Assembly (NCBI GenBank): GCA_032158295.1
Contig: CM063258.1
Location: 3,430,001-3,494,000, forward strand
Origin: Pycnopodia helianthoides
Taxonomy: Eukaryota > Echinodermata > Asteroidea > Forcipulatida > Asteriidae
Reading direction: 5' to 3'
Length of the DNA stretch: 64,000 nucleotides
The notes under the pieces are model-generated. The model did no database searches and was not told the origin of the DNA. It worked only from the letters and a program-made list of their open reading frames with translations. Below, in pieces: positions 1 to 64,000 of the stretch. Position numbers and translations under genes: made by a program. Within the stretch, counting starts at the first letter, position 1; each line of letters begins with the position of its first letter.

Positions 1-61
1 AATTGGCGGACCGTATGTATTTCAAGAAGCAAGTCTATGTTATTTTAATCACAACTCACTA

Positions 62-290
62 ATTACAACACACTATAGATAGGTTGCAGTATGACGTAAA
101 TCGGCCATCTAGAACAAACAGTTGTGCGTTTCGTGTGAGAACGGTGTGCAACACGCGCGCATTTCACGAAACTCATTGCAGGATTGGTCAGTGAACAACG
201 CGGGTGCGTTAATAAGTTGAGCGTTTGACGCACCTGCAAGCCAAAATGCACTTTGCCCTTAAAGATGGCGTCTACTTGGAACTATCTATA
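62..290 (-). repeat. Dispersed repeat with AAAGATGGCGTCTAC, copy 1
   Basis: GTTGAGCGTTTGACGCACCT and GCAAGCCAAAATGCACTTTG are shared with 38310-38420; an inverted, diverged form lies at 40425-40640. Confidence 0.6.
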
Positions 291-730
291 TGCATTTTTT
301 ATGCACGAAACACTCGTATAAAGGAAAAGCAGCAATTTCAAACAGCAAAGTCTTGAGAGACTTGAAGGCAATGTACCATTTCAAAGAAACAGATTCCAAA
401 CGGAATTTGAGCACTATACTAAATTGCTTTGTCTGAAAACAGGTTACCAGCCAAAATATCCGTGCGGTGTACAGCATATTGTTTGTGACCGGTTCCCATG
501 TTCTGTTGGCTTGAAGGTAGGGTACACCTTTGGTCATTACTCAAAAAAATTATAGGCATAAAAACTTACTGGGTAAGAAGCACTGCAGCTGATGATAATG
601 TACACCGTTTTGATAAATGATTCCCTTCAAAGAAATGTGGTTTTAGAGAGAGGGACTCAACAAATGTTCAATCTGAGAAACATTTCTGCATGAAACATTT
701 CTCAGATTGTGTATTCCAATAACGAATTAT
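286..730 (-). mobile_element. MITE-D related fragments
   Basis: TAAGAAGCACTGCAGC, ACATTTCTGCATGAAACATT and GATTGTGTATTCCAATAACG resemble MITE-D internal sequence on either strand; boundaries are unclear. Confidence 0.45.
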
Positions 731-930
731 TCTTCATGCGTGTACAATAACCACTGCATCTCAAAAAGTACCACCGAAATGAAGATATATAGTATTTATC
801 TACATTTATGTAGGATAAATACAATGGAACGGTTTCAAAAACCGAGGTAGAATTTGCCTTTAAAAATGTTAATCTCGGCTTGATAAAGAAAATGGCCCTG
901 GTCACATGTTATTGACACGGCTTGATGTAC

Positions 931-1038
931 CTTTTCCAGCAGGGCATCAGAGTCCAACTGCTCCTTTAAGACCTCCGATAACCCTTCAAACACAATGGGA
1001 GCATCTTGCCTGTTACACAGATCATTCATGACATGGCC
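931..1038 (-). CDS. ABCA2: ABCA2-like exon 8 (last one in the window)
   Basis: The acceptor TCTCTCACAG is followed by GGC CAT GTC. It encodes GHVMNDLCNRQDAPIVFEGL and then SEVLKEQLDSDALLEK, parallel to ABCA2 DAVCSGQ and LSAELRNQLD. The likely donor is GAAAAG/GTACAT, phase 0, 36 codons. The next exon lies beyond the left edge. Confidence 0.78.
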
Positions 1039-4000
1039 CTGTGAGAGAGAAATTAACAATTTAAAGGGGCACTACACTTAGACACAAATAAATTTATCAA
1101 CATTTTTTATTTTATTTTTTTTGAAATGCATTGATCTTTTACACAGGCACTTTGAATATTATGCTGCTTAAGAAATCACACAATCTTGATGTAAACAATT
1201 ATTAATTAAAGTAATAAACCGCAATGAAAACTGACCGGGTACATTTAAAATAATTTTGGGTTGAACAAAGAAAAAAAAACACTACAGCTCCAGTCCATTT
1301 TTCTCTGTTCAACACAAAATTATCTAAAATGTACCAAGTCGATTTCTCTTGTGGTTTATTTTTTGATATTTGATATAAAAAAGTTGAATCCCCTTAAGGT
1401 AATCCTTCTCCTGTCGCTTAATTGTATGGAAAACTTGGGTGTGATCCCTAGTTATGCGGCAGGTACGAGTTGAATGGCTTCTGACTATCACCCCTAAAAA
1501 CAAAAGATATTGACAAAACAGGGAGACCGCCAACAGTAGGGCTAGATAGCTCAGTTGGTAGAGTGCCAGCACGTTAATCCGGAGGTTGCAGGTTCAAATC
1601 TCGCTCTAGTCAATTTTTTCTATGTTCAACCCAAAATGAAATGATCATTTTAGTGATCTTGTAATGAATTTTTTTAAATAGCATTCTCGAGTTTTGATGG
1701 TTTCACAGGTTCAAATGTCATGGCGTAGGTTCAAATCCCGCTCTAGTCAATTTGTCTTTGTCCAACCCAAAATGAAATAATTACTTAGTGATCTTGTAAC
1801 AAATTTTTAAAGTGGCATCTGTTGAGTTTCGATGGTTTCCCTTGTAAGGCTGATTACAAGGAAATCAAGACGACAATAACAAAAGAGAAGAGACTTTAAT
1901 TCCATACAAGCACAATACTGTTACTGTTTGAACAAACAATTGCTGCTTTGATTGTCTCAGGCGTACATGTAGAAAGAAGGCCAAATAAAAAAACTAACAA
2001 GTTTAGCGTCCCGCCTGCTTCCTTTTTGAGAGGCCGCCTCCTTTTTTTTCTTCTTCTTCTTCTTTAAACGATCAATTTTTTTGATCTCTGACAAAAAAAA
2101 AAAATTCTAAAATACATAACATTGTATTTTTTTACAATGAAAAAACTGGCAACCATCTTGAAAAATAGCCCGGTGGTTGTCTTACAAAATGTGTCGGGCG
2201 GCCATTAAGAAAGAAAAAAAGCCTGCCTCCTCTTTTTTTCAAAAAGGCAGGATGCTAAACATTTTTTGGGGGGGGGGGCCTAAGAAATTTAAGGAAATTA
2301 GAAAAAAAATATATACGTGAAAAACAATGGGAAATACAAGATGTCACTGCTAATGTTTTTGGCAACAAACTTAAACAAAACATTTATTCCTCGAGGCTTG
2401 ATCGTCCTTCTTGTGCGAGCAGATAATGATTGGAGCATCAAGGAAATTGTGGCATAAAAACGATTAAAGTTTTTTGTTTTTGTTAGTCTTATTATTATTA
2501 TTATTATTTTATTATGTTTTTCTGGTAATGAAACCAAGGATGCCTCATAAGTGAACTTAATCACTGTAGCTAGCAAGCCCGAGGAAACCTGTAAACAAGG
2601 CTGCTTGCTATGTTTAACCAGAAAACGGGTTAACCCCTACTCTTCCATGATAAGTGTTCTGGGTTCCTTTAAGTGCACTACCAATCCTAGTACACAGGAC
2701 CTACAGCTTAATGTCCCATTTGAAGGACAAAGCAACTACATGTACATGGTTCTGCCAAGGATTTCTTTAGTGGTGGAAAAATGTTTCCCTGGAAACCATT
2801 GCGAAGATGGATCAGTTACACAGTGGATCATATAAATAGACTCAAATCAAAGAAGTACTCAAAATGAATGGCTTCAGATACCATTTTTACTGTAAATACC
2901 CAATTTTACATTTCGCTTAAAACCTTTGAAAGGAAATTGCAAGTGTCATTTAAAGATTTGGAAAATGTGTGGTGGTCGGAAACAGAGAAAATTCTGCCAG
3001 TGGTAGTTGGGGGAATCCTGAGTGCCGGGCGGGTTTTCCGGCACCGACCACTGTGGGCAGAACCCTGCATGTATGGCAAAGTATCTTGCTCAAGTAAAAA
3101 AGTGCAACGACCACTCTCTGCTGATCAGAAACACAAGAGCTTAAGTTTGGTGCTCTAAACCACTTGGCTATGACACAACATGTTTTGATACAGATATAAA
3201 AAATAAAAAAACACAAGCTGTTTGAACTCACCGAGTTATTTAATTGTCCAGTATCGGTGTCGTAGAGTGCTGTGATAATGTCTTTATTGCACATGACGTC
3301 CTGTAGTTCAGCAGGGCCAAGCAGCACCCTCTGCAATAGAGAAGTCAGGGTAACAGACTAAAGTAAGGCCGGAAATCCATGTGTCTTTCATGCATTGTGC
3401 GTAAACGCGCCATGCGTAAAAATGAAAATATCTGCCAAGCAACACACATAGATTCCATGTACCCGTATTGCGTACTGCGTTATCCGTTAAATGATATGCA
3501 CTGCTTGGCGCGTATTTCTATTTGAAAGGAGTGTGCATTACGCATTACGCACAACACATGACAATCACATAGATTTCTAACTTTCGTTGGGGGCTTCTTA
3601 AAGGTTTGTATAACATTGGTAAGATTGAAAAATACCAATGTTCCAATGTTTTCCAACTTTGAAAATTAAAGGTTGGTGCTTGGGGGGGGTGGGGGGATCA
3701 GTACGAGTGCAAAACGAGAAGCCCTTAAGGCGTGGGTCCAGGAACATTTTGATTGTACATGCTTTGTGATGTACTCTGAGGGGATTCCTGATGGCCACTT
3801 CCTCCTGACTTCTTTGAGCAAAAAAATCAATCTCCCGTGCATTACTGTGTAGCAGCAATAGACCCTTCCCATGAAATATGCAAATTGAACATCGCGCGTG
3901 CGCACTCTCCCTACTGGTTGGCAAAATGAGTGACCATCGCGCCTTTTTGCATGGGACTGATGGTGGCGTGACGCACACGCGTTTGTGCGTCTGTCTTGTG

Positions 4001-7000
4001 CACAACTCTATGGCGTTTGCCAACCAGCAGCGTCTGTACGCATGCGTGAATGTAATTAGCATATTTCATGGGAAGGGTCTATTAAGGCAACGCACGCTCA
4101 GTTAAAAATAACAATAATACGCATTTCATCTATGTTGCTTTATCACGCCTGGAGGGCGCCTCAAAGCACTCATCATTTTGTCCACAAGGTATGCGGAGCT
4201 ATCTTTGAAATATAAGACCCATTTATTTACATAGCACTATGTAATGGTTTACAAAGTGCAGTGGCGCAATCTGCAGCCAACCATAGCAGAAACACTGGAG
4301 TGAACCCCTTCTCTTAATGACAAGTGTACTGGGTTCTTTAATGTGCATTACAGAACACACCGGACCGGACCACTGGCTTTACGTCACATCTGAGAAGGAC
4401 GAAGCAATAATGGTTAAGTGTCTTGCTTAAGGAGACAAGTGTCACAGAACGGGACTCGAACCCACGCTCTGCTGATCGAAAACACAAGAGCTTGAGTCCA
4501 GTGCGCTTGACCGCTCGGACGTGACACGCCACAGTTAGACACAAACCACATCTTTATATAATTTGACTCCCAAAATGGCAGACCATCGGGGCAGACTTTA
4601 GCCATTTGAGAGGTCAGGGGTCGATTTCACAAAGCACTAAGATTCATCGTAAGATGAGTTATCAGTATTACCATAGTGATTTGTATTGTGACATCACTCT
4701 TTGCTAAACAACTGCGATGGATTTGCAGTTACAATCAGTCTGAACTCTTTGTGAAATCGAGCCCAGTGCAAGTAGTCAATAGTTGGGCGGTTCCCCGGTA
4801 TGGTGACCAGCACTTAACTAACTCTATAAATGTATCAGAGAGGTGAGTATCCAGATTGATGCTCTCGACTTGTTATGTTGACATCTGTTATTGATTCTAA
4901 CAAATTTCAACACTTTGTCATTAAATTTTTTTTCAGAAGCCAGATTGCTGATACCTGTGTCAATGTAATGCGAGTCACAATGGAATTGCCTGTAACATTT
5001 TTGAACATGGAAGTGAAAAGTTTCAATTTCATAGAGCGCTTAATAGTCTACTAGAACATCAGCATCATAGCGCTAAGAAACGTAGTATTAAGCGCGGTAT
5101 GAATATCATTATTATATTATTATTAAGCACAAAAGTAGCAGAGACAAAAACATTATGCTTACCAGATTAAGGTTACCAGCCAAAATACCATGTAAGATGT
5201 ACACTTTTAAACTGGTATACTGCACATTTTTTATGAGCAAAAAACTGGTAAGTATTACTTTCTGCTTAAGCAGCTCTATGAAATTGCGCCCTGGCACTAG
5301 AAGAAAACAACAACAACAACGACTCTACCTTGTACTGCTTTGTAAGCTTCACGGCAGCATCGTGGTTTGTGCCGTTGCGCGACGGACCGAAATCCGGATC
5401 CTGCTGCAGCTTGGCGAGGAGCGCCACCGGCTGCAGCGTCAGCAAACCCAGCAACCCGTCGCTGCTGTACAGCTGATCGCTGGGCAGCCGCTTGAAGACC
5501 GCCCCGCAACACTGGCTGAGGAGCCGGTGGTCGAGGAACGTCTTGAAGTCGGTGATGTTGTAGGTCCCGTTGAAGGGCGTTGGGGTGCTCTCAGGGTGGT
5601 ATCCATACAGCAAGTTGAAGAGCTACGGAGAATTTTCGTAAATGTTTCTTCAAAAAGTTGAATTATTATTCTAATAATAATAATAATATTCGGTTTTTAT
5701 ATAGCGCTTTATACACCATGTCTCAAAGCGCTTCCAACATTAGGGCTACGATACAAATCCATATCAAAATTTTCTCATTTTTTGAATATTTTTTTTCTGG
5801 GAAGTTGTCAATCACAAGGTCGTAATTAAAAAAACGCAAGCTACTCAAGGTGACGGATAAAAAGTGGGAAAAGGGTGTAACAGAAAAGGATGTTTATTTT
5901 CTTTTTGTAACAACATTCCATTGTTCACCAAAACACTTTGTTTGTGTTTTTTTTCTTTGTCGATTCTTGTCATTTTTACATGAGGGAGAATTAGAAAAGA
6001 AAATCATTTTCTAACGAAAGAATGGAGTAAGAAAAATCTAAAAGTAGAGAGATGACCTTTTTTTGAAGGTAGTTAACAATCACAAGGTAGTAAAAAAAAA
6101 AAAATCTTTTTGTTATCGCACAATACTCCACAGCTCACCAAAACATTTTGTTTGTGTTGTTTCTCTTTGACGATTCTTGTAGTTTTACATGTGGGCAGAC
6201 TTAGAAAAGAAAAATATCCGTCAAGCAGTAACAAATGACCAGCTGGGTTACCAGCTAAAATATGGCAGCAGTATTCACATAACAGGACGATTTTTTAGGT
6301 GTGAACAACAACAAATTGAGTAGAGAAGGATTGGAAAACTGCAACCGGACGTCCGATTTTACCTCGGTGACGTTGAGCTTTTTGTCCAGAATTTGATGAG
6401 CGTCTGATCTCGGTATACTGAGGTTTCTGACAAAGTAGGATTCCAGATCGCTCGCATTCTTCAGAATGTCCCCAAACTGAAGTCTGCAACAACAAAAAAT
6501 AGCAATAGAATAAACAAAAATGAAGTTGGCAAATTGAAATACGGAAAGCAAAAGTTGGGAACATCTTGTCTTTACACATGGCAGTTTTTCAGGCAGAAGT
6601 TTTTCTCGTACAATAAAATATAACATTGTACTCAGGCATGTTGGATGATACATACAAAAATACACATTGAATAGAGTGGTAAAAATATAAGTACATTCTA
6701 AAAGTATCCAATTTATATGTAAATCTGTGATCAAAAAGTACGTTTTACAAGTTTTTTTCTTACCAATTCTGTAATGTTCCTTTAATTTATTTCCATTTGA
6801 CTGCTTCTGTTTCACTTGTATACCTGTTTTTTTGTGTGTTGTCATGTCATTTAGCCTTCGAGAAAGACTCTGCTAGGGTCGAAACGTGAGGCCATTAAAA
6901 AATTAACCTATTTCTTGCATTATACCAAGGCCCTTTTGGTTGCTAAGCAGTTTGCAATGTTCAGCTAATTCTATTTTCTACGGTTAACTCTTTCATGCGC

Positions 7001-9970
7001 CCACCGGTCACTAGCGACAGGATTAAATCCCTGCAGAAAAAATTGTTGTAAAATGAAAAAATGAAGATCCCACAACCACACAGTTTGCAGACTGGGAATG
7101 AGGACTCTTGAGGGTGCTAATGTGACTATCTTTTTCTTTCTTTCTTTCTTTTTTACTGTTTTTTTTGGGGGGGGGGGCCAGATTTGCTAAAATTTAGTTA
7201 ACAATTATTGTGTCCTTATGTTTAATTTATCACTAAAAGAAATGGTGCATGAAAGGGTTAAAGACACTGGACACCTTTGGTAATTGTCAAAGACCAGTCT
7301 TCTCACTTGGTGTATCTCAACATTATGCACAAAATAACAAACCTGTGAAAATTTGAACTCAATTGGTCGTCGAAGTTGCGAGATAATAATGGAAGAAAAA
7401 ACACCCTTGCCACACGAAGTTGTGTGCTTTCAGATGCTTGATTTCGAGACCTCACGCGTGAGGTCTCAAAATCAATTCAAATATTTTACTGAGAAATTAC
7501 TTCTTTCTCAAAAACAACGTCACTTCAGAGGGAGCCATTTCTCACAATGTTTTATACTATCAACAGCTCTCCATTGCTTGTTACCAAGTAAGTTTTTATG
7601 CTAACAATTATTTTGAGTAATTCCCAATAGTGTCCAGTGCCTTTAATAAATTATTACAATTTTAATTATTTGAATACTCAACCACGATGTAACGTGTTCC
7701 ACTAGAATCCAAATCAAACAGATTCGACAAACCTTGAGCGTCTACAAAGTGTTGCTCTATGGATCCCCCATCCCCGATGAGTTGATGAAAGGCCTCCAGC
7801 TCTACGGCTATATGCTCCAAGGAGAAGTCGTCGTTGAACAGATTGTTCTCTCTGACCACCTTGTCGAGTTGAATCAGGAAGTCTCCAACCCTGATGATGT
7901 ACAAAAATATGAAGCCACAATTAGCAGTTTGTCGTTAGAAAGAATTGGCGATCATTTGAAGGGGCTAGGTTCCAGGGTAAAATTCAGTTTTGTGATCCAC
8001 TCATTTTTGCAATCCATAGAGTCCTTACAATGACTGACACATTTCATGAAGTAATGGTACATTTTTTTTATTTGCTGGTTTTTTGAAGAGGGCGTTCACT
8101 CCAAAACCTCTTGTTTTCAAGAAACCATTATAAAGTAAAAAAGAATATTTCATTTTTTTGTTCAAAGGCATGTGGACAACATTGGCTATTGTCAACGACA
8201 AGTGTCCATACTTTGTGTGAAGCAACCGTAGAGTTATAAAATAGAACTAGAGGGAGCCCTCTTTGTTACACACACGTAACCGCGCTGTCCCACCATGGGC
8301 ACGAATCCCTATCGGTAATTTATATAATACATAACACGTACGACCCACGGGTTGGCCTAAGCAGGGCAACTGCCTCTCAAATTCGCGTACAGTGGGAAAA
8401 TTCGGGCACAGCAAGAAGAAGAAAAAATAGAACAGAGAAAGTAAAAAAGACTTTTAGTCCGGTGTTAGAAATTGGTATTTACCATGTAATGTTTTTATCT
8501 GCGTCAAATTTTGAGAAAATCAACCCCTCTGCCACACCTCCCCCTTTAAACAAAGAGTACCCATACGCCCCTGAATTACATAAATATACATCAGAGCTGC
8601 CTACAGTTGCATCTTGCAATCAGGGAGATATTGTACAACAATCAGGGAGCTATTCAGAACTTTACATTCAACATAACAAGGACAAAGTTTCCATAATAAC
8701 AGGGAGATTATCACAGTTGTTCATCAGAACATGGAAGATTGGTTATTTTCAGGGGACTTTCTGCAGAGTCAGGAGAGTCGGCAGCTCTGGTACACCATGT
8801 CCACGTACAAAATGTCGGGTGCGTGAACTGGTGTGTGACCTGTGTTTATACGATGGGTCAGGCCATTTTCTCAATGGCCAAACAATGCTTCTCGTCAGGC
8901 CGTGTCCAATTGTTTTGTTCAATAATAATAATGAATCATTCTTGTATAGCGCATATCACATTCACAGAGAGAAGTCTCTATGCGCTTCAAGATGAAAACA
9001 GAGAAGTTAAAGTAAGAAAATAGAGACAAGTACACGAAGGAAAATTTAGTTGACACAGTAAGAAATGCTGAAGGCTATTGCAAAAAAAAATGTGTTCGCC
9101 ATATAGTTCTATGACTAAATATAGCGACATGTATGGCAGCCACGTTTACACATAGATATGAAATAATGATGTACAGTTGTACATGTACATGTACACAATC
9201 GATTCGATGACACATGTAAATGATGCGACGTGAAAAACTACAGTTCTCAGAACGAATGCACTCTTCCGAAAAGCAACCATAAAATTTACAATCCATTTGT
9301 GATACATGATAGCTAGGTATCAATTTCTCAAAAAAATGACAGGTTTGGAATATATTTGTAATAATTGTTTAGAGTTGGTCTTGTATTTCATTGTTCCTAG
9401 TGTATCTTTGTATTACAACTTTTTGAAATTGTAAAGGGCATCGGGGGATCTGTGATCCGTAATGCGCTATAAAAACGCTATTTCATTAATATTAATATTA
9501 TTATCAAGCACGATATTTGGTCTTTAGAAAAAAAGTATTAACATTTGATTGAGTACAAGGGCTGTCCTACATGAACGTGTGGTGCTTTATTAGAATTTTC
9601 AGGTTGTTTAATCGCAGTTTTTCAGATTTTTCCGAGGGCAAAAACAAAATTGGAAATCAGACTTAAGTAGGAAAAATATCACGACCGTATTATATGACAA
9701 ATAATAATATCCAAAAAGAGAAATTCCAACAGTTTTAAATACACGTACTGCATCTCTTTGGAACTCCTTGCCTGGTGCATGTTTCCCTCCATCCTACAAT
9801 CTAGACTGTATTAAGAGAAATATCAATTCCTACCTTCAGCTCCCCCCCCCCTTCCCCCTCACTCCACCCCCCCCCCCCCCCCGAGTTATTGTCTTCTTTA
9901 TTTTTCTTCTTGTAGCCCCTTACAAAGATTGGCTTTCCGGCAAACTTGCATTAAAGAAATATATAATAAT

Positions 9971-10005
<35 letters not shown>

Positions 10006-13000
10006 GAATTTTTCAGGGGACAGCTGTAGTCATGGAGACAGAATTATCCAAACTCAGGGGATACCTTTTACTGACAAATTCATACAAAAAAATCCTCAAC
10101 ATAAAAACTAAAACATAACAAACATTTTTTTTGTAAACCACTCTCTCGTCAAGCTTAAATGCCTATGCATTTACAAAAATAGGTGAAAGTGTCAGTCACA
10201 CCCCCCCCCCCCAATAATCAAGGTCGGGATTTGTCTGTTAGAAGGATGGATCTTAAAGGCACAGTACACCTTTGGTTTTATGGAACCGTTCTGTTGTTTT
10301 AATCCTATGTAAACGTCAGGGTTCTGCCCACAGTGGTCGGTGCCGGAAAACCCGCCCGGCACTCAGGATTCCCTAACCACCACTGGCAGAGTTTTCTCTG
10401 TTTCCGACCACCACACATTTTCCAAATTTGTAAATTACACTTGCAATTTCCTTTCGAAGGTTTTCAATGAAATGTAAATGTGGTATTTACCAGTAAAAAT
10501 GGTATCCAAAGCCATTCATTTTGAGTACTTCTTTGATTTCAATCTATTTATCATGATCTACCATGTAATTAACATATCCATCTCGGAGATGGTTTCCAGG
10601 GAAACATTTTTCCACCACTAAAGAAATCCTGGGCAGAACCCTGAAATGTAGACGTATACAATAAAACTAACCCGTGAAAATTTCATTCCAAAAGGTGTTG
10701 GCGTTTTTTGAGATGTGGCTGAATATCTGGAGCGCTTTATGTCCACGCAGGGAGAATAATCCGGAATAGGACTACACCATCTGTGAAATGTTTCATGCAT
10801 GAAACGTTTCTCAGATTGAAATTGTTTTGAATCCCTCTCTCTAAAAACCACATTCCTTGGAAGGGAATCATAATTTCTCAAAATAAGATACTTTAGCAAC
10901 AGCTGCTTCTTACCGAGTAAGCTTTTATGGTCGTTAAATTTTTTTGAGTAAATACCAAAGGTATACCCTCCGTTTAAAGGCCCTGTACACTATTGGTAAG
11001 ATCGAAAAACACAATGTTCACAGATTCACACATAACTTACACCATTTAAAGTAAGTAATGGTAGAAAGGGTTCCTTAAAGTATTTCTGCCTAAAATGCTA
11101 TCGTTTCTGAGAAACGAGTAAAACAACAGTAATTATCGCGCGTGATAATTTGAAAAAACAGAAAACACATAAGATCTCTTTTCACTGTTTTCTCGTGACC
11201 TCGATGACCAATTGAGCTCAAACTTTCACAGGTTTGCTTGTTCATGCATATGTTTAATCACACAAAATGTGGACACTGATTTTGAGCTGTTACCAAAAGT
11301 GTACAATACCTTTAAGTGATAACAAATATATAGTGGTGGCACTAGACCTGTTTATCTGGGGGGGGGCAAGAGGGGGGCAAACTAAAATTTAGGGGGGGCA
11401 AACAAAAGTCTATAATGTACTGTATAAGCCTACAATTCACTCCAGAAATAAGATTTTGCACTGTGTGAATGTGACGTGTTGTGCGAACTGCGTGTACAAT
11501 GGCTGCTTGCGGTTTTGGGCAGACAATGCATTTCTATTTGTAGCAAGTTTCCAAGCTTGTACAGATAAATAAATCCACATTTTATTAACATTGACGGAGA
11601 TGGAAAGTGTATTGGGCTTTTTTGATGGTGCCAGCTAATTATGATGGATGAAACTGAGTTTATTATTTACAGCGCAAACAACATTGTAACAAATTGGGTG
11701 CAATCGTTTGGGATTAAACTCAATTTCCGCCATCGGGGAAAAAACTGGGGGGGGGGCAAAAAAAATTACTGGGGGGGCATTTGCCCCCCCCCCCCCCCCC
11801 CCGTAGCGCCGCCGCTGCAAATATACTGGAAAGCTGACAGACTTATATATTGGGTGACGGATTTCAGTGGCATTTGTTTTTCTATTATCAATGAGCAAAG
11901 AAACAAACGAGTCAAACTGTGTATGTGTAAATCTGGAAGAGGGGCCCCAAGGTCAAATTCAGTTTTAGTGATGCACTCATTTTCCCAATAGATAAGAGTC
12001 CTTATGAAAATAGAGAAAAAATAACAAGCCTCTAACCTCATGCTAAGATGGTGTAAAACATCGCTGTGTTTGATACCCTTTGAGTGCAATTTGTGGGTCA
12101 AAATCCAAAAACCCTCGATGACGTAACATTTCAAATAAAGTGGTCTGTACATTTTTGTGGAGAGAATTTTCAGTTCATTCCTGAATCTTCGATGATATTC
12201 AATTTGAGCGGCATTGAACTTGAGCATTATGACTGACGCAATAACTCCTCTTTAAAATGTTCGGACAGATTTTGTTTTTTGCTGTCCGATGACGTCATGT
12301 TTTCAAACCTTGCTCTGGAAGAGTTTCAAATAAAATGATATTTTACACCATTTTGACGTGAGGTAAGAGACTTGCAACTTTTTCCCCACTTTCCTTAAAG
12401 GAACATTACAGAATTGGTAAGAAAAAAACTTGTAAAATATACGTTTTGATCACAGCTTTACATAAAACTTACACGATCTAATGATGATGATAGCAAAAAA
12501 CATCCCTTGAAATATTTCTGTCTGAAATGCCATATTTGATGAGAAATGAATAAACTAATTTTCCGATTGGAGTTTATCGCTCAGTGAGCGTTTTATTCAT
12601 TTGTTGAATCTATATGATATCATGCAAATGTGTAATCGGTTTTTCACTATTTTCTCGTGACCCAGATGGCCGATCGATCTCAAACTTCTACAGGTTTGTC
12701 AGTTTATGTATATGGTGGATTACATAAAGTGCTTACACTGCCAGCAACCGTTTTGTTAGCAAAAAAACAATTCTGTAATGTTCCTTTAAGACTCTATCCA
12801 TTGGAAAATGAGTACATCACAAAAACTCAATTTGACCTGGGAGCTCCTCTTCAAAGTCAAAGTACATCGATTACAAAGTTCATGCCCTGAACACTAACAG
12901 CCCTACAGTAGCATAACTCATTAACTTGTGTACTCAGAATTGTTCATTTTTTTGTACGGAACATCCTCATATCAACGCAAACAAACAGCTCTGCATAACA

Positions 13001-16000
13001 AAAAAAACGTGATAAGCGCTTTGTGACACCTTTGGGTGCGATAAAGCACTATAAATAAACTGTGCATTATTATTATTATTATTGTCATTGTCAAGTAATA
13101 AACCCTTTAAATGCATTCTTGGTGTTTCGTTACAGTCAGCAATAGGAGCATCTGGTGCGGTTTGGACTTTGTATCGACCGCCTGTTGTTTCGCTGTCACT
13201 CTTTAACCAAAAAATGTTAAACAGACCATTTTCTCACACCCCCAGACGTGGCTAATTTTCCCGACACAATTTTTCCCCAGTAACACACTGCCTGGAGAAA
13301 TAATACGCGACAGAAATTATGGGCGGTGTGTTCTTTTTGTTTCAGAGATACAGATTTTTCCTGCGTGGGGAAAAAAAAAAATTATATTCCTTCTAGAAAT
13401 TCTACGTTTCAAATCGAAGTCTTCTTCTTCTCATTTCCGCCCCCCCCCCCCTTACAAAAGTCTGGCTGAGGAATAATACCCGACAGAAATTATGGGATGT
13501 TTTTTTTTTTTTTTTTTTTACAGAGATACAGATAGAAATAGAATGTTCTGAGTGGGGAACAAAATATATTCCTTCTAGAAATTTCAAATTAAAGTCTTCC
13601 TTTTTGTCATTTCCGCCCCCGTTACAAAGGTCTGACAGCCCTCCTCATTCCGAGTAGCTGCAGCTGAAATGTGGCATGGAATGGCTTACCTGAGGTTGTC
13701 AACCCTTGCGTTACCGAATTGTTCGGACATTTAAAGAACTGGGCCCAATTTCATGGAGCTGCTTAGGTAAACAATTTGATTAAGCACGAAAATAGCTTGC
13801 TTATTTTACACATGTTACTGGCCAAAATTTCATGCCTTATTTATTGCTTGTGACTGGTATTTAGCTGTTGTTTACTTAGCATAACAATTGAGTGTATAGT
13901 CTTGGCCGGTAGTCTGATTTTTCTAAGCAATGATTTTTTTGCTTAAGCAAAATTTTCTGCTTAAGCAGCTCCATGAAATTGGGCCCTGCTGGCAACCAAG
14001 CACACATTCTCACACAACAGAAAGAGCTTTCGTTTAGAGGCAATTTTTTTACAAACACCGTTATCTCCTTGTAGATATTGTTTTACAGCAAAATAAGCGA
14101 TACAAAAGTTCTTACTGATTAAATTCCCTTTCATGTAATCCAAAAAATAACTGAGATCGGCCAATAAATGTCAAAGCTCTTTGTCTTTCTTTCCTCAGTG
14201 TGATCTGTAATCTCAAACACTTTTTTGTACACAACCATACGGTGCCCCGTAGTGTTTTCCATTTCGGATCTTTCAACTCCAATTTGAAGAGATTGCACAA
14301 ACACCAACCTTATTTTATCATTATTGGAAAGATCTGACCTTTCTCTGTCTAATGATGGTAAGCCTGGGTATGGATGTTGAACATGGACAAAACTACAGCT
14401 TTATTACAAATGTCCTTTAGGCTCAGGCTTGAATGCTTTTTTTAGTGTAAGCTTGGTCGACTGAAGTCCCCAATGGGTAAGGAAAGGGTTAAGGAGGCTG
14501 TCACGGCTGACCCATTCAAAAATCGCCTAAAAACTCATCAATCCACTGTTATTAGTAATAACAATAATAATAATAATAATATTTAAAATTTGTATTGCGC
14601 CCCTTGCATACAAATGATCAAAATCCTGGTGCCCTCCATTTGTCACCATTTGTATATTTAATTCATGTATTGACAGATTGTCTAGTTGTGATAAACAAAC
14701 CAAAACCAAACCATAACACATGTTAAAATGCACAGAATCAAAGAAAAAGATTAAAGAAAAATGACTGGTCCCCAGGCCGTGCCCAAACCACAGTATGGGG
14801 ATGCGTCTGACCTGCCAACAGAGAACTGAAAAGACACTTATTACAATTACATATAGGCCTGTATCCCTGCTGGCACATCTTAGTTTTTGTTGGTATTTAA
14901 TTTTTGAAGCTTGCTGTTTTTCCTCCCTGACATGTCTTGAGTTTTCCTGTCTCTTTCTCTATCCCCCCCCCCCATTACGGACTTAGGGTCCATGCAGAAT
15001 AATCAACATTTAAAAATGTTGAACTTTTTTTTCTCAAAATTGTGGGTGCACGGGTGGGTCAAAAGAAATAATCGAAAATCAATTCAAACAATAGAATTGT
15101 TAGCAGTCAACCTTCCTTGTTTAGATAGCGACCTCTCTGCCATTGGGGGGGGGGAGATGGCAAGCTTGGTTCCATTTGTATTATTATTGTCAATTCAAGA
15201 TTTGTTTCAGGTTGAGTTGAATCAGGTCAAACATTGTCAAACGTTATCGCTGTTTGCAGCCACTATGGTTTTTTGATACTAGCTCGATTGAGGTGGCTAT
15301 GCAGGCGCGGTTCTAGAGCCACAATTTTCGGGGGGCTAGACCTTTTGCACGTGACGTCACCCTTTAACTTTCGCTACTGCTATTTCATTTTGGGAGTCGA
15401 AAAGCAACATTACAGTGCATTTTTTCATGAATTTGGCGCGTAATAAGTAGAAAGACACAATAACCATGCAACACATGATGCAGAACTGCGTGCAAATTAT
15501 TTTGACTCCAAAACGGTGGACAGAACAAAAGCTTGCAGTGGTGTAACGACTTTGATTGAGAATATTATCGGATGTTTACAGAGGGAAGAGTGAAATCATA
15601 TATGTAGCCGTGTGCAGTCAAGTTAAATGATGAGATCATGGGGCCACGAATTTTGTTTTGATGGTATTCGATAAAAGCATCATATAGAGAGGTTTTATTA
15701 ATGGACAATCAAAGAAAAATAATTGGACCGGAACGCAGTCATAATGTTCAAAAAGCTTACAAATTTGTTAGTTATGAAGATTCTCTCCGTGACGAGTGAG
15801 AACAATGTATCGAAAGGCAAACTTTAAAAACATTTGAGGCGTCAAGTATAGTTCTTTTTAGATAAATGGGGGGGGGGGAGGAAGGGCAGAAACCTCCGGA
15901 AGCCCGGCTGGACAGAATGGAGGGAGGGAGGGTGGTGAGAGAAAGTATATTATGTTGAATCACAGAGCATGGAGCAAATTAGTGATGTGTTAATTGAAGT

Positions 16001-19000
16001 GCGGAAAAATGGAAACTATTATCTCCAGAGGTAGACATCGAAGAATAAATAGGCAGAGAAACATTGTGTATCTAATGTCCCATGGCTCTGGTGTGGTCTC
16101 GTAATCAACCATCCTATGACTGTTTGTTGTTTAAGTTGGAGACAAAAGGTCTCTGTCTTTTGAAAAGTCAGTAGGCGATGTTTAAAAACAGACATTTTCT
16201 TTGATGTTTTCAAGCCTCCTTATACTAATAGAAAAAAGAAGGTTTTTAGGAAGGGAGGGGAGGGGGAGGTAAAGAGGTTAGAACTTACTCAAAAAGAACA
16301 TTTTTCCGGTGATAATATGTTAAGCCACTTGTGTTTTATCCAAACTGAGATTGGTTTTTACGTTCATGTAATACAAAACAAAACAAGGCGGGAGCGCGCG
16401 CCGGCGGAAACCGCAAATTCTAAACACCGCGCTTGTCTGATGTGAAACATTGAGCCGTACGTGTAGTCTGGGCCAAAACTATATCATATGTGAAAAGACC
16501 GTGCAAATCTATTCATTTCCAATTTTTAATGAAGATACAGTATTTTTAAGCATGTATCTTCTTCTTCTTTTTTTCCCTTGCATTTTGTTTTTTTTTCGGG
16601 GGGGACACACTTTTAGACGAACTGATTTTGCAGGATGCTTACTACCACTTCCATCTTTATAATAAGGCTTTCGATAAAAAATTACTCAATATCTTGTCCG
16701 AGTTATTACCACAGTGCCTTACCTTTAAATAACTGTGGCCATAGTGTCAGCCAGAGGGGTATCTGGGTCTCTTTTGGACCCCCTGTTTTAAATTTGGACA
16801 CCCTGTTGTTTCTGTCATTTACATGTAAATGAGTTGTAAGTAAACAATTTGGACACCCAGTTTTTAAACTTCCAGCAAATTTGGACACCCTTTCTTACCA
16901 AATCCTGGCGAAAACGTTGACTGTGGCCGCATACAATATTGATAGAATGTTTATCCAGATAAATTAAACACAACTAAATACATGTGGTGGACAGCTACAC
17001 TAACAGTGGAAATGAGCCGAATCCAGGTTATTATTCCAATTTCAACATGTTTGTGTTTATTTATGCAAAGAGTTCGGTCGACCATTATATCTTATGTCTT
17101 ATTCAACGATCCGATGCATAATTAATTTCCAAGGCTACTCCAATGAAACCACACAGTTCTGATTGCCAGCAAAAATTCAGGCCACGCAAGGTTGTTATGT
17201 GCAGACTTTTTCCAGACAGGGGCCCAATTTCATAGAGCTGCTTTAATTAAGCACAAAAGGTAGCTAAGCACAACAATATTATGCTTACCAGAATAAGGTT
17301 ACCAGCCCAAAAAAAACATGTCACATGTACAAATTGTGACTGGTATCTTGCTTATTTCTGCTGAGCAGAAAATTGTTAAGCAATATTTTCTGCTTAAGCA
17401 GCTCTAGGAACAAAATTGTTCACCGGAGCGCAGGCCTGAGGCCAGTGATTTTAGCATCGGGCCAGTAAACTCTTTGATTCAATATTTTTATGTTTCAGAA
17501 ACTATATTTGTGACCCGCTCTGTGAAAATGAGTCCGATGTCGCCAAATGCATTATTGTTTAATGGACGTTTCAATGTGGAAAGTACAACCAAAAAAAAAA
17601 AAAATTATTATTATATTTTTGTTAAGGCATGGTAAACTTTCAGAACACTCAATTTTAGTCAATAAAGCTACGAAAACAACAATTTTGTGATCATACTTTA
17701 GTCTAATTTGTGTCCTTTTGCTTATATGTAGAGCGAAATGGTAATTTTAAACATCAATTTACTTGTAATTCGTTTTCAACAAAAAATAATATATTGGCTA
17801 ATTTCATACGGGAGTAACTCAGCAACGCAATACACCCCAGAGCTTAGACATTATACCAAATTACTGCTGTTGGTATGTCCTTTCCAGCCATGCATATAAT
17901 CCAATTCTTTAAATTGTCAACATCAGACTCATTTTCACAGAGCGGGTCACATTTAAAGGCAGGTTCCTGCAGGGTGTACTTTTGGTAATTACTCCACAAG
18001 TTATTGACCATACAAACTCACTTGGTAAAGAGCACTGGTTAGCTGTTGATATTATAAAACATTGTTATGTACGACCCTCTTTGAAGTAATATAGTTTTAA
18101 AGAAAGACGTAATTGTTCACCCCAAAATTTGAAGAACAAAAATTTAATCTGAGAAAGGCTTCAGGCATGAAGCCTTACTCAGGCATCTGAAAGCACACAA
18201 TATTATGCAACAAGGGTGTTTTCACCCCATTATTTTCTTGCAACTTTGGTGATCGATTGAGCTCAAATTTTCACAGGTTTGTTATTTCATGCATAATGTG
18301 CACAGCCACAATCATGGGTACACAATCTTGTGTTGTCCATGTTATGAACAACAGTTTGAAAACCAGTGATGTAACAGTTATCTCAATGATGTTTGTAAAT
18401 TAATTAACTGTGAATGAAGAGTAGAAAGTACTTGAGTTTGTCAAATACAAGATCTGAAAAGAGTTACTCAATATTTATGTGTCGTTCATTTGGTGTCTTT
18501 GTAACAAAAAGTGTACCCATGATTGTGGCTGTGCACATATGTTGGGATGCACCAAGTGAGGATACTAGTCTTTGACATTCGACACAAGTAGATCCTGCCT
18601 TTAACTGTTGACTTTGAGTCTGATATCCTTCAATTCTGTTTAGGATCAGAGTTTATAAACCGATAAGACAAACAAAGAGAGTTCAAGCGCTGAAACCGTG
18701 AAACTGCTTTCTTATCTTGATTCTGGTCTCGTAAACAAAATTGTGATCCAGTAAAAATTCTGAGTTACAATCCCTGCCTTCTTGTAAATCCCCCCAACCC
18801 GAATTCTAGCCCTGCTACTTTTGTTAAAATAATTTTGTGTATACTTTGTTTATGAAATATCGCCTAAATCACAAGGCCAAGTTTTGCACATGCTGCAAAC
18901 ACTTCCAAGCCCGACACAATCCACTTTGAAAACGTGCTCGTGTAAGTTGGCAAACATTGGCGCTGTTCGGCTGAGTGGAACGCACCCCCCCCCCCCCCCC

Positions 19001-22000
19001 CCCCCCCGCTCAAATTATATTTCCACTCAGATTGTGCAACCTGCCAGTATTCAATGTACAAGAATAAATAAATGGTTGTTTACTCAATGTTTTTTTCCAA
19101 AATAAAGTTGAAGACAAGTGCAAACTGAAGGACACCGTAAGGCGTTAACCGTTGAGCACAGCCACTAGCTCATACTCCACACAACGGCTGGCTGAGCAAT
19201 TGAATGCATTAATTGTTCCCACTATTTGTTAAAGGAACATTACAGAATTGGTTGTTGCTAACAAAACAGTTGCTGGCGGTGTAAGCACTTTATGTAATCC
19301 ACCATATACATAAACTGACAAACATGTAGAAGTTTGAGATCGAACGGCCATCTGGGTCACGAGGAAATAGTGAAAAAAACCGATTACACATTTGCATGAA
19401 ATCATGTAGATTCAACAAATGAATAAAACGCTCACTGAGCGATAAACTCCAATCGGAAAATTAGTTTATTCATTTCTCATCAAATATTGCATTTCAGACA
19501 GAAATATTTCAAGGGATGTTTTCTACTATCATCATCATAAGACCGTGTAAGTTTTATGTACATCTGTGATCAAAAGTATATTTTACAAGTTTTTTTCTTA
19601 CCAATTCTGTAATGTTCCTTTAATACAACAGTATGTGCAATTCATTTTGGGTTTTTATAAAAAAAAAAAATACCAAACAACAAAGTCCGAAGACTAAATA
19701 TATTCAGACATCAAAAATAAGTAATAAAAATTAAAATAAAATAGAGATAAAACAATGGGGAAACTATAGAGGTTGAACAAATAAAAATCAAGATGAAGCT
19801 GGGGACAAAAATTAAAAAGGGATGAACTAACACAGGATTAAGTACAATGTGGAGGCTGAGTTTAAAAGGCTAAACATACAAGGAATAGAGGACTGTTTAT
19901 ATCTGGAAGTTCTGGTTTTGGAAAAAAAATAGTTGCTGAGAATTTCAGAGGTTACGACCTGGGGCAAATTTAACGGTAAACAAGTTTTTGTGCTTACTGA
20001 AGCAGAAAAAAATTGATTAAGCGTAAGCGTAGTTCACAGGATAAGAAGAAAATTGGGCAGCATTTTTTAGCTGGCGCGTTCACCATGGATGTGCATTGGT
20101 ACGCCAATCATTTTAACACAGTAAGCACTGGAAGGTTAGCATGCCTTTTTCAATCGCTTATGGTTAGCAGCGCTATGAAATGGAAATTGCACAGTAAGCA
20201 CAAACTCAGCCGTTAAGCAGCTGTATGAAGTTGGGCTCTGATGCTGTTTGTCTAGTTAGTGGAAAGAGGTGGCATATTATCTGAAATGTGGTATTTTCAA
20301 CAACTGTAAAAAAAAAATAAAGTAACAACATTTGGCAAAATAATTTTTCAGAAACCTAAAAGGCGTTTATTTGTTTGTTTCAATTTGAAAGCTTTTTAAA
20401 TATAAAGTTCATACCTGTACCAATCCTCTGGAGAAATATTTATGTGTGAAATACATGTATAGTCAAAGTCGGCGCTTTTACCAACTGAGCTATCTAACCC
20501 TATGTTGGCGGTCTCCCTATTTTGTCAATATCTTTGTTCAGGGGGTGCCAGTCAGAAGTCATGCAACTGTTAAATTAAATGTCAAGTAATGAACCACAAG
20601 GGAAACTGACTGGGTAAATTTAAAAAAAAAGTCAAATCCCCTCAAGGTGATCCCGTGGTTGCTGCTTCCCAGGTTGTATCGTAAACTTGGGTGTGATCCC
20701 TGGCTACACGGCAGTTAACGGTTGCATGACTTCTGACTGGCACCCCCGAACAAAGATTTTGTCAAAATAGGGAGACCGCCAACATATGGCTAGACAGCTC
20801 AGTTGGTAAAAGCGCCAGTACGTTAATTCGGAGGTCGTTGGTTCAAATCCCACTCTAGTCAATTTTTCTTTGTTCAACCCCAAACCAATGTTTTACACTA
20901 TCAGCAGCTCTCAGGTGCTTCTTAACCAAGTCATCTTTTATGGTAATATATATTTCTTGAGTAACTACCAAAAGTAACCACTGGATTTAAGAAAATAGTA
21001 TTCATTGCTTATTTTGATTGTTGCAATTGACAAAAGCCAAATGTGAACACAAACCGTTGTTTTCACTAAAAACACAGCAACAGCAGGCCTCGAATTTCGC
21101 CTTGGCACCACAGCAATTGCTGTGGGTGCCCTTAAACACCTACAATACAAATTCAAATTTTCCTCATTGGGTGCCCTTCATTTGGGGGGAAATTGCCGTG
21201 CCCTTTTGAAAACGAAATTCGAGGCCTGCAATAGAATATATGATAATAGTTTCACAGGTTGGTTTTGTAGATTGAAAACTAGAGGATGGGAATCAATTTA
21301 CTCCCCTGAACAAACAATATTTCCTCTTAAAAAGGTAATGTAACACTTTGGTAATGGCCCAAAATGTTTTTTTAAAAGAAAGCTTCCTCGTTGTAAAGAT
21401 TGTGAATGGTAAAAAGCAGCATCCAGCGAAATCGTTTCATCTGAAACGCCGCCGTTGATTAGAAATCAATCAAAGAATGTCGAAGAATTTTTAATCTTCA
21501 CATTTCCACGGTGTCCGTTTGCGAATGCTGCAGCCGGAGATGCGGTTGGTAACCCGCGTCACCTCGCTAAACTTGGACGGGTTCCATGTTCTTAATGAAA
21601 ATACCGTGACAATTTTGTTTTCTGTGTGTTTTCTCAACAAGTACATGTAGACACTGTATTCAGCTGAAACTTTAACGGGTGACTTTTCTCGTATTTTTCT
21701 TGAGAAATTTGCCTATAAACCAGCACTACGCTGACAAAAGCCAATTTATGACCCTGGTTCCTTTAAAGGAACATTACAGAATTGGTAAGAAAAAAACTTG
21801 CAAAATATACTTTTTGATCACAGATTTACATAAAACTTACACGGTCTAATGATGATGATAGTAGAAAACATCCCTTGAAATATTTCTGTCCGAAATGCCA
21901 TATTTGATGAGAAATGAATAAACTAATTTTCCGATTGGAGTTTATCGCTCAGTGAGTGTTTTATTCATTTGTTGAGTCTATATGATTTCATGCAAATCTG

Positions 22001-25000
22001 TAATCGGTTTTCCACTATTTTCTCGTGACCCAGATGGCCGATCGATCTCAAACTTCTACAGGTTTGTCAGTTTATGTATATGGTGGATTACATAAAGTGC
22101 TACACTGCCAGCTACTGTTTTGTTAGCAAAACCAATTCTGTAATGTTCCTTTAACGTGGACTGAACAGTTTTTCACAATACTTTCTTTGTCCCGATTATG
22201 AAGGCAGATTAAGGTTCTGACCCTTAGATTTGTTGAAACTGTGGGAGAGCTACCTATGAAGGGACCCACTCACCACAAACAAAAAACCTGAGTAAGCTTG
22301 AGCCTAGTCTTGATTCAAGACACTCGCGTCGGTTATTATCTAGAAAGCTCTACTCCCATTGTTAATTTCCGTGGCCGATACAGTTTCCGATAGAGGGCGC
22401 TATCAATCACAAACCGCTATCGCACAGAGAACCGCTATCACAGGCAAACTTACTTGATAGCATTTGAGCGCGCGCCCTCTTGTGGTGATGGATTGTGGGA
22501 AAACATAAATAACAGGAGTGTCTTGAAACAAGACTAGCTTGAACCCCCAAAACACCCCTTAATCCAAACATCTAGACTACAGTGTCGCTTTTGTATTGAG
22601 ATTATAGTTTAAGTTCTCAAACAGTCGGAGCTTTTCACTTTATAGTAGCCTTTATCTCTACCACCCTCCACCCCTGCTGCCCTGAAATTATTTGAATCTG
22701 ACTAGGGTCCAATCTCATTATAAGCCTGTAAGCGGACGTTTTCTGCTTACCTGGCGCACCTGTTGGCCAATTTTGTTCATTTCATTACCGCAGGTTACAG
22801 GTGAGCCAAGCAAAGCACGCCAGTAATTGTTGTACAGCAGATGAGCTATGTTGCAACGATGCAAATACATCGTGAATGTGCACATGTGCTGTCCAATCTC
22901 TTTAATTGCTTCTGCCATGCACTTTCTCTTTTAAAGTGGGCCTACAAGGCCAAATCAAGTTTTAAGATGAACTCATTTTCCAATAGATAGAGTCCTCGTG
23001 TATAAGTGGGGAAAAAATTACAAGTCTCTAATAACCTCATGTTAAAATGCTGTAAAAAAAAAAATAATAATTTTATGTGATTCACTTCCAGACAGAAATT
23101 TGAAACGTGACTTCATCGGACATTTAGAAATCCAATGGGTCTGTACATTCCAAAGAGGAAATTTCTGCACCAGTCGTCTGCTCAAATCCAATGCCCTTTT
23201 GATTGAATATCATCAGAATTCAGGAATGAACTGAAAATTCTCTGTACAAAAAATGTACAGACCGTATACTTGAAATGTGACGTCATCAAACGTTTTTGGA
23301 TTGTGACAAAAATTGCTCTTGAAGGATATCAAACAAAGTGCCATTTTACACTTTTTTTTTAAAGTAAAGTCAAACACTCGTTAATTTAGCCCCATTTTCA
23401 AGAGGACCTTATCTGTTGGAAAATGAGTCAACCACAAATCAGAATTTGACCTTGGAGCCCCTCTTTAAAAGCACTTTTTCTGCTATTACTGCAAGCGAAA
23501 AACTGTGCTCGCCACCGTAAACAGCTTGATGCAATTGGGACCAGGGCTTGATTTCAAAAAGTGTTAAGATTCAATATGTATCGTCATGAGGTAGCTGATG
23601 ACTTAATCTACAACAAAATCTGTATGTTTGGCGTTGCCCTAAAAAATGTTGCCAATGCTGTGAGAAAAAAGTTTCAAAAAGCCGATGATGAAATTCTCAG
23701 GCATGCAACTGTAGCTTCACCAAAAAAAGAGGAAATTACAAAATTTCAATGATTTTGTACAGTATTTTTCAATTTTGAATGGTAAAACTGAGAATAAAAA
23801 AAGAGGAATCAGCTGATCCGAGGAAAAGTTGCATGCCTGAATTCTCCTTTACCATGTTTACATCAGACATCACAAATATGAGTTAATAATAATGATATTA
23901 ATGACATTTTTTTGTATCCAGTGCTATACAAGGTTTTAGCCAGGATTTGGTAAAAGGGTGTCAAAAATATGCTGGAAATTTAAAAAACTGGGTGTCCAAA
24001 TTGTTCACTTACAATACATTTATTTACAGATGTAAATGACAGATAAAATAGGGTGTCCAAATTTAAAACAGTGTGTCCAAAAGACACCCAGACACCCCTC
24101 TGGCTAACACTATGGACTGCTACACATGTATCTACAGGCGTGTCAAATCGCTTATTATGTTGTTGTTTTTAAAGGGACATTACAGAATTGGTAAGAAAAA
24201 AACTTGTAAAATATACTTTTTGATCACAGATTTAAATAAAACTTACACGGTCTAATGATGATGATAGTAGAAATCATCCCTTGAAATATTTCTGTCTGAA
24301 ATGCCATATTTGGTGAGAAATGAATAAACTAATTTTCGATTGGAGTTTATCGCTCAGTGAGCGTTTTATTCATTTGTTGAATCTATATGATTTCATGCAA
24401 ATGTGTAATCGGTTTTTCACCATTTTCTCGTGACTCAGATGGCCGATCGATTTCAAACTTCTACAGGTTTGTCAGTTTATGTATATGGTGGATTACATAA
24501 AGTGCTTACACTGCCAGCAACTGTTTTGTTAGCAAAAACCAATTCTGTAATGTTCCTTTAAGACAGGTATGCCAAGTTTTTGATATACGAGGCCTGATTT
24601 ATATAGCACCTTCTTATTTCTGAAAACATGGGCAATGATACCTGTTCCAAATGAGGGCGACTGGGAACCCTTGTTTGGGTTCATAGATTGGGATTGGAGA
24701 GGGGAGGGTTTTCAAGGCGTTGCGGCACAATCTGCAGCCAACTATGCCGGAAACAACGGGGCAAACCCCTTCTCTTAGCGATAGGTGTGACTGGGTTCTT
24801 TTGCGCGTGTTCATTAATACACCACACAAATGGACCTACGGCTTTACGTCCCATCTGAAGGACGAAGCAACGGTTGAGTGTCTCGCTTAGAGGCTCAAGT
24901 GTCAACACCAGGAAACGAACCCACACTCTGCTGATCAGAAACACCAGAGCTTGAGTACGATGTGCATGACCGCTAGGCCACAACGCGCCACTGTCAATAT

Positions 25001-28000
25001 TTATTGTTGGGGGGGGAGGCACACATTTTTACAACATCGGTGCCGTTCGTGTGTATTAGAACCAAAAGAATAATTCAAAGCATATAAAAATAATAAATTG
25101 GGTGAAATAAAATTAATAAAAATGCATACAAATCTTTTCATCATGAAAATATTTCTCTGTGAAAAAAAGGTAATCACAACGAAACTTTAGGAAAATGCAT
25201 TGGCAAGTACTATTTTTTTAAGCAAGTTTAAAGGAACATTACAGAATTGGTTTTTGCTAACAAAACAGTTGCTGACAGTGTAAGCACTTTATGTAATCCA
25301 CCGTATACATAAACTGACAAACCTGTAGAAGTTTAAGATTGATCGGCCATCTGGGTCACGAGAAAATAGTGAAAAACTGATTACACATTTGCATGAAATC
25401 ATATAGATTAAAAAAATGAATAAAACGCTCTTTGAGCGATAAACTCCAATCGGAAAATTAGTTTATTCATTTCTCATCAAATATGGCATTTCAGACCGAA
25501 ATATTTAAAGGAATGTTTTCTACTATCATCATCATTAGACCGTGTAGTTTTATGTAAATCTGTGATCAAAAAGTATATTTCATTTTTTTCCTTCTTACCA
25601 ATTCTGTAATGTTCCTTTAAGCAAGTTAAAATTTTTACAAGACACTCTCTCTGCAGAAAGCCATTTCGGTTTCAGTTTTTAATACAATAATTAGGATAGA
25701 GATAACCGTGGTAGTCTGACAGATAAAACAAGGAAGGTAGTAGTAGCCCTTAAAGACTAAACTATTTACATAAAAAAAAACTGCATGATTTTTTCGTAGC
25801 AACAACTACTCCAAGATTGCATCTGATGAAGTAGTTATTGCTATGACAGATCATGCAGTTTTTTAAAGTAATTAGTTAGTCTTTAAGTGCTACCACTATC
25901 TTCCTTGTAATACAATAATGATCACAGCTAAGTAAATTGTTCTTTTTTGGGGGGGGGGCAAGGATTCTCAAGTTGGCCATCAATAAAATCAATAAAATAA
26001 AAACAAATAAAAAATAGTTTTGCTGGTTTGCTTCTATTCTATTCTTAACTAACCCAGGCACTGGACACTATTGGTAATTACTAAAAATAATTGTAAGCAT
26101 AAAAACTTACTTGGTAACGAGCATTGGAGAGCTGTTGATAGTATAAAACATTGTGAGAAACAGCTCCCTCTGAAGTAACGTAGTTTTTGAGAAAGAAGTA
26201 ATTTCTCAGTAAAATATTTGAATTGATTGTGAGACCTCACGCGTGAGGTCTCGAAATCAAGCATCTGAAAGCACACAACTTCGTGTGACAAGGGTGTTTT
26301 TTTCTTCCATTATTATCTCGCAACTTCGACGACCAATTGAGTTCAAATTTTCACAGGTTTGTTATTTTGTGCATATGTTGAGACACACTAAGTGAGAAGA
26401 CTGGTCTTTGACAATTACCAAAGGTGTCCAGTGTCTTTAAAGAGGAACACCAAGGTAAAATTTGCTGTTGTGATTCACTATTTTTCCTATAGATTAAATC
26501 CCTATGAAATGTTTTAAATTTGACAAGCACTAAGAGAAGATCTCATTTTATATAAGGCCAAGTAAAAAAGAATACCAGTTGTTCGTCCAGGTTTTTTCAA
26601 AAAGAGGAGGATGAGGGCCTTTTTATTTTTTATTTTTTATTTCTTTCAAAGGTGGCCGCCAGGCATTTTAATTCAAACTGGCCACCAATTCTTCAGTTTA
26701 ACGTCACCACTTACTTTCTGTAGTTACAAGTTCTAAAGAAAATGTGTCTTTTTGAAGAAAAAAAAAGTAAAATAAAAAATAATAACAAAAAGGATGCGGC
26801 CCCAAAAAAGGATGAGGGCGGTGACGACCAACTGGTATTTTTTTTTTATTTGGCAAAATTTCCACAAAATATTACGATTTCTGTCAGACTGAAAGGAAAC
26901 ATTTGAAGAGAAAAAAACACGAGACCGCCGGACTTGTCCAGACATGAATTTACTGGCCCGATGCTAACAAATCACTGGCCTCGGGCCTGCGGGCCTGCGG
27001 TCCAGGGTATTGAATTTGAGGCCCTCGCCTGCTTAGTACATGTAATGCCTCTTGTAGTGTAGGCCATGGATGGCAAACTGTACTTGTGTAATGCGTCTTC
27101 AAAAACACATGAAAGAGTACAAAAAATACATTATGGGCGAGTGTCATAATGTGTACATGTACAATGTACAATGTAAGCACACACCTATGGATGGTTTACA
27201 CAGTGGACGCATGTCCTTAAAAAAAGATAACCGCTACAGACAGCCTTGTGTGTACAAATGCTTCTGACTGTCTACAAGTCAATAAGCAGTGTACAGCTCT
27301 CAGTCTCCGTCAGTATGCACAATAAATTGCCAGAGATTGACGCCTGACATTTAAAAGGGGCAGGGACATGTTTAGCAGGGTGGGGGGAGGGGGGGAAAGG
27401 TCCCAGCTGCCCAGGAGATGTTGACATATATATAACATATGAGAAATAAAATTGTGTTTAATTGCAGTGTGGAATGCTGGGACAGTTTCATTGATTAATT
27501 GAACGAAGACGGTTGTCACGGCGGTAATTCAACATGGCTGTTGAATTGAAAAAAGTGAAACCGTTGAACTGTTGTGCTGTTTTAACATGTTATACCAGAG
27601 CTGCCAACGTTTGCATCTTGCAATCGGGGACAATTTGAGCAACAATCATTCACTCTCGTTCCCGAAAGGCTCATTAAGAATCACCTTACCTCCGCATCAC
27701 TGATTTGACTGATTAAAAAAGGACTATAGTACCAAATCACATGAATCGTTAAAACCCATCAATTATCAAAAAGTTCCATTCAGCAAATTACATTCAACAT
27801 TAATAGGAAATTGCACACAACTAAATATAAATTATTAATAATTTATATGGGTTTTGAGGCATTGCATGGTGGAGGTATCAATATATATTCGGTTTGCGGT
27901 AACACCATGTGTAAAAATATCTACTTGCTGTGTAGATTTGTTCTTTAGAGAACTTGTCTTGCTATTTATTCTACTACCGCGGAGTAGATTTTCGGAATTC

Positions 28001-31000
28001 GGGAGACTTCTCAGTTCTGAAAAGAACTGTCCTGTCCTATTAATAATTTACATTAAAAAAATATACATCTGAAGAAAAAAAACGTTACTGGGAGGAAATA
28101 AATTGCGCTTTGGTAATTAGTAAGTGCACATAAAAAGGAGTAGGGCTGTGGAGGTACCTCTTTGTGAGCTATTTAGGGGTTGCTAGTTTATTTGAGTTCC
28201 CCTGAACCCGGCTGTGTTAATCCCCCTCTGGTTTGTGGCGTGTCGTGGCCGGGCGGTCTAGTTCTTCCGGACCCAAGCTCTGGTGTTGTCAGCAGCAGAG
28301 CGTGGGTTCGAATCCCGGTCATGACACTTGTGCCCATTTGAGCAAGGCACTTTACCCATAATTGCTTCGTACAAAGTTGGGAAGGTAGTGCATTCTGCTC
28401 TACCAGCCAGGCTCTTAGTGGACCGACACCCATGCCTACGTCCTTACGGACTGTGAAGAGGGTAATCCTGTTTCAGCCCCAGGAGTAGGTGGCAATGTGC
28501 CCCTGGTGTCAGTTGATTTGGGTCGACAGCCCAAGTCAGTTAAGTGTAGCCCTTACCTTAAAGTGGAGCCTTGTGAGTTGGGCAATATCTCATGAAAAAT
28601 AATAAAATATTAACGGAATTGCTCTGATTTCAAGAAGGAATTTGAAAATGTGTGGCATAATTTGTCACGACGAGACTGGCGGGTTAGTATATTGCACTTT
28701 TCTAGAGCATCTTCACAGCTTTGATAGTTTTTACCTACATAATTTTAGACATTGCTCAAATCAATCAGGGAGATATTTAGAATTACATTCAACACAATAG
28801 GGAAAAAGGTTTCCATAATCAGGGAAATTTTCAACTGTTCATCAGAACATGGAAAGATTGGTTGATTTTCAGGGAACCCCCTGCAGAAACAGGGAGATTT
28901 AGCAGCTCTGCTATTGTACAAAATAGCAGAACATGTACATGTGATTTTATTAAACACTAACGATTCGCCCTTTGCACGGTCAGCCATTTGCGTGTAGAGC
29001 CTCAAATTAGGGACAGCAGTGAATTAAAAGAATTATACAACTCTGTATTGAAACTATTTCAAATATACCCAGTCAGTTTCCCTTCTGGTTTCTTACTTGA
29101 TATCTTTACATCAAGTAAAAAAAAATTCACAAGCAGAGACCATTGTCTGAATTCGGGTTAAAAGTCCAAAGTTTCCATCGCTAAATAAATTTAGGACGAC
29201 ATAAACAACCAAACCAGGGACCGTGATCATTGAGCTGCTTAAAGCACACACCAATTGTGCTTACCAGAATAAGGTTACCAGCCAAATTACCATTCGGCGC
29301 TGTGGCTAGTTTCCTGTTTGAGATTTGCTGAGCAGAAAATTGTTAAGCGAAATTTTCCTGCTTAAAGACCAGCTTGAACGGACTCGGCAACAAGTGATCT
29401 TTGCTGACATTCATTTCATATGTTTTCAATGAGGAAATTGAGTTCACGTGAGATTAAACAGATTTAAGATTAAAAGAACAGGAACACCAATCATTTGAAA
29501 ATAACCCTTCTCTGGTGCTTTTCAGATAGATTAACGAGAAGCCCTGTTACGTCATCACCCACGTTATGTCATTTGTGGGAGCTTCATTTTCGTTTTGTCG
29601 CTTTGATGCATTATGGAGGTATAACAAAGCAACATCCAACAGATGACGTCAAAGTATTGTCATTTTTACACACGTCGTCAACGGCAGAAGTGTCAAAACC
29701 TTGAGGTTCTGGCCTAATTTCAGAAGTGTCAAAAATATTAAAACTACAATTAAAGGAACATTACAGAATTGGTAAGAAAAGAACTTGTAAAATATACTTT
29801 TTGATCACAGATTTACATAAAACTTACACGGTCTAATGATGATGATAGTAGAAAATATCCCTTGAAATAATTCTGTCTGAAATGCCATAATTGATGAGAA
29901 ATGAATAAACTAATTTTCCGATTGGAGTTTATCGCTCAGTGAGCGTTTTATTCATTTGTTGAATCTATATGATTTCATGCAAATGTGTAATTGGTTTTTC
30001 TCAAACTTCCACAGGTTTGTCAGTTTATGTATATGATGGATTACATAAAGTGCTTACACTGCCAGCAAATGTTTTGTTAGCAAAAACCAATTCTGTAATG
30101 TTCCTTTAAATGATAAACAAACATATTATAAACAATTTTCGTTGACAATTTTTTGCTCAAGTAGCTACTTAAGTGGCTCTGTGAAAGTGGGACTAGGATA
30201 TTATTTGGGGGGGACCTTTTAAAACCTGTGCATGCCTTTCAAGGAGCACTGTCAATTTTTGATCCGTGCTCAAAATTGGCTACGGTTGGGGCTGTTGCTA
30301 ATGGTGTTGCTACGGGCATCCCACGCTCCAACGCTTGTTCACATGACGATCACACAGCACGGCCGATGATTCTGCTCATTTTGACACGGCCTGATTACTG
30401 TCAGACGAAATAAACCAAGGCTTCGTGGTAGACGCCAAAGCACCTGTGTGTGAAATCCATGCCGTAATGGTGCAAAGAAAAATCAAGACAAAACCCTGGA
30501 CATTTAGTTTTGAACACAACCTACTCTAAACTACCCTTCTTCCAGAAATTTTTCTGATATCTTTTTCTTCTTCTCTTGCCGACCTCTCTTTTCATCATTT
30601 TTAGTAGATCCTTTTTTCCCATGCTGGCCTCCTACCTTTGGAATCAACCGCCACTCAGAATGTAGCCTAACTGCCCTTTTTAGTAATTTCAACGACCTAT
30701 TTTAAACTACCCTTCTTCCAGAAATGTTTCTGATATCTTTTTCCTTCTCTCACCGACCTCTCTTTTCTTAAATTTTAGTAGATCTTTTTCCCATGCTGGC
30801 CCATTTACCTTCGGAATCAACTCCCACTCAGAATACATACAGGGCTAGAATTTGGGGGGAAAACCCACAAGACCGCAGGGCTTGTAGCTAAAAATATTTA
30901 CTGGACCAGAATTTTGAGTACAAGACCAGAATTGAAGTGAGAAGAAAAAACCTAAACAGGTTAATAATTGAACTGTTTGAATTTGAAAAAGCACTAAGAG

Positions 31001-34000
31001 AAGATTGATCTCTTTTGTATATTATGGGTAAGTAGTCTTCGATAATCAACAGAATTGTATTTATCAGACTGAAGTCAACATTTGAACACAAACACAAGAC
31101 CGCCGGACTTGTCCGAACATGAGTTTACTGGCCCGATGCTAAAATCACTGGCCTCGGGCCTGCGGTCCAGTGTCAAATTCGAGCCCTGACATAGCCTAAT
31201 TGCCCTTTAGTAATTTCAAGGTTGCTCTCAAGACCCATCTCTTCCTGAATGCATATAGTACTACCATCATTTCCCTCTGCTGGTAATTTGGCTTAGTCTA
31301 AGAATTGATTTTGTGTTATATTATTAATACATGTGCATTGTGTTTTTTTGTTATTGTACAGCACCATAAGCATCAAGTCTTAACCTTGACAGGTACCAGC
31401 GCATTAAAGCGCTCTTATTATTATTATTATTATTATTTTATTACATGTATTATGGCCCTCACCTTGAGAGATAGTTTTACGGCAATGTGAACGATGACCA
31501 CATCCCTGAATATTTCAAAAACACAACATATAAGTACTGAGTATACAGTGCTTTATGTACATCGGGGTAAAGACCAAATAATATATATTTTGAAAACGCC
31601 CTTTCAAAATCACAGTTCAACCGTCTGCACATGTCATGCAATGCAAATCATTGCCAAAGCTCGGATTTGGGGGGAAAAAAATCCGCTAGACCACAGAACT
31701 CGTATCTCAAAATGTTTACTGGACCAGATTCATACTTAGGAAAGACTTCCTTGCACAGTTTAAAGGTATTGTACACTTTTGGTAACAGCTCAAAATCAGT
31801 GTCCACATTTTGTGTGATTAAACATATGCATGAACAAACAAACCTGTGAAAGTTTGAGCTCAATTGGTCATCGAGGTCACGAGAAAATAGTGAAAAGAGA
31901 TCTTATGTGTTTTCTGTTTTTTCAAATTGTCGCGCGCGATAATTACTATTGTTTTACTCGTTTCTCAGAAACGATAGCATTTTAGGCAGAAATACTTTAA
32001 GGAACCCTTTCTACCATTACTTACTTTAAATCGTGTAAGTTATGTGTGAATCTGTGAACATTGTGTTTTTCGATCTTACCAATAGTGTACAAGGCCTTTA
32101 AGAAAGACTTCCTTGCACTGTTTAAAGCACTATTGTCAAAGGCAAGTATCTGCACTTTATCAATGTGACCAAACATATACATGAAACAACAAACTCGTGA
32201 AAGTTTAAAGGAACATTACAGAATTGGTAATTGTAAAATATACTTTTGATCACAGATTTACATAAAACTTTCACGGTCTAATGATGATGATAGTAGAAAA
32301 CATCCCTTGAAATATTTCTGTCTAAAATGCCATATTTGATGAGAAATTAATAAACTAATTTTCCGATTGGAGTTTATCGCTCAGTGAGCATTTTATTCAT
32401 TTGTTGAACCTATATGATTTCATGCAAATGTGTAATTTTTCACTATTTTCTTGTGATCCAGATGGCCGATCGATCTCAAACTTCTACAGGTTTGTCAGTT
32501 TATGTATATATGGTGGATTACATAAAGTGCTTACACTGCCAGCAACTGTTTTGTTAGCAAAAAACCAATTCTGTAATGTTCCTTTAAGCTCAATCGGTCA
32601 TCAGAGTCACGAGAAATTAGTGGAAAACCCCTATATATGTTTTGACTGTTTTCAAACATCGGGTTTGATCAAAACTAATTGTTTTACTCATTTCCTAAAA
32701 ACTAGAGCATTTCAAGGGAAGTTTCCACCATGACCATCTTTATATACTACAGTATGTAAGTTATGTGCAAATCTGTGAACATTTGTATTGTCAATGTTAC
32801 CAATGTTGTGCACACCCTTTATGCATTTTAACTGTTTTTATTTGAACAAGCACAAAATACAGGGTAAGAGACGCTTGACCTCATTTGTCTTCTAAGGATA
32901 TTACTAATATTTCAATCATTACTCAAAGCATTGAAAGTTTTTTTTTTTTTATCAAACTCAAAGTCACCATTTGAACATAATTTGTTTCTGTTCAAGAGTG
33001 AGGTACATAATTTGTTATAAATTGAATCAGAAAAAACCACCGGACTTGTCCGGTCTTGAGCTCACTGATTACTGGCCCAATGCTAAAAGTCACTGGCCTC
33101 GGTCCAGTGTAAAAATTCGAGCCCTGTTGGTGCCTTCAGAGTGGGTATAAAAGGTAAGAGACAGGCGGAGGGTTTGACCGAGTACTGTGTAGATGAAACA
33201 CTCACAGCTGGGTAGTTTCGACTTTCAGATCATTCAAAACCACAGTGGATGACATTGAAACATCCAGCAATGTGTGAGGATTTTTAAATTAACATAAAGT
33301 ACAATGAGCACAGTGAAGGAAGACCCCCCCCCAACCAAAGTGGATGACATTGAAACATCCAGCAATGTGTGAGGATTTTAAATTAACATAAAGTACAATG
33401 AGCACGGTGAAGGAAGACCCCCCCCCCCATAGTTTCAAACCATTCAAAACCACAGCGGATGACATTGAATCATTAGACAATGTGTGAGGATTTTAGAATA
33501 ACTATTGTACAGTACAATGAGTTAATAATAACACAAGTTATGTATTATTTCTTCTGTTTTGCTTGAAAGAGTGGACAGTTAAAGGAACATTACAGAACTG
33601 GTTTTTGCTAACAAAACAGTTGCTGGCAGTGTAAGCACTTTATGTAATCCACCATGTACATAAACTGACAAACCTGTAGAAGTTTGAGAACAATCGGCCA
33701 TCTGGGTCACGAAAAAATAGTGAAAAACCGATTACACATTTGCATGCAGTCGCATAGATTCAACAAATGAACAAAACGCTCACTGAGCGATAAACTCCAA
33801 TCGGAAAATTAGTTTATTCATTTCTCATCAAATATGGCATTTCAGACAGAAATATTTCAAGGGATTTTTTCTACTATCACCATCATTCGACCGTGTAAGT
33901 TTTACTTAAATCTGTGATCAAAAGTATATTTTACAAGTTTTATTCTTACCAATTCTGTAATGTTCCTTTAAATATTTTGATATAATTTTCAAAAAAGCTA

Positions 34001-37000
34001 TAAGATTTTTGTTATTCACCCCGTTTTTAAACACTTTGACAGTTTGAGCGCAAACTGCTCCATCATCTAATGTTTTTCCGGTCCTCTTTAAAGGCACAGT
34101 ACACGTTTGGTAATGACTCTGAAAATTAATGGCAATAAAACCTTACTTGGTAAGAAGTACGGCAGCTTTGGGTAGTATAATGAATTTTTTAGAAACTTTT
34201 AACTTCGAAGTACTACGGTTATGGATAAAATATATATCACTTTTTATTCCCCGAAATTTGAATCTGAGAAGCGTTTCTGTCAGAAACGTTTCTCAGCTTG
34301 TGTATTCGTATTAGGAATTATGCTTCATGCGTGGACATACATGTGTAGCCGCTCCAGATTTGTTGCGATATCTCAACACTGCTAACACCTTTTGAAATGA
34401 AACTTTCACAGGTTTAGTTTTATGGTATACATCTACAATTATATAGCTTTGAAACAAACCTGAACAAACAGTAGGCTCCAATTACCAAACGTGTACTGTG
34501 CCTTTAAAACTGTTTGAAACATGAAACCTTAAGAAGGTCTCGAAAGGAGAGTTTCACTGCTGCGTATTGTTTTGCTTTCAAGACTTGAGCTAAGGCCTTA
34601 AAAAAAAAAAAAAAATTAATTGGTGTAATGGGCCAGAACAAAAATAAGGTAGGTAGGTAGTTTTTTCCCTGCACAAAAATGACAAGTTTTCTAATTGTTT
34701 AAAGCACATGTACAACATTGGTAATTTTCAAAGAGTAGTATCCGCACTTTATGTGACCAAACAATACATAAAATAACAAACATGTGTGAAATGTTAAGCT
34801 CAATCGGTCATCGGAGTCATGAGAAAACAGTGAAAAACCCCATTATATGCTTTCACTGTTTCCAAACATCGGTTTTGGACACGCGTTATAAAGACTAATT
34901 GTTTTACTCATTTCCTAAAAACTATAGCATTTCAAGCAAAACTGTTTCAAGGGAAGTTTTCTACTATGACCATCTTTATACCCTGTAAGTTTCGTGCAAA
35001 TCCGTGAACATTTATATTTTCAATCTTACCAATGTTGTACACACCCTTTAAACTGGTAGTAAAAACAATAATAATGACAATTTATATAGCTTACATCCAT
35101 GAAACATGCTCCTGTGCGCTTAACAACTTAAAAAAAACACATTAAAATCCATATACAGTTATAAAACCTTAGAGAAAAAAACAGTTAAAAGGTCATTATA
35201 GGCAGAACCGGTACACTAACAAATCAAATAAAGGTAAAAACGGTGTAGTACTACACCATATCACAAGAAAACAAGGCTGGACGAGGCTACATGTTTTTGT
35301 TATTGTTATTGTAGCCTCGCTTAACCAGACTTCCCAGAAAGAAGCCTGTGCATTCACCATTGTGTAGCACAGCGCAGTATAGACCATGTGACCTGTGACA
35401 TCACATGTTTACAAAAGAGCCACAGAGCCTAGACTTCATACAGGCACAGCATGTACACAGCTCAATGGAAGAATACAACAAATCTTATGTTTTTATGGAG
35501 ATTGCACTGTTTGATTTTTTTCTTAACTTTTAATATGAAGAAAGGGGGACATCTCAAAAACTGTACAGCTGTTGCTTTTGTAAGTCTTGAATTTATGTGA
35601 AAATTATGACACAAAATGTACATTTTTCCATGTAGTATCTTGCCCGTCAGGAAACGCATTAGAATGTACAAGGTCACCACTCTGTAAACAAAGGTAACAT
35701 GGTCTACAGTGGGAGTCTCATTGAATGCGACTATACATGTACTAGAGTATCGGCCAGCGACGATCTTCTTACATGTTATGCAAAAACATTGTGCACTCCA
35801 CAGTTCCATGGCCGCTATTGCCATACAATTGAAGAGAGACGGTCATAAATGGTTTCAAACGTAATTGATAACGGATAGACTTTAATTATCAAATTTCTTC
35901 CCTTGATAAAAAAATATATATACCCAGGGTAGGCCGTATTTTTAGGGTCGGTCGGGTTACGCCAACACAACAATTTTAATTTTTTGTCTTTGAAGGTGGG
36001 AACATTTCTGAAAGAATAGAATTGAAACGAGCCCTCTGAAGATTGAAGCTACAAGGTCAAAGTTGAAAGCTACAAGGTCAAAGTTGAAGCTATAAGGTCA
36101 AGGTGCATAAGATTACACACAGCAAGAGATAAGCCTAATAACAACAACAACTAGTTTGTACAAGTAGTGCTTTATCTACGGGCGTTTTGAAGCGCTTGTA
36201 ATTATTTTTTTTCCAGACAGGTTTTTGAAGTTACATATGAGACCCAACCTTGTAAGGGGTTTTAAACAAGGTGCTGCGGTGCATTCAGCAGCCGCTGCCA
36301 GGAACACACCGCGACAAACCCCCTTCTCTTGAACTGGGTTCTTTTATGTGCATTACACAAGACACAGGCCCTACGGCATTACCTCCCCTCCAAAGGACGA
36401 AGCAATAATGGTCTTGCTTTTAAGGACACACAAGTGTCCAGACCGGGACTTGAACCCACACTCTGCTAATCAGAAAAGCTATATTTTGAGTCCGGTGCGA
36501 TTGCTATGGGGTTTTGCCTTGCCAATTGGAAATTTCTTGATTATATTGTAGCCCCAATATTTAAGCCATAATTTGTGGGTCGGAGTTGAATAATATCGGG
36601 GTCCAATTTTATCCAGCTGCTCGGGCAGACAATTTTGCTTAACAATTTTCTGACAAACAAAAAGTAGCAGGAAACCAGTCACGGATGGTACATGTGGAAT
36701 GGTACTTTGGCTGGCAATCTTATTACCATTTTGTTTTCACAGGACTTAGGAAAGTGCTTACAGGATATCCTTTTGGCAATTGTCAAAGACGAGTGTCTTC
36801 ACTTGGTGTATCCCAACATAATGCCACAAGTTGCAAGAAAACAATGAGAAAGAAAAAACACCCTTGTTGCATAGAATTGTGTGCTCTCAAGTGCCTGAGA
36901 CAGATTCAAATATTTTAGTGAGAAATTACCCCGTTTTTCAAAAACTACATCACTTCAGAGGGAGTCGTTTCTCACAATGTTTTATACGATCAGCAGCTCT

Positions 37001-40000
37001 CGGGTGCTCCTTACCAAGGAAGTTTTGATGGTAATGTGTGTCTTGAGTAATTACGGTTACCAAAAGTATCCACTGCCCCTAATACAATGTAAGCGCAAAG
37101 ACCAAATAATAACTTCTTTAATCCTGATGCAAAATTAACATTAAATCGTTGCAGTACATATATACCTGCTGCTAAATATAGGATTTGAACTGCCTCTAGC
37201 CACCGTTCTAGCTCAGTGGACTAGTAGTAAGACATCTGCTCTAGCGTGGCAAAGATCTTGGGTTTGAATTCCACCCGAGTGATATCAGGGTTCTGCCCGT
37301 AGTGGTTGGTGCCGGAAAACCCGCCCGGCACTCAGGATTCCCCAACCACCACTGGCAGAATTTTCTCCATTTCCGACCACCACACATTTTCCAAATTTTA
37401 AAATTACACTTGCAATTTCCTTTCAAAGGTTTTCAAAGATATGTAAAATTGGGTATTTACCAGTAAAAATGGTATCCGAAACCATTCATTTTGAGTACTT
37501 CGTTGATATGAGTATATTTTTATGTAATTGATCCATCTTGCAATGGTTTCCAGGGAAACGTTTTTCCACCACTAAAGAAATCCTGGGCAGAACCCTGCTG
37601 ATATGCCTATGGATATTTTTTTTTCACAGGACTCGGGAAAGTACTGAGTACACAGTGCTTAATACACATCGTTGTAACGGCAAAAAACAAATAAAATTAT
37701 ATATCCCCGATGCAAAATTAACATCTATTAAACCATATTCTGGTAAGCAAAATCATTTTGTGCTTAACTACTTTTGTGATTATTGCAACTCTATGAAATT
37801 GAGCCCTGGTCTTCATAAACCCAACTCCCCAAAGTCCTTTCTACCTTTGGCTAGAAACCTTCCTAGAAATCCTTCAATACCCTCCACTCCAAGGTAACTC
37901 AACCCCAAAATGTTTGGACCTGGTTAAGACTGGAATGCCTGTGCCCGGTGATAAAAGCAATTTTGTTACTTGGGCCCTCCACAATCAGTCCACTTCCTGA
38001 ATAGGAGTTTGAGGGATCTATGGTTAGGGTTAGGCCAACTTGCCAACGGGTGACCCCGAACCTATATAGGACTCTTCCTCTGCGAACACACAAAAGCACT
38101 CGCGTCATGGTTTTTCTAATAAACTATGTTTAAAGTTTGCAGAATTCTTTACGAGAGAGCAGCATTATTTCACAAAAATGACGGATTTGTGAGGAATGTA
38201 TGAATTTGTGAGGAATGTATGTAAAACCCACCGCAAAATTCTTTTTGCTGCCATGGAATGTGAATCCGGTGAAATTAGTGGCTTCTTGCCGGTACGATTT
38301 GAGTTTCACAAAACTCATTGCAGGATTGGTTAGTGAACAACGCGGCTGCGTTAATAAGTTGAGCGTTTGACGCACCTGCAAGCCAAAATGCAATTTGCCC
38401 GTAAAGATGGCGTCTACTGGGAGCTATCTATACAACTTCCTACCGACATGTTTGGACTTACATAACATTGAAATACCAGGCCCACTGATATACAAATTGT
38501 TATTTTGGCCTACAGCCCTCAGTCCTTCTGAATCCTTTGTTTTCGCAAAGAGGATGTGGACGGATTTTGGAAAGATACGGTTAGAGTAGAGGCAGTTTGG
38601 CTGGAGTGAGGCCCAATTCCTCCAATTTCCTCTATTTCCCTACAAAAACTCCACACCAAAATGTTGGGACTTGGAAAATATTGGAAAGCCTGACCCTCTG
38701 ATCTAAAGCAATGATTAATGGGTCTAACGACCCCAGTCCTTCTAAATAATCACTTTGGCGATAGACCGTTATTGAATATGACGTCACCATTCAAAAACCT
38801 GCCCTACAACATGGCGTCTGTGAGCGTGTGCGTGTACGTGAGTGCGTACTGTGCCAGAGAAGTCAAACCGGGAACGCTGCGCGCTTCATCGATGTACGCG
38901 ATTAGACGCGCATACAGTTTGCCCTACAAGATGGCGACTTTCATAGCAACAAAGGGGTTCTTCAATACGGTCTATTGGATATAGAAGAAATTGAAACTGT
39001 AAGGGTCCGCGACTAAAGACATGTAGCGGTGAACCCCACAAAAACAATGACGGCTGATGAACAAATGTCATGCCTTGTTATTATTTTGCAAGTCCTTAAC
39101 TTGTTTTGCAAAAAGACAAATTTGAGGGGTCATTTCTTGTAGGGATTGCTTATTTATTTGAAAGAAATTGAAAGGCTCTTACCCAGAGTTTGGATGGTCA
39201 GGGAATCCGAAAGGGTCCCTCTTGTACGACGGACAGAACGTCTGTAGAACGGGAATGATACCAGAGGATGGTAGCGGCATCGCTGTGAAGTAGGCTTGGG
39301 GGGGGGGAAAAAGAATTGAAGATCAGATTGATATCGGAAAGTAATACGTAACCGGTGTGGTCTTGACGCTTCGAACAGTATACTCTGCTCGTCTTTAGGA
39401 GAAAGGAGGGATGGATTTCACATTTAAGGAGAAGGTTTACTTTCTCAATTGAGGAGGAGGCTTACTTTCTCAATTGAAGAGGGTTACTTTCTCAATTGAG
39501 GAGGAGGCTTACTTTCTCAATTGAGGAGGAGGGTTACTTTCTCAATTGAGGAGGAGGGTTACTTTCTCAATTGAGGAGGAGGGTAACTTTCTCAATTGAG
39601 GAGGAGGGTTACTTTCTCAATTGAGGAGGAGGCTTACTTTCTCAATTGAGGAGGCTTACTTTCTCAATTGAGGAGGGTTACTTTCTCAATTGAGGAGGAG
39701 GGTTACTTTCTCAATTGAGGAGGAGGGTTACTTTCTCAATTGAGGAGGAGGCTTACTTTCTCAATAGAGGAGGAGGGTTACTTTCTCAATTGAGGAGGAG
39801 GGTTACTTTCTCAATAGAGGAGGGTTACTTTCTCAATTGAGGAGGAGGGTTACTTTCTCAATTGAGGAGGAGGGTTACTTTCTCAATTGAGGAGGGTGGG
39901 GGATTTGGTGTCAAGGGTCAAGATTACTTACTTTGACCCACAGGCTGTGATGGCTGCTTCTTTCGAATGAAGAGGAGTATAACAAACAGTACCAATGGGA

Positions 40001-41268
40001 TGAGCGTTTCAAATATCGTAGTCCACTGAAATAAACGTCAACAAAGTGTACATTTTACGTGTTTTTTATTTAAATATTTTGGGTGGTGAAATTCAGGTCA
40101 TCATGATTGCAAAGAATAAGAGTTTGGCCGTACCCGAATTTGTGGCAACAGCTACGGCTTTGACTGTTGACACGACAATCCAGACATAGCCATAGCCATA
40201 GCCGCAAATTCAGACACTGCTTTTAGAATGCCTTTGCTTTGTGCTTAGCAGTGCTATGACATGCCCAAAAAAAATCGGCCGTTAAGTAGCTCTTTGCAAT
40301 TGGGTCCAGAAGGCCGACTTCATAAAGAGCTGAGATTGAATGCTAAGCAAAGTGTGATGTCACAATACAAATTACTATGGCAACACTGACGACTCATCTT
40401 ACGATGAATCTTAGTGTATAGATATTTTCCAATAGACGCCATCTTTACGGGCAAATTGCATTTTTGGCTTGCAGGTGCATCAAGCGCTCGATTTATTGAC
40501 GCGTTGTTCACCTACATGTAGCAATTGGGATTTGTGAAATGTGCCCGTGCTGCACGCCTTTCTCACACGAAACGTATGACTGTGTGTTCCAAATTGCCCG
40601 TAAAGATGGCCGAGTTACGTCACACAGCAACCTATCTCATGTGAAATCGAGCCCAGGTCCTTGGTTTTATAATCGGACAGAGAATTACAATAAAAATGCA
40701 GGGGGTGTTTGGCCTTTGCCTAGAGAAGGCCTATCCAGTCACAGACCATACTTCTGAAATAAACAAGTAAACGTGTGGCGTGTCATGGCCGAGCGGGCTA
40801 GTTCAGTGGACCCAAGCTCTGGTGATATCGGCAGCAGAGAGTGTGGATTCGAATCTCCGTCATGACACTTGTGCCCTTTAGCAAGGCACTTAAACCATAA
40901 TTGCTTTGTAAAAAGTTGGGAAGGTATTAAGTGCATTCTGCTCTACCAGCCAGGCTCCTAGTGGATGATACCCATGCCGACATCCTTACAGACTGTGAAG
41001 GGGGGTAACCCTGTTTCAGCCCCAGGAGTAGGTAGCAACGTACCCCTGGTGACAGTTGATTTGGGTCTACAGCCCAAATCAGTAAAGTGTAGCCCTCACC
41101 TTGAAGTGGCCATCTGGCCTTGTGAGTTAGCCGATATCTCATATAAAAAAAATAATATATAAATAAAAAATATTTGTAAAATAACAAGGTGGGTTTACTT
41201 ACAGGGCTTCTCTTCTTCAACACAAAGTTTTTCCACAGAAGGACTTGAAGCTGATGAAAAAAGCCCAT
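931..41268 (-). CDS. ABCA2: ABCA2-like ABC transporter, N-terminal part (8 exons, 3' end outside window)
   Basis: ABCA proteins are full-length ABC transporters that move lipids across endosomal, lysosomal or plasma membranes. Only the N-terminal part, about 300 residues, is here. Seen: exon 1 begins MGFFHQLQVLLWKNF and ends KKRSP; exon 2 continues into a hydrophobic helix (IFETLIPLVLFVILLF) followed by basic residues. Later exons give a luminal domain with N-glycosylation sites (NLS, NVT, NGT). From memory, human ABCA2 starts almost identically and shares the later blocks (SAGILPV, LDRVVEEGNLF, FLTQNLSLPNS), in the same order. ABCA1, ABCA4 and ABCA7 fit the start less well. The nucleotide-binding domains would lie left of the window. 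Phases agree at all junctions except exon 4/5, where the donor is unclear. No frameshift or stop was seen within these exons. Confidence 0.88.
1390..1640 (+). mobile_element. tRNA-headed SINE, copy 1
   Basis: A tRNA-like segment (1540-1612) has an A box (TAGCTCAGTTGG) and B box (GGTTCAAATC), a GTT at the anticodon position and TCTAGTCA at the end. It is flanked by SINE-type sequence also found at 20590 and 59455. Not a working tRNA gene: stem pairing is imperfect and no terminator context is seen. Confidence 0.6.
1995..2262. mobile_element. Foldback element with GTTTAGCGTCC ends
   Basis: Left AACAAGTTTAGCGTCCCGCC, right GGCAGGATGCTAAACATTTT. A related left half is at 41495-41640 and similar text at 26590-26700. 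Confidence 0.55.
2749..3067 (-). mobile_element. MITE-F copy 1 (CAGGGTTCTGCCC ends)
   Basis: About 320 bp, from GGTTCTGCCAAGGATTTCTT to GTGGGCAGAACCCTG. Contains GGGCGGGTTTTCCGGCACCG near one end. Confidence 0.8.
3232..3330 (-). CDS. ABCA2: ABCA2-like exon 7
   Basis: The acceptor CTATTGCAG is followed by AGG GTG CTG. It encodes RVLLGPAELQDVMCNKDII and continues to QLNNS, parallel to ABCA2 LLLAPALLEQLTC. The donor is AACTCG/GTGAGT. Length is 33 codons, phase 0. Confidence 0.82.
3857..4083. mobile_element. MITE with AATAGACCCTTCCC ends
   Basis: Left AATAGACCCTTCCCATGAAA and right TTTCATGGGAAGGGTCTATT; perfect over 20 bases and extending to about 30 (ATATGCAAATT / AATTAGCATAT). About 227 bp. 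Confidence 0.85.
4185..4535 (-). mobile_element. tRNA-Leu-like SINE, second subfamily, copy 1
   Basis: Inverse head: AACGGGACTCGAACCCACGC and CTTGACCGCTCGGACGTGAC; tail with GGCGCAATCTGCAGCCAAC and CCCCTTCTCTTAATGACAAG. Confidence 0.62.
4620..4766. mobile_element. Small element with GTCGATTTCACAAAG ends
   Basis: GGTCGATTTCACAAAGCACT at the left and CTTTGTGAAATCGAGCCC at the right. An inverse copy of its body (GACTCATCTTACGATGAATC) is at 40310-40415. Confidence 0.6.
5105..5293. mobile_element. MITE-H fragment adjoining ABCA2-like exon 6
   Basis: TTAAGCACAAAAGTAGC, GGTTACCAGCCAAAATACC and TATGAAATTGCGCCCTGG match the family; the left end is lost. It ends about 35 bases from the donor of exon 6. 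Other fragments are at 29219-29380, 36600-36720 and 37740-37806. Confidence 0.6.
5329..5622 (-). CDS. ABCA2: ABCA2-like exon 6
   Basis: The acceptor TTCTCCGTAG is followed by CTC TTC AAC. The 98-residue exon starts LFNLLYGYHPES and holds NGTYNIT and RNGTNH glycosylation sites and a CC pair. Phase 0 at both ends; the donor is TACAAG/GTAGAG. It is GC-richer than the surrounding repeats, as expected of coding sequence. Confidence 0.85.
6363..6476 (-). CDS. ABCA2: ABCA2-like exon 5
   Basis: The exon encodes FGDILKNASDLESYFVRNLS and then IPRSDAHQIL to NVTE, parallel to ABCA2 NPQELWRFLTQNLSLPNS. Two AGs are possible acceptors, before 6483 or 6476; only 6476 keeps frame with the chosen exon 4 end. 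The donor is ACCGAG/GTAAAA, phase 0. Confidence 0.8.
6708..6786 (-). mobile_element. MITE-A fragment
   Basis: Only the right-hand 80 bases remain (AAATCTGTGATCAAAAAGTA through CTGTAATGTTCCTTTAA). A Penelope-like piece follows directly. Confidence 0.7.
6787..6900 (+). repeat. Penelope-like terminal repeat, second piece
   Basis: It starts right after the end of a MITE-A fragment and carries GACTGCTTCTGTTTCACTTG and the CTCTGCTAGGGTCGAAACGT block. Same family as 46560-46720. Confidence 0.5.
7258..7646 (+). mobile_element. MITE-C copy 1 (TTAA type)
   Basis: Ends TTAAAGACACTGGACACC and GTGTCCAGTGCCTTTAA, with a central perfect palindrome GAGACCTCACGCGTGAGGTC. Lies between ABCA2-like exons 4 and 5. 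Confidence 0.82.
7686..7890 (-). CDS. ABCA2: ABCA2-like exon 4
   Basis: The acceptor CATCATCAG is followed by G-GTT-GGA-GAC, which completes the 2-base overhang from exon 3 across a 31-kb intron. The exon encodes VGDFLIQLDKVVRENNLF and IAVELEAFHQL, like ABCA2 LLERLDRVVEEGNLF and ELEALRQHL. The 3' end is uncertain. A GTTTGT donor after position 7733 breaks frame with exon 5. A GTGGTT donor at 7686 keeps frame if exon 5 starts at 6476. Confidence 0.78.
7955..8030. mobile_element. MITE-L fragment
   Basis: AAGGGGCTAGGTTCCAGGGT and GATCCACTCATTTTTGC match one end of MITE-L. A second such piece is at 26440-26520. Confidence 0.55.
8592..8789. mobile_element. MITE-K copy 1 (CAGAGCTGCC ends)
   Basis: CAGAGCTGCCTACAGTTGCA at the left, GGCAGCTCTG at the right; about 198 bp. 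Repeated CAGGGAGAT words inside. Confidence 0.7.
8790..10316. other. Gene-free intron stretch
   Basis: Nothing coding recognised. Contains TGTACATGTACATGTACA near 9180, C runs, an A run and a C run at 10200. Confidence 0.6.
9973..10002 (+). repeat. Poly-A run of about 30
   Basis: An uninterrupted A run, preceded by C runs at 9841-9882. A possible retroposon tail, but no body was recognised before it. Confidence 0.7.
10317..10643 (+). mobile_element. MITE-F copy 2
   Basis: CAGGGTTCTGCCCACAGTGG at the left and CTGGGCAGAACCCTG at the right. Confidence 0.82.
10974..11315 (-). mobile_element. MITE-B copy 1 (TTAA type, about 340 bp)
   Basis: Ends read TTAAAGGCCCTGTACACTAT and the inverse GTGTACAATACCTTTAA. 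The middle has TTATCGCGCGTGATAA and CGTTTCTGAGAAACG hairpins. Confidence 0.82.
11936..12860. mobile_element. MITE-L copy 1, split by MITE-A
   Basis: Left AAGAGGGGCCCCAAGGTCAA, right AATTTGACCTGGGAGCTCCT with about 50 bases of inverted similarity. MITE-A copy 1 sits near the right end. Confidence 0.7.
12395..12789 (+). mobile_element. MITE-A copy 1 (TTAA type, about 390 bp)
   Basis: Ends are TTAAAGGAACATTACAGAAT and the inverse CTGTAATGTTCCTTTAA. The middle holds the palindrome CGCTCAGTGAGCG. It is nested inside a MITE-L copy (11936-12860). Confidence 0.85.
13741..13986. mobile_element. MITE-H copy, longer variant
   Basis: Left GGGCCCAATTTCATGGAGCT, right AGCTCCATGAAATTGGGCCC, near perfect; about 246 bp. 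Confidence 0.75.
13990..17218. other. Gene-free intron stretch
   Basis: No coding sequence recognised. One minus-strand ORF (14112-14300) has no match I know and no splice support. GA-rich runs at 15860-15940 and 16245-16270. Confidence 0.55.
16735..16912 (+). repeat. Dispersed repeat with GGACACCC words, copy 1
   Basis: TGGCCATAGTGTCAGCCAGA, AATTTGGACACCCTGTTG and CTTACCAAATCCTGGCG; the inverse copy is at 23935-24118. Confidence 0.65.
17219..17413. mobile_element. MITE-H copy
   Basis: Left GGGGCCCAATTTCATAGAGC, right CTGCTTAAGCAGCTCTAGGA; the right end is eroded. Confidence 0.7.
17509..17951. mobile_element. MITE-M (TGTGACCCGCTCTG ends)
   Basis: Left TGTGACCCGCTCTGTGAAAA and right TTTTCACAGAGCGGGTCACA, a perfect 20-base inverse extending to about 26 bases. 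About 443 bp, single copy here. Confidence 0.85.
17960..18605 (-). mobile_element. MITE-C related copy split by a second MITE
   Basis: Starts GGCAGGTTCCTGCAGGGTGT with TTTTGGTAATTACTCC and ends CTAGTCTTTGACATTCG to CCTGCCTTTAA. The element at 18298-18536 is inserted in it after TTTCATGCATAAT. Confidence 0.65.
18298..18536. mobile_element. MITE-I copy (GTGCACAGCC ends), nested
   Basis: Left end GTGCACAGCCACAATCATGG and right end its perfect inverse CCATGATTGTGGCTGTGCAC. About 239 bp. Inserted in a MITE-C relative. Confidence 0.85.
19229..19623 (-). mobile_element. MITE-A copy 2
   Basis: Full length with both TTAAAGGAACATTACAG ends and the CGCTCACTGAGCG centre; opposite orientation to copy 1. 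Confidence 0.85.
20590..20885 (+). mobile_element. tRNA-headed SINE, copy 2
   Basis: GGGAAACTGACTGGGTAAAT, the tRNA-like part GCTAGACAGCTCAGTTGGTA with GGTTCAAATCCCACTCTAGT, then TTTGTTCAACCCC. A truncated inverse piece is at 20465-20545. Confidence 0.6.
21763..22154 (+). mobile_element. MITE-A copy 3
   Basis: Full length; the centre reads CGCTCAGTGAGTG, so one palindrome base has changed. Confidence 0.85.
22305..22536. mobile_element. MITE with TAGTCTTG ends
   Basis: Left TAGTCTTGATTCAAGACACT and right AGTGTCTTGAAACAAGACTA. The interior has GAGGGCGCTATC and repeated CCGCTATC words. Confidence 0.75.
22935..23470. mobile_element. MITE-L copy 2
   Basis: Left AAAGTGGGCCTACAAGGCCA and ACTCATTTTCCAATAGATAG, right TGTTGGAAAATGAGTCAACC and TTTGACCTTGGAGCCCCTCT. 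No nested element. Confidence 0.7.
23935..24118 (-). repeat. Dispersed repeat with GGACACCC words, copy 2
   Basis: AGCCAGGATTTGGTAAAAGG to CTCTGGCTAACACTATGG, the inverse of 16735-16912. Confidence 0.65.
24169..24561 (+). mobile_element. MITE-A copy 4
   Basis: Full length with ends TTAAAGGGACATTACAG and CTGTAATGTTCCTTTAA. It lies next to a 23935-24118 repeat. Confidence 0.85.
24690..25000 (-). mobile_element. tRNA-Leu-like SINE, second subfamily, copy 2
   Basis: GGCACAATCTGCAGCCAACT, AACCCCTTCTCTTAGCGATA, GGAAACGAACCCACACTCTG, GCATGACCGCTAGGCCACAA. Confidence 0.62.
25228..25620 (-). mobile_element. MITE-A copy 5
   Basis: Full length; the palindrome centre is CGCTCTTTGAGCG. TTTAAGCAAGTT occurs just outside both ends, a short local flank duplication. 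Confidence 0.85.
25732..25910. repeat. Long imperfect palindrome
   Basis: AAGGAAGGTAGTAGTAGCCC and TTAAAGACTAAACTA face CTAGTTAGTCTTTAAG-like and GCTACCACTATCTTCCTT; AAAACTGCATGATTTTTTCG faces AGATCATGCAGTTTTTT. Arms of about 80 bases: a foldback element. Confidence 0.72.
26056..26440 (-). mobile_element. MITE-C copy 2
   Basis: Starts AGGCACTGGACACTATTGG and ends GTGTCCAGTGTCTTTAA, with the same GAGACCTCACGCGTGAGGTC centre. The left TTAA is degraded. Confidence 0.8.
26441..27594. other. Gene-free intron stretch
   Basis: Fragments of MITE-L, of the 1995-2262 family and of MITE-G; otherwise nothing recognised. Around 27145 it is rich in GTACATGTACAATGTACA words. Confidence 0.5.
27595..27650. 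mobile_element. MITE-K left part
   Basis: CCAGAGCTGCCAACGTTTGC and ATCTTGCAATCGGGGAC match the left end of 8592-8789. Confidence 0.6.
27882..28030 (+). mobile_element. MITE-J left half
   Basis: ATATTCGGTTTGCGGTAACA, TTCTTTAGAGAACTTGTCTT and TTATTCTACTACCGCGGAG match the left arm of 54778-55060; the right arm is absent. Confidence 0.7.
28225..28605 (+). mobile_element. tRNA-Leu-like SINE, copy 1
   Basis: The head reads GTGTCGTGGCCGGGCGGTCT and GTGGGTTCGAATCCCGGTCA (B box), the tail CATTTGAGCAAGGCACTTTA to TGGGCAATATCTCATG and an A-rich end. Confidence 0.65.
28750..28910. mobile_element. MITE-K right part
   Basis: CAGGGAGATATTTAGAATTA, TTCATCAGAACATGGAAAGA and TTAGCAGCTCTG match 8592-8789. 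A matching left end lies at 27595-27650, so the two could be halves of one copy split by later insertions. Confidence 0.6.
29750..30109 (+). mobile_element. MITE-A copy 6 with internal deletion and known empty site
   Basis: Both ends are intact; about 30 bases around the CGTGACCCAGATGG segment are missing. The flanks match an unoccupied paralogue at 48570-48620, which shows insertion into TTAA. Confidence 0.85.
30590..31440 (+). mobile_element. Duplicated LINE 3' tails ending in a (TTA)n run
   Basis: Two similar stretches around 30500 and 30700 (CTACCCTTCTTCCAGAAAT; TTGGAATCAACCGCCACTCA) are followed by AATTTCAAGGTTGCTCTCAA, GCATTAAAGCGCTC and a (TTA)n run at 31418-31440. The simple-repeat tail suits a CR1/L2-like LINE 3' end. 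A MITE-G copy interrupts it at 30840-31188. Confidence 0.55.
30840..31188 (-). mobile_element. MITE-G copy 1 with 5-bp target duplication
   Basis: Ends CAGGGCTAGAATTTGGGGG and CAAATTCGAGCCCTG. ACATA flanks it on both sides (30835-30839 and 31189-31193). The host LINE tail resumes exactly after the second ACATA, and a related tail near 30660 is the unoccupied form. Confidence 0.85.
31760..32101 (+). mobile_element. MITE-B copy 2
   Basis: Full length, from TTAAAGGTATTGTACACTTT to GTGTACAAGGCCTTTAA, directly left of the MITE-E copy at 32122. Confidence 0.82.
32122..32822 (+). mobile_element. MITE-E copy 2, split by MITE-A copy 7
   Basis: Left TTAAAGCACTATTGTCAAAG, right CAATGTTGTGCACACCCTTT. 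The left part stops at CGTGAAAGTTTAAAG and resumes after MITE-A with GCTCAATCGGTCATCAGAGT. Confidence 0.78.
32205..32587 (+). mobile_element. MITE-A copy 7, nested in a MITE-E copy
   Basis: Ends and centre intact (CGCTCAGTGAGCA). MITE-E sequence continues on both sides (32122-32204 and 32588-32822). Confidence 0.85.
33040..33127 (-). mobile_element. MITE-G fragment
   Basis: GACTTGTCCGGTCTTGAG, ACTGGCCCAATGCTAAAA and AATTCGAGCCCTG match one end of MITE-G. Similar fragments occur at 26925-27025, 17425-17480 and 31660-31735. Confidence 0.6.
33236..33520 (+). repeat. Two and a half tandem copies of a roughly 105-base unit
   Basis: Repeated GTGGATGACATTGAAACATC, CAGCAATGTGTGAGGATTTT and GTACAATGAGCAC, each ended by a C run. 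Confidence 0.85.
33579..33971 (-). mobile_element. MITE-A copy 8
   Basis: Full length, TTAAAGGAACATTACAG at the left and its inverse at the right. Confidence 0.85.
34088..34507 (+). mobile_element. MITE-D copy 1 (TTAA type, about 420 bp)
   Basis: TTAAAGGCACAGTACACGTT at the left, AACGTGTACTGTGCCTTTAA at the right. Contains GAAGCGTTTCTGTCAGAAAC. Confidence 0.82.
34699..35051 (+). mobile_element. MITE-E copy 1 (TTAA type)
   Basis: TTAAAGCACATGTACAACAT at the left and ATGTTGTACACACCCTTTAA at the right; about 353 bp. Confidence 0.8.
35279..35322. repeat. Short hairpin
   Basis: CGAGGCTACA and TGTAGCCTCG-like arms enclose TGTTTTTGTTATTGTTAT. Confidence 0.55.
35381..35712. mobile_element. Possible MITE with TAGACCATGT ends
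   Basis: TATAGACCATGTGACCTGTG at the left faces AGGTAACATGGTCTACA at the right. Interior not recognised. Confidence 0.5.
36018..36105 (+). repeat. Short tandem repeat, unit about 24 bases
   Basis: AAGCTACAAGGTCAAAGTTG repeated three times with small changes. Confidence 0.8.
36240..36515 (-). mobile_element. tRNA-Leu-like SINE, second subfamily, copy 3
   Basis: GGTGCTGCGGTGCATTCAGC, CCCCTTCTCTTGAACTGGG, CCGGGACTTGAACCCACACT. Confidence 0.6.
36761..37080 (+). mobile_element. MITE-C related copy, degraded ends
   Basis: Shares AATTGTCAAAGACGAGTGTC, ACACCCTTGTTGCATAGAAT and TCACAATGTTTTATACGATC with the 56786 copy. Terminal TTAA are lost. Confidence 0.6.
37203..37284 (+). repeat. tRNA-like SINE head
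   Basis: TTCTAGCTCAGTGGACTAGT (A box-like) and CTTGGGTTTGAATTCCACCC (B box-like). It ends at the edge of MITE-F copy 3. Confidence 0.45.
37286..37597 (+). mobile_element. MITE-F copy 3
   Basis: CAGGGTTCTGCCCGTAGTGG at the left and TGGGCAGAACCCTG at the right. TGATAT occurs on both sides, a possible target duplication. It sits at the end of a tRNA-like SINE head. Confidence 0.82.
37610..39182. other. Gene-free intron stretch before exon 3
   Basis: A MITE-H end at 37790 and the 38262 repeat; otherwise unrecognised, with ACCCCAAAATGTTTGGACC-like words repeated at 37900 and 38655. Confidence 0.5.
38262..38436 (-). repeat. Dispersed repeat with AAAGATGGCGTCTAC, copy 2
   Basis: TTCACAAAACTCATTGCAGG and TAATAAGTTGAGCGTTTGAC match 165-235 closely. 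Confidence 0.6.
39183..39294 (-). CDS. ABCA2: ABCA2-like exon 3 (start of luminal domain)
   Basis: A pyrimidine-rich acceptor ends in AAG before CCTACTTC, completing the split codon. The exon encodes YFTAMPLPSSGIIPVLQTFC and then PSYKRDPFGF, matching the ABCA2 luminal start (FYTAAPL, SAGILPV, QSLCP, EFGF). The donor is TCTGG/GTAAGA, leaving 2 bases. Confidence 0.9.
39415..39897 (+). repeat. Minisatellite in ABCA2-like intron 2, unit about 24 bases
   Basis: About 20 units of GAGGAGGGTTACTTTCTCAATT. Nearly every unit carries the palindrome CTCAATTGAG. Units vary by loss of one GAG and GCTT/GGTT changes. Confidence 0.92.
39932..40025 (-). CDS. ABCA2: ABCA2-like exon 2 (first membrane helix)
   Basis: The acceptor TTTATTTCAG is followed by TGG ACT ACG. 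The exon encodes WTTIFETLIPLVLFVILLF and then IRKKQPSQP, a membrane helix with a basic stop-transfer stretch. Joined to exon 1 it gives RSP-W, matching the ABCA2 pattern. The donor is CAAA/GTAAGT, leaving 1 base. Confidence 0.9.
40425..40640 (+). repeat. Dispersed repeat with AAAGATGGCGTCTAC, copy 3
   Basis: AATAGACGCCATCTTTACGG and TGGCTTGCAGGTGCATCAAG, the inverse of copies 1 and 2, followed by GCCCGTAAAGATGGCCG. Confidence 0.5.
40775..41165 (+). mobile_element. tRNA-Leu-like SINE, copy 2
   Basis: GTGTCATGGCCGAGCGGGCT, GTGGATTCGAATCTCCGTCA, then the same tail and A-rich end. It stops about 40 bases from the donor of ABCA2-like exon 1. Confidence 0.65.
41203..41268 (-). CDS. ABCA2: ABCA2-like exon 1 (start codon)
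   Basis: This exon encodes 22 residues, MGFFHQLQVLLWKNF through KKRSP, the conserved cytosolic tail of the ABCA family. The ATG has a purine at -3 and G at +4. The donor is AGCCCT then GTAAGT, phase 0. A 5' UTR upstream cannot be delimited by eye. Confidence 0.9.
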
Positions 41269-42018
41269 GATGTTGATCCGCGTCACACGTCGCTGCTCTC
41301 TATCTGGGTATCCTAAAACTACTCAGCATAACTTTTAACGTTCTCCGAGACCGTGCGTTACGTTATAATCCACATGACACATAGAGCACTCTTCACTGAT
41401 GACAACCTGCCGGACAAAAAAAATAGACTAACACTGATTGCTGGCACTGCTGAAGGTGGATTAGGCCTAATTGTACTAAGGCCAAATAATATAAAAACAT
41501 GTTTAGCGTCCACGCCCGCTTCCTTTAAGAGGCCGCCTCCTTTTTGTTTTCCTTTTTTTTTTGTAATAGGATCAGTTTTAACGATCTCTGACAATAACAA
41601 ACAAATTCTAAAATAAAACATCGTAAAAAAAAAATGGTTTAATGAGATAGAAACAAAATCACAAATAAATGGTTTGATCCTAAATTATTCCCCCTAAATT
41701 ATGTCGATGGTAAAAATACAGTGAAAGTTTGTTGTTGTTTTCTCAGCAAGAAGAACTTAGATTTAGAAGTAGACAAGTGCTGTATTCAGCTGAAACTTTC
41801 ACAAGTGACTTTTACTGTATCTTTCTTTATAATTTTCCCTCTTAAATCAGCATTACGTTTAACAAAAAAACAAAGGACGACCCTTGAATAATTATTGATT
41901 GAATTAAAGACAGGATTTCTCTTTATGACATGAATACAACAACTACAAAATCAAAATACAATTCGTACTTAGCATGGGGTTTGTGACAATAGTGCTGGGT
42001 CCTGATAATAACTATGTC

Positions 42019-42369
42019 CAGGGCTCGAATTTGATACTGGACCGCAGGCCCGAGGCCAGTGATTTTAGCATCGGGCCAGTAAACTCATGTTCGGACAAGT
42101 CCGGCGGTCTTGTGTTTGTGTTTAAATGTTGACTTTCAGTCTGATAAATACAATTCTGTTGATTATCGAAGACTACTTACCCATAATATACAAAAGAGAT
42201 CAATCTTCTCTTAGTGCTTTTTCAAATTCAAACAGTTCAAATATTAACCTGTTTAGGCTTTTTTCTTCTCACTTCAATTCTGGTCTTGTACTCAAAATTC
42301 TGGTCCAGTAAATATTTTTAGCTACAAGCCCTGCGGTCTTGTGGGTTTTCCCCCCAAATTCTAGCCCTG
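42019..42369 (+). mobile_element. MITE-G copy 2
   Basis: CAGGGCTCGAATTTGATACT at the left and CCAAATTCTAGCCCTG at the right; otherwise close to the inverse of copy 1. Flanks do not give a clear duplication. Confidence 0.8.
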
Positions 42370-42441
42370 AATGTAATTGTCATGAATGAAGCTGCGGACA
42401 ACTCTACTGCTGCCTCAGTGTCACTCCTAGCTCAGCGTCAC

Positions 42442-42492
42442 TGTCTAGTGTCAGTGTCACTCAGTCAGTGTCAGTGTCAGTGTCAGTGTCAC
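42442..42492 (+). repeat. CAGTGT microsatellite
   Basis: AGTGTCAGTGTCAGTGTC, hexamer repeat just upstream of the LINE tail. Confidence 0.85.
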
Positions 42493-42554
42493 CATGGGGG
42501 AAGGAACCAGGGTGTCACTCACGGAAATTCCACTCACGGGACAGCCCGCTTGTT

Positions 42555-42895
42555 TTTTTACTTACTTCCTTACAAGGAAGTAAGAAGAGTGCGAGGGGAC
42601 CTCATCGAAACATTCAAGATTCTAAAGGGGCTTGTGGATATAGATGCCAGAAGTCTTTTCACATTCTCACAAACAAGTAGTACAAGAGGACATGACATGA
42701 AGCTCTTCAAGAAAAGGCTAAAACAAAGGGCTCAATCTCAGAAAACACTTCTTCACACAGCGAGTAGTGGATAACTGGAACAGACTCCCAGCCAAAGTGG
42801 TCAATGCTAGGATAACAAATCAGTTCAAAAATAGCTTTGACAGATACCTGAGTGAAAATGGATATGGGGTGTTAAAAGGCATAAGCCTACAATAC
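42555..42895 (+). pseudogene. LINE reverse transcriptase C-terminal tail
   Basis: It encodes VRRVRGDLIETFKILKGLVD, then TSSTRGHDMKLFKKRLK and, after a frame change, TQRVVDNWNRLPAKVVNAR and FDRYLSENGYG. This is the familiar C-terminal tail of CR1/L2-like non-LTR retrotransposons (RGDLIE-FKI, RGH-KLF, F--RV---WN-LP--VV-A). It is frameshifted and isolated, so dead. Confidence 0.8.
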
Positions 42896-42954
42896 TAAAA
42901 ATCCCATCAAACCACTGCAAGTGTAAGTGTAAATTGATGGAAGAAATTATTTAG

Positions 42955-43150
42955 GCTTCCGCCTTTGAGACCCCCATATCCTATCATATTTTTCTTCCAG
43001 TAGAGTCAGTAGGCATCAAGCTCTTTCTTAAACTTTGAGTTGACACTGTCTTTGGCATTTACTATTTGCTGTGGGCGACTGTTCCAATCATTTATGATTC
43101 TCTGGAAGAAGAAGTTTCGTCTACACCCAATGTTGAATGTTATGTGTTCG
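42955..43150 (-). pseudogene. LINE tail, opposite strand
   Basis: The minus strand reads RRNFFFQRIINDWNSRPQQI and VNAKDSVNSKFKKELDAY, the same C-terminal signature as 42555-42895 but a diverged copy in opposite orientation. Confidence 0.7.
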
Positions 43151-44159
43151 TTTCGAATGTGTTGATTGAGCCATGGAGGAAGGAAGAGAGCGAGACATGA
43201 GGCAACCCTCTCTCTTGCTCAGAGCAGCAGTTGGTCATCTCACTGACTTTGCACAGTTGAACGTTTGTTTGTTTTGTTTTTGCTTTGTTGTGGTTTTTTT
43301 TTTTTTTTTTGAGAAACAAGAAAAACAAGATTGAGGGTAAAAACACGGGATCTAAATTTGGCTTTTTGCAAATATATTCACCCGCATTTATATTCGATAT
43401 TTTTATCTAACCTACCTTTGTGTTGCATAGCATCCGGTGTCCACTGCAATCGATAAGATCTTTGACTATTTAAAGTTAAACTACTGGGACTGTGGTTCTA
43501 TTCTCTTGTTGACAACCGACATCCTCCACAGATCATGTACTGAGTGTTAATGTTAGAGTACTGTACTAACATTTGTCGTTATAATGCGCTGCATGTGTGT
43601 GTGGACAGACTGTACAGTTGTTGTGTACTTTGTACATGTACAATGTGCACAATGCATAAACGCATTTGAGGTATTTGCTCAATCTGCAGATTGTGCACAA
43701 TTTTGCGCATTCTTACAGATTGAGCGCTCAATTCAGCACATTGGGCAGATAAACGATGCTGCTCAACGATTAGCCAAAGGAGCGAGATTTGCGGAAAATA
43801 TAAATTTTAATTTTGTACCACTGGGAAGTCCTAAAAGTCGAGTCAAATGCCTCCGTTCTAGTTGAACAAAAAGTTCAGATGAAAATAAGCAAACGAGTCT
43901 GTCATCTTAGTGGCTACCCCTCCACTTAAAAATTTCCTTCCTCTATATGCTCCAAAAAATAAAAGTAAAAGTGGCCTCCACCCTTCCCGTCAGTTTCTAC
44001 TCCTCCACGGTTTCAATGACCTTCTTTCTTGTCACACAGCTTTTGTAATTCGTGTTACTTTATTATTTTAAGAATGAAAGCGCGACATTAGTTATTAATT
44101 TTTCCCATTTTGTTTCCTTCTTTATTGTTCATCCCTTGATTTTTCTGTGTGCTTTCTGC
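43151..44159. other. Gene-free intergenic stretch
   Basis: No convincing gene. An ORF at 43584-43865 (plus) has a cysteine-rich start but no recognisable domain and no splice context. Confidence 0.5.
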
Positions 44160-44305
44160 CCCTCTCTCTTTTCATCTATTTCCACTTAGTGACTGCTTCT
44201 GTTACACTAGTTACCTGTAAAAAGTGTGTGTGCTGTGTTGTCATTAATTAGCCTTCAAGAAAGACTCTGTACTAGGGTTGAAATGTCAAACCACTAACTA
44301 TTTTG
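44160..44305 (+). repeat. Penelope-like terminal repeat, third (diverged) piece
   Basis: It carries GACTGCTTCTGTTACACTAG and GACTCTGTACTAGGGTTGAA, aligned with the copies at 6787 and 46560 but more diverged. Confidence 0.45.
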
Positions 44306-44372
44306 TGTATGTCGCCCTTATACATCATATTTTTTCGTTTCCCTAAACAACAGGACAAATTCTGCTGATGCG

Positions 44373-44763
44373 TTAAAGGTATACAGTGCGGGACACTATT
44401 GGTAATTACTCAAAATAATTATTAGCATAAAACCTTACTTGGTAACGAGTAATGGGGAGAGGTTGACAGTATAAAACATTGTGAGAAACGGCTCCCTCTG
44501 AAATGACATAGTTTTCGAGAAAGAAGTAATTTTCCACGAATTTGATTTCGAGACCTCAGAATTAAGTTGAGGTCTCGAAATCAACCATCTGAAAGCACAC
44601 AACTTCGTGTGACAAGGGTGTTTTTTCTTTCATAGTTATCTCGCAACTTCGACGACCAATTGAGCTCAAGTTTTTACAGGTTTGTTATTTTATCCATATG
44701 GTGAGATACACCAAGTGAGAAAACTGGTCTTTGACAATTACCAAAGGTGTCCAGTGTCTTTAA
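44373..44763 (-). mobile_element. MITE-C copy 3
   Basis: TTAA ends retained; the central palindrome is altered to GAGACCTCAGAATTAAGTTG and AGGTCTCGAAATC. Confidence 0.78.
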
Positions 44764-45487
44764 CTGTCCTGTCATCAGTTCCACATAGAATGGTTTGGTC
44801 CCCTCCCTATCCTGTCCCGACCCTTTCGTCCAATCCCTCCTCTTTTTTTAACCATAATTATACCTACCAGTTTTTTTTGGTGTGTGTGTTTTGGGGGTGT
44901 TTTATTGTCTCTATAGTCAGCCCCTACCCAAATGGAGTCTAATTCTTTGTACCACTGTGATGTGTTTGTTGAATACAAATCTTTGACTGAGCGCGCAGTC
45001 CGGGAATAACGCAGGCGAGGCTGAAATCCCCAAAATGAGCAGCGCAATCTGAAGATTAGGCGAATCCCCAAAATACGGACGGATAGACGGACCAAACAAA
45101 CTAGGATACCCGATCAACAGCTGGCGCTTTTTAATTATTTGGGTCATGAATATTCAACACAAATAATAAAGTGACGTGATTTATATTCACAAAAAGAGAA
45201 GTAGGGAAGTCCGATAGGCCCTAAGTTTTAATTGTAACACATTGTTATGCAAAATTTTAAAAGTACAAATTTTAAGCTTTAGAGACAATAAAAGGTTTTT
45301 AGAGAAAACAGAGACTGGCACATGGTCTCAAATATTTTCTAAACAATTTTATTTGCTAAAGAAGTGGAATTAAACTCATTCATATTTACAAATATTATCG
45401 GTCATAATTTTGCATAATCTTGAAATGCTAAAGTAGGGGAAAACAACATGTTCTAATCACATATACTAGTGCTGACTGAAGAAGAAA
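44764..45487. other. Gene-free intergenic stretch
   Basis: Nothing recognised; AT-rich with a short TGGTGTGTGTGTTTTGGGGG tract. Confidence 0.5.
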
Positions 45488-45680
45488 TTAAAGGGGCTGC
45501 GTCTTCATGATCAAAGCAGGCATGTTGCTGTACACGGAATTATGAATTCTCACCCATCAGTTAACTGCATGTTCCCTCTAAATATATGGAGAGTGCATGC
45601 GCAGAGCAGTAAATGGGTGAGTTTATCATTCAATGTACAGCCACATACCTGCTTTGATCATGACGTCACAGCCCCTTTAA
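45488..45680. mobile_element. TTAA MITE with 30-base terminal repeats
   Basis: The left end reads TTAAAGGGGCTG then TCATGATCAAAGCAGG; the right end is its inverse, CCTGCTTTGATCATGA and CAGCCCCTTTAA. About 193 bp. Confidence 0.8.
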
Positions 45681-46024
45681 AGGTATTGTACACTTTTGGT
45701 AACAGCTCAAAATCAGTGTCCACATTTTGTGTGATTAAACATATGCATGAACAAACAAACCTGTGAAAGTTTGAGCTCAATTGGTCATCGAGGTCACAAG
45801 AAAATAGTGAAAAGAGATCTTATGTGTTTTCTGGTTTTTTTTCTTCAAATTATCGCGCGCGATAATTACTATTGTTTTACTCGTTTCTCAGAAACGATAG
45901 CTTTTTAGGCAGAAATATTTTAAGGAACCCTTTCTACCATTACTTACTTTAAATCATGTAAGTTATGTGTGAATCTGTGAACATTGTGTTTTACGATCTT
46001 ACCAATATTGTACAGGGCCTTTAA
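45677..46024 (+). mobile_element. MITE-B copy 3
   Basis: Full length; its left TTAA is also the right TTAA of the element at 45488-45680, so one jumped into the edge of the other. Confidence 0.82.
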
Positions 46025-46174
46025 AGTTGAATGGCCTGATTTTCGCCAAAAGATATTAATAATAAAATAATAATAGTGGCTTCTTATATAGCGCTCATAT
46101 CCGTCACCCGGTGACGCTCAAAGGGCTTCAACAGTCAGTATTTTCCTGCAAGGTACATACATGTATGTTGAGCT

Positions 46175-46380
46175 ACTTTTTGAAGTTTATTGAGACCTAT
46201 TCCTTTACATAGTACAATGTAATGGTTTACAAGGTGCTGTGGCGCAATATGCTGCCAATCCAACCAGGAACACCGGGGCAAACCCCTTCTCTTTTCGATA
46301 AGTGCACTGGGTTCTTTTACGTGCATTACACAACACACGGGACCAACGGCTTTACGTCCCATCCGAAGGACGAAGATGTT
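46175..46380 (-). mobile_element. tRNA-Leu-like SINE, second subfamily, truncated
   Basis: GTGGCGCAATATGCTGCCAA, CCCCTTCTCTTTTCGATAAG, ACGTCCCATCCGAAGGACGA; the tRNA head is missing. Confidence 0.58.
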
Positions 46381-46559
46381 TTTTTTTCAAATATTTTTGT
46401 CCATGAATGAGTTTTGACAGTTGATGCCGTTTCAAACTGAAGATCAATTACTCACACAAACTTTTGCATGAACAATTATTTGTACGTGGCTGATGAACGT
46501 GAGATAATGTAGGGATCCCGACAACACTTCATTTCAAGTTTTTAATTAAATGCAAAAAA

Positions 46560-46720
46560 TTAGTTAGTGGCCTGACGTTTCGACCCTAGCAGAGTCTTTC
46601 TCGAAGGCTAAATGACAAGACAACACACATACATGCATACAAGGGGGACAAAAGCAGTCAAGTGGAAAAAACATGAATAGAGAGAGTGGAGAGAGAAAAG
46701 CAAGAAGCATTCAGAAAAAG
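46560..46720 (-). repeat. Penelope-like terminal repeat piece
   Basis: On the minus strand, 3' of the GIY-YIG frame, it reads GCCTTCGAGAAAGACTCTGC then TAGGGTCGAAACGTCAGGCC. The same block occurs at 6842-6895 and 44250-44300. The GTCGAAACGTC core recalls hammerhead-ribozyme remnants known in Penelope terminal repeats. Confidence 0.5.
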
Positions 46721-46916
46721 CAGGGGGTAAGCAGGGATTATGAAGACAAAGGGGGGGGGGTTGGAAGGGAGGGAAGGGGATGGCTAGACCACAAGAAGTT
46801 GGAAACACAAAGGACAAAATGGAAGGTTGGAAGAAAAGTAAATAATTAGTTAATAGGGCAGACTAAAAATATGGATATCTGTGGGGGAAAAGGGAGAGGG
46901 CAAAGACAAAGGGTTA

Positions 46917-47290
46917 TTAGTCATTTCCTTCTTGGATGTTCAAACCATGGGGTTGAATAGTCTTTATGCGCCTTATCCACAATTTCTCCCTACTCAGACG
47001 GACAGTCTCTCTGGAGTTACCTAGTGCCTCAATGCCCTGTAAATTCATGTCAAAAATGGAGTGGTTAGGAAGATTGAAGTGGTGTCCTACAGGTGTATCC
47101 AGCTTGTGGGTGTTGACTGTTGATCTGTGGCCGTAGAAACGCCTCTTCATTGTAGTTCTTGTTTCACCTATGTATTGAACACCACAAACTCTGCAAGATA
47201 TTAGATAGATTAGATTAGTTGTGGTGCAGGTGACATGACCCCTTGTCTTATGGGTGGTACCACCAGTATGGCTGGTAAAGGAGTCAGATT
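46917..47290 (-). pseudogene. Penelope-like element fragment, GIY-YIG endonuclease C-terminus
   Basis: The reading frame gives GHVTCTTTNLIYLISCRVCG, then VQYIGETRTTMKRRFYGHRS, DTPVGHHFNLPNHS and REKLWIRRIKTIQPHGLN. These are hallmarks of the GIY-YIG endonuclease at the C-terminus of Penelope-like retroelements (YLI-C-C--QYIGET, HR, HF-L--H, RE--WI---KT--P-GLN). No reverse transcriptase is left. The upstream side is cut by a TTAA MITE at 47420. Confidence 0.85.
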
Positions 47291-47419
47291 CCTCTACAAA
47301 CGATGCATTTTGATGTGTTGGAACACCTAAAAGTACCCTGTGGCAAAGGGGGATTAACATCATCATTAATGGGGGGTGGGGACTTCTGCCCGGACGATGA
47401 GATCCCCGAGACTGGGTGG

Positions 47420-47782
47420 AACAAAACAGTTGCTGGCAGTGTAAGCACTTTATGTAATCCACCATATACATAAACTAACAAACCTGTAGAAGTTTGAGAT
47501 CGATCGGCCTTCTGGGTCACGAGAAAATAGTGAAAAACCGATTACACATTTGCATGAAATCATAAAGCTTCAACAAATGAATAAAACGCTCACTGAGCGA
47601 TAAACTCCAATCGGAAAATTAGTTTATTCATTTCTCATCAAATATGGCATTTCAGACAGAAATATTTCAGGGGATGTTTTCTACTATCATCATCATTAGA
47701 CTGTGTAAGTTTTATGTAAATCTGTGATCAAAAAGTATATTTTACAAGTTTTTTTCTTACCAATTCTGTAATGTTCCTTTAA
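47420..47782 (-). mobile_element. MITE-A copy 9, left end lost
   Basis: It starts at ACAAAACAGTTGCTGG, lacking about 28 bases including the terminal repeat, and abuts the Penelope-like fragment. The right end is intact. Confidence 0.8.
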
Positions 47783-47937
47783 CTAAAACTTATCAGCGGA
47801 TTTGTAACTTATAATACACAAATCATTTTTTTTTTTACAACATCAATGCTTTTTCTAAGAGTAATTCCAGGCAATAAAAACTATTGAAGTACTGCGTATA
47901 TCGTTATAATAATTTGTGTCCTCGAACCATTATGTGC

Positions 47938-48025
47938 CCTCCAGGACCGGGGCAAGTTTTTTCCCCTGCCCTCCAGGGCAGAGGAAAGTTTTTTCCCCTG
48001 CCCTCCAGGATCGGGGAAAGTTTTG
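47938..48025 (+). repeat. Short tandem repeat, unit about 32 bases
   Basis: CCTCCAGGACCGGGGCAAGT and TTTTTCCCCTGCCCTCCAGG repeat three times. Confidence 0.8.
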
Positions 48026-48111
48026 TCTTCCTGATGAAGGGGCCTTCACTCTAACAACAGGCTTAATAGTGAATACAGTTTAGTTTTACAGGACAGACAG
48101 CTGATCAAGTT

Positions 48112-48357
48112 TTACTGCCCTGAAACAGGTGGCAAGTGGCAAATTGAGGCCCTGACGCCCAAATTATTGTAGCTCGAGCTGTGCTGGGACAAATCAATCC
48201 TACAGTTATCTGTACTGCAAATCAATATTTTGTTCACATCACAATTCGATCGAGTGTTAATATTGTCAATGATCGAAACAATGCCCTGTATTATAAATCG
48301 GGGGAAATCATTCCGATGTTTCACCGTACACCCACCAACGACACATAATGCTGGCAT
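48112..48357 (-). other. ORF with a THAP-like start (MPALCVVGGC)
   Basis: An 81-codon ORF begins MPALCVVGGCTVKHRNDFPR. THAP zinc-finger proteins typically begin MPxxCxxxxC and have an FxRFP-like motif later, so the first 20 residues resemble that start. The rest shows no further THAP residues and no convincing donor. May be chance. Confidence 0.2.
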
Positions 48358-48484
48358 ATTATCCCAGCACCCAAAAAACTTTGAAAAAACAATTTAATTA
48401 ACAAATTTCTTTCGGATCCTATCGAATCCCCATCCACAAGCAACGGTGTCCTATTGTTTACAGGAAGCTAACTCCCCCACACGA

Positions 48485-48660
48485 CGTCACATTAAAGGGC
48501 GCCGCAGACGGCAGAAGTGTTTCTAGTTTTTTAAAACCTTAAGGTTAGGGCGAAAAAAATCGAAAAGTGTAAACAAATCAAAATTACATTTAAATGACAA
48601 CTAAACACATTATGAACAAGTTTAAATAGCATTTCTGTTAAACAGTTTTTGCACAAGTAA
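48485..48660 (+). repeat. Dispersed repeat that is the empty site for MITE-A copy 6
   Basis: GACGGCAGAAGTGTTTCTAG, AAAACCTTAAGGTTAGGGCG and TTACATTTAAATGACAACTA parallel 29640-29750 plus 30110-30190, without the MITE between. Confidence 0.65.
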
Positions 48661-49380
48661 CTGTTAAATAAATTTTGCCTTGGTTAGTAGTAGGTCAATT
48701 TATTACTTAAATCGTCTGAACCATACGTCAAGGGTTATAATTTGTGTGCCATCTTGTAACTTACGGCACATTAATATGTTATTTTGAAAAATGTCACCCT
48801 CTTTGACCTTTACTTCCGGTACGAACAAGAAGCTCTCAAATTTAAAATCCATGACTCGTGAACCACATGTCATAAACTCAAACTCTTTAGTGACGTCTTG
48901 GAGCTAATGATACATTTGTTATTATTAAAAACATGACCCCACTTTGATCTTTTTGTCCGATCCAAACAGAAAATTCAAACCACCACATGTCATAAAGTCA
49001 CAATCTTTGTGCCGTCTTGTAGCTTATAACACAGCTCATAATACGAAAAAACAGGTTTTCGTCATCACGATGTCATCAGGTGTCAAATTAATTATTACAT
49101 TAAATCAAATTTTATTATTGACAATACAACCGAAACCCCAGTGTTTGATCTTCACAAACTCATTTCTAGTTATTATTATTATCATTATTTATTCGGCATA
49201 TCAAAAAAGAACAAACAAAATACAGAAAGAACAAACCAATACAAAAGAGACAAAAAGCCAATGGCACAGGCCTGGAATTAGGAAAGTTAACTAAATAACT
49301 GTGACTCAAAAAACTTCAACTCTGATGCCACTGGCTACATACGCACAAGAAAATACACAAAATCCAAGATCCAAGAAAAT

Positions 49381-49573
49381 TTCTGACAGAAACGTTTCTC
49401 GGATTAAAAGTTTTGGGGATAAAAACCGACATCTTTTTCCATATCCACATTATTTTGAACTGAAATATTTCTCAAAATGCTTTATACTATCCAAAGTTGC
49501 TGTACTTTTAACCAAGTAAGTTTTTATTGCCATGAATTTTTAGGGTGATTACCAATCGTATACCTTCCCTTTG
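49381..49573 (-). mobile_element. MITE-D partial copy directly after the RAG1-like stop codon
   Basis: On the minus strand it starts about 7 bases past the TAA with AAAGGGAAGGTATACGATTG and goes on to ATGGCAATAAAAACTTACTT. It therefore supplies the 3' UTR and the candidate AATAAA. Confidence 0.65.
49523..49528 (-). terminator. AATAAA polyadenylation signal candidate
   Basis: AATAAA lies about 52 bases after the stop codon of the RAG1-like gene. It sits inside a TTAA-family MITE whose other copies (34088, 51297) carry AATGGCAATMAAACCTTACTTGG at the same place, so the signal would be element-derived. Confidence 0.35.
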
Positions 49574-49579
49574 AGACAA

Positions 49580-50047
49580 TTATTTTGAAAAGCCAGCATG
49601 GGCGGGGCTGGTCGTGACCCAGTGAGTCTGCATTACAGACCGCAGTATGTCCACGTCCGAACTCAGCCCTCGGACGTCACGCCGGAGGGTGTTGAAGTGG
49701 GCGTGGACGGACTCCCCACCGTGCTCCCCGTGGAAACCCAAGCCGAAGCGCCACCGCCGCAGCCACGGAACGACGTGCTCCTCGAGGAGATGCATCTTCG
49801 GCGTGACAGTCTCACTCGGAAAAGAGGAGCGGAAGAATGCCAGGTAGTTCTTGACGTCTCGGCTCAACGCGTCTATGGCTTGGTCGCTGAGGACGATTGC
49901 GACATTGTACTTCCGGTGACAAGTGCCAAACAGGTTGAACAGTTTGGCATACTTCGTGGCGATTACTACAGCTTCCCCCTCGAGTGACGGACAAAGTTCT
50001 TGAGTTTTACTGACCACCGCATCGGTGAGACGCTTGACATTTTCTTC
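49580..50047 (-). CDS. RAG1-like exon G: HxxxxH, catalytic glutamate and stop
   Basis: The acceptor TTACTGCAG is followed by GAA GAA AAT. It encodes PKMHLLEEHVVPWLRRW and then FGLGFHGEHGGESVHAHFN. HLLEEH matches the zinc histidines H937/H942 of RAG1, and the glutamate in GGES lies 21 residues on, against 20 in RAG1 (E962). It ends THWVTTSPAHAGFSK and TAA. Confidence 0.88.
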   Translation of the reverse strand, partial: EENVKRLTDAVVSKTQELCPSLEGEAVVIATKYAKLFNLFGTCHRKYNVAIVLSDQAIDALSRDVKNYLAFFRSSFPSETVTPKMHLLEEHVVPWLRRWRFGLGFHGEHGGESVHAHFNTLRRDVRGLSSDVDILRSVMQTHWVTTSPAHAGFSK

Positions 50048-53000
50048 CTGCAGTAAAAGACATAGTTTTCATACAATTACATGTACTTTTTGTCAAGTTT
50101 GAAGTTTTATTAAGAATGAATGCTTTCGTTTTGACACGGCATTACCTTGCAGCACTTGTGGACGTGGTTGCCGACAAAACCAAAGGCTTGTCGCTTCACC
50201 CGGAACTCCTGGAGGACGGTGTCGAGTAAACCAGCTAAGGGACCCTGACCTGGTTTGAGTGCTGCCTTCTCACGAAGGGCCTTTGCTTCCGCCAACTGAA
50301 ATAAATAAGTCACGATGGTAAATTAGTCATCGGAGAAACCCTTTGCCAGAAATGACAAACACGGCGCTTCTAGTGAGGTTTGCGGAAACACCATAAAACT
50401 CTCTCTTCGTGAATTGTGGTGGTTCTTAGCAAAACCTCTTTGACAATAGACCATAGAGCTATATAATAAGTATAGACCAATCCATACACGCAAGTGTAGC
50501 CCAACCGCACCACCAATGCTGGAAACACCGACAGCACAAGATCTTCTTTTTTTAATCAACTCATCATTTCGATCAGTGCGCTGCGATCGTCTTCAGGGGA
50601 ATGCTGGACTCTGTTGCTGTATGCTGCTTAAAGGAACATTACAGAATTGGTTTTGCAAACAAAACAGTTGCTGGCAGTGTAAGCACTTTATGTAATCCAT
50701 CATATACATAAACTGACAAACCTGTAGAAGTTTGAGATCGATCGGCCATCCCAGTCACAAGAAAATAATGAAAAACCGATTACACATTTGCATGAAATCA
50801 TATAGATTCAACAAATGAATAAAACGCTCACTGAGCGATAAACTCCAATCGGAAAATTAGTTTATTCATTTCTCATCAAATATGGCGTTTCAGACAGAAA
50901 TATTTCAAGGGATGTTTTCTACTATCATCATAATTAGACCGTGTAAGTTTTATGTAAATCTGTGATCAAAAAGTATATTTTACAAGTTTATTTCTTACCA
51001 ATTCTTTAATGTTCCTTTAAGTGCTTCTGCGCACCATGGAACTCAGCCTATCCCTTAGCAAAACCTCTCGGCAATAGATCAATCCATACGCGCAAGTGTA
51101 GCCCACCGCACCACCTATGTTGGAAACGCAGACAGCACAAGATGTTGTACACAAAGACATGTAAGAACTGTTGTTAACATTTCTAACTTTTTATGTGAAT
51201 TGGGTGTCTTGCTTAATTATTTACACAATTTCCCAGGACAAAACATGGCATAACGATGTAGAACATTGACCATAATGATTTGCAACTAAACAACTTAAAG
51301 GGAAGGTATACGTTTGGTAATCACTCTTGAATTAATGGCAATCAAACCTTACTTGGTTAGAAGTACAGCAGCTTTCGATAGTACATGTATAAAGCATTTT
51401 GAGAATCATTTAACTTTGGGAGTAATGTGGTTGTGGAAAAATATATCAGTTTTTATCAGAAAAAAATTGAATCTGAGAAGCGTCTCCGTCAGAAACGTTT
51501 CTCAGATTGTGTATTCCAATTGCGGATTATTCTTCCGTCTAGCATTCTCCTAAAGATACTCAAAGCATACTGATCGAAACATCAAGTTGGTGGTTCAGAA
51601 CCACCACAAACACAAAGAGAGAGTTCAATGTACAGGATGTCTTCGCAAACCTCACCAGATTGTATTGTATTCCCATAATGCAAAGTTTCAAATCCTACAA
51701 CGTTGACTTCCGCCTACGAGTATATTCAGGTGTAACGGATTCTGCCACTGCGAGTATACTCGTAGAGAATGAAAGGGCTTTTTGTACTGTTAATTGAATA
51801 CGCAACAAATACGCTTCTGGCAGTGGAGCGAACACATCCTTAGAATTTGTATGTGCAAATTTTTTTTGAATTTTTATAGTACCTATTTGGTATGCGCGCA
51901 TGCGCACTGCACTTGGCAAATGGGAACGCCCTAAGAATCTATGACTGGCAGTCAACGTGTTAAACACGCACTTCTTGTACGTTGGTGTTTGAAGCTTTGC
52001 ATAGTGTGGAAAAATAGGAAGTCTAATCTATAATTAGTAAACTTGCGGGTACAAGCAATGTGGTAAAAATCTCTGTTGGCTCTGAAAAGAGCCGGTGTGG
52101 TGCCCTTCTTTTATGCACCTCTTTTATTTCAATGCAAGGAATGCCTTACCAGATATTCTTTTTGCTCTCTCAATGCATTCGTTTCAGCGATGTAATTCTC
52201 GATGTCGGCACTTTCCTCCTCCTCCTCTGACGTTATGATGGTGTCCATGAGCTCCTCTTCTTTGAGCTTGAACTCCTCATCCGAGGCCTCTGCCTGCAGC
52301 TCCAACTGCCTAGCCTGCTTCAACACCGCGACGACCCTCTTGAATGTGGAGCCAAGAGCTGGGTTGTCCGCCTTGGATCCGTGTTCTTCTTCTTGTGCGG
52401 CCAGCACAGCCGCCACTTCCATGTCGAGATCGTGACATGCTCTCTCAAAGCTGTTGAAGTGCTTGAGGTACAACCCGAGACTGATGTGAAGTCCGGGCGG
52501 GCAGACCTTTTAGAAACAGCATGATTATCAAGGGGAAAGAACAAAAATTGATTTGTTTCAAAGAATCCCGTTCATGGCACTGGTGTCCTTGACAAAGACG
52601 CTTAACTATAAGTGCTTCTCTTCACCCAGGAGAAAATTGTGACAGCAGAGACGGTTCTTGGGATTGATTTAGCTTCCGGTGCACTACATATTTGGCAGCA
52701 CAGGCTGTATATACTCACCAGGGAGCTGAGATGGTTTTTAAGGAATGAAATAATGGCCCAGTGACCAGGGGTAACAATGTTGGACATAAGCATCACTGAG
52801 CGACAGATTTGAGCGCTATATAAGAAGCCACTATTGTTGGTATTAAGCATTGTGCATTGATGCACAGGGCTGATTTGATCTGGGCCCAATTTCATAGAGC
52901 TGCTTAAGCATTAAAAGAAGCTAAGCACAGCAAAAATATGCTAACCAGAATAAGAATACTAGCTAAAATACCATGTCACATGTACAATCTGTGACTGGTA

Positions 53001-56000
53001 TCCTGCTTATTTTTGCTTAGCAGAAATATTTCAAGGAATATTTTCTGCTTAAGCAGCTCTCTGAAATTGGGCCCAGGAAACAGGTGTCTCAACCTTTTTT
53101 GCTAAGCATGGTAAGTGGGGCTTATCGGATCAGTCTGTTACAACTGTCGCGCGAAAAAAAAAAATATATATCACCTGTGTTAGTGGAATCCTGAACATTG
53201 GTGCACTGATCACATTGTTGAAGAGTTTGGCATTGGAGAGTTTACTGCCATCGGCCATGAATCTGGCGAGGTCGTCGTTCAGGGTGTTCAGAGTTCTCTG
53301 CCTGGCTGGTGGCCTCTCCTCCCGCGGCAAGATCATGTCATCTTTGGAGATCTCACAGTAGAGACAGCTGTGTCGTCCTGTGTAAAAAAAAAAGAAAAAA
53401 AAGAGGGGGGGTTTTTCACTCATCAGTGGCCTGGCAGAAGAATGAAAGGGTGATCTCGAGCGCCACTTTTGGACGTGCTTACCCGAACCCTTGAAAATAC
53501 TCCCAATATCCCAGGTATTTCTTTTGACCCACCCGACCATAATTTCGAAAAAAGATTAAAATTTTTAAACATTTATTATTCTGAATGGCCCCTAAATCTC
53601 AAACCATTTGACAGACACAGCTCTTCGTGAAAACGGTGACGATTTGTCCACAGTTTGCGTATCATTTTTCAAAAAGACTGAAACTTGTCGCCTACCTGAC
53701 GCCCCCGAGAGCCCGTACACTCGGCAGAGATACTCGTAATCCCCGAACATAAAGAGTCTGACTTTATGAGTCTTCAAAGTGCAGGACTGCAGATCGACGA
53801 CTTGCTGACGGAAGCGGAGCAGACCAGTCTTGAGGTTGTCGTATCGATCCCCCGCTGCAAAAGCACAGGCGACGACGGTGTGCAGAAGGCAGTTGGGGCA
53901 GTCGACGTTGGCGATTTGGAACATCTGCTTGAAGGTACCCCCGCCCTTGTCGCCTCCGATTTTAACCCAGACCTCGTCGGCGGGAATGTTGCCCTCGTGC
54001 CACGTGAGCTGTCCAGACCTGGAGTTAAAGAACGCTAAAAAAATGAGTACATTGTCCCGTTGAGAATTTCAACACTGTCTAAAACACAAGATAGGGCCAC
54101 ATATACAAACAAAATTGTATGGTTTTTGAGGCACTGCATGGTGAGGAATCAATGTAAATGTGCACAGCCATAATTATGGGTACACTTTTTGTTACAAAGA
54201 CACCAAATGAACAACACATTATTATTTAGTAACTCTTTGCAGATCTTGTATTCGACACTGTCTAAAACACAAGATAAGGCCACATATACAAACAAAATTG
54301 TATGGTTTTTGAGGCGTTGCATGGTGAGGAATCAATGTAAATGTGCACAGCCATAATTATGGGTACACTTTTTGTTTTAAAGACACCAAATGAACAACAC
54401 ATTATTATTTAGTAACTCTTTGCAGATCTTGTATTCGACACTGTCTAAAACACAAGATAAGGCCACATATACAAACAAAATTGTATGGGTTTTGAGGCAT
54501 TGCATGGTGAGGAATCAATGTAAATGTGCACAGCCATAATCATGGGTACACTTTTTGTTACAAAGACACCAAATGAACAACACATAAATATTGAGTAACT
54601 CTTTGCAGATCTTGTATTCGACAAACTCAAGTACTTTCTACTCTTCTGTCACACAGCGCTGGTTAATTGATGACAAACAACATTGAAATAACTGTTACAT
54701 CACTGGTTTTAAAAGTGTTGTTTGTATGTAACATGGACACAAACAAAATGTGTGCCCATGATTGTGGCTTTGCACATATTCGGTTTGCGGTAACACATGT
54801 GTATATCTACTTTGCTGTGTAAATTTGTTTGTTCTTTAGAGAACTTGTCTGGCTGTCTATTCTACTACCGCAGAGTAGATTTACAGACGTGAAGTTAATA
54901 ACGAGAAGTCCCCTCGAGCCACTACGCGAAAGTTGTAGTCCCGGCCGATTTTCTAACTTCCGCAGTAGTAGAATAAATAGCAAAACAAGTTCTCTAAAGA
55001 ACAAAAAAAACAAAAAACAGCAAAGTAGATATACACACATGGTGTTACCGCAAACCGAATATAACATCAAAACAAAATTGTTGAGTGTCCTTTTTTTGGG
55101 AGGGGGGGGGGGTAGGTACGGGAGGGCAGGGTTTTAAAAAAATAAAAAATTAATCAAGTTTTGTTGACATGGCAAAATATGAAATAAAGAATAAAGAAAT
55201 CAACTCCTAGATGACATTTCCTGTAAACATTTTCAAAAAACTAAAATGATGTGTATAGCCTATGTAAATGTTTGAAGAATTGTTCTTGTTTTTGCCAACT
55301 TTATTATCCTATTTCTTCAAACATCTTTTACTACCAAGCTATGTGTGCGGCGCAGAAGGGAGCCAAATTTGACTGAAAAGATGATTGAAAGACCGTTCTT
55401 TATGATGAAAAAAAAAGAAGAAAAAAAAGGGGGTTGGGGGGTTCTGTAGGGAAGGGCGGGGATGATCAACAATCTTTTTGTTTTAATGTGGCCTAAAAAG
55501 AGGTTTTCTTACTTATGGTATTCCTCAAACTGTTGCGTGACCTTAGCAACGAGGGACTTCACACCTACACAGGCAGCCGGCTTGATGGTGACTCCTCCGT
55601 TGACTTCGTCCGGGAAGGAGAAGGGAAGGTTCTCGGCGACGATGTTACTCGCCACGATGTCCTTCTGCTGTCGGCGCATCGCGTTCTCCCCCTCCGTGAG
55701 TATGTTGTAACTCTTCAGCCATCGTTTGATCTCCCTGAGGCGTTTCCAGGAGATTCCGAAGTGGGCCTTCGCCGCCAGGAGCTGCATGTTGGGCAGCCTG
55801 ATGGAGTCCAACTTCAGCTCCTTCAGCGTCTCCTGCAGGTCGTCTCTGATGCTGCTCAGCTTCAGCTCGTCGAGGTGCTGCCGCCTGGAGGTACCCATGC
55901 AGAGGAGGTTACGCGTCTTGTTTAAAATCTCAGAGCGTCGTCGCAGAGTTTTATGTGCGGCAACCTCACTGCTTTTTCGAGGAGTGGGTACGCATACCAT

Positions 56001-59000
56001 AGTCAGAGGCTTTGTCAGAGGGGAGGCGGGGGTGGGGGGGGGGGAGGGGGAAGAAAAAATGAAATAAATCTTTCAACTAGTCCTACTAGTTCCAGTCCCG
56101 GTCGTGGTACTTGTGTCCTTAAGCAAGACCAACATTGCTTCGTCCATCGGATGGGATGTAAAGCCATTTAGGTCCAATATGTGGTGTATTAACCCTAACA
56201 GACTAGACCCTTTGGTAAACATACTGCCCAAACCCTATATCCTCTCCTTATTTTAAGTATACATATTAGCCCAAATCCTTCTAAATCCTTTTGAGACAGA
56301 AGTTGGGAAGTCAAAAAAGCCCAAAACCTTCAGAATCCTATTTTGGCTAAGCTGCGTAAGACCTAAAACCTTCTAAATCCTCCCATGTAAAAACAGCCCG
56401 ATAGACCAAGTCCTGCTAAATCCTACCCTAACAAAAACTCATTGTAGCCCAAACCCTTCTAAATTCTCCTGTGTTGCAGATCCCTAAAAGCCCAAATCCT
56501 TCTAAATCCTGCACTTTTGCAATGAGGATATTGAAGGACTTGGGCCCTTTAGGGTTAATGCACGTAAAAGAACCCAGTTTCACTTATCGCTAGGAGAATG
56601 GGTTTTGTCCAGCTGTGTCTTGCACTGCCTGCTGAATGCATCACAGCACCTTGTAAACCTGTACAAGGTGAGCTACATAAATTGGTCTCATAATTTCAAA
56701 ATTTCAAAAAACTGTCTTAAAATATCTGTCTGTTCAAGCGCCTTGAATACCTATTACTGGTAGATACATGCACTATATAAGACTAGGTAGGGTATACTTT
56801 TGGTAATTGTCAAAGACCAGTAGCCTCACTTGGTGTATCCCAACGTATGCATAAAACAACGAACCTGTGAAAATTTGGGCTCAAATGGTCCACGAAGTTG
56901 CAAGAAAATAATGAAAGAAAAAACACCCATGTTGCGTAGAACTGTGTGCTTTCAAATGCCTGAGAAAGGCTTCATGCCTGATGCCTTTCTCAGACTCAAA
57001 TATTTTAGCGAGAAATAACCTCTTTCTCACAAACTACATTACTTTAGAGGGAGTCGTTTCTCACAATGTTTTATACTATCAGCAGCTCTCAGGTGCTCCT
57101 TACCAAGTAAGTTTTTATGGTATTGTATTTTTTGAGTAAGTACCAAAAGGATCCACTGCCTTTAAACCTAAAATAAACTTTCAGGTCTTTTTTACTTTCA
57201 TTTTTTAAAGCTGTTTTGACCCTTTTTTGCCATTTATTGTTAATTTGTCTTTGGACGCCATGCAGTACAGCAGCGGTTGGGAGAACACATACCTCCTTTA
57301 CAATGTTGATTTTATACTTTTTTTCAAAGCTAATAGTAATAACCTTTTCAAAACTTGTAGGGATAGTTTGGCCCCCCCCAAAATAATAAATACATTTTTC
57401 ATGTTTTTACACTGCGAAACCGCATATAAAAAGTGTTTTATATAACTGGGGATTCAGAGTCCGTGCCTCATACTACCTTAAGGGTCATAGGTCATGTTTT
57501 TACACTGCGAAACCGCAATGTTCGTTGTTCACTACCCTATATAAAAAGTGTTTTATAAAACTGGGGATTCAGAGTCTGTGCCTCATACTGCCTTAAGGGT
57601 CATAGGTCATGTTTTTACACTGCGAAAAAGCAATGTTCGTTGTTCACTACCCTATATAAAAAGTGTTTTATAAAACTGGGGATTCAGAGTCCGTGCCTCA
57701 TACTACCTTAAGGGTCATAGGTCATGTTTTTACACTGTGAAAATTTGAACTCAATTGGTCGTCGAAGTTGCGAGATAATAATGGAAGAAAAAACACCCTT
57801 GTCACACGAAGTTGTGTGCTTTCAGATGCTTGATTTCGAGACCTCACGCGTGAGGTCAAGGTCACAAAATCAATTCAAATATTTTACTGAGAAATTACTT
57901 CTTTCTCAAAAACTATGTTACTTCAGAGGGAGCCGTTTCTCACAATGTTTTATACTATCAACAGCTCTCCATTGCTCGTTGACTGAGTAAGTTTTTATGC
58001 TAACAATTATTTTGAGTAATTACCAATAGTGTCCAGTGCTTTTAATGTCCCTATGTTTTCTACGGAAGTCCACAATTAACTCCTTGGTTTTGTCTACATT
58101 TATATTAGATTATTTTCCTCGCACCATTTGACAACAGAAGTAATAATTGTGCACGATGAGCACTTTCATTGTCATGTTGAATAAATGAGAGTAGTGTCAT
58201 CTGCCAACATAACGACAAGCGAATTGGGGGTTGGTTGCTTCAAAAATGTTCGTTGGAACTGAGGTGAGTGCCACTGGCCTGTAATCATGTAAACGTGAAA
58301 TGGACTTCTTCTTAGGAACAAGTAATTAAGGAAGATGTGTTTTTCAATCTATTGGTTGCAGACATGTAGGCCATCAGAGGGTTTTAAATGTAAAGTATCT
58401 TATGTAAAAGTATCTTTACTGAATTGAATTTGAAAAATCAGACCTATATAGTTTAGCTTACCAAGCCACCGGTCTTGTACCGAGTGCTAAACCCGTCTGA
58501 AGATTGTGCCAGCTTGGATTTAAGGATATGCGAGCCGAGTTCCTCCATCTGAGGGGTCAACGGAGTGGTCAACGGTCGCTGCATCATCTCCACGACTTCA
58601 CTATTTCGTTGCTGGTGTGGTTTGACGATGAAAAACAGTAAATTGGGATTAGTACCACTGGGACCGCTGACTTTCGGATCACAGACATGAGACGAGATAT
58701 CGCCCAGGGGGACACCGACTTTGCATGCCTTACACTTCATGACCGTGCTCAGAAATAACGAGGCGAAATATCCCCGCGGGGCCACTACGCGCTTGAAGTC
58801 CACGGGTCCTTGACAGGTCGGGCAAGGGAGAACGGACTTTCCGGAAGATTCGTAGCACACCGTCAAGCACTCGCAACAGAACAGGTGCATGCAGCATGTC
58901 TCTAAGGCCTTGTTCAGCGCCCCGTTGCAAATTTTACACAGTATGGGAGAAGTGTAGGACAGGGGCTCGAAGTTGAGCATCTTCTCCCTCGAGACCGTGG

Positions 59001-59410
59001 GGGACGTCTGGGGTAGACCGTTAAAGAACTCCGTGGGGGTTATCCGAGGTCGGCCACTCCCCGGATGTTTCTTCTTTTTTTTACGCCCGGCCCTCAGATG
59101 TTGGGCGGAATACGTGCACACAGGGCAGATGCCGGTTCTCTCATGGGGCGCCCAGGTCGGGGCCGTTTTCTCTCGCAGGGATATAAAGGGAAGTATAACA
59201 TGTGTGGCACATGTGCGGCGGGTGAGTAGTGTCTGCGTCGTCACAGGAGACGTCAACTTGAAATGTGTCGGCGATTTTCTCGGTGTAGTTGGAGCAGAGC
59301 TTCGCCACTTTTCCCTTCTTCGAGTGGGCTGACGATATGCAGCGCTCCCCGCAGAGTCTGCATAACCGCTGAAGAATCGCTCTGTGCTTTTCCATGTTGA
59401 ATCTGTCGGA
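49580..59410 (-). CDS. RAG1-like DDE recombinase/transposase (7 exons, frameshift in first)
   Basis: About 976 residues if one extra base is ignored. In order: a RAG1-type N-terminal zinc region (CRLCG; FQVDVSCDDADTTHP; CHTCY; CPVC, to about residue 95); a lysine-rich stretch; a RING finger (CKIC to CPTC, about 153-196) with a trailing CKAC-HVC finger; a helical linker; then a DDE core. Core residues that align with RAG1 by spacing: D about 500 (KIGGDKGGG), D about 570 (FGDYE), CLYC 19 residues later, GLH about 657, HxxxxH about 907-912, E about 933 (GGES), and a C-terminal HWVTTSP like RAG1 HWLYTS. Known: these residues bind metal and cut DNA at terminal repeats in RAG1, Transib and Chapaev families. 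Inference: a RAG1-related element of N-RAG-TP/Chapaev type, or a host gene derived from one. The frameshift may mean pseudogene or sequence error. Confidence 0.85.
50146..50295 (-). CDS. RAG1-like exon F
   Basis: The acceptor TTATTTCAG is followed by TTG GCG GAA. It encodes 50 residues ending VKRQAFGFVGNHVHKCCK. The donor is TGCAAG/GTAATG, phase 0. Confidence 0.82.
50425..51143. repeat. Direct duplication bracketing MITE-A copy 10
   Basis: CTTAGCAAAACCTCTTTGAC to GACAGCACAAGATC (50425-50543) recurs as CTTAGCAAAACCTCTCGGCA to GACAGCACAAGATG (51054-51143). The first has about 27 extra bases (CCATAGAGCTATATAATAAG). Confidence 0.72.
50628..51020 (-). mobile_element. MITE-A copy 10, in an intron of the RAG1-like gene
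   Basis: Full length; lies between exons E and F. It is bracketed by two copies of a roughly 100-base direct duplication (50425-50543 and 51054-51143). Confidence 0.85.
51297..51550 (+). mobile_element. MITE-D partial copy in RAG1-like intron
   Basis: TTAAAGGGAAGGTATACGTT and AATGGCAATCAAACCTTACT match the left half of 34088-34507; it stops after AATTGCGGATTATTCTTCC. Confidence 0.68.
51560..52149. other. RAG1-like intron remainder
   Basis: No exon seen. Repeated CGAGTATA words (51716-51765) and a GCGCGCATGCGCACTGCAC stretch at 51894, which resembles an NRF1 site but has no promoter context. Confidence 0.45.
52150..52506 (-). CDS. RAG1-like exon E: conserved GLH block and coiled coil
   Basis: The acceptor TCTAAAAG is followed by GTC TGC CCG, encoding VCPPGLHISLGLYLKHF, which matches RAG1 DALHCDIG-FYKIF in position. 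The rest is acidic and likely coiled coil (EEFKLKEEELMDTI, SEEEEESADIE). The donor is TATCTG/GTAAGG. Phase 0, 119 codons. Confidence 0.85.
52881..53075. mobile_element. MITE-H copy (GGGCCCAATTTC ends), in RAG1-like intron
   Basis: Left TGGGCCCAATTTCATAGAGC and right GCTCTCTGAAATTGGGCCCA; about 195 bp. Between exons D and E. Confidence 0.8.
53175..53377 (-). CDS. RAG1-like exon D: CxxC zinc pair
   Basis: The acceptor TTACACAG is followed by GA CGA CAC AGC TGT, giving GRHSCLYCEIS. The CLYC pair is 19 residues after the second aspartate, the same spacing as D708 to C727 in RAG1. It continues RTLNTLNDDLARFMADG and ends IPLTQ. The donor is CACAG/GTGATA, phase 0. Confidence 0.87.
53696..54018 (-). 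CDS. RAG1-like exon C: catalytic core with first and second aspartate
   Basis: The acceptor AACTCCAG supplies the single base needed after exon B. It encodes LTWHEGNIPADEVWVKIGGD, then KGGGTFK, and later LFMFGDYEYLCRVYGLSGAS. The aspartates in GGD and FGD match RAG1 D600 and D708 in context. The donor is TCAG/GTAGGC, leaving 1 base. Confidence 0.87.
54066..54615 (+). repeat. Three tandem copies of a roughly 182-base unit
   Basis: Repeated ACACTGTCTAAAACACAAGA, GCATGGTGAGGAATCAATGT, ACACCAAATGAACAACACAT and GCAGATCTTGTATTCGAC. Includes the left end of MITE-I. Confidence 0.88.
54160..54775. mobile_element. MITE-I copy with its left part amplified in tandem
   Basis: Three left ends (GTGCACAGCCATAATTATGG or the CATGG variant) occur at about 54160, 54343 and 54525. 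A single right end, CCCATGATTGTGGCTTTGCA, closes it at 54775. The repeated unit is about 182 bases. Lies in the intron between exons B and C of the RAG1-like gene. Confidence 0.75.
54778..55060. mobile_element. MITE-J foldback (ATTCGGTTTGCGG ends)
   Basis: Left ATTCGGTTTGCGGTAACAC and right GTGTTACCGCAAACCGAAT. Inner inverted segments (TTCTTTAGAGAACTTGT with ACAAGTTCTCTAAAGAA; TATTCTACTAC with GTAGTAGAATA) show it can fold along about 100 bases per arm. Confidence 0.85.
55513..56009 (-). CDS. RAG1-like exon B: helical linker
   Basis: A long pyrimidine tract and ACAAAG precede CCT CTG ACT. The exon encodes VPTPRKSSEVAAHKTLRRR, a charged helical stretch (DELKLSSIRDDLQETLKEL), then ISWKRLREIKRWLKSYNI. 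By memory such a linker precedes the core in Chapaev-like proteins. The donor CATAA/GTAAGA leaves 2 bases. Confidence 0.83.
56090..56690 (+). mobile_element. tRNA-Leu-like SINE, second subfamily, split
   Basis: TAGTTCCAGTCCCGGTCGTG and TCCATCGGATGGGATGTAAA to the left of the 56187 element, then GCACGTAAAAGAACCCAGTT and TGCATCACAGCACCTTGTAA to the right. One SINE interrupted by one MITE. Confidence 0.6.
56187..56556. mobile_element. MITE with internal tandem words, inserted in a SINE
   Basis: Left TTAACCCTAACAGACTAGAC, right GGGCCCTTTAGGGTTAA. Inside, CCCAAATCCTTCTAAATCCT is repeated about eight times in diverged form. The SINE sequence breaks at its left edge and resumes at TGCACGTAAAAGAACCC. 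Confidence 0.7.
56786..57165 (+). mobile_element. MITE-C related copy
   Basis: It carries GGTAATTGTCAAAGACCAGT near the left end, a CTGAGAAAGGCTTCATGCCT hairpin region, and ends GGATCCACTGCCTTTAA. A diverged subfamily. Confidence 0.65.
57372..57734 (+). repeat. Three tandem copies of a roughly 121-base unit
   Basis: Repeated GTTTTTACACTGCGAAACCG, AAAGTGTTTTATAAAACTGG, CTTAAGGGTCATAGGTCATG. The last unit runs into MITE-C copy 4. Confidence 0.88.
57735..58045 (+). mobile_element. MITE-C copy 4, 5' end replaced by a tandem repeat
   Basis: It begins inside the element at GTGAAAATTTGAACTCAATT. The sequence to its left is the 121-base tandem repeat of 57372-57734. The right end GTGTCCAGTGCTTTTAA is intact. 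Confidence 0.75.
58462..59410 (-). CDS. RAG1-like exon A: N-terminal zinc region and RING finger
   Basis: An ATG at 59395 opens MEKHRAILQRLCRLCG; a possible acceptor (TTAATTAG) at 59411 would add SDRFN before it. The first frame runs through HPPHMCHTCYTSL and then stops near 59140. The frame with CPVCTYSAQHL, the RING finger and LETCCMHLFCCEC is offset by one base. The switch must fall near 59165-59185. Known: vertebrate RAG1 has the same order (CRICG, IHP-FCHNCW, CDIC, RING). The donor is GGCTTG/GTAAGC, phase 0. Confidence 0.85.
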
Positions 59411-59454
59411 CTAATTAAGAGAGATCAAAAGAAAATGCGATTTTTAGACAAAGA

Positions 59455-59770
59455 GGAATAAAACCACAAGGGAAACTGACCGGGTAAAGGTTTGATAACT
59501 ATGGGTTGAACAAAGAAAACTTGACTAGAGCTGGACTTGAAAACCTGCAACCTCTGGATTAACGTGCCGGGACTCTACTATTACTGAGCTATCTAGCCCT
59601 ATGTTGGCGGTCTTCCTATTTTGTAAATCTTTGGGGGTGCCAGTAAGAAGCCATTCAACCTGTAACTGCCGTATAAGCCAGGGATCACAGGGATCACACA
59701 AGTTTACAATACAACCTGGGAAGCGGCAGGAGAGGGATCACCCTTGAAGGGGGTGCAACTTTTTATCTCA
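59455..59770 (-). mobile_element. tRNA-headed SINE, copy 3, just upstream of RAG1-like exon A
   Basis: Inverse orientation: AACTTGACTAGAGCTGGACT, TACTGAGCTATCTAGCCC, CTATGTTGGCGGTCTTCC. About 50 bases from the possible exon A acceptor. Confidence 0.6.
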
Positions 59771-60204
59771 AATATATCACATGATGAACGACACGGGAAA
59801 CCGACTCGCACCCGAACAAATGCAAACCCCATATTAGCTGCTAGTAGTGTTATACTTACCTAGGTAAGATTAATGTAAGTATGTATTTGGTCGTATCATG
59901 TGAGAAAAATGACCAATGGATTCGGAATCATTTCCATTTTTTTGTGTTCTGTTCATTGAGTGAAAAAACAATGCGGTGAGATTCGTGTGATTTTTCATCA
60001 CTAGTACCACCTCAAACTACCAGAAAGAAGCCAGCATGGCAAGCATGGCTCGGTAGTTGTATTTTGTACCTTAGTAAGTACCACTATAAAGTACCGCTAT
60101 AAACTCCAAGTTAAATTTTAGGCAGCGTTGATATTGGCGACGGTAATAATAAGCGATGTGTGTACACAAGTGGCTGACATACGCAAGTACGCAAGTAGCT
60201 GACA

Positions 60205-61612
60205 GAGGACTACGTCCTGCTTGTCAACCAAAACACTCCACATCCTGTTGGTAGCCTCAGAGGACTACACTCCTGCTTATCAACCAACACACTCCACATC
60301 ATGTTGGTAGCCTCAAAGGACTACACTCATCAACCAACACACTCCACATCCTGTTGATAGCCTCAGAGGACTACGCTCCTGCTTGTCAACCAACACACTC
60401 CACATCCTGTTGGTAGCCTCAGAGGACTACACTAACCAACCAACACACTCCACATCCTGTTGATAGCCTCAGAGGACTACGCTCCTGCTTGTCAACCAAC
60501 ACACTCTCCACATCCTGTTGATAGCCTCAGAGGACTACGCTCCTGCTTGTCAACCAACACACTCCACATCCTGTTGGTAGCCTCAGAGGACTACACTCCT
60601 GCTTATCAACCAAACACACTCCACATCATGTTGGTAGCCTCAAAGGACTACACTCATCAACCAACACACTCCACATCCTGTTGATAGCCTCAGAGGACTA
60701 CGCTCCTGCTTGTCAACCAACACACTCCACATCCTGTTGGTAGCCTCAGAGGACTACACTAATCAACCAACACACTCCACATCCTGTTGATAGCCTCAGA
60801 GGACTACGCTCCTGCTTGTCAACCAACACACTCCACATCCTGTTGGTAACCTCAGAGGACTACACTCCTGCTTATCAACCAACACACTCCACATCATGTT
60901 GGTAGCCTCAGAGGACTACACTCCTGCTCATCAACCAACACACTCCACATCCTGTTGGTAGCCTCAGAGGACTACACTCCTGCTTGTCAACCAACACACT
61001 CCACATCCTGTTCGTAGCCTCAGAGGACTACGCTCCTGCTTGTCAACCAACACACTCCACATCCTGTTGGTAGCCTCAGAGGACTAACTCCTGCTTATCA
61101 ACCAACACACTCCACATCCGTTGGTAGCCTCAGAGGAATACACTCCTGCTCATCAACCAACACACTCCACATCCTGTTGGTAACCTCAGAGGACTACGCT
61201 CCTGCTTGTTAACCTACACACTCCACATCCTGTTGGTAGCCTCAGAGGACTACATTCCTGCTTGTCAACCAACACACTCCACATCCTGTTGGTAGCCTCA
61301 GAGGACACTGCTCCTGCTTATCAATCAATGCACTCCACATCCTGTTGGTAGCCTCAGAGGACAACGCTCCTGCTTATCAACCAACGCACTCCACATCCTG
61401 TTGATAGCCTCAGAGGACTACGCTCCTGCTTGTCAACCAACACACTCCACATCCTGTTGGTAGCCTCAGAGGACTACACTAATCAACCAACACACTCCAC
61501 ATCCTGTTGATAGCCTCAGAGGACTCAGTCCTGCTTGTCAACCTACACACTCCACATCCTGTTGGTAGCCTCAGAGGACTACGCTCCTGCTTATAATCAA
61601 CCAACACACTCC
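60205..61612 (+). repeat. Minisatellite, unit about 55-58 bases, upstream of RAG1-like exon A
   Basis: Roughly 25 units of CCTCAGAGGACTACACTCCT with GCTTATCAACCAACACACTC and CACATCCTGTTGGTAG. Several units lack the TCCTGCTTG segment. An open frame across it (60460-60684) is repeat-derived. Confidence 0.93.
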
Positions 61613-61837
61613 ACCCGCATTTGAATCCCTGCCAAAGGTTTTTGTTTCCATCCAAAAAAAATTGAATATTCTTTTTCTTATTTAATCAAAAAGTTTACTC
61701 ACAATTCAAATGGATAGTTACTACTACATTAGTAGGCCTACTATTACTAATATAAATGACTTTTCCTTTTTTTAATTTGTAGCTCCCTAGAACTTGTTTT
61801 TAAAGTGAAGTAAAGTCTGAAATTGCAGTAAGGCAAA

Positions 61838-62445
61838 AGCTTCAGCTTTTGAAATCTGGATGATCCATGATCCACACTGCCAAACTTAGTGGTAAAATTC
61901 TGAATCCGGCAGCCACTTTGATCTCCCTTAGAAAGTGGCAGTTGGATACAGAAACCTTTAATTAAATTGTTGTATTTATTTTTTTAATAGCTTCAGCTTT
62001 TGAAATCTGGATGATCCACGATCTACACTGCCAAACTTAGTGGTAAAAATTCTGAATCCGGCAGCCACTTTTATCTCCCTTAGAAAGTGGCAGTTGGATA
62101 CAGAAACCTTTAATTAAATTGTTGTATTTATTTTTTAAATAGCTTCAGCTTTTGAAATCTGGATGATCCATGATCCACACTGCCAAACTTAGTGGTAAAA
62201 ATTCTGAATCCGGCAGCCACTTTTATCTCCCTTAGAAAGTGGCAGTTGGATACAGAAACCTTTAATTAAATTGTTGTATTTATTTTTTAAATAGCTTCAG
62301 CTTTTGAAATCTGGATGATCCATGATCCACACTGCCAAACTTAGTGGTAAAAATTCTGAATCCGGCAGCCACTTTTATCTCCCTTAGAAAGTGGCAGTTG
62401 GATACAGAAACCTTTAATTAAATTGTTGTATTTATTTTATAAACC
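61838..62445 (+). repeat. Four tandem copies of a 152-base unit
   Basis: Each unit starts AGCTTCAGCTTTTGAAATCT and ends AATTAAATTGTTGTATTTAT. Copies 2-4 are almost identical, so the expansion is recent. Confidence 0.92.
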
Positions 62446-62965
62446 TAACATGCCTAACCATGGAGGTAGATACACTAACAAAACACTACACTGGTCTACA
62501 GAGTGTTACTGTCTGTAGATCACTGTGTAAGTTTGCAACAGTGTCAAAAAAATAAATAAAGTTAAAAAACTTAAGCAGGAATGATCAGAAATTAACACCA
62601 ATTCCAATGTATGTATTCCTTCATGCATATGATATATAATTTAATTGTTGACAATAGTTTTATTGTGTCAAAAGCTTGCCACACTGTTCCTTGCTGTTAT
62701 TTATGCACTGACTCACAAACTTTGTTTGTGGCGAGTTTGAAAGCGGCCTCCAGTGCCGAGTTTGCGAGACTTTAATAACTTCAGAGATTAATTTAAGGTG
62801 ATTATGAATATTGAAGGCGTACTATCCAACTGTTTTTTTTTTTAATGGACCATTATATAATTTTTGTTTTCAGTAGTGTTATATGTTAACCATGGGCTAA
62901 CAAAGTATTATTTTGATGTTTTCACGATATTTTGGTGTCATTTGTGGTTATATTTAAAAACTTAC
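62446..62965. other. Gene-free stretch between tandem array and possible exon
   Basis: AT-rich, nothing recognised. Confidence 0.5.
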
Positions 62966-63088
62966 CGTACACAATTCAGAATTTCTGCTGTCTGCAAAAT
63001 TTCGCAGGTACTTTAAAACTTCTTTCCAGTCCTCTCCGTGAGAAAAACCCAGCGAGTGGACGCGCCCCCTCAGCTTCTGATGCACACT
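62966..63088 (-). CDS. Possible upstream coding exon of the RAG1-like gene
   Basis: A 41-codon open segment, SVHQKLRGRVHSLGFSHGED and WKEVLKYLRNFADSRNSELC-T, sits between a CGTTGCAG acceptor and a strong TGTACG/GTAAGT donor. Both ends are phase 0, and so is the optional acceptor of exon A at 59410. Composition looks protein-like. There is no in-frame ATG, so a further 5' exon would be needed. It could instead belong to another gene or be chance. Confidence 0.38.
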
Positions 63089-63151
63089 CTGCAACGAGTA
63101 GCTTGCAACACAGACATTAGAGAACTAGGTAAAGTCTATTTATTATCCGTC

Positions 63152-63384
63152 CCCCGGGTGCAATTTTGTTTTCCTACCACATGCTGGCTTACGTATACAC
63201 GCGTTGACCCCGTAGTAAATGTGTGGTACAAAATACAAAAAAAAATTGCAGCCCGGATTGCAATTTTTTTCCGTACCACATTAGAGCCAATGCATACACG
63301 CATAAGGTATGGGCGCTTTCCCGGATCCCTTCACTGTTGACCCCTGTCTCAAGTGTGGTACGAAAATAAAAATTGCGCCCGGGT
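63152..63384. mobile_element. Inverted-repeat element upstream of the plus-strand exon
   Basis: Left CCCGGGTGCAATTTTGTTTT and CCTACCACA; right TGTGGTACGAAAATAAAAATTG and CGCCCGGG. A second inner pair (TGTGGTACAAAAT / TTCCGTACCACA) makes a double foldback. About 233 bp. Confidence 0.72.
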
Positions 63385-63440
63385 TTGCTCAATAGCGCCC
63401 TCTGGCGTTATCATCATCATAATTATGACTCAGTGACAAC

Positions 63441-63539
63441 ATGGATGTGGAAAATATGTTCCGATTATTCCGTTATTTGATCGTATTTCTGACGATCGCG
63501 AGTATTTGTGAGACCCGAAAACACAAGTTGAAACTGAAG
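63441..63539 (+). CDS. First coding exon of an unidentified secreted or membrane protein
   Basis: An ATG opens MDVENMFRLFRYLIVFLTIA and continues SICETRKHKLKLK before a strong AAG/GTAAGT donor, phase 0, 33 codons. This is a clear signal peptide: a basic N region (FRLFR), a hydrophobic core (YLIVFLTIA) and a small-residue cleavage zone near SIC-ETR, followed by a basic mature start. I do not recognise the family from this stub. The next exon is outside the window. The exon lies about 50 bases past an inverted-repeat element (63152-63384). Confidence 0.55.
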
Positions 63540-64000
63540 GTAAGTGTACATTTTGTGTGTGTGTTGTTTGTGGGTCTTATTGTTGGCAGAAACTAACGAG
63601 ATCGAAGATCTGAACGGTCAAGTTCAACATTTTGTATAATACAATTTTTCCATTGTGTCAACACATTTGTTCACTAATCACTCGTCTTCGACAGCACACG
63701 TACACTTATAATGTCGTAAGGTGGAATGGTACTTAGCACGTTTCTCGATCAGAATAAAACATGTTCACAAGGGAGGGTTGGTACCCTCCATTACCCTGAC
63801 GGTCGCAACTCCCGGCCCAGTGATGTCCTGTTATTTTGTTGACCTTTCACTTTGAGTCATTGAAAAGGAATCATTGAAAAAAATACATCATTTGTCTGGA
63901 GGACGTCTGGAGTTGTCTGATGATTTAAACTTGTATTGTAAGTTGTAACTTGTTGTTGTAGCTGTAGTGTGTCGGTCACACTGGCCGTAAAAATTGTTTC
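63540..64000 (+). other. First intron of the plus-strand gene (partial)
   Basis: Follows the donor AAG/GTAAGT and runs to the window end. No second exon seen. Confidence 0.5.

Follow-up and report, generated by a model that had tools for sequence, protein, structure and literature searches.

The 64,000-nucleotide stretch of starfish DNA analysed here (the window; C16:3430001-3494000 of a 479-Mb assembly) very probably carries an old, nearly intact gene for a cut-and-paste transposase of the Chapaev (DUF1280) type with the full RAG1 layout. Our data establish the structure of this gene, the order of its domains, its conserved residues and a RAG1-like fold as predicted for its homologues. Other transposons of this superfamily, bounded by CAC/GTG ends and 4-bp duplications, occur in the same genome.

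The RAG1-like transposase gene runs from 59395 down to 49580 on the minus strand, and its seven exons encode a protein of ~977 residues in which an N-terminal zinc region, a RING and a post-RING zinc motif precede a DDE core with a C2/H2 zinc site. The three RAG1-type N-terminal elements are all encoded by exon 1 (58462..59395), on which Pfam PF12560 scores over and RING under the cut-off; the RING and the following C..C...H..C motif occupy 58681..58940, limits that were taken from the sequence. The region preceding the DDE core, with the start of the PF06918 match, is found in exon 2 (55513..56009). Exon 3 (53696..54018) supplies both catalytic Asp residues (KIGGD, FGD) and exon 4 (53175..53377) the CLYC zinc pair (53366..53355). 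An acidic coiled segment begins in exon 5 (52150..52506), which also holds the LH motif (52488..52486), and ends in exon 6 (50146..50295), where a QAF..FVGNH motif has a 3-residue deletion. The H(4)H zinc pair, the catalytic Glu and the stop codon are in exon 7 (49580..50047). GC content is 0.56 in the core exons vs 0.38 in the introns, and the 665-residue core is free of stop codons.

These exons are scattered across 9.8 kb amid repeats. A self-comparison of the window places dispersed repeats in the first intron (56796-57165 and 57735-58046) and in later introns (50627-51020, 51295-51535 and 52882-53060), with ~73-95% matches elsewhere in the window. Such an arrangement might come from chance neighbours out of several elements, joined by imagined splicing, but this is barely credible: all six introns are GT-AG with phases that agree at each junction, homologues from Antedon and Ptychodera cover 100% of the query in alignment, and an independent transposon family (L011/L012, described below) has introns at similar places. 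As taken from alignment borders, the six window intron positions fall within a few residues of those in L011/L012. On the same measure, L011, whose alignment is open at residues 690-774, has about three additional introns near residues 406, 560 and 886 that are missing in the window gene and apparently also in locus L016.

All DDE and zinc residues named in the original prediction, which was made from the window sequence, are present, in order, on separate in-phase exons. The catalytic Asp residues of KIGGD (53951..53949) and FGDYE (53741..53739) lie in exon 3, and HLLEEH (49792..49775) and the catalytic Glu of GGES (49714..49712) in exon 7, all on the minus strand; the LH histidine is, judged by position, the counterpart of RAG1 H795. 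The spacing described at the outset also held. Nineteen residues separate the Asp of FGDYE from the first Cys of CLYC, as in 14/14 proteins measured, and 21 separate the last His of HLLEEH from the Glu of GGES, as in 12 of these 14 (those where the pattern picked up the H motif). The two Asp residues are 70 residues apart in the window protein, as in 13/14 proteins, and 75 apart in one. These counts cover 14 proteins; other matches lie outside them, including sponge rows P0009 and P0010, in which the CxxC stretch is missing from the alignment. The window protein resembles vertebrate RAG1 in domain order, DDE residues, C2/H2 zinc pair, LH histidine and predicted fold, and differs from it in sequence (~15% identity in the structure alignment) and in its D-D and LH-to-H(4)H gaps, 70 and 248 residues vs 108 and 142 in RAG1. 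It contains the complete motif set (DDE, C(2)C, LH and H(4)H) that defines Chapaev (DUF1280) transposases in the available text of PMC4079192.

The N-terminal half is of RAG1 type. CRLCG, HP..CHTCY, W.PH..C..C and the RING follow one another and are colinear with RAG1 residues 102-379, a region to which a single-sequence search aligned this half at 6.1e-10. Against RING proteins with solved structures, the N-terminal profile matched RAG1 at 1.2e-29 and the best other protein at 2.3e-12; within this set, no other RING family fitted the N-terminal part better, so that the prediction was not contradicted here. Fold comparisons of the RING separate the candidates less sharply. With the Patiria model, RAG1 (9.9e-4) and LNX2 (1.1e-3) nearly tie; with the Antedon model, whose N-terminal zinc region has low confidence, LNX2 comes first and the RAG1 RING is absent from the list.

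The core belongs to Pfam DUF1280 (PF06918), which matched the joined protein at 8e-16, the open frame containing exon 3 (53592-54068) at 2.1e-11 and 11/11 family members scanned. Predicted folds of two homologues (Patiria and Antedon), compared with RAG1 as had been proposed, match RAG1 best, ahead of Transib; RAG1 structures were in the AlphaFold2 training set. Core profiles run against PDB chains reached neither RAG1 nor Transib, even at E 10, and a RAG1-core family was absent both from the three Pfam families of the joined protein and from the list of 25 obtained with 11 relatives. A profile search of the joined exons thus bore out one part of what had been expected, in that the N-terminal half matches RAG1 and the core is Chapaev, and left the other part, a core-to-RAG1 link, without a counterpart at the level of sequence profiles. 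That link rests on the predicted folds, the motif order and published work, not on sequence profiles. The available text of PMC3985635 equates DUF1280 with Chapaev and places it in one clade with RAG1; no profile search placed the core outside the RAG1/Transib/CMC group, and the DUF1280 assignment, together with the RAG1-matching N-terminus, supports the proposed joining of a Chapaev-like core to the N-terminal half of RAG1.

Related transposons are abundant in the same genome. The exon with both Asp residues has 54 matching stretches genome-wide, of which the window's own is 100% identical and the next by identity 66%. Contig C15 holds 29 of these 54 in its 8.3-11.5 Mb segment, where repeats may be frequent or recombination rare and where family counts are lower bounds. 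Among 17 further loci (L011-L013 and L015-L028; L014, seen by eye, is outside the count), eight have a CAC-starting inverted terminal pair and an exact 4-bp duplication. The duplications are TGAC (L011), TTGA (L012), CCCG (L013) and CATT (L028) with CACCGCTG ends, AGGG (L021) and AACT (L022) with CACGGCCG ends, and AGTA (L015) and CCAC (L018) with CACGTACG ends. In L011-L013, L021 and L022 these ends agree with the points where near-identical copies cease matching. Ends with a 4-bp duplication were not found at L016, L017, L019, L020 and L023-L027; L014 has a displaced end (by eye). Identity over the longest shared stretches is 98.7-99.5% among L011-L014 and 99.9% for L021/L022; this near-identity argues for recent movement. 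L013 has an internal deletion, and L011, L012 and L014 encode everything from the N-terminal zinc region through the last exon.

These duplications bear on family membership. The N-terminus, RING and fold of the window protein resemble RAG1, and the gene could accordingly be read as a true RAG1L, a member of the RAG family as in ProtoRAG, instead of a Chapaev-type transposase. We consider this very unlikely: the core is assigned to DUF1280, the RAG1-core family is missing from the joined protein and from the matches listed for relatives, duplications in relatives are 4-bp, not 5-bp, and the Cx2Cx3GHx4C tail, a motif taken from the available text of PMC7204232, is missing from the window protein (by eye). 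For a neighbouring RAG2-like Kelch gene, 12 of the listed window frames were scanned with Pfam, eight of them from this gene; none of the 12 matched Kelch. The likeness to ProtoRAG/RAG1L consists in the fold (6b40), the CAC ends of the relatives and bipartite unequal ends (27/31 in ProtoRAG, as given in the available text of PMC8289069); the differences are the 4-bp vs 5-bp duplication, the missing CCGHC tail and the other core family. The gene does not fit Transib (HzTransib) either: it has the RAG1 N-terminal region, which Transib lacks as described in the part of PMC7204232 available, and its relatives make a 4-bp (not 5-bp) duplication.

The ends of the L011 family have two parts and are unequal. 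The 5' end consists of CACCGCTG, a 34 bp spacer and CGCATGCG, and the 3' end of CACCGCTG, a 24 bp spacer and CGCATGCG. A genome-wide search for the CACCGCTG-spacer-CGCATGCG pattern gave 10 matches, compared with 0 in a backwards control. Four have a 24-bp spacer, all in L011-family copies; five have a 34-bp spacer, three in the L011 family and two in a diverged family (C80, C86); one on C22 has a 37-bp spacer. Because copies belong to the same families, the 10 matches amount to two families and should not be counted as independent cases. Comparison of L011 with L028 (the C80 copy) shows 14/34 and 12/24 shared spacer bases and an equal 5' length; the 3' inner motif of L028 is imperfect. For an inner motif common to both ends, shuffles reached the observed score in 0/300 cases for L011, 5/300 for L015 (spacers 44/23), 20/300 for L021 and 22/300 for L018. 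Unequal ends are therefore established for the L011 family and partly for its relative L028, not for the other families. In the window, CGCATGCG occurs five times (≤1 mismatch), no commoner than chance. GCGCATGCGC is similar to an NRF1 promoter site, which offers a plain rival reading.

The 34/24 spacers are reminiscent of 12/23 RSSs, and in ProtoRAG, too, the ends pair a CAC element with an inner 9-mer, across spacers of 27/31 bp (available text of PMC8289069). It is conceivable, if improbable, that unequal two-part signals (a terminal CAC element and an inner element at a fixed distance, the two spacers differing by one DNA turn) were already in use by Chapaev transposases whose N-termini are of RAG1 type. 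If true, the logic of the 12/23 rule would predate the RAG/Transib branch and would have arrived with the RAG1 layout and not been invented there. In the openly licensed literature we found no paper with both 'Chapaev' and 'nonamer'.

Protein searches returned 10, then 31 matches, each out of ~8000 scored candidates, from the starfish Patiria and Acanthaster, Holothuria, the crinoid Antedon, sea urchins, the hemichordate Ptychodera, amphioxus, a nemertean, Hydra and sponges; the sponge Ephydatia contributes about a dozen rows, some perhaps one gene from two sources. A scan of viral contigs found no relative. Judged by sequence, the nearest kin are in starfish: Patiria and Acanthaster show 64% identity in the core, and a 22-row tree groups the window gene with three starfish rows (100/99). 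In a 34-row tree that includes copies from its own genome, the window gene joins P0032 and L016 (99/95), the Patiria/Acanthaster rows (100/98) adjoin these three, and all six form one group (100/100). Departures from columns near-invariant outside starfish number 3/73 in the window protein, 2/74 in Patiria, 1/73 in Acanthaster and 0/46 in a second Acanthaster copy. P0032 (348 aa from a 1170-bp contig) is 87% identical to the window protein over 318 columns. By eye, its contig joins exons 1-2 over the splice site and then passes into the following exon in reverse complement; rearrangement of the copy or a chimeric transcript would explain this.

The window copy is damaged and probably immobile, its recognisable ends gone. 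Exon 1 has one frameshift (~59180 to 59145) that puts CHTCY and WAPH..C..C in two reading frames, and three residues (9 bp) are missing in frame from the conserved QA(Y/F)xGKSFVGNH motif. The distant copy L011 (6668..6973) has a frameshift in the same CHxCY-WxPH linker (59141..59180 in the window); its sisters L012 and L014 have none there. BLASTN-short comparison of the window flanks gave no convincing transposon ends. A CAC/GTG scan within 3.5 kb, of a kind that yields chance pairs (two in L013 besides the true ends), returned one weak pair (5 bp identical, 14/20, 4-bp duplication), and a stricter rule within 4.5 kb returned zero; both scans looked for 4-bp duplications only. An intact Chapaev transposon, with CAC...GTG ends and a 3-4 bp duplication, was not recovered at this site. 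A dispersed repeat (59502..59806), which lies ~100 bp before the start codon and in which no transposon end was found, resembles window stretches adjoining two tRNA matches. Beyond it lie tandem arrays at 60203..61614 (56 bp x 25.7) and 61838..62443 (152 bp x 4.0); a third is at 39416..39895 (25 bp x 19.7). On the minus strand, a GIY-YIG-like open frame (46917..47474; 21.8 bits, just under the Pfam cut-off of 22.6) probably encodes a retroelement endonuclease, and 40930..41322 and 5269..5622 look by eye like possible ABCA-type transporter exons, with Pfam matching nothing in either.

The loss of convincing ends also raises the possibility, which we hold to be real but rather doubtful, that the window copy is, or until recently was, a host gene tamed from a starfish Chapaev transposon and kept by selection. 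Its closest other scored copy in the genome is only 66% identical in the exon searched, its relatives in starfish are annotated proteins, and P0032 spans the first splice junction (by eye). The introns carry dispersed repeats of varied divergence, yet the 665-codon core is stop-free, a state that neutral change of 0.08/site would leave in just 1.3% of 300 simulations (4.7% at 0.05/site). Lighter neutral change fits too, however, with 53% stop-free at 0.01/site and 17% at 0.03, and the frameshift, the 9-bp deletion within a conserved motif, the two diverged copies in Acanthaster and a genome rich in transposon relatives speak against a host gene. On balance we incline to prolonged selection on either a low-copy transposon or a host gene, with recent damage or an assembly error coming afterwards.

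Chapaev proteins with a RAG1-like N-terminus and a RING were published in 2015 (Kapitonov and Koonin; PMC4411706). The combination of a RAG1 N-terminal half and a Chapaev core is thus already in print, and the window gene adds a starfish case. As in the window protein, those with a Chapa domain and RING have a core distantly related to Transib; they are named from lancelet and sea anemone, with no starfish copy mentioned in the available text, and are compared here by description. What the starfish contributes is a copy that has introns but no ends, together with young relatives whose ends persist. N-RAG-TP of Aplysia (PMC8355894, available text) is also a mobile element with RAG1-N-terminal-like sequence; compared by description only, it consists wholly of such sequence, whereas the window protein fuses it to a DDE core.

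The Chapaev-type enzyme would pair two transposon ends, cut beside CAC through its DDE active site, like RAG1 and Transib, and reinsert with a 4-bp stagger; the RING may serve in dimerisation or as a ubiquitin ligase. How the N-terminal zinc/RING half was joined to the transposase core in RAG1 is a standing question. The recent starfish transposons, with both halves and their ends, would permit a laboratory test of the role of the N-terminal half in transposition, and of whether unequal ends matter beyond RAG. The find adds mainly a good test case for the origin of RAG1.
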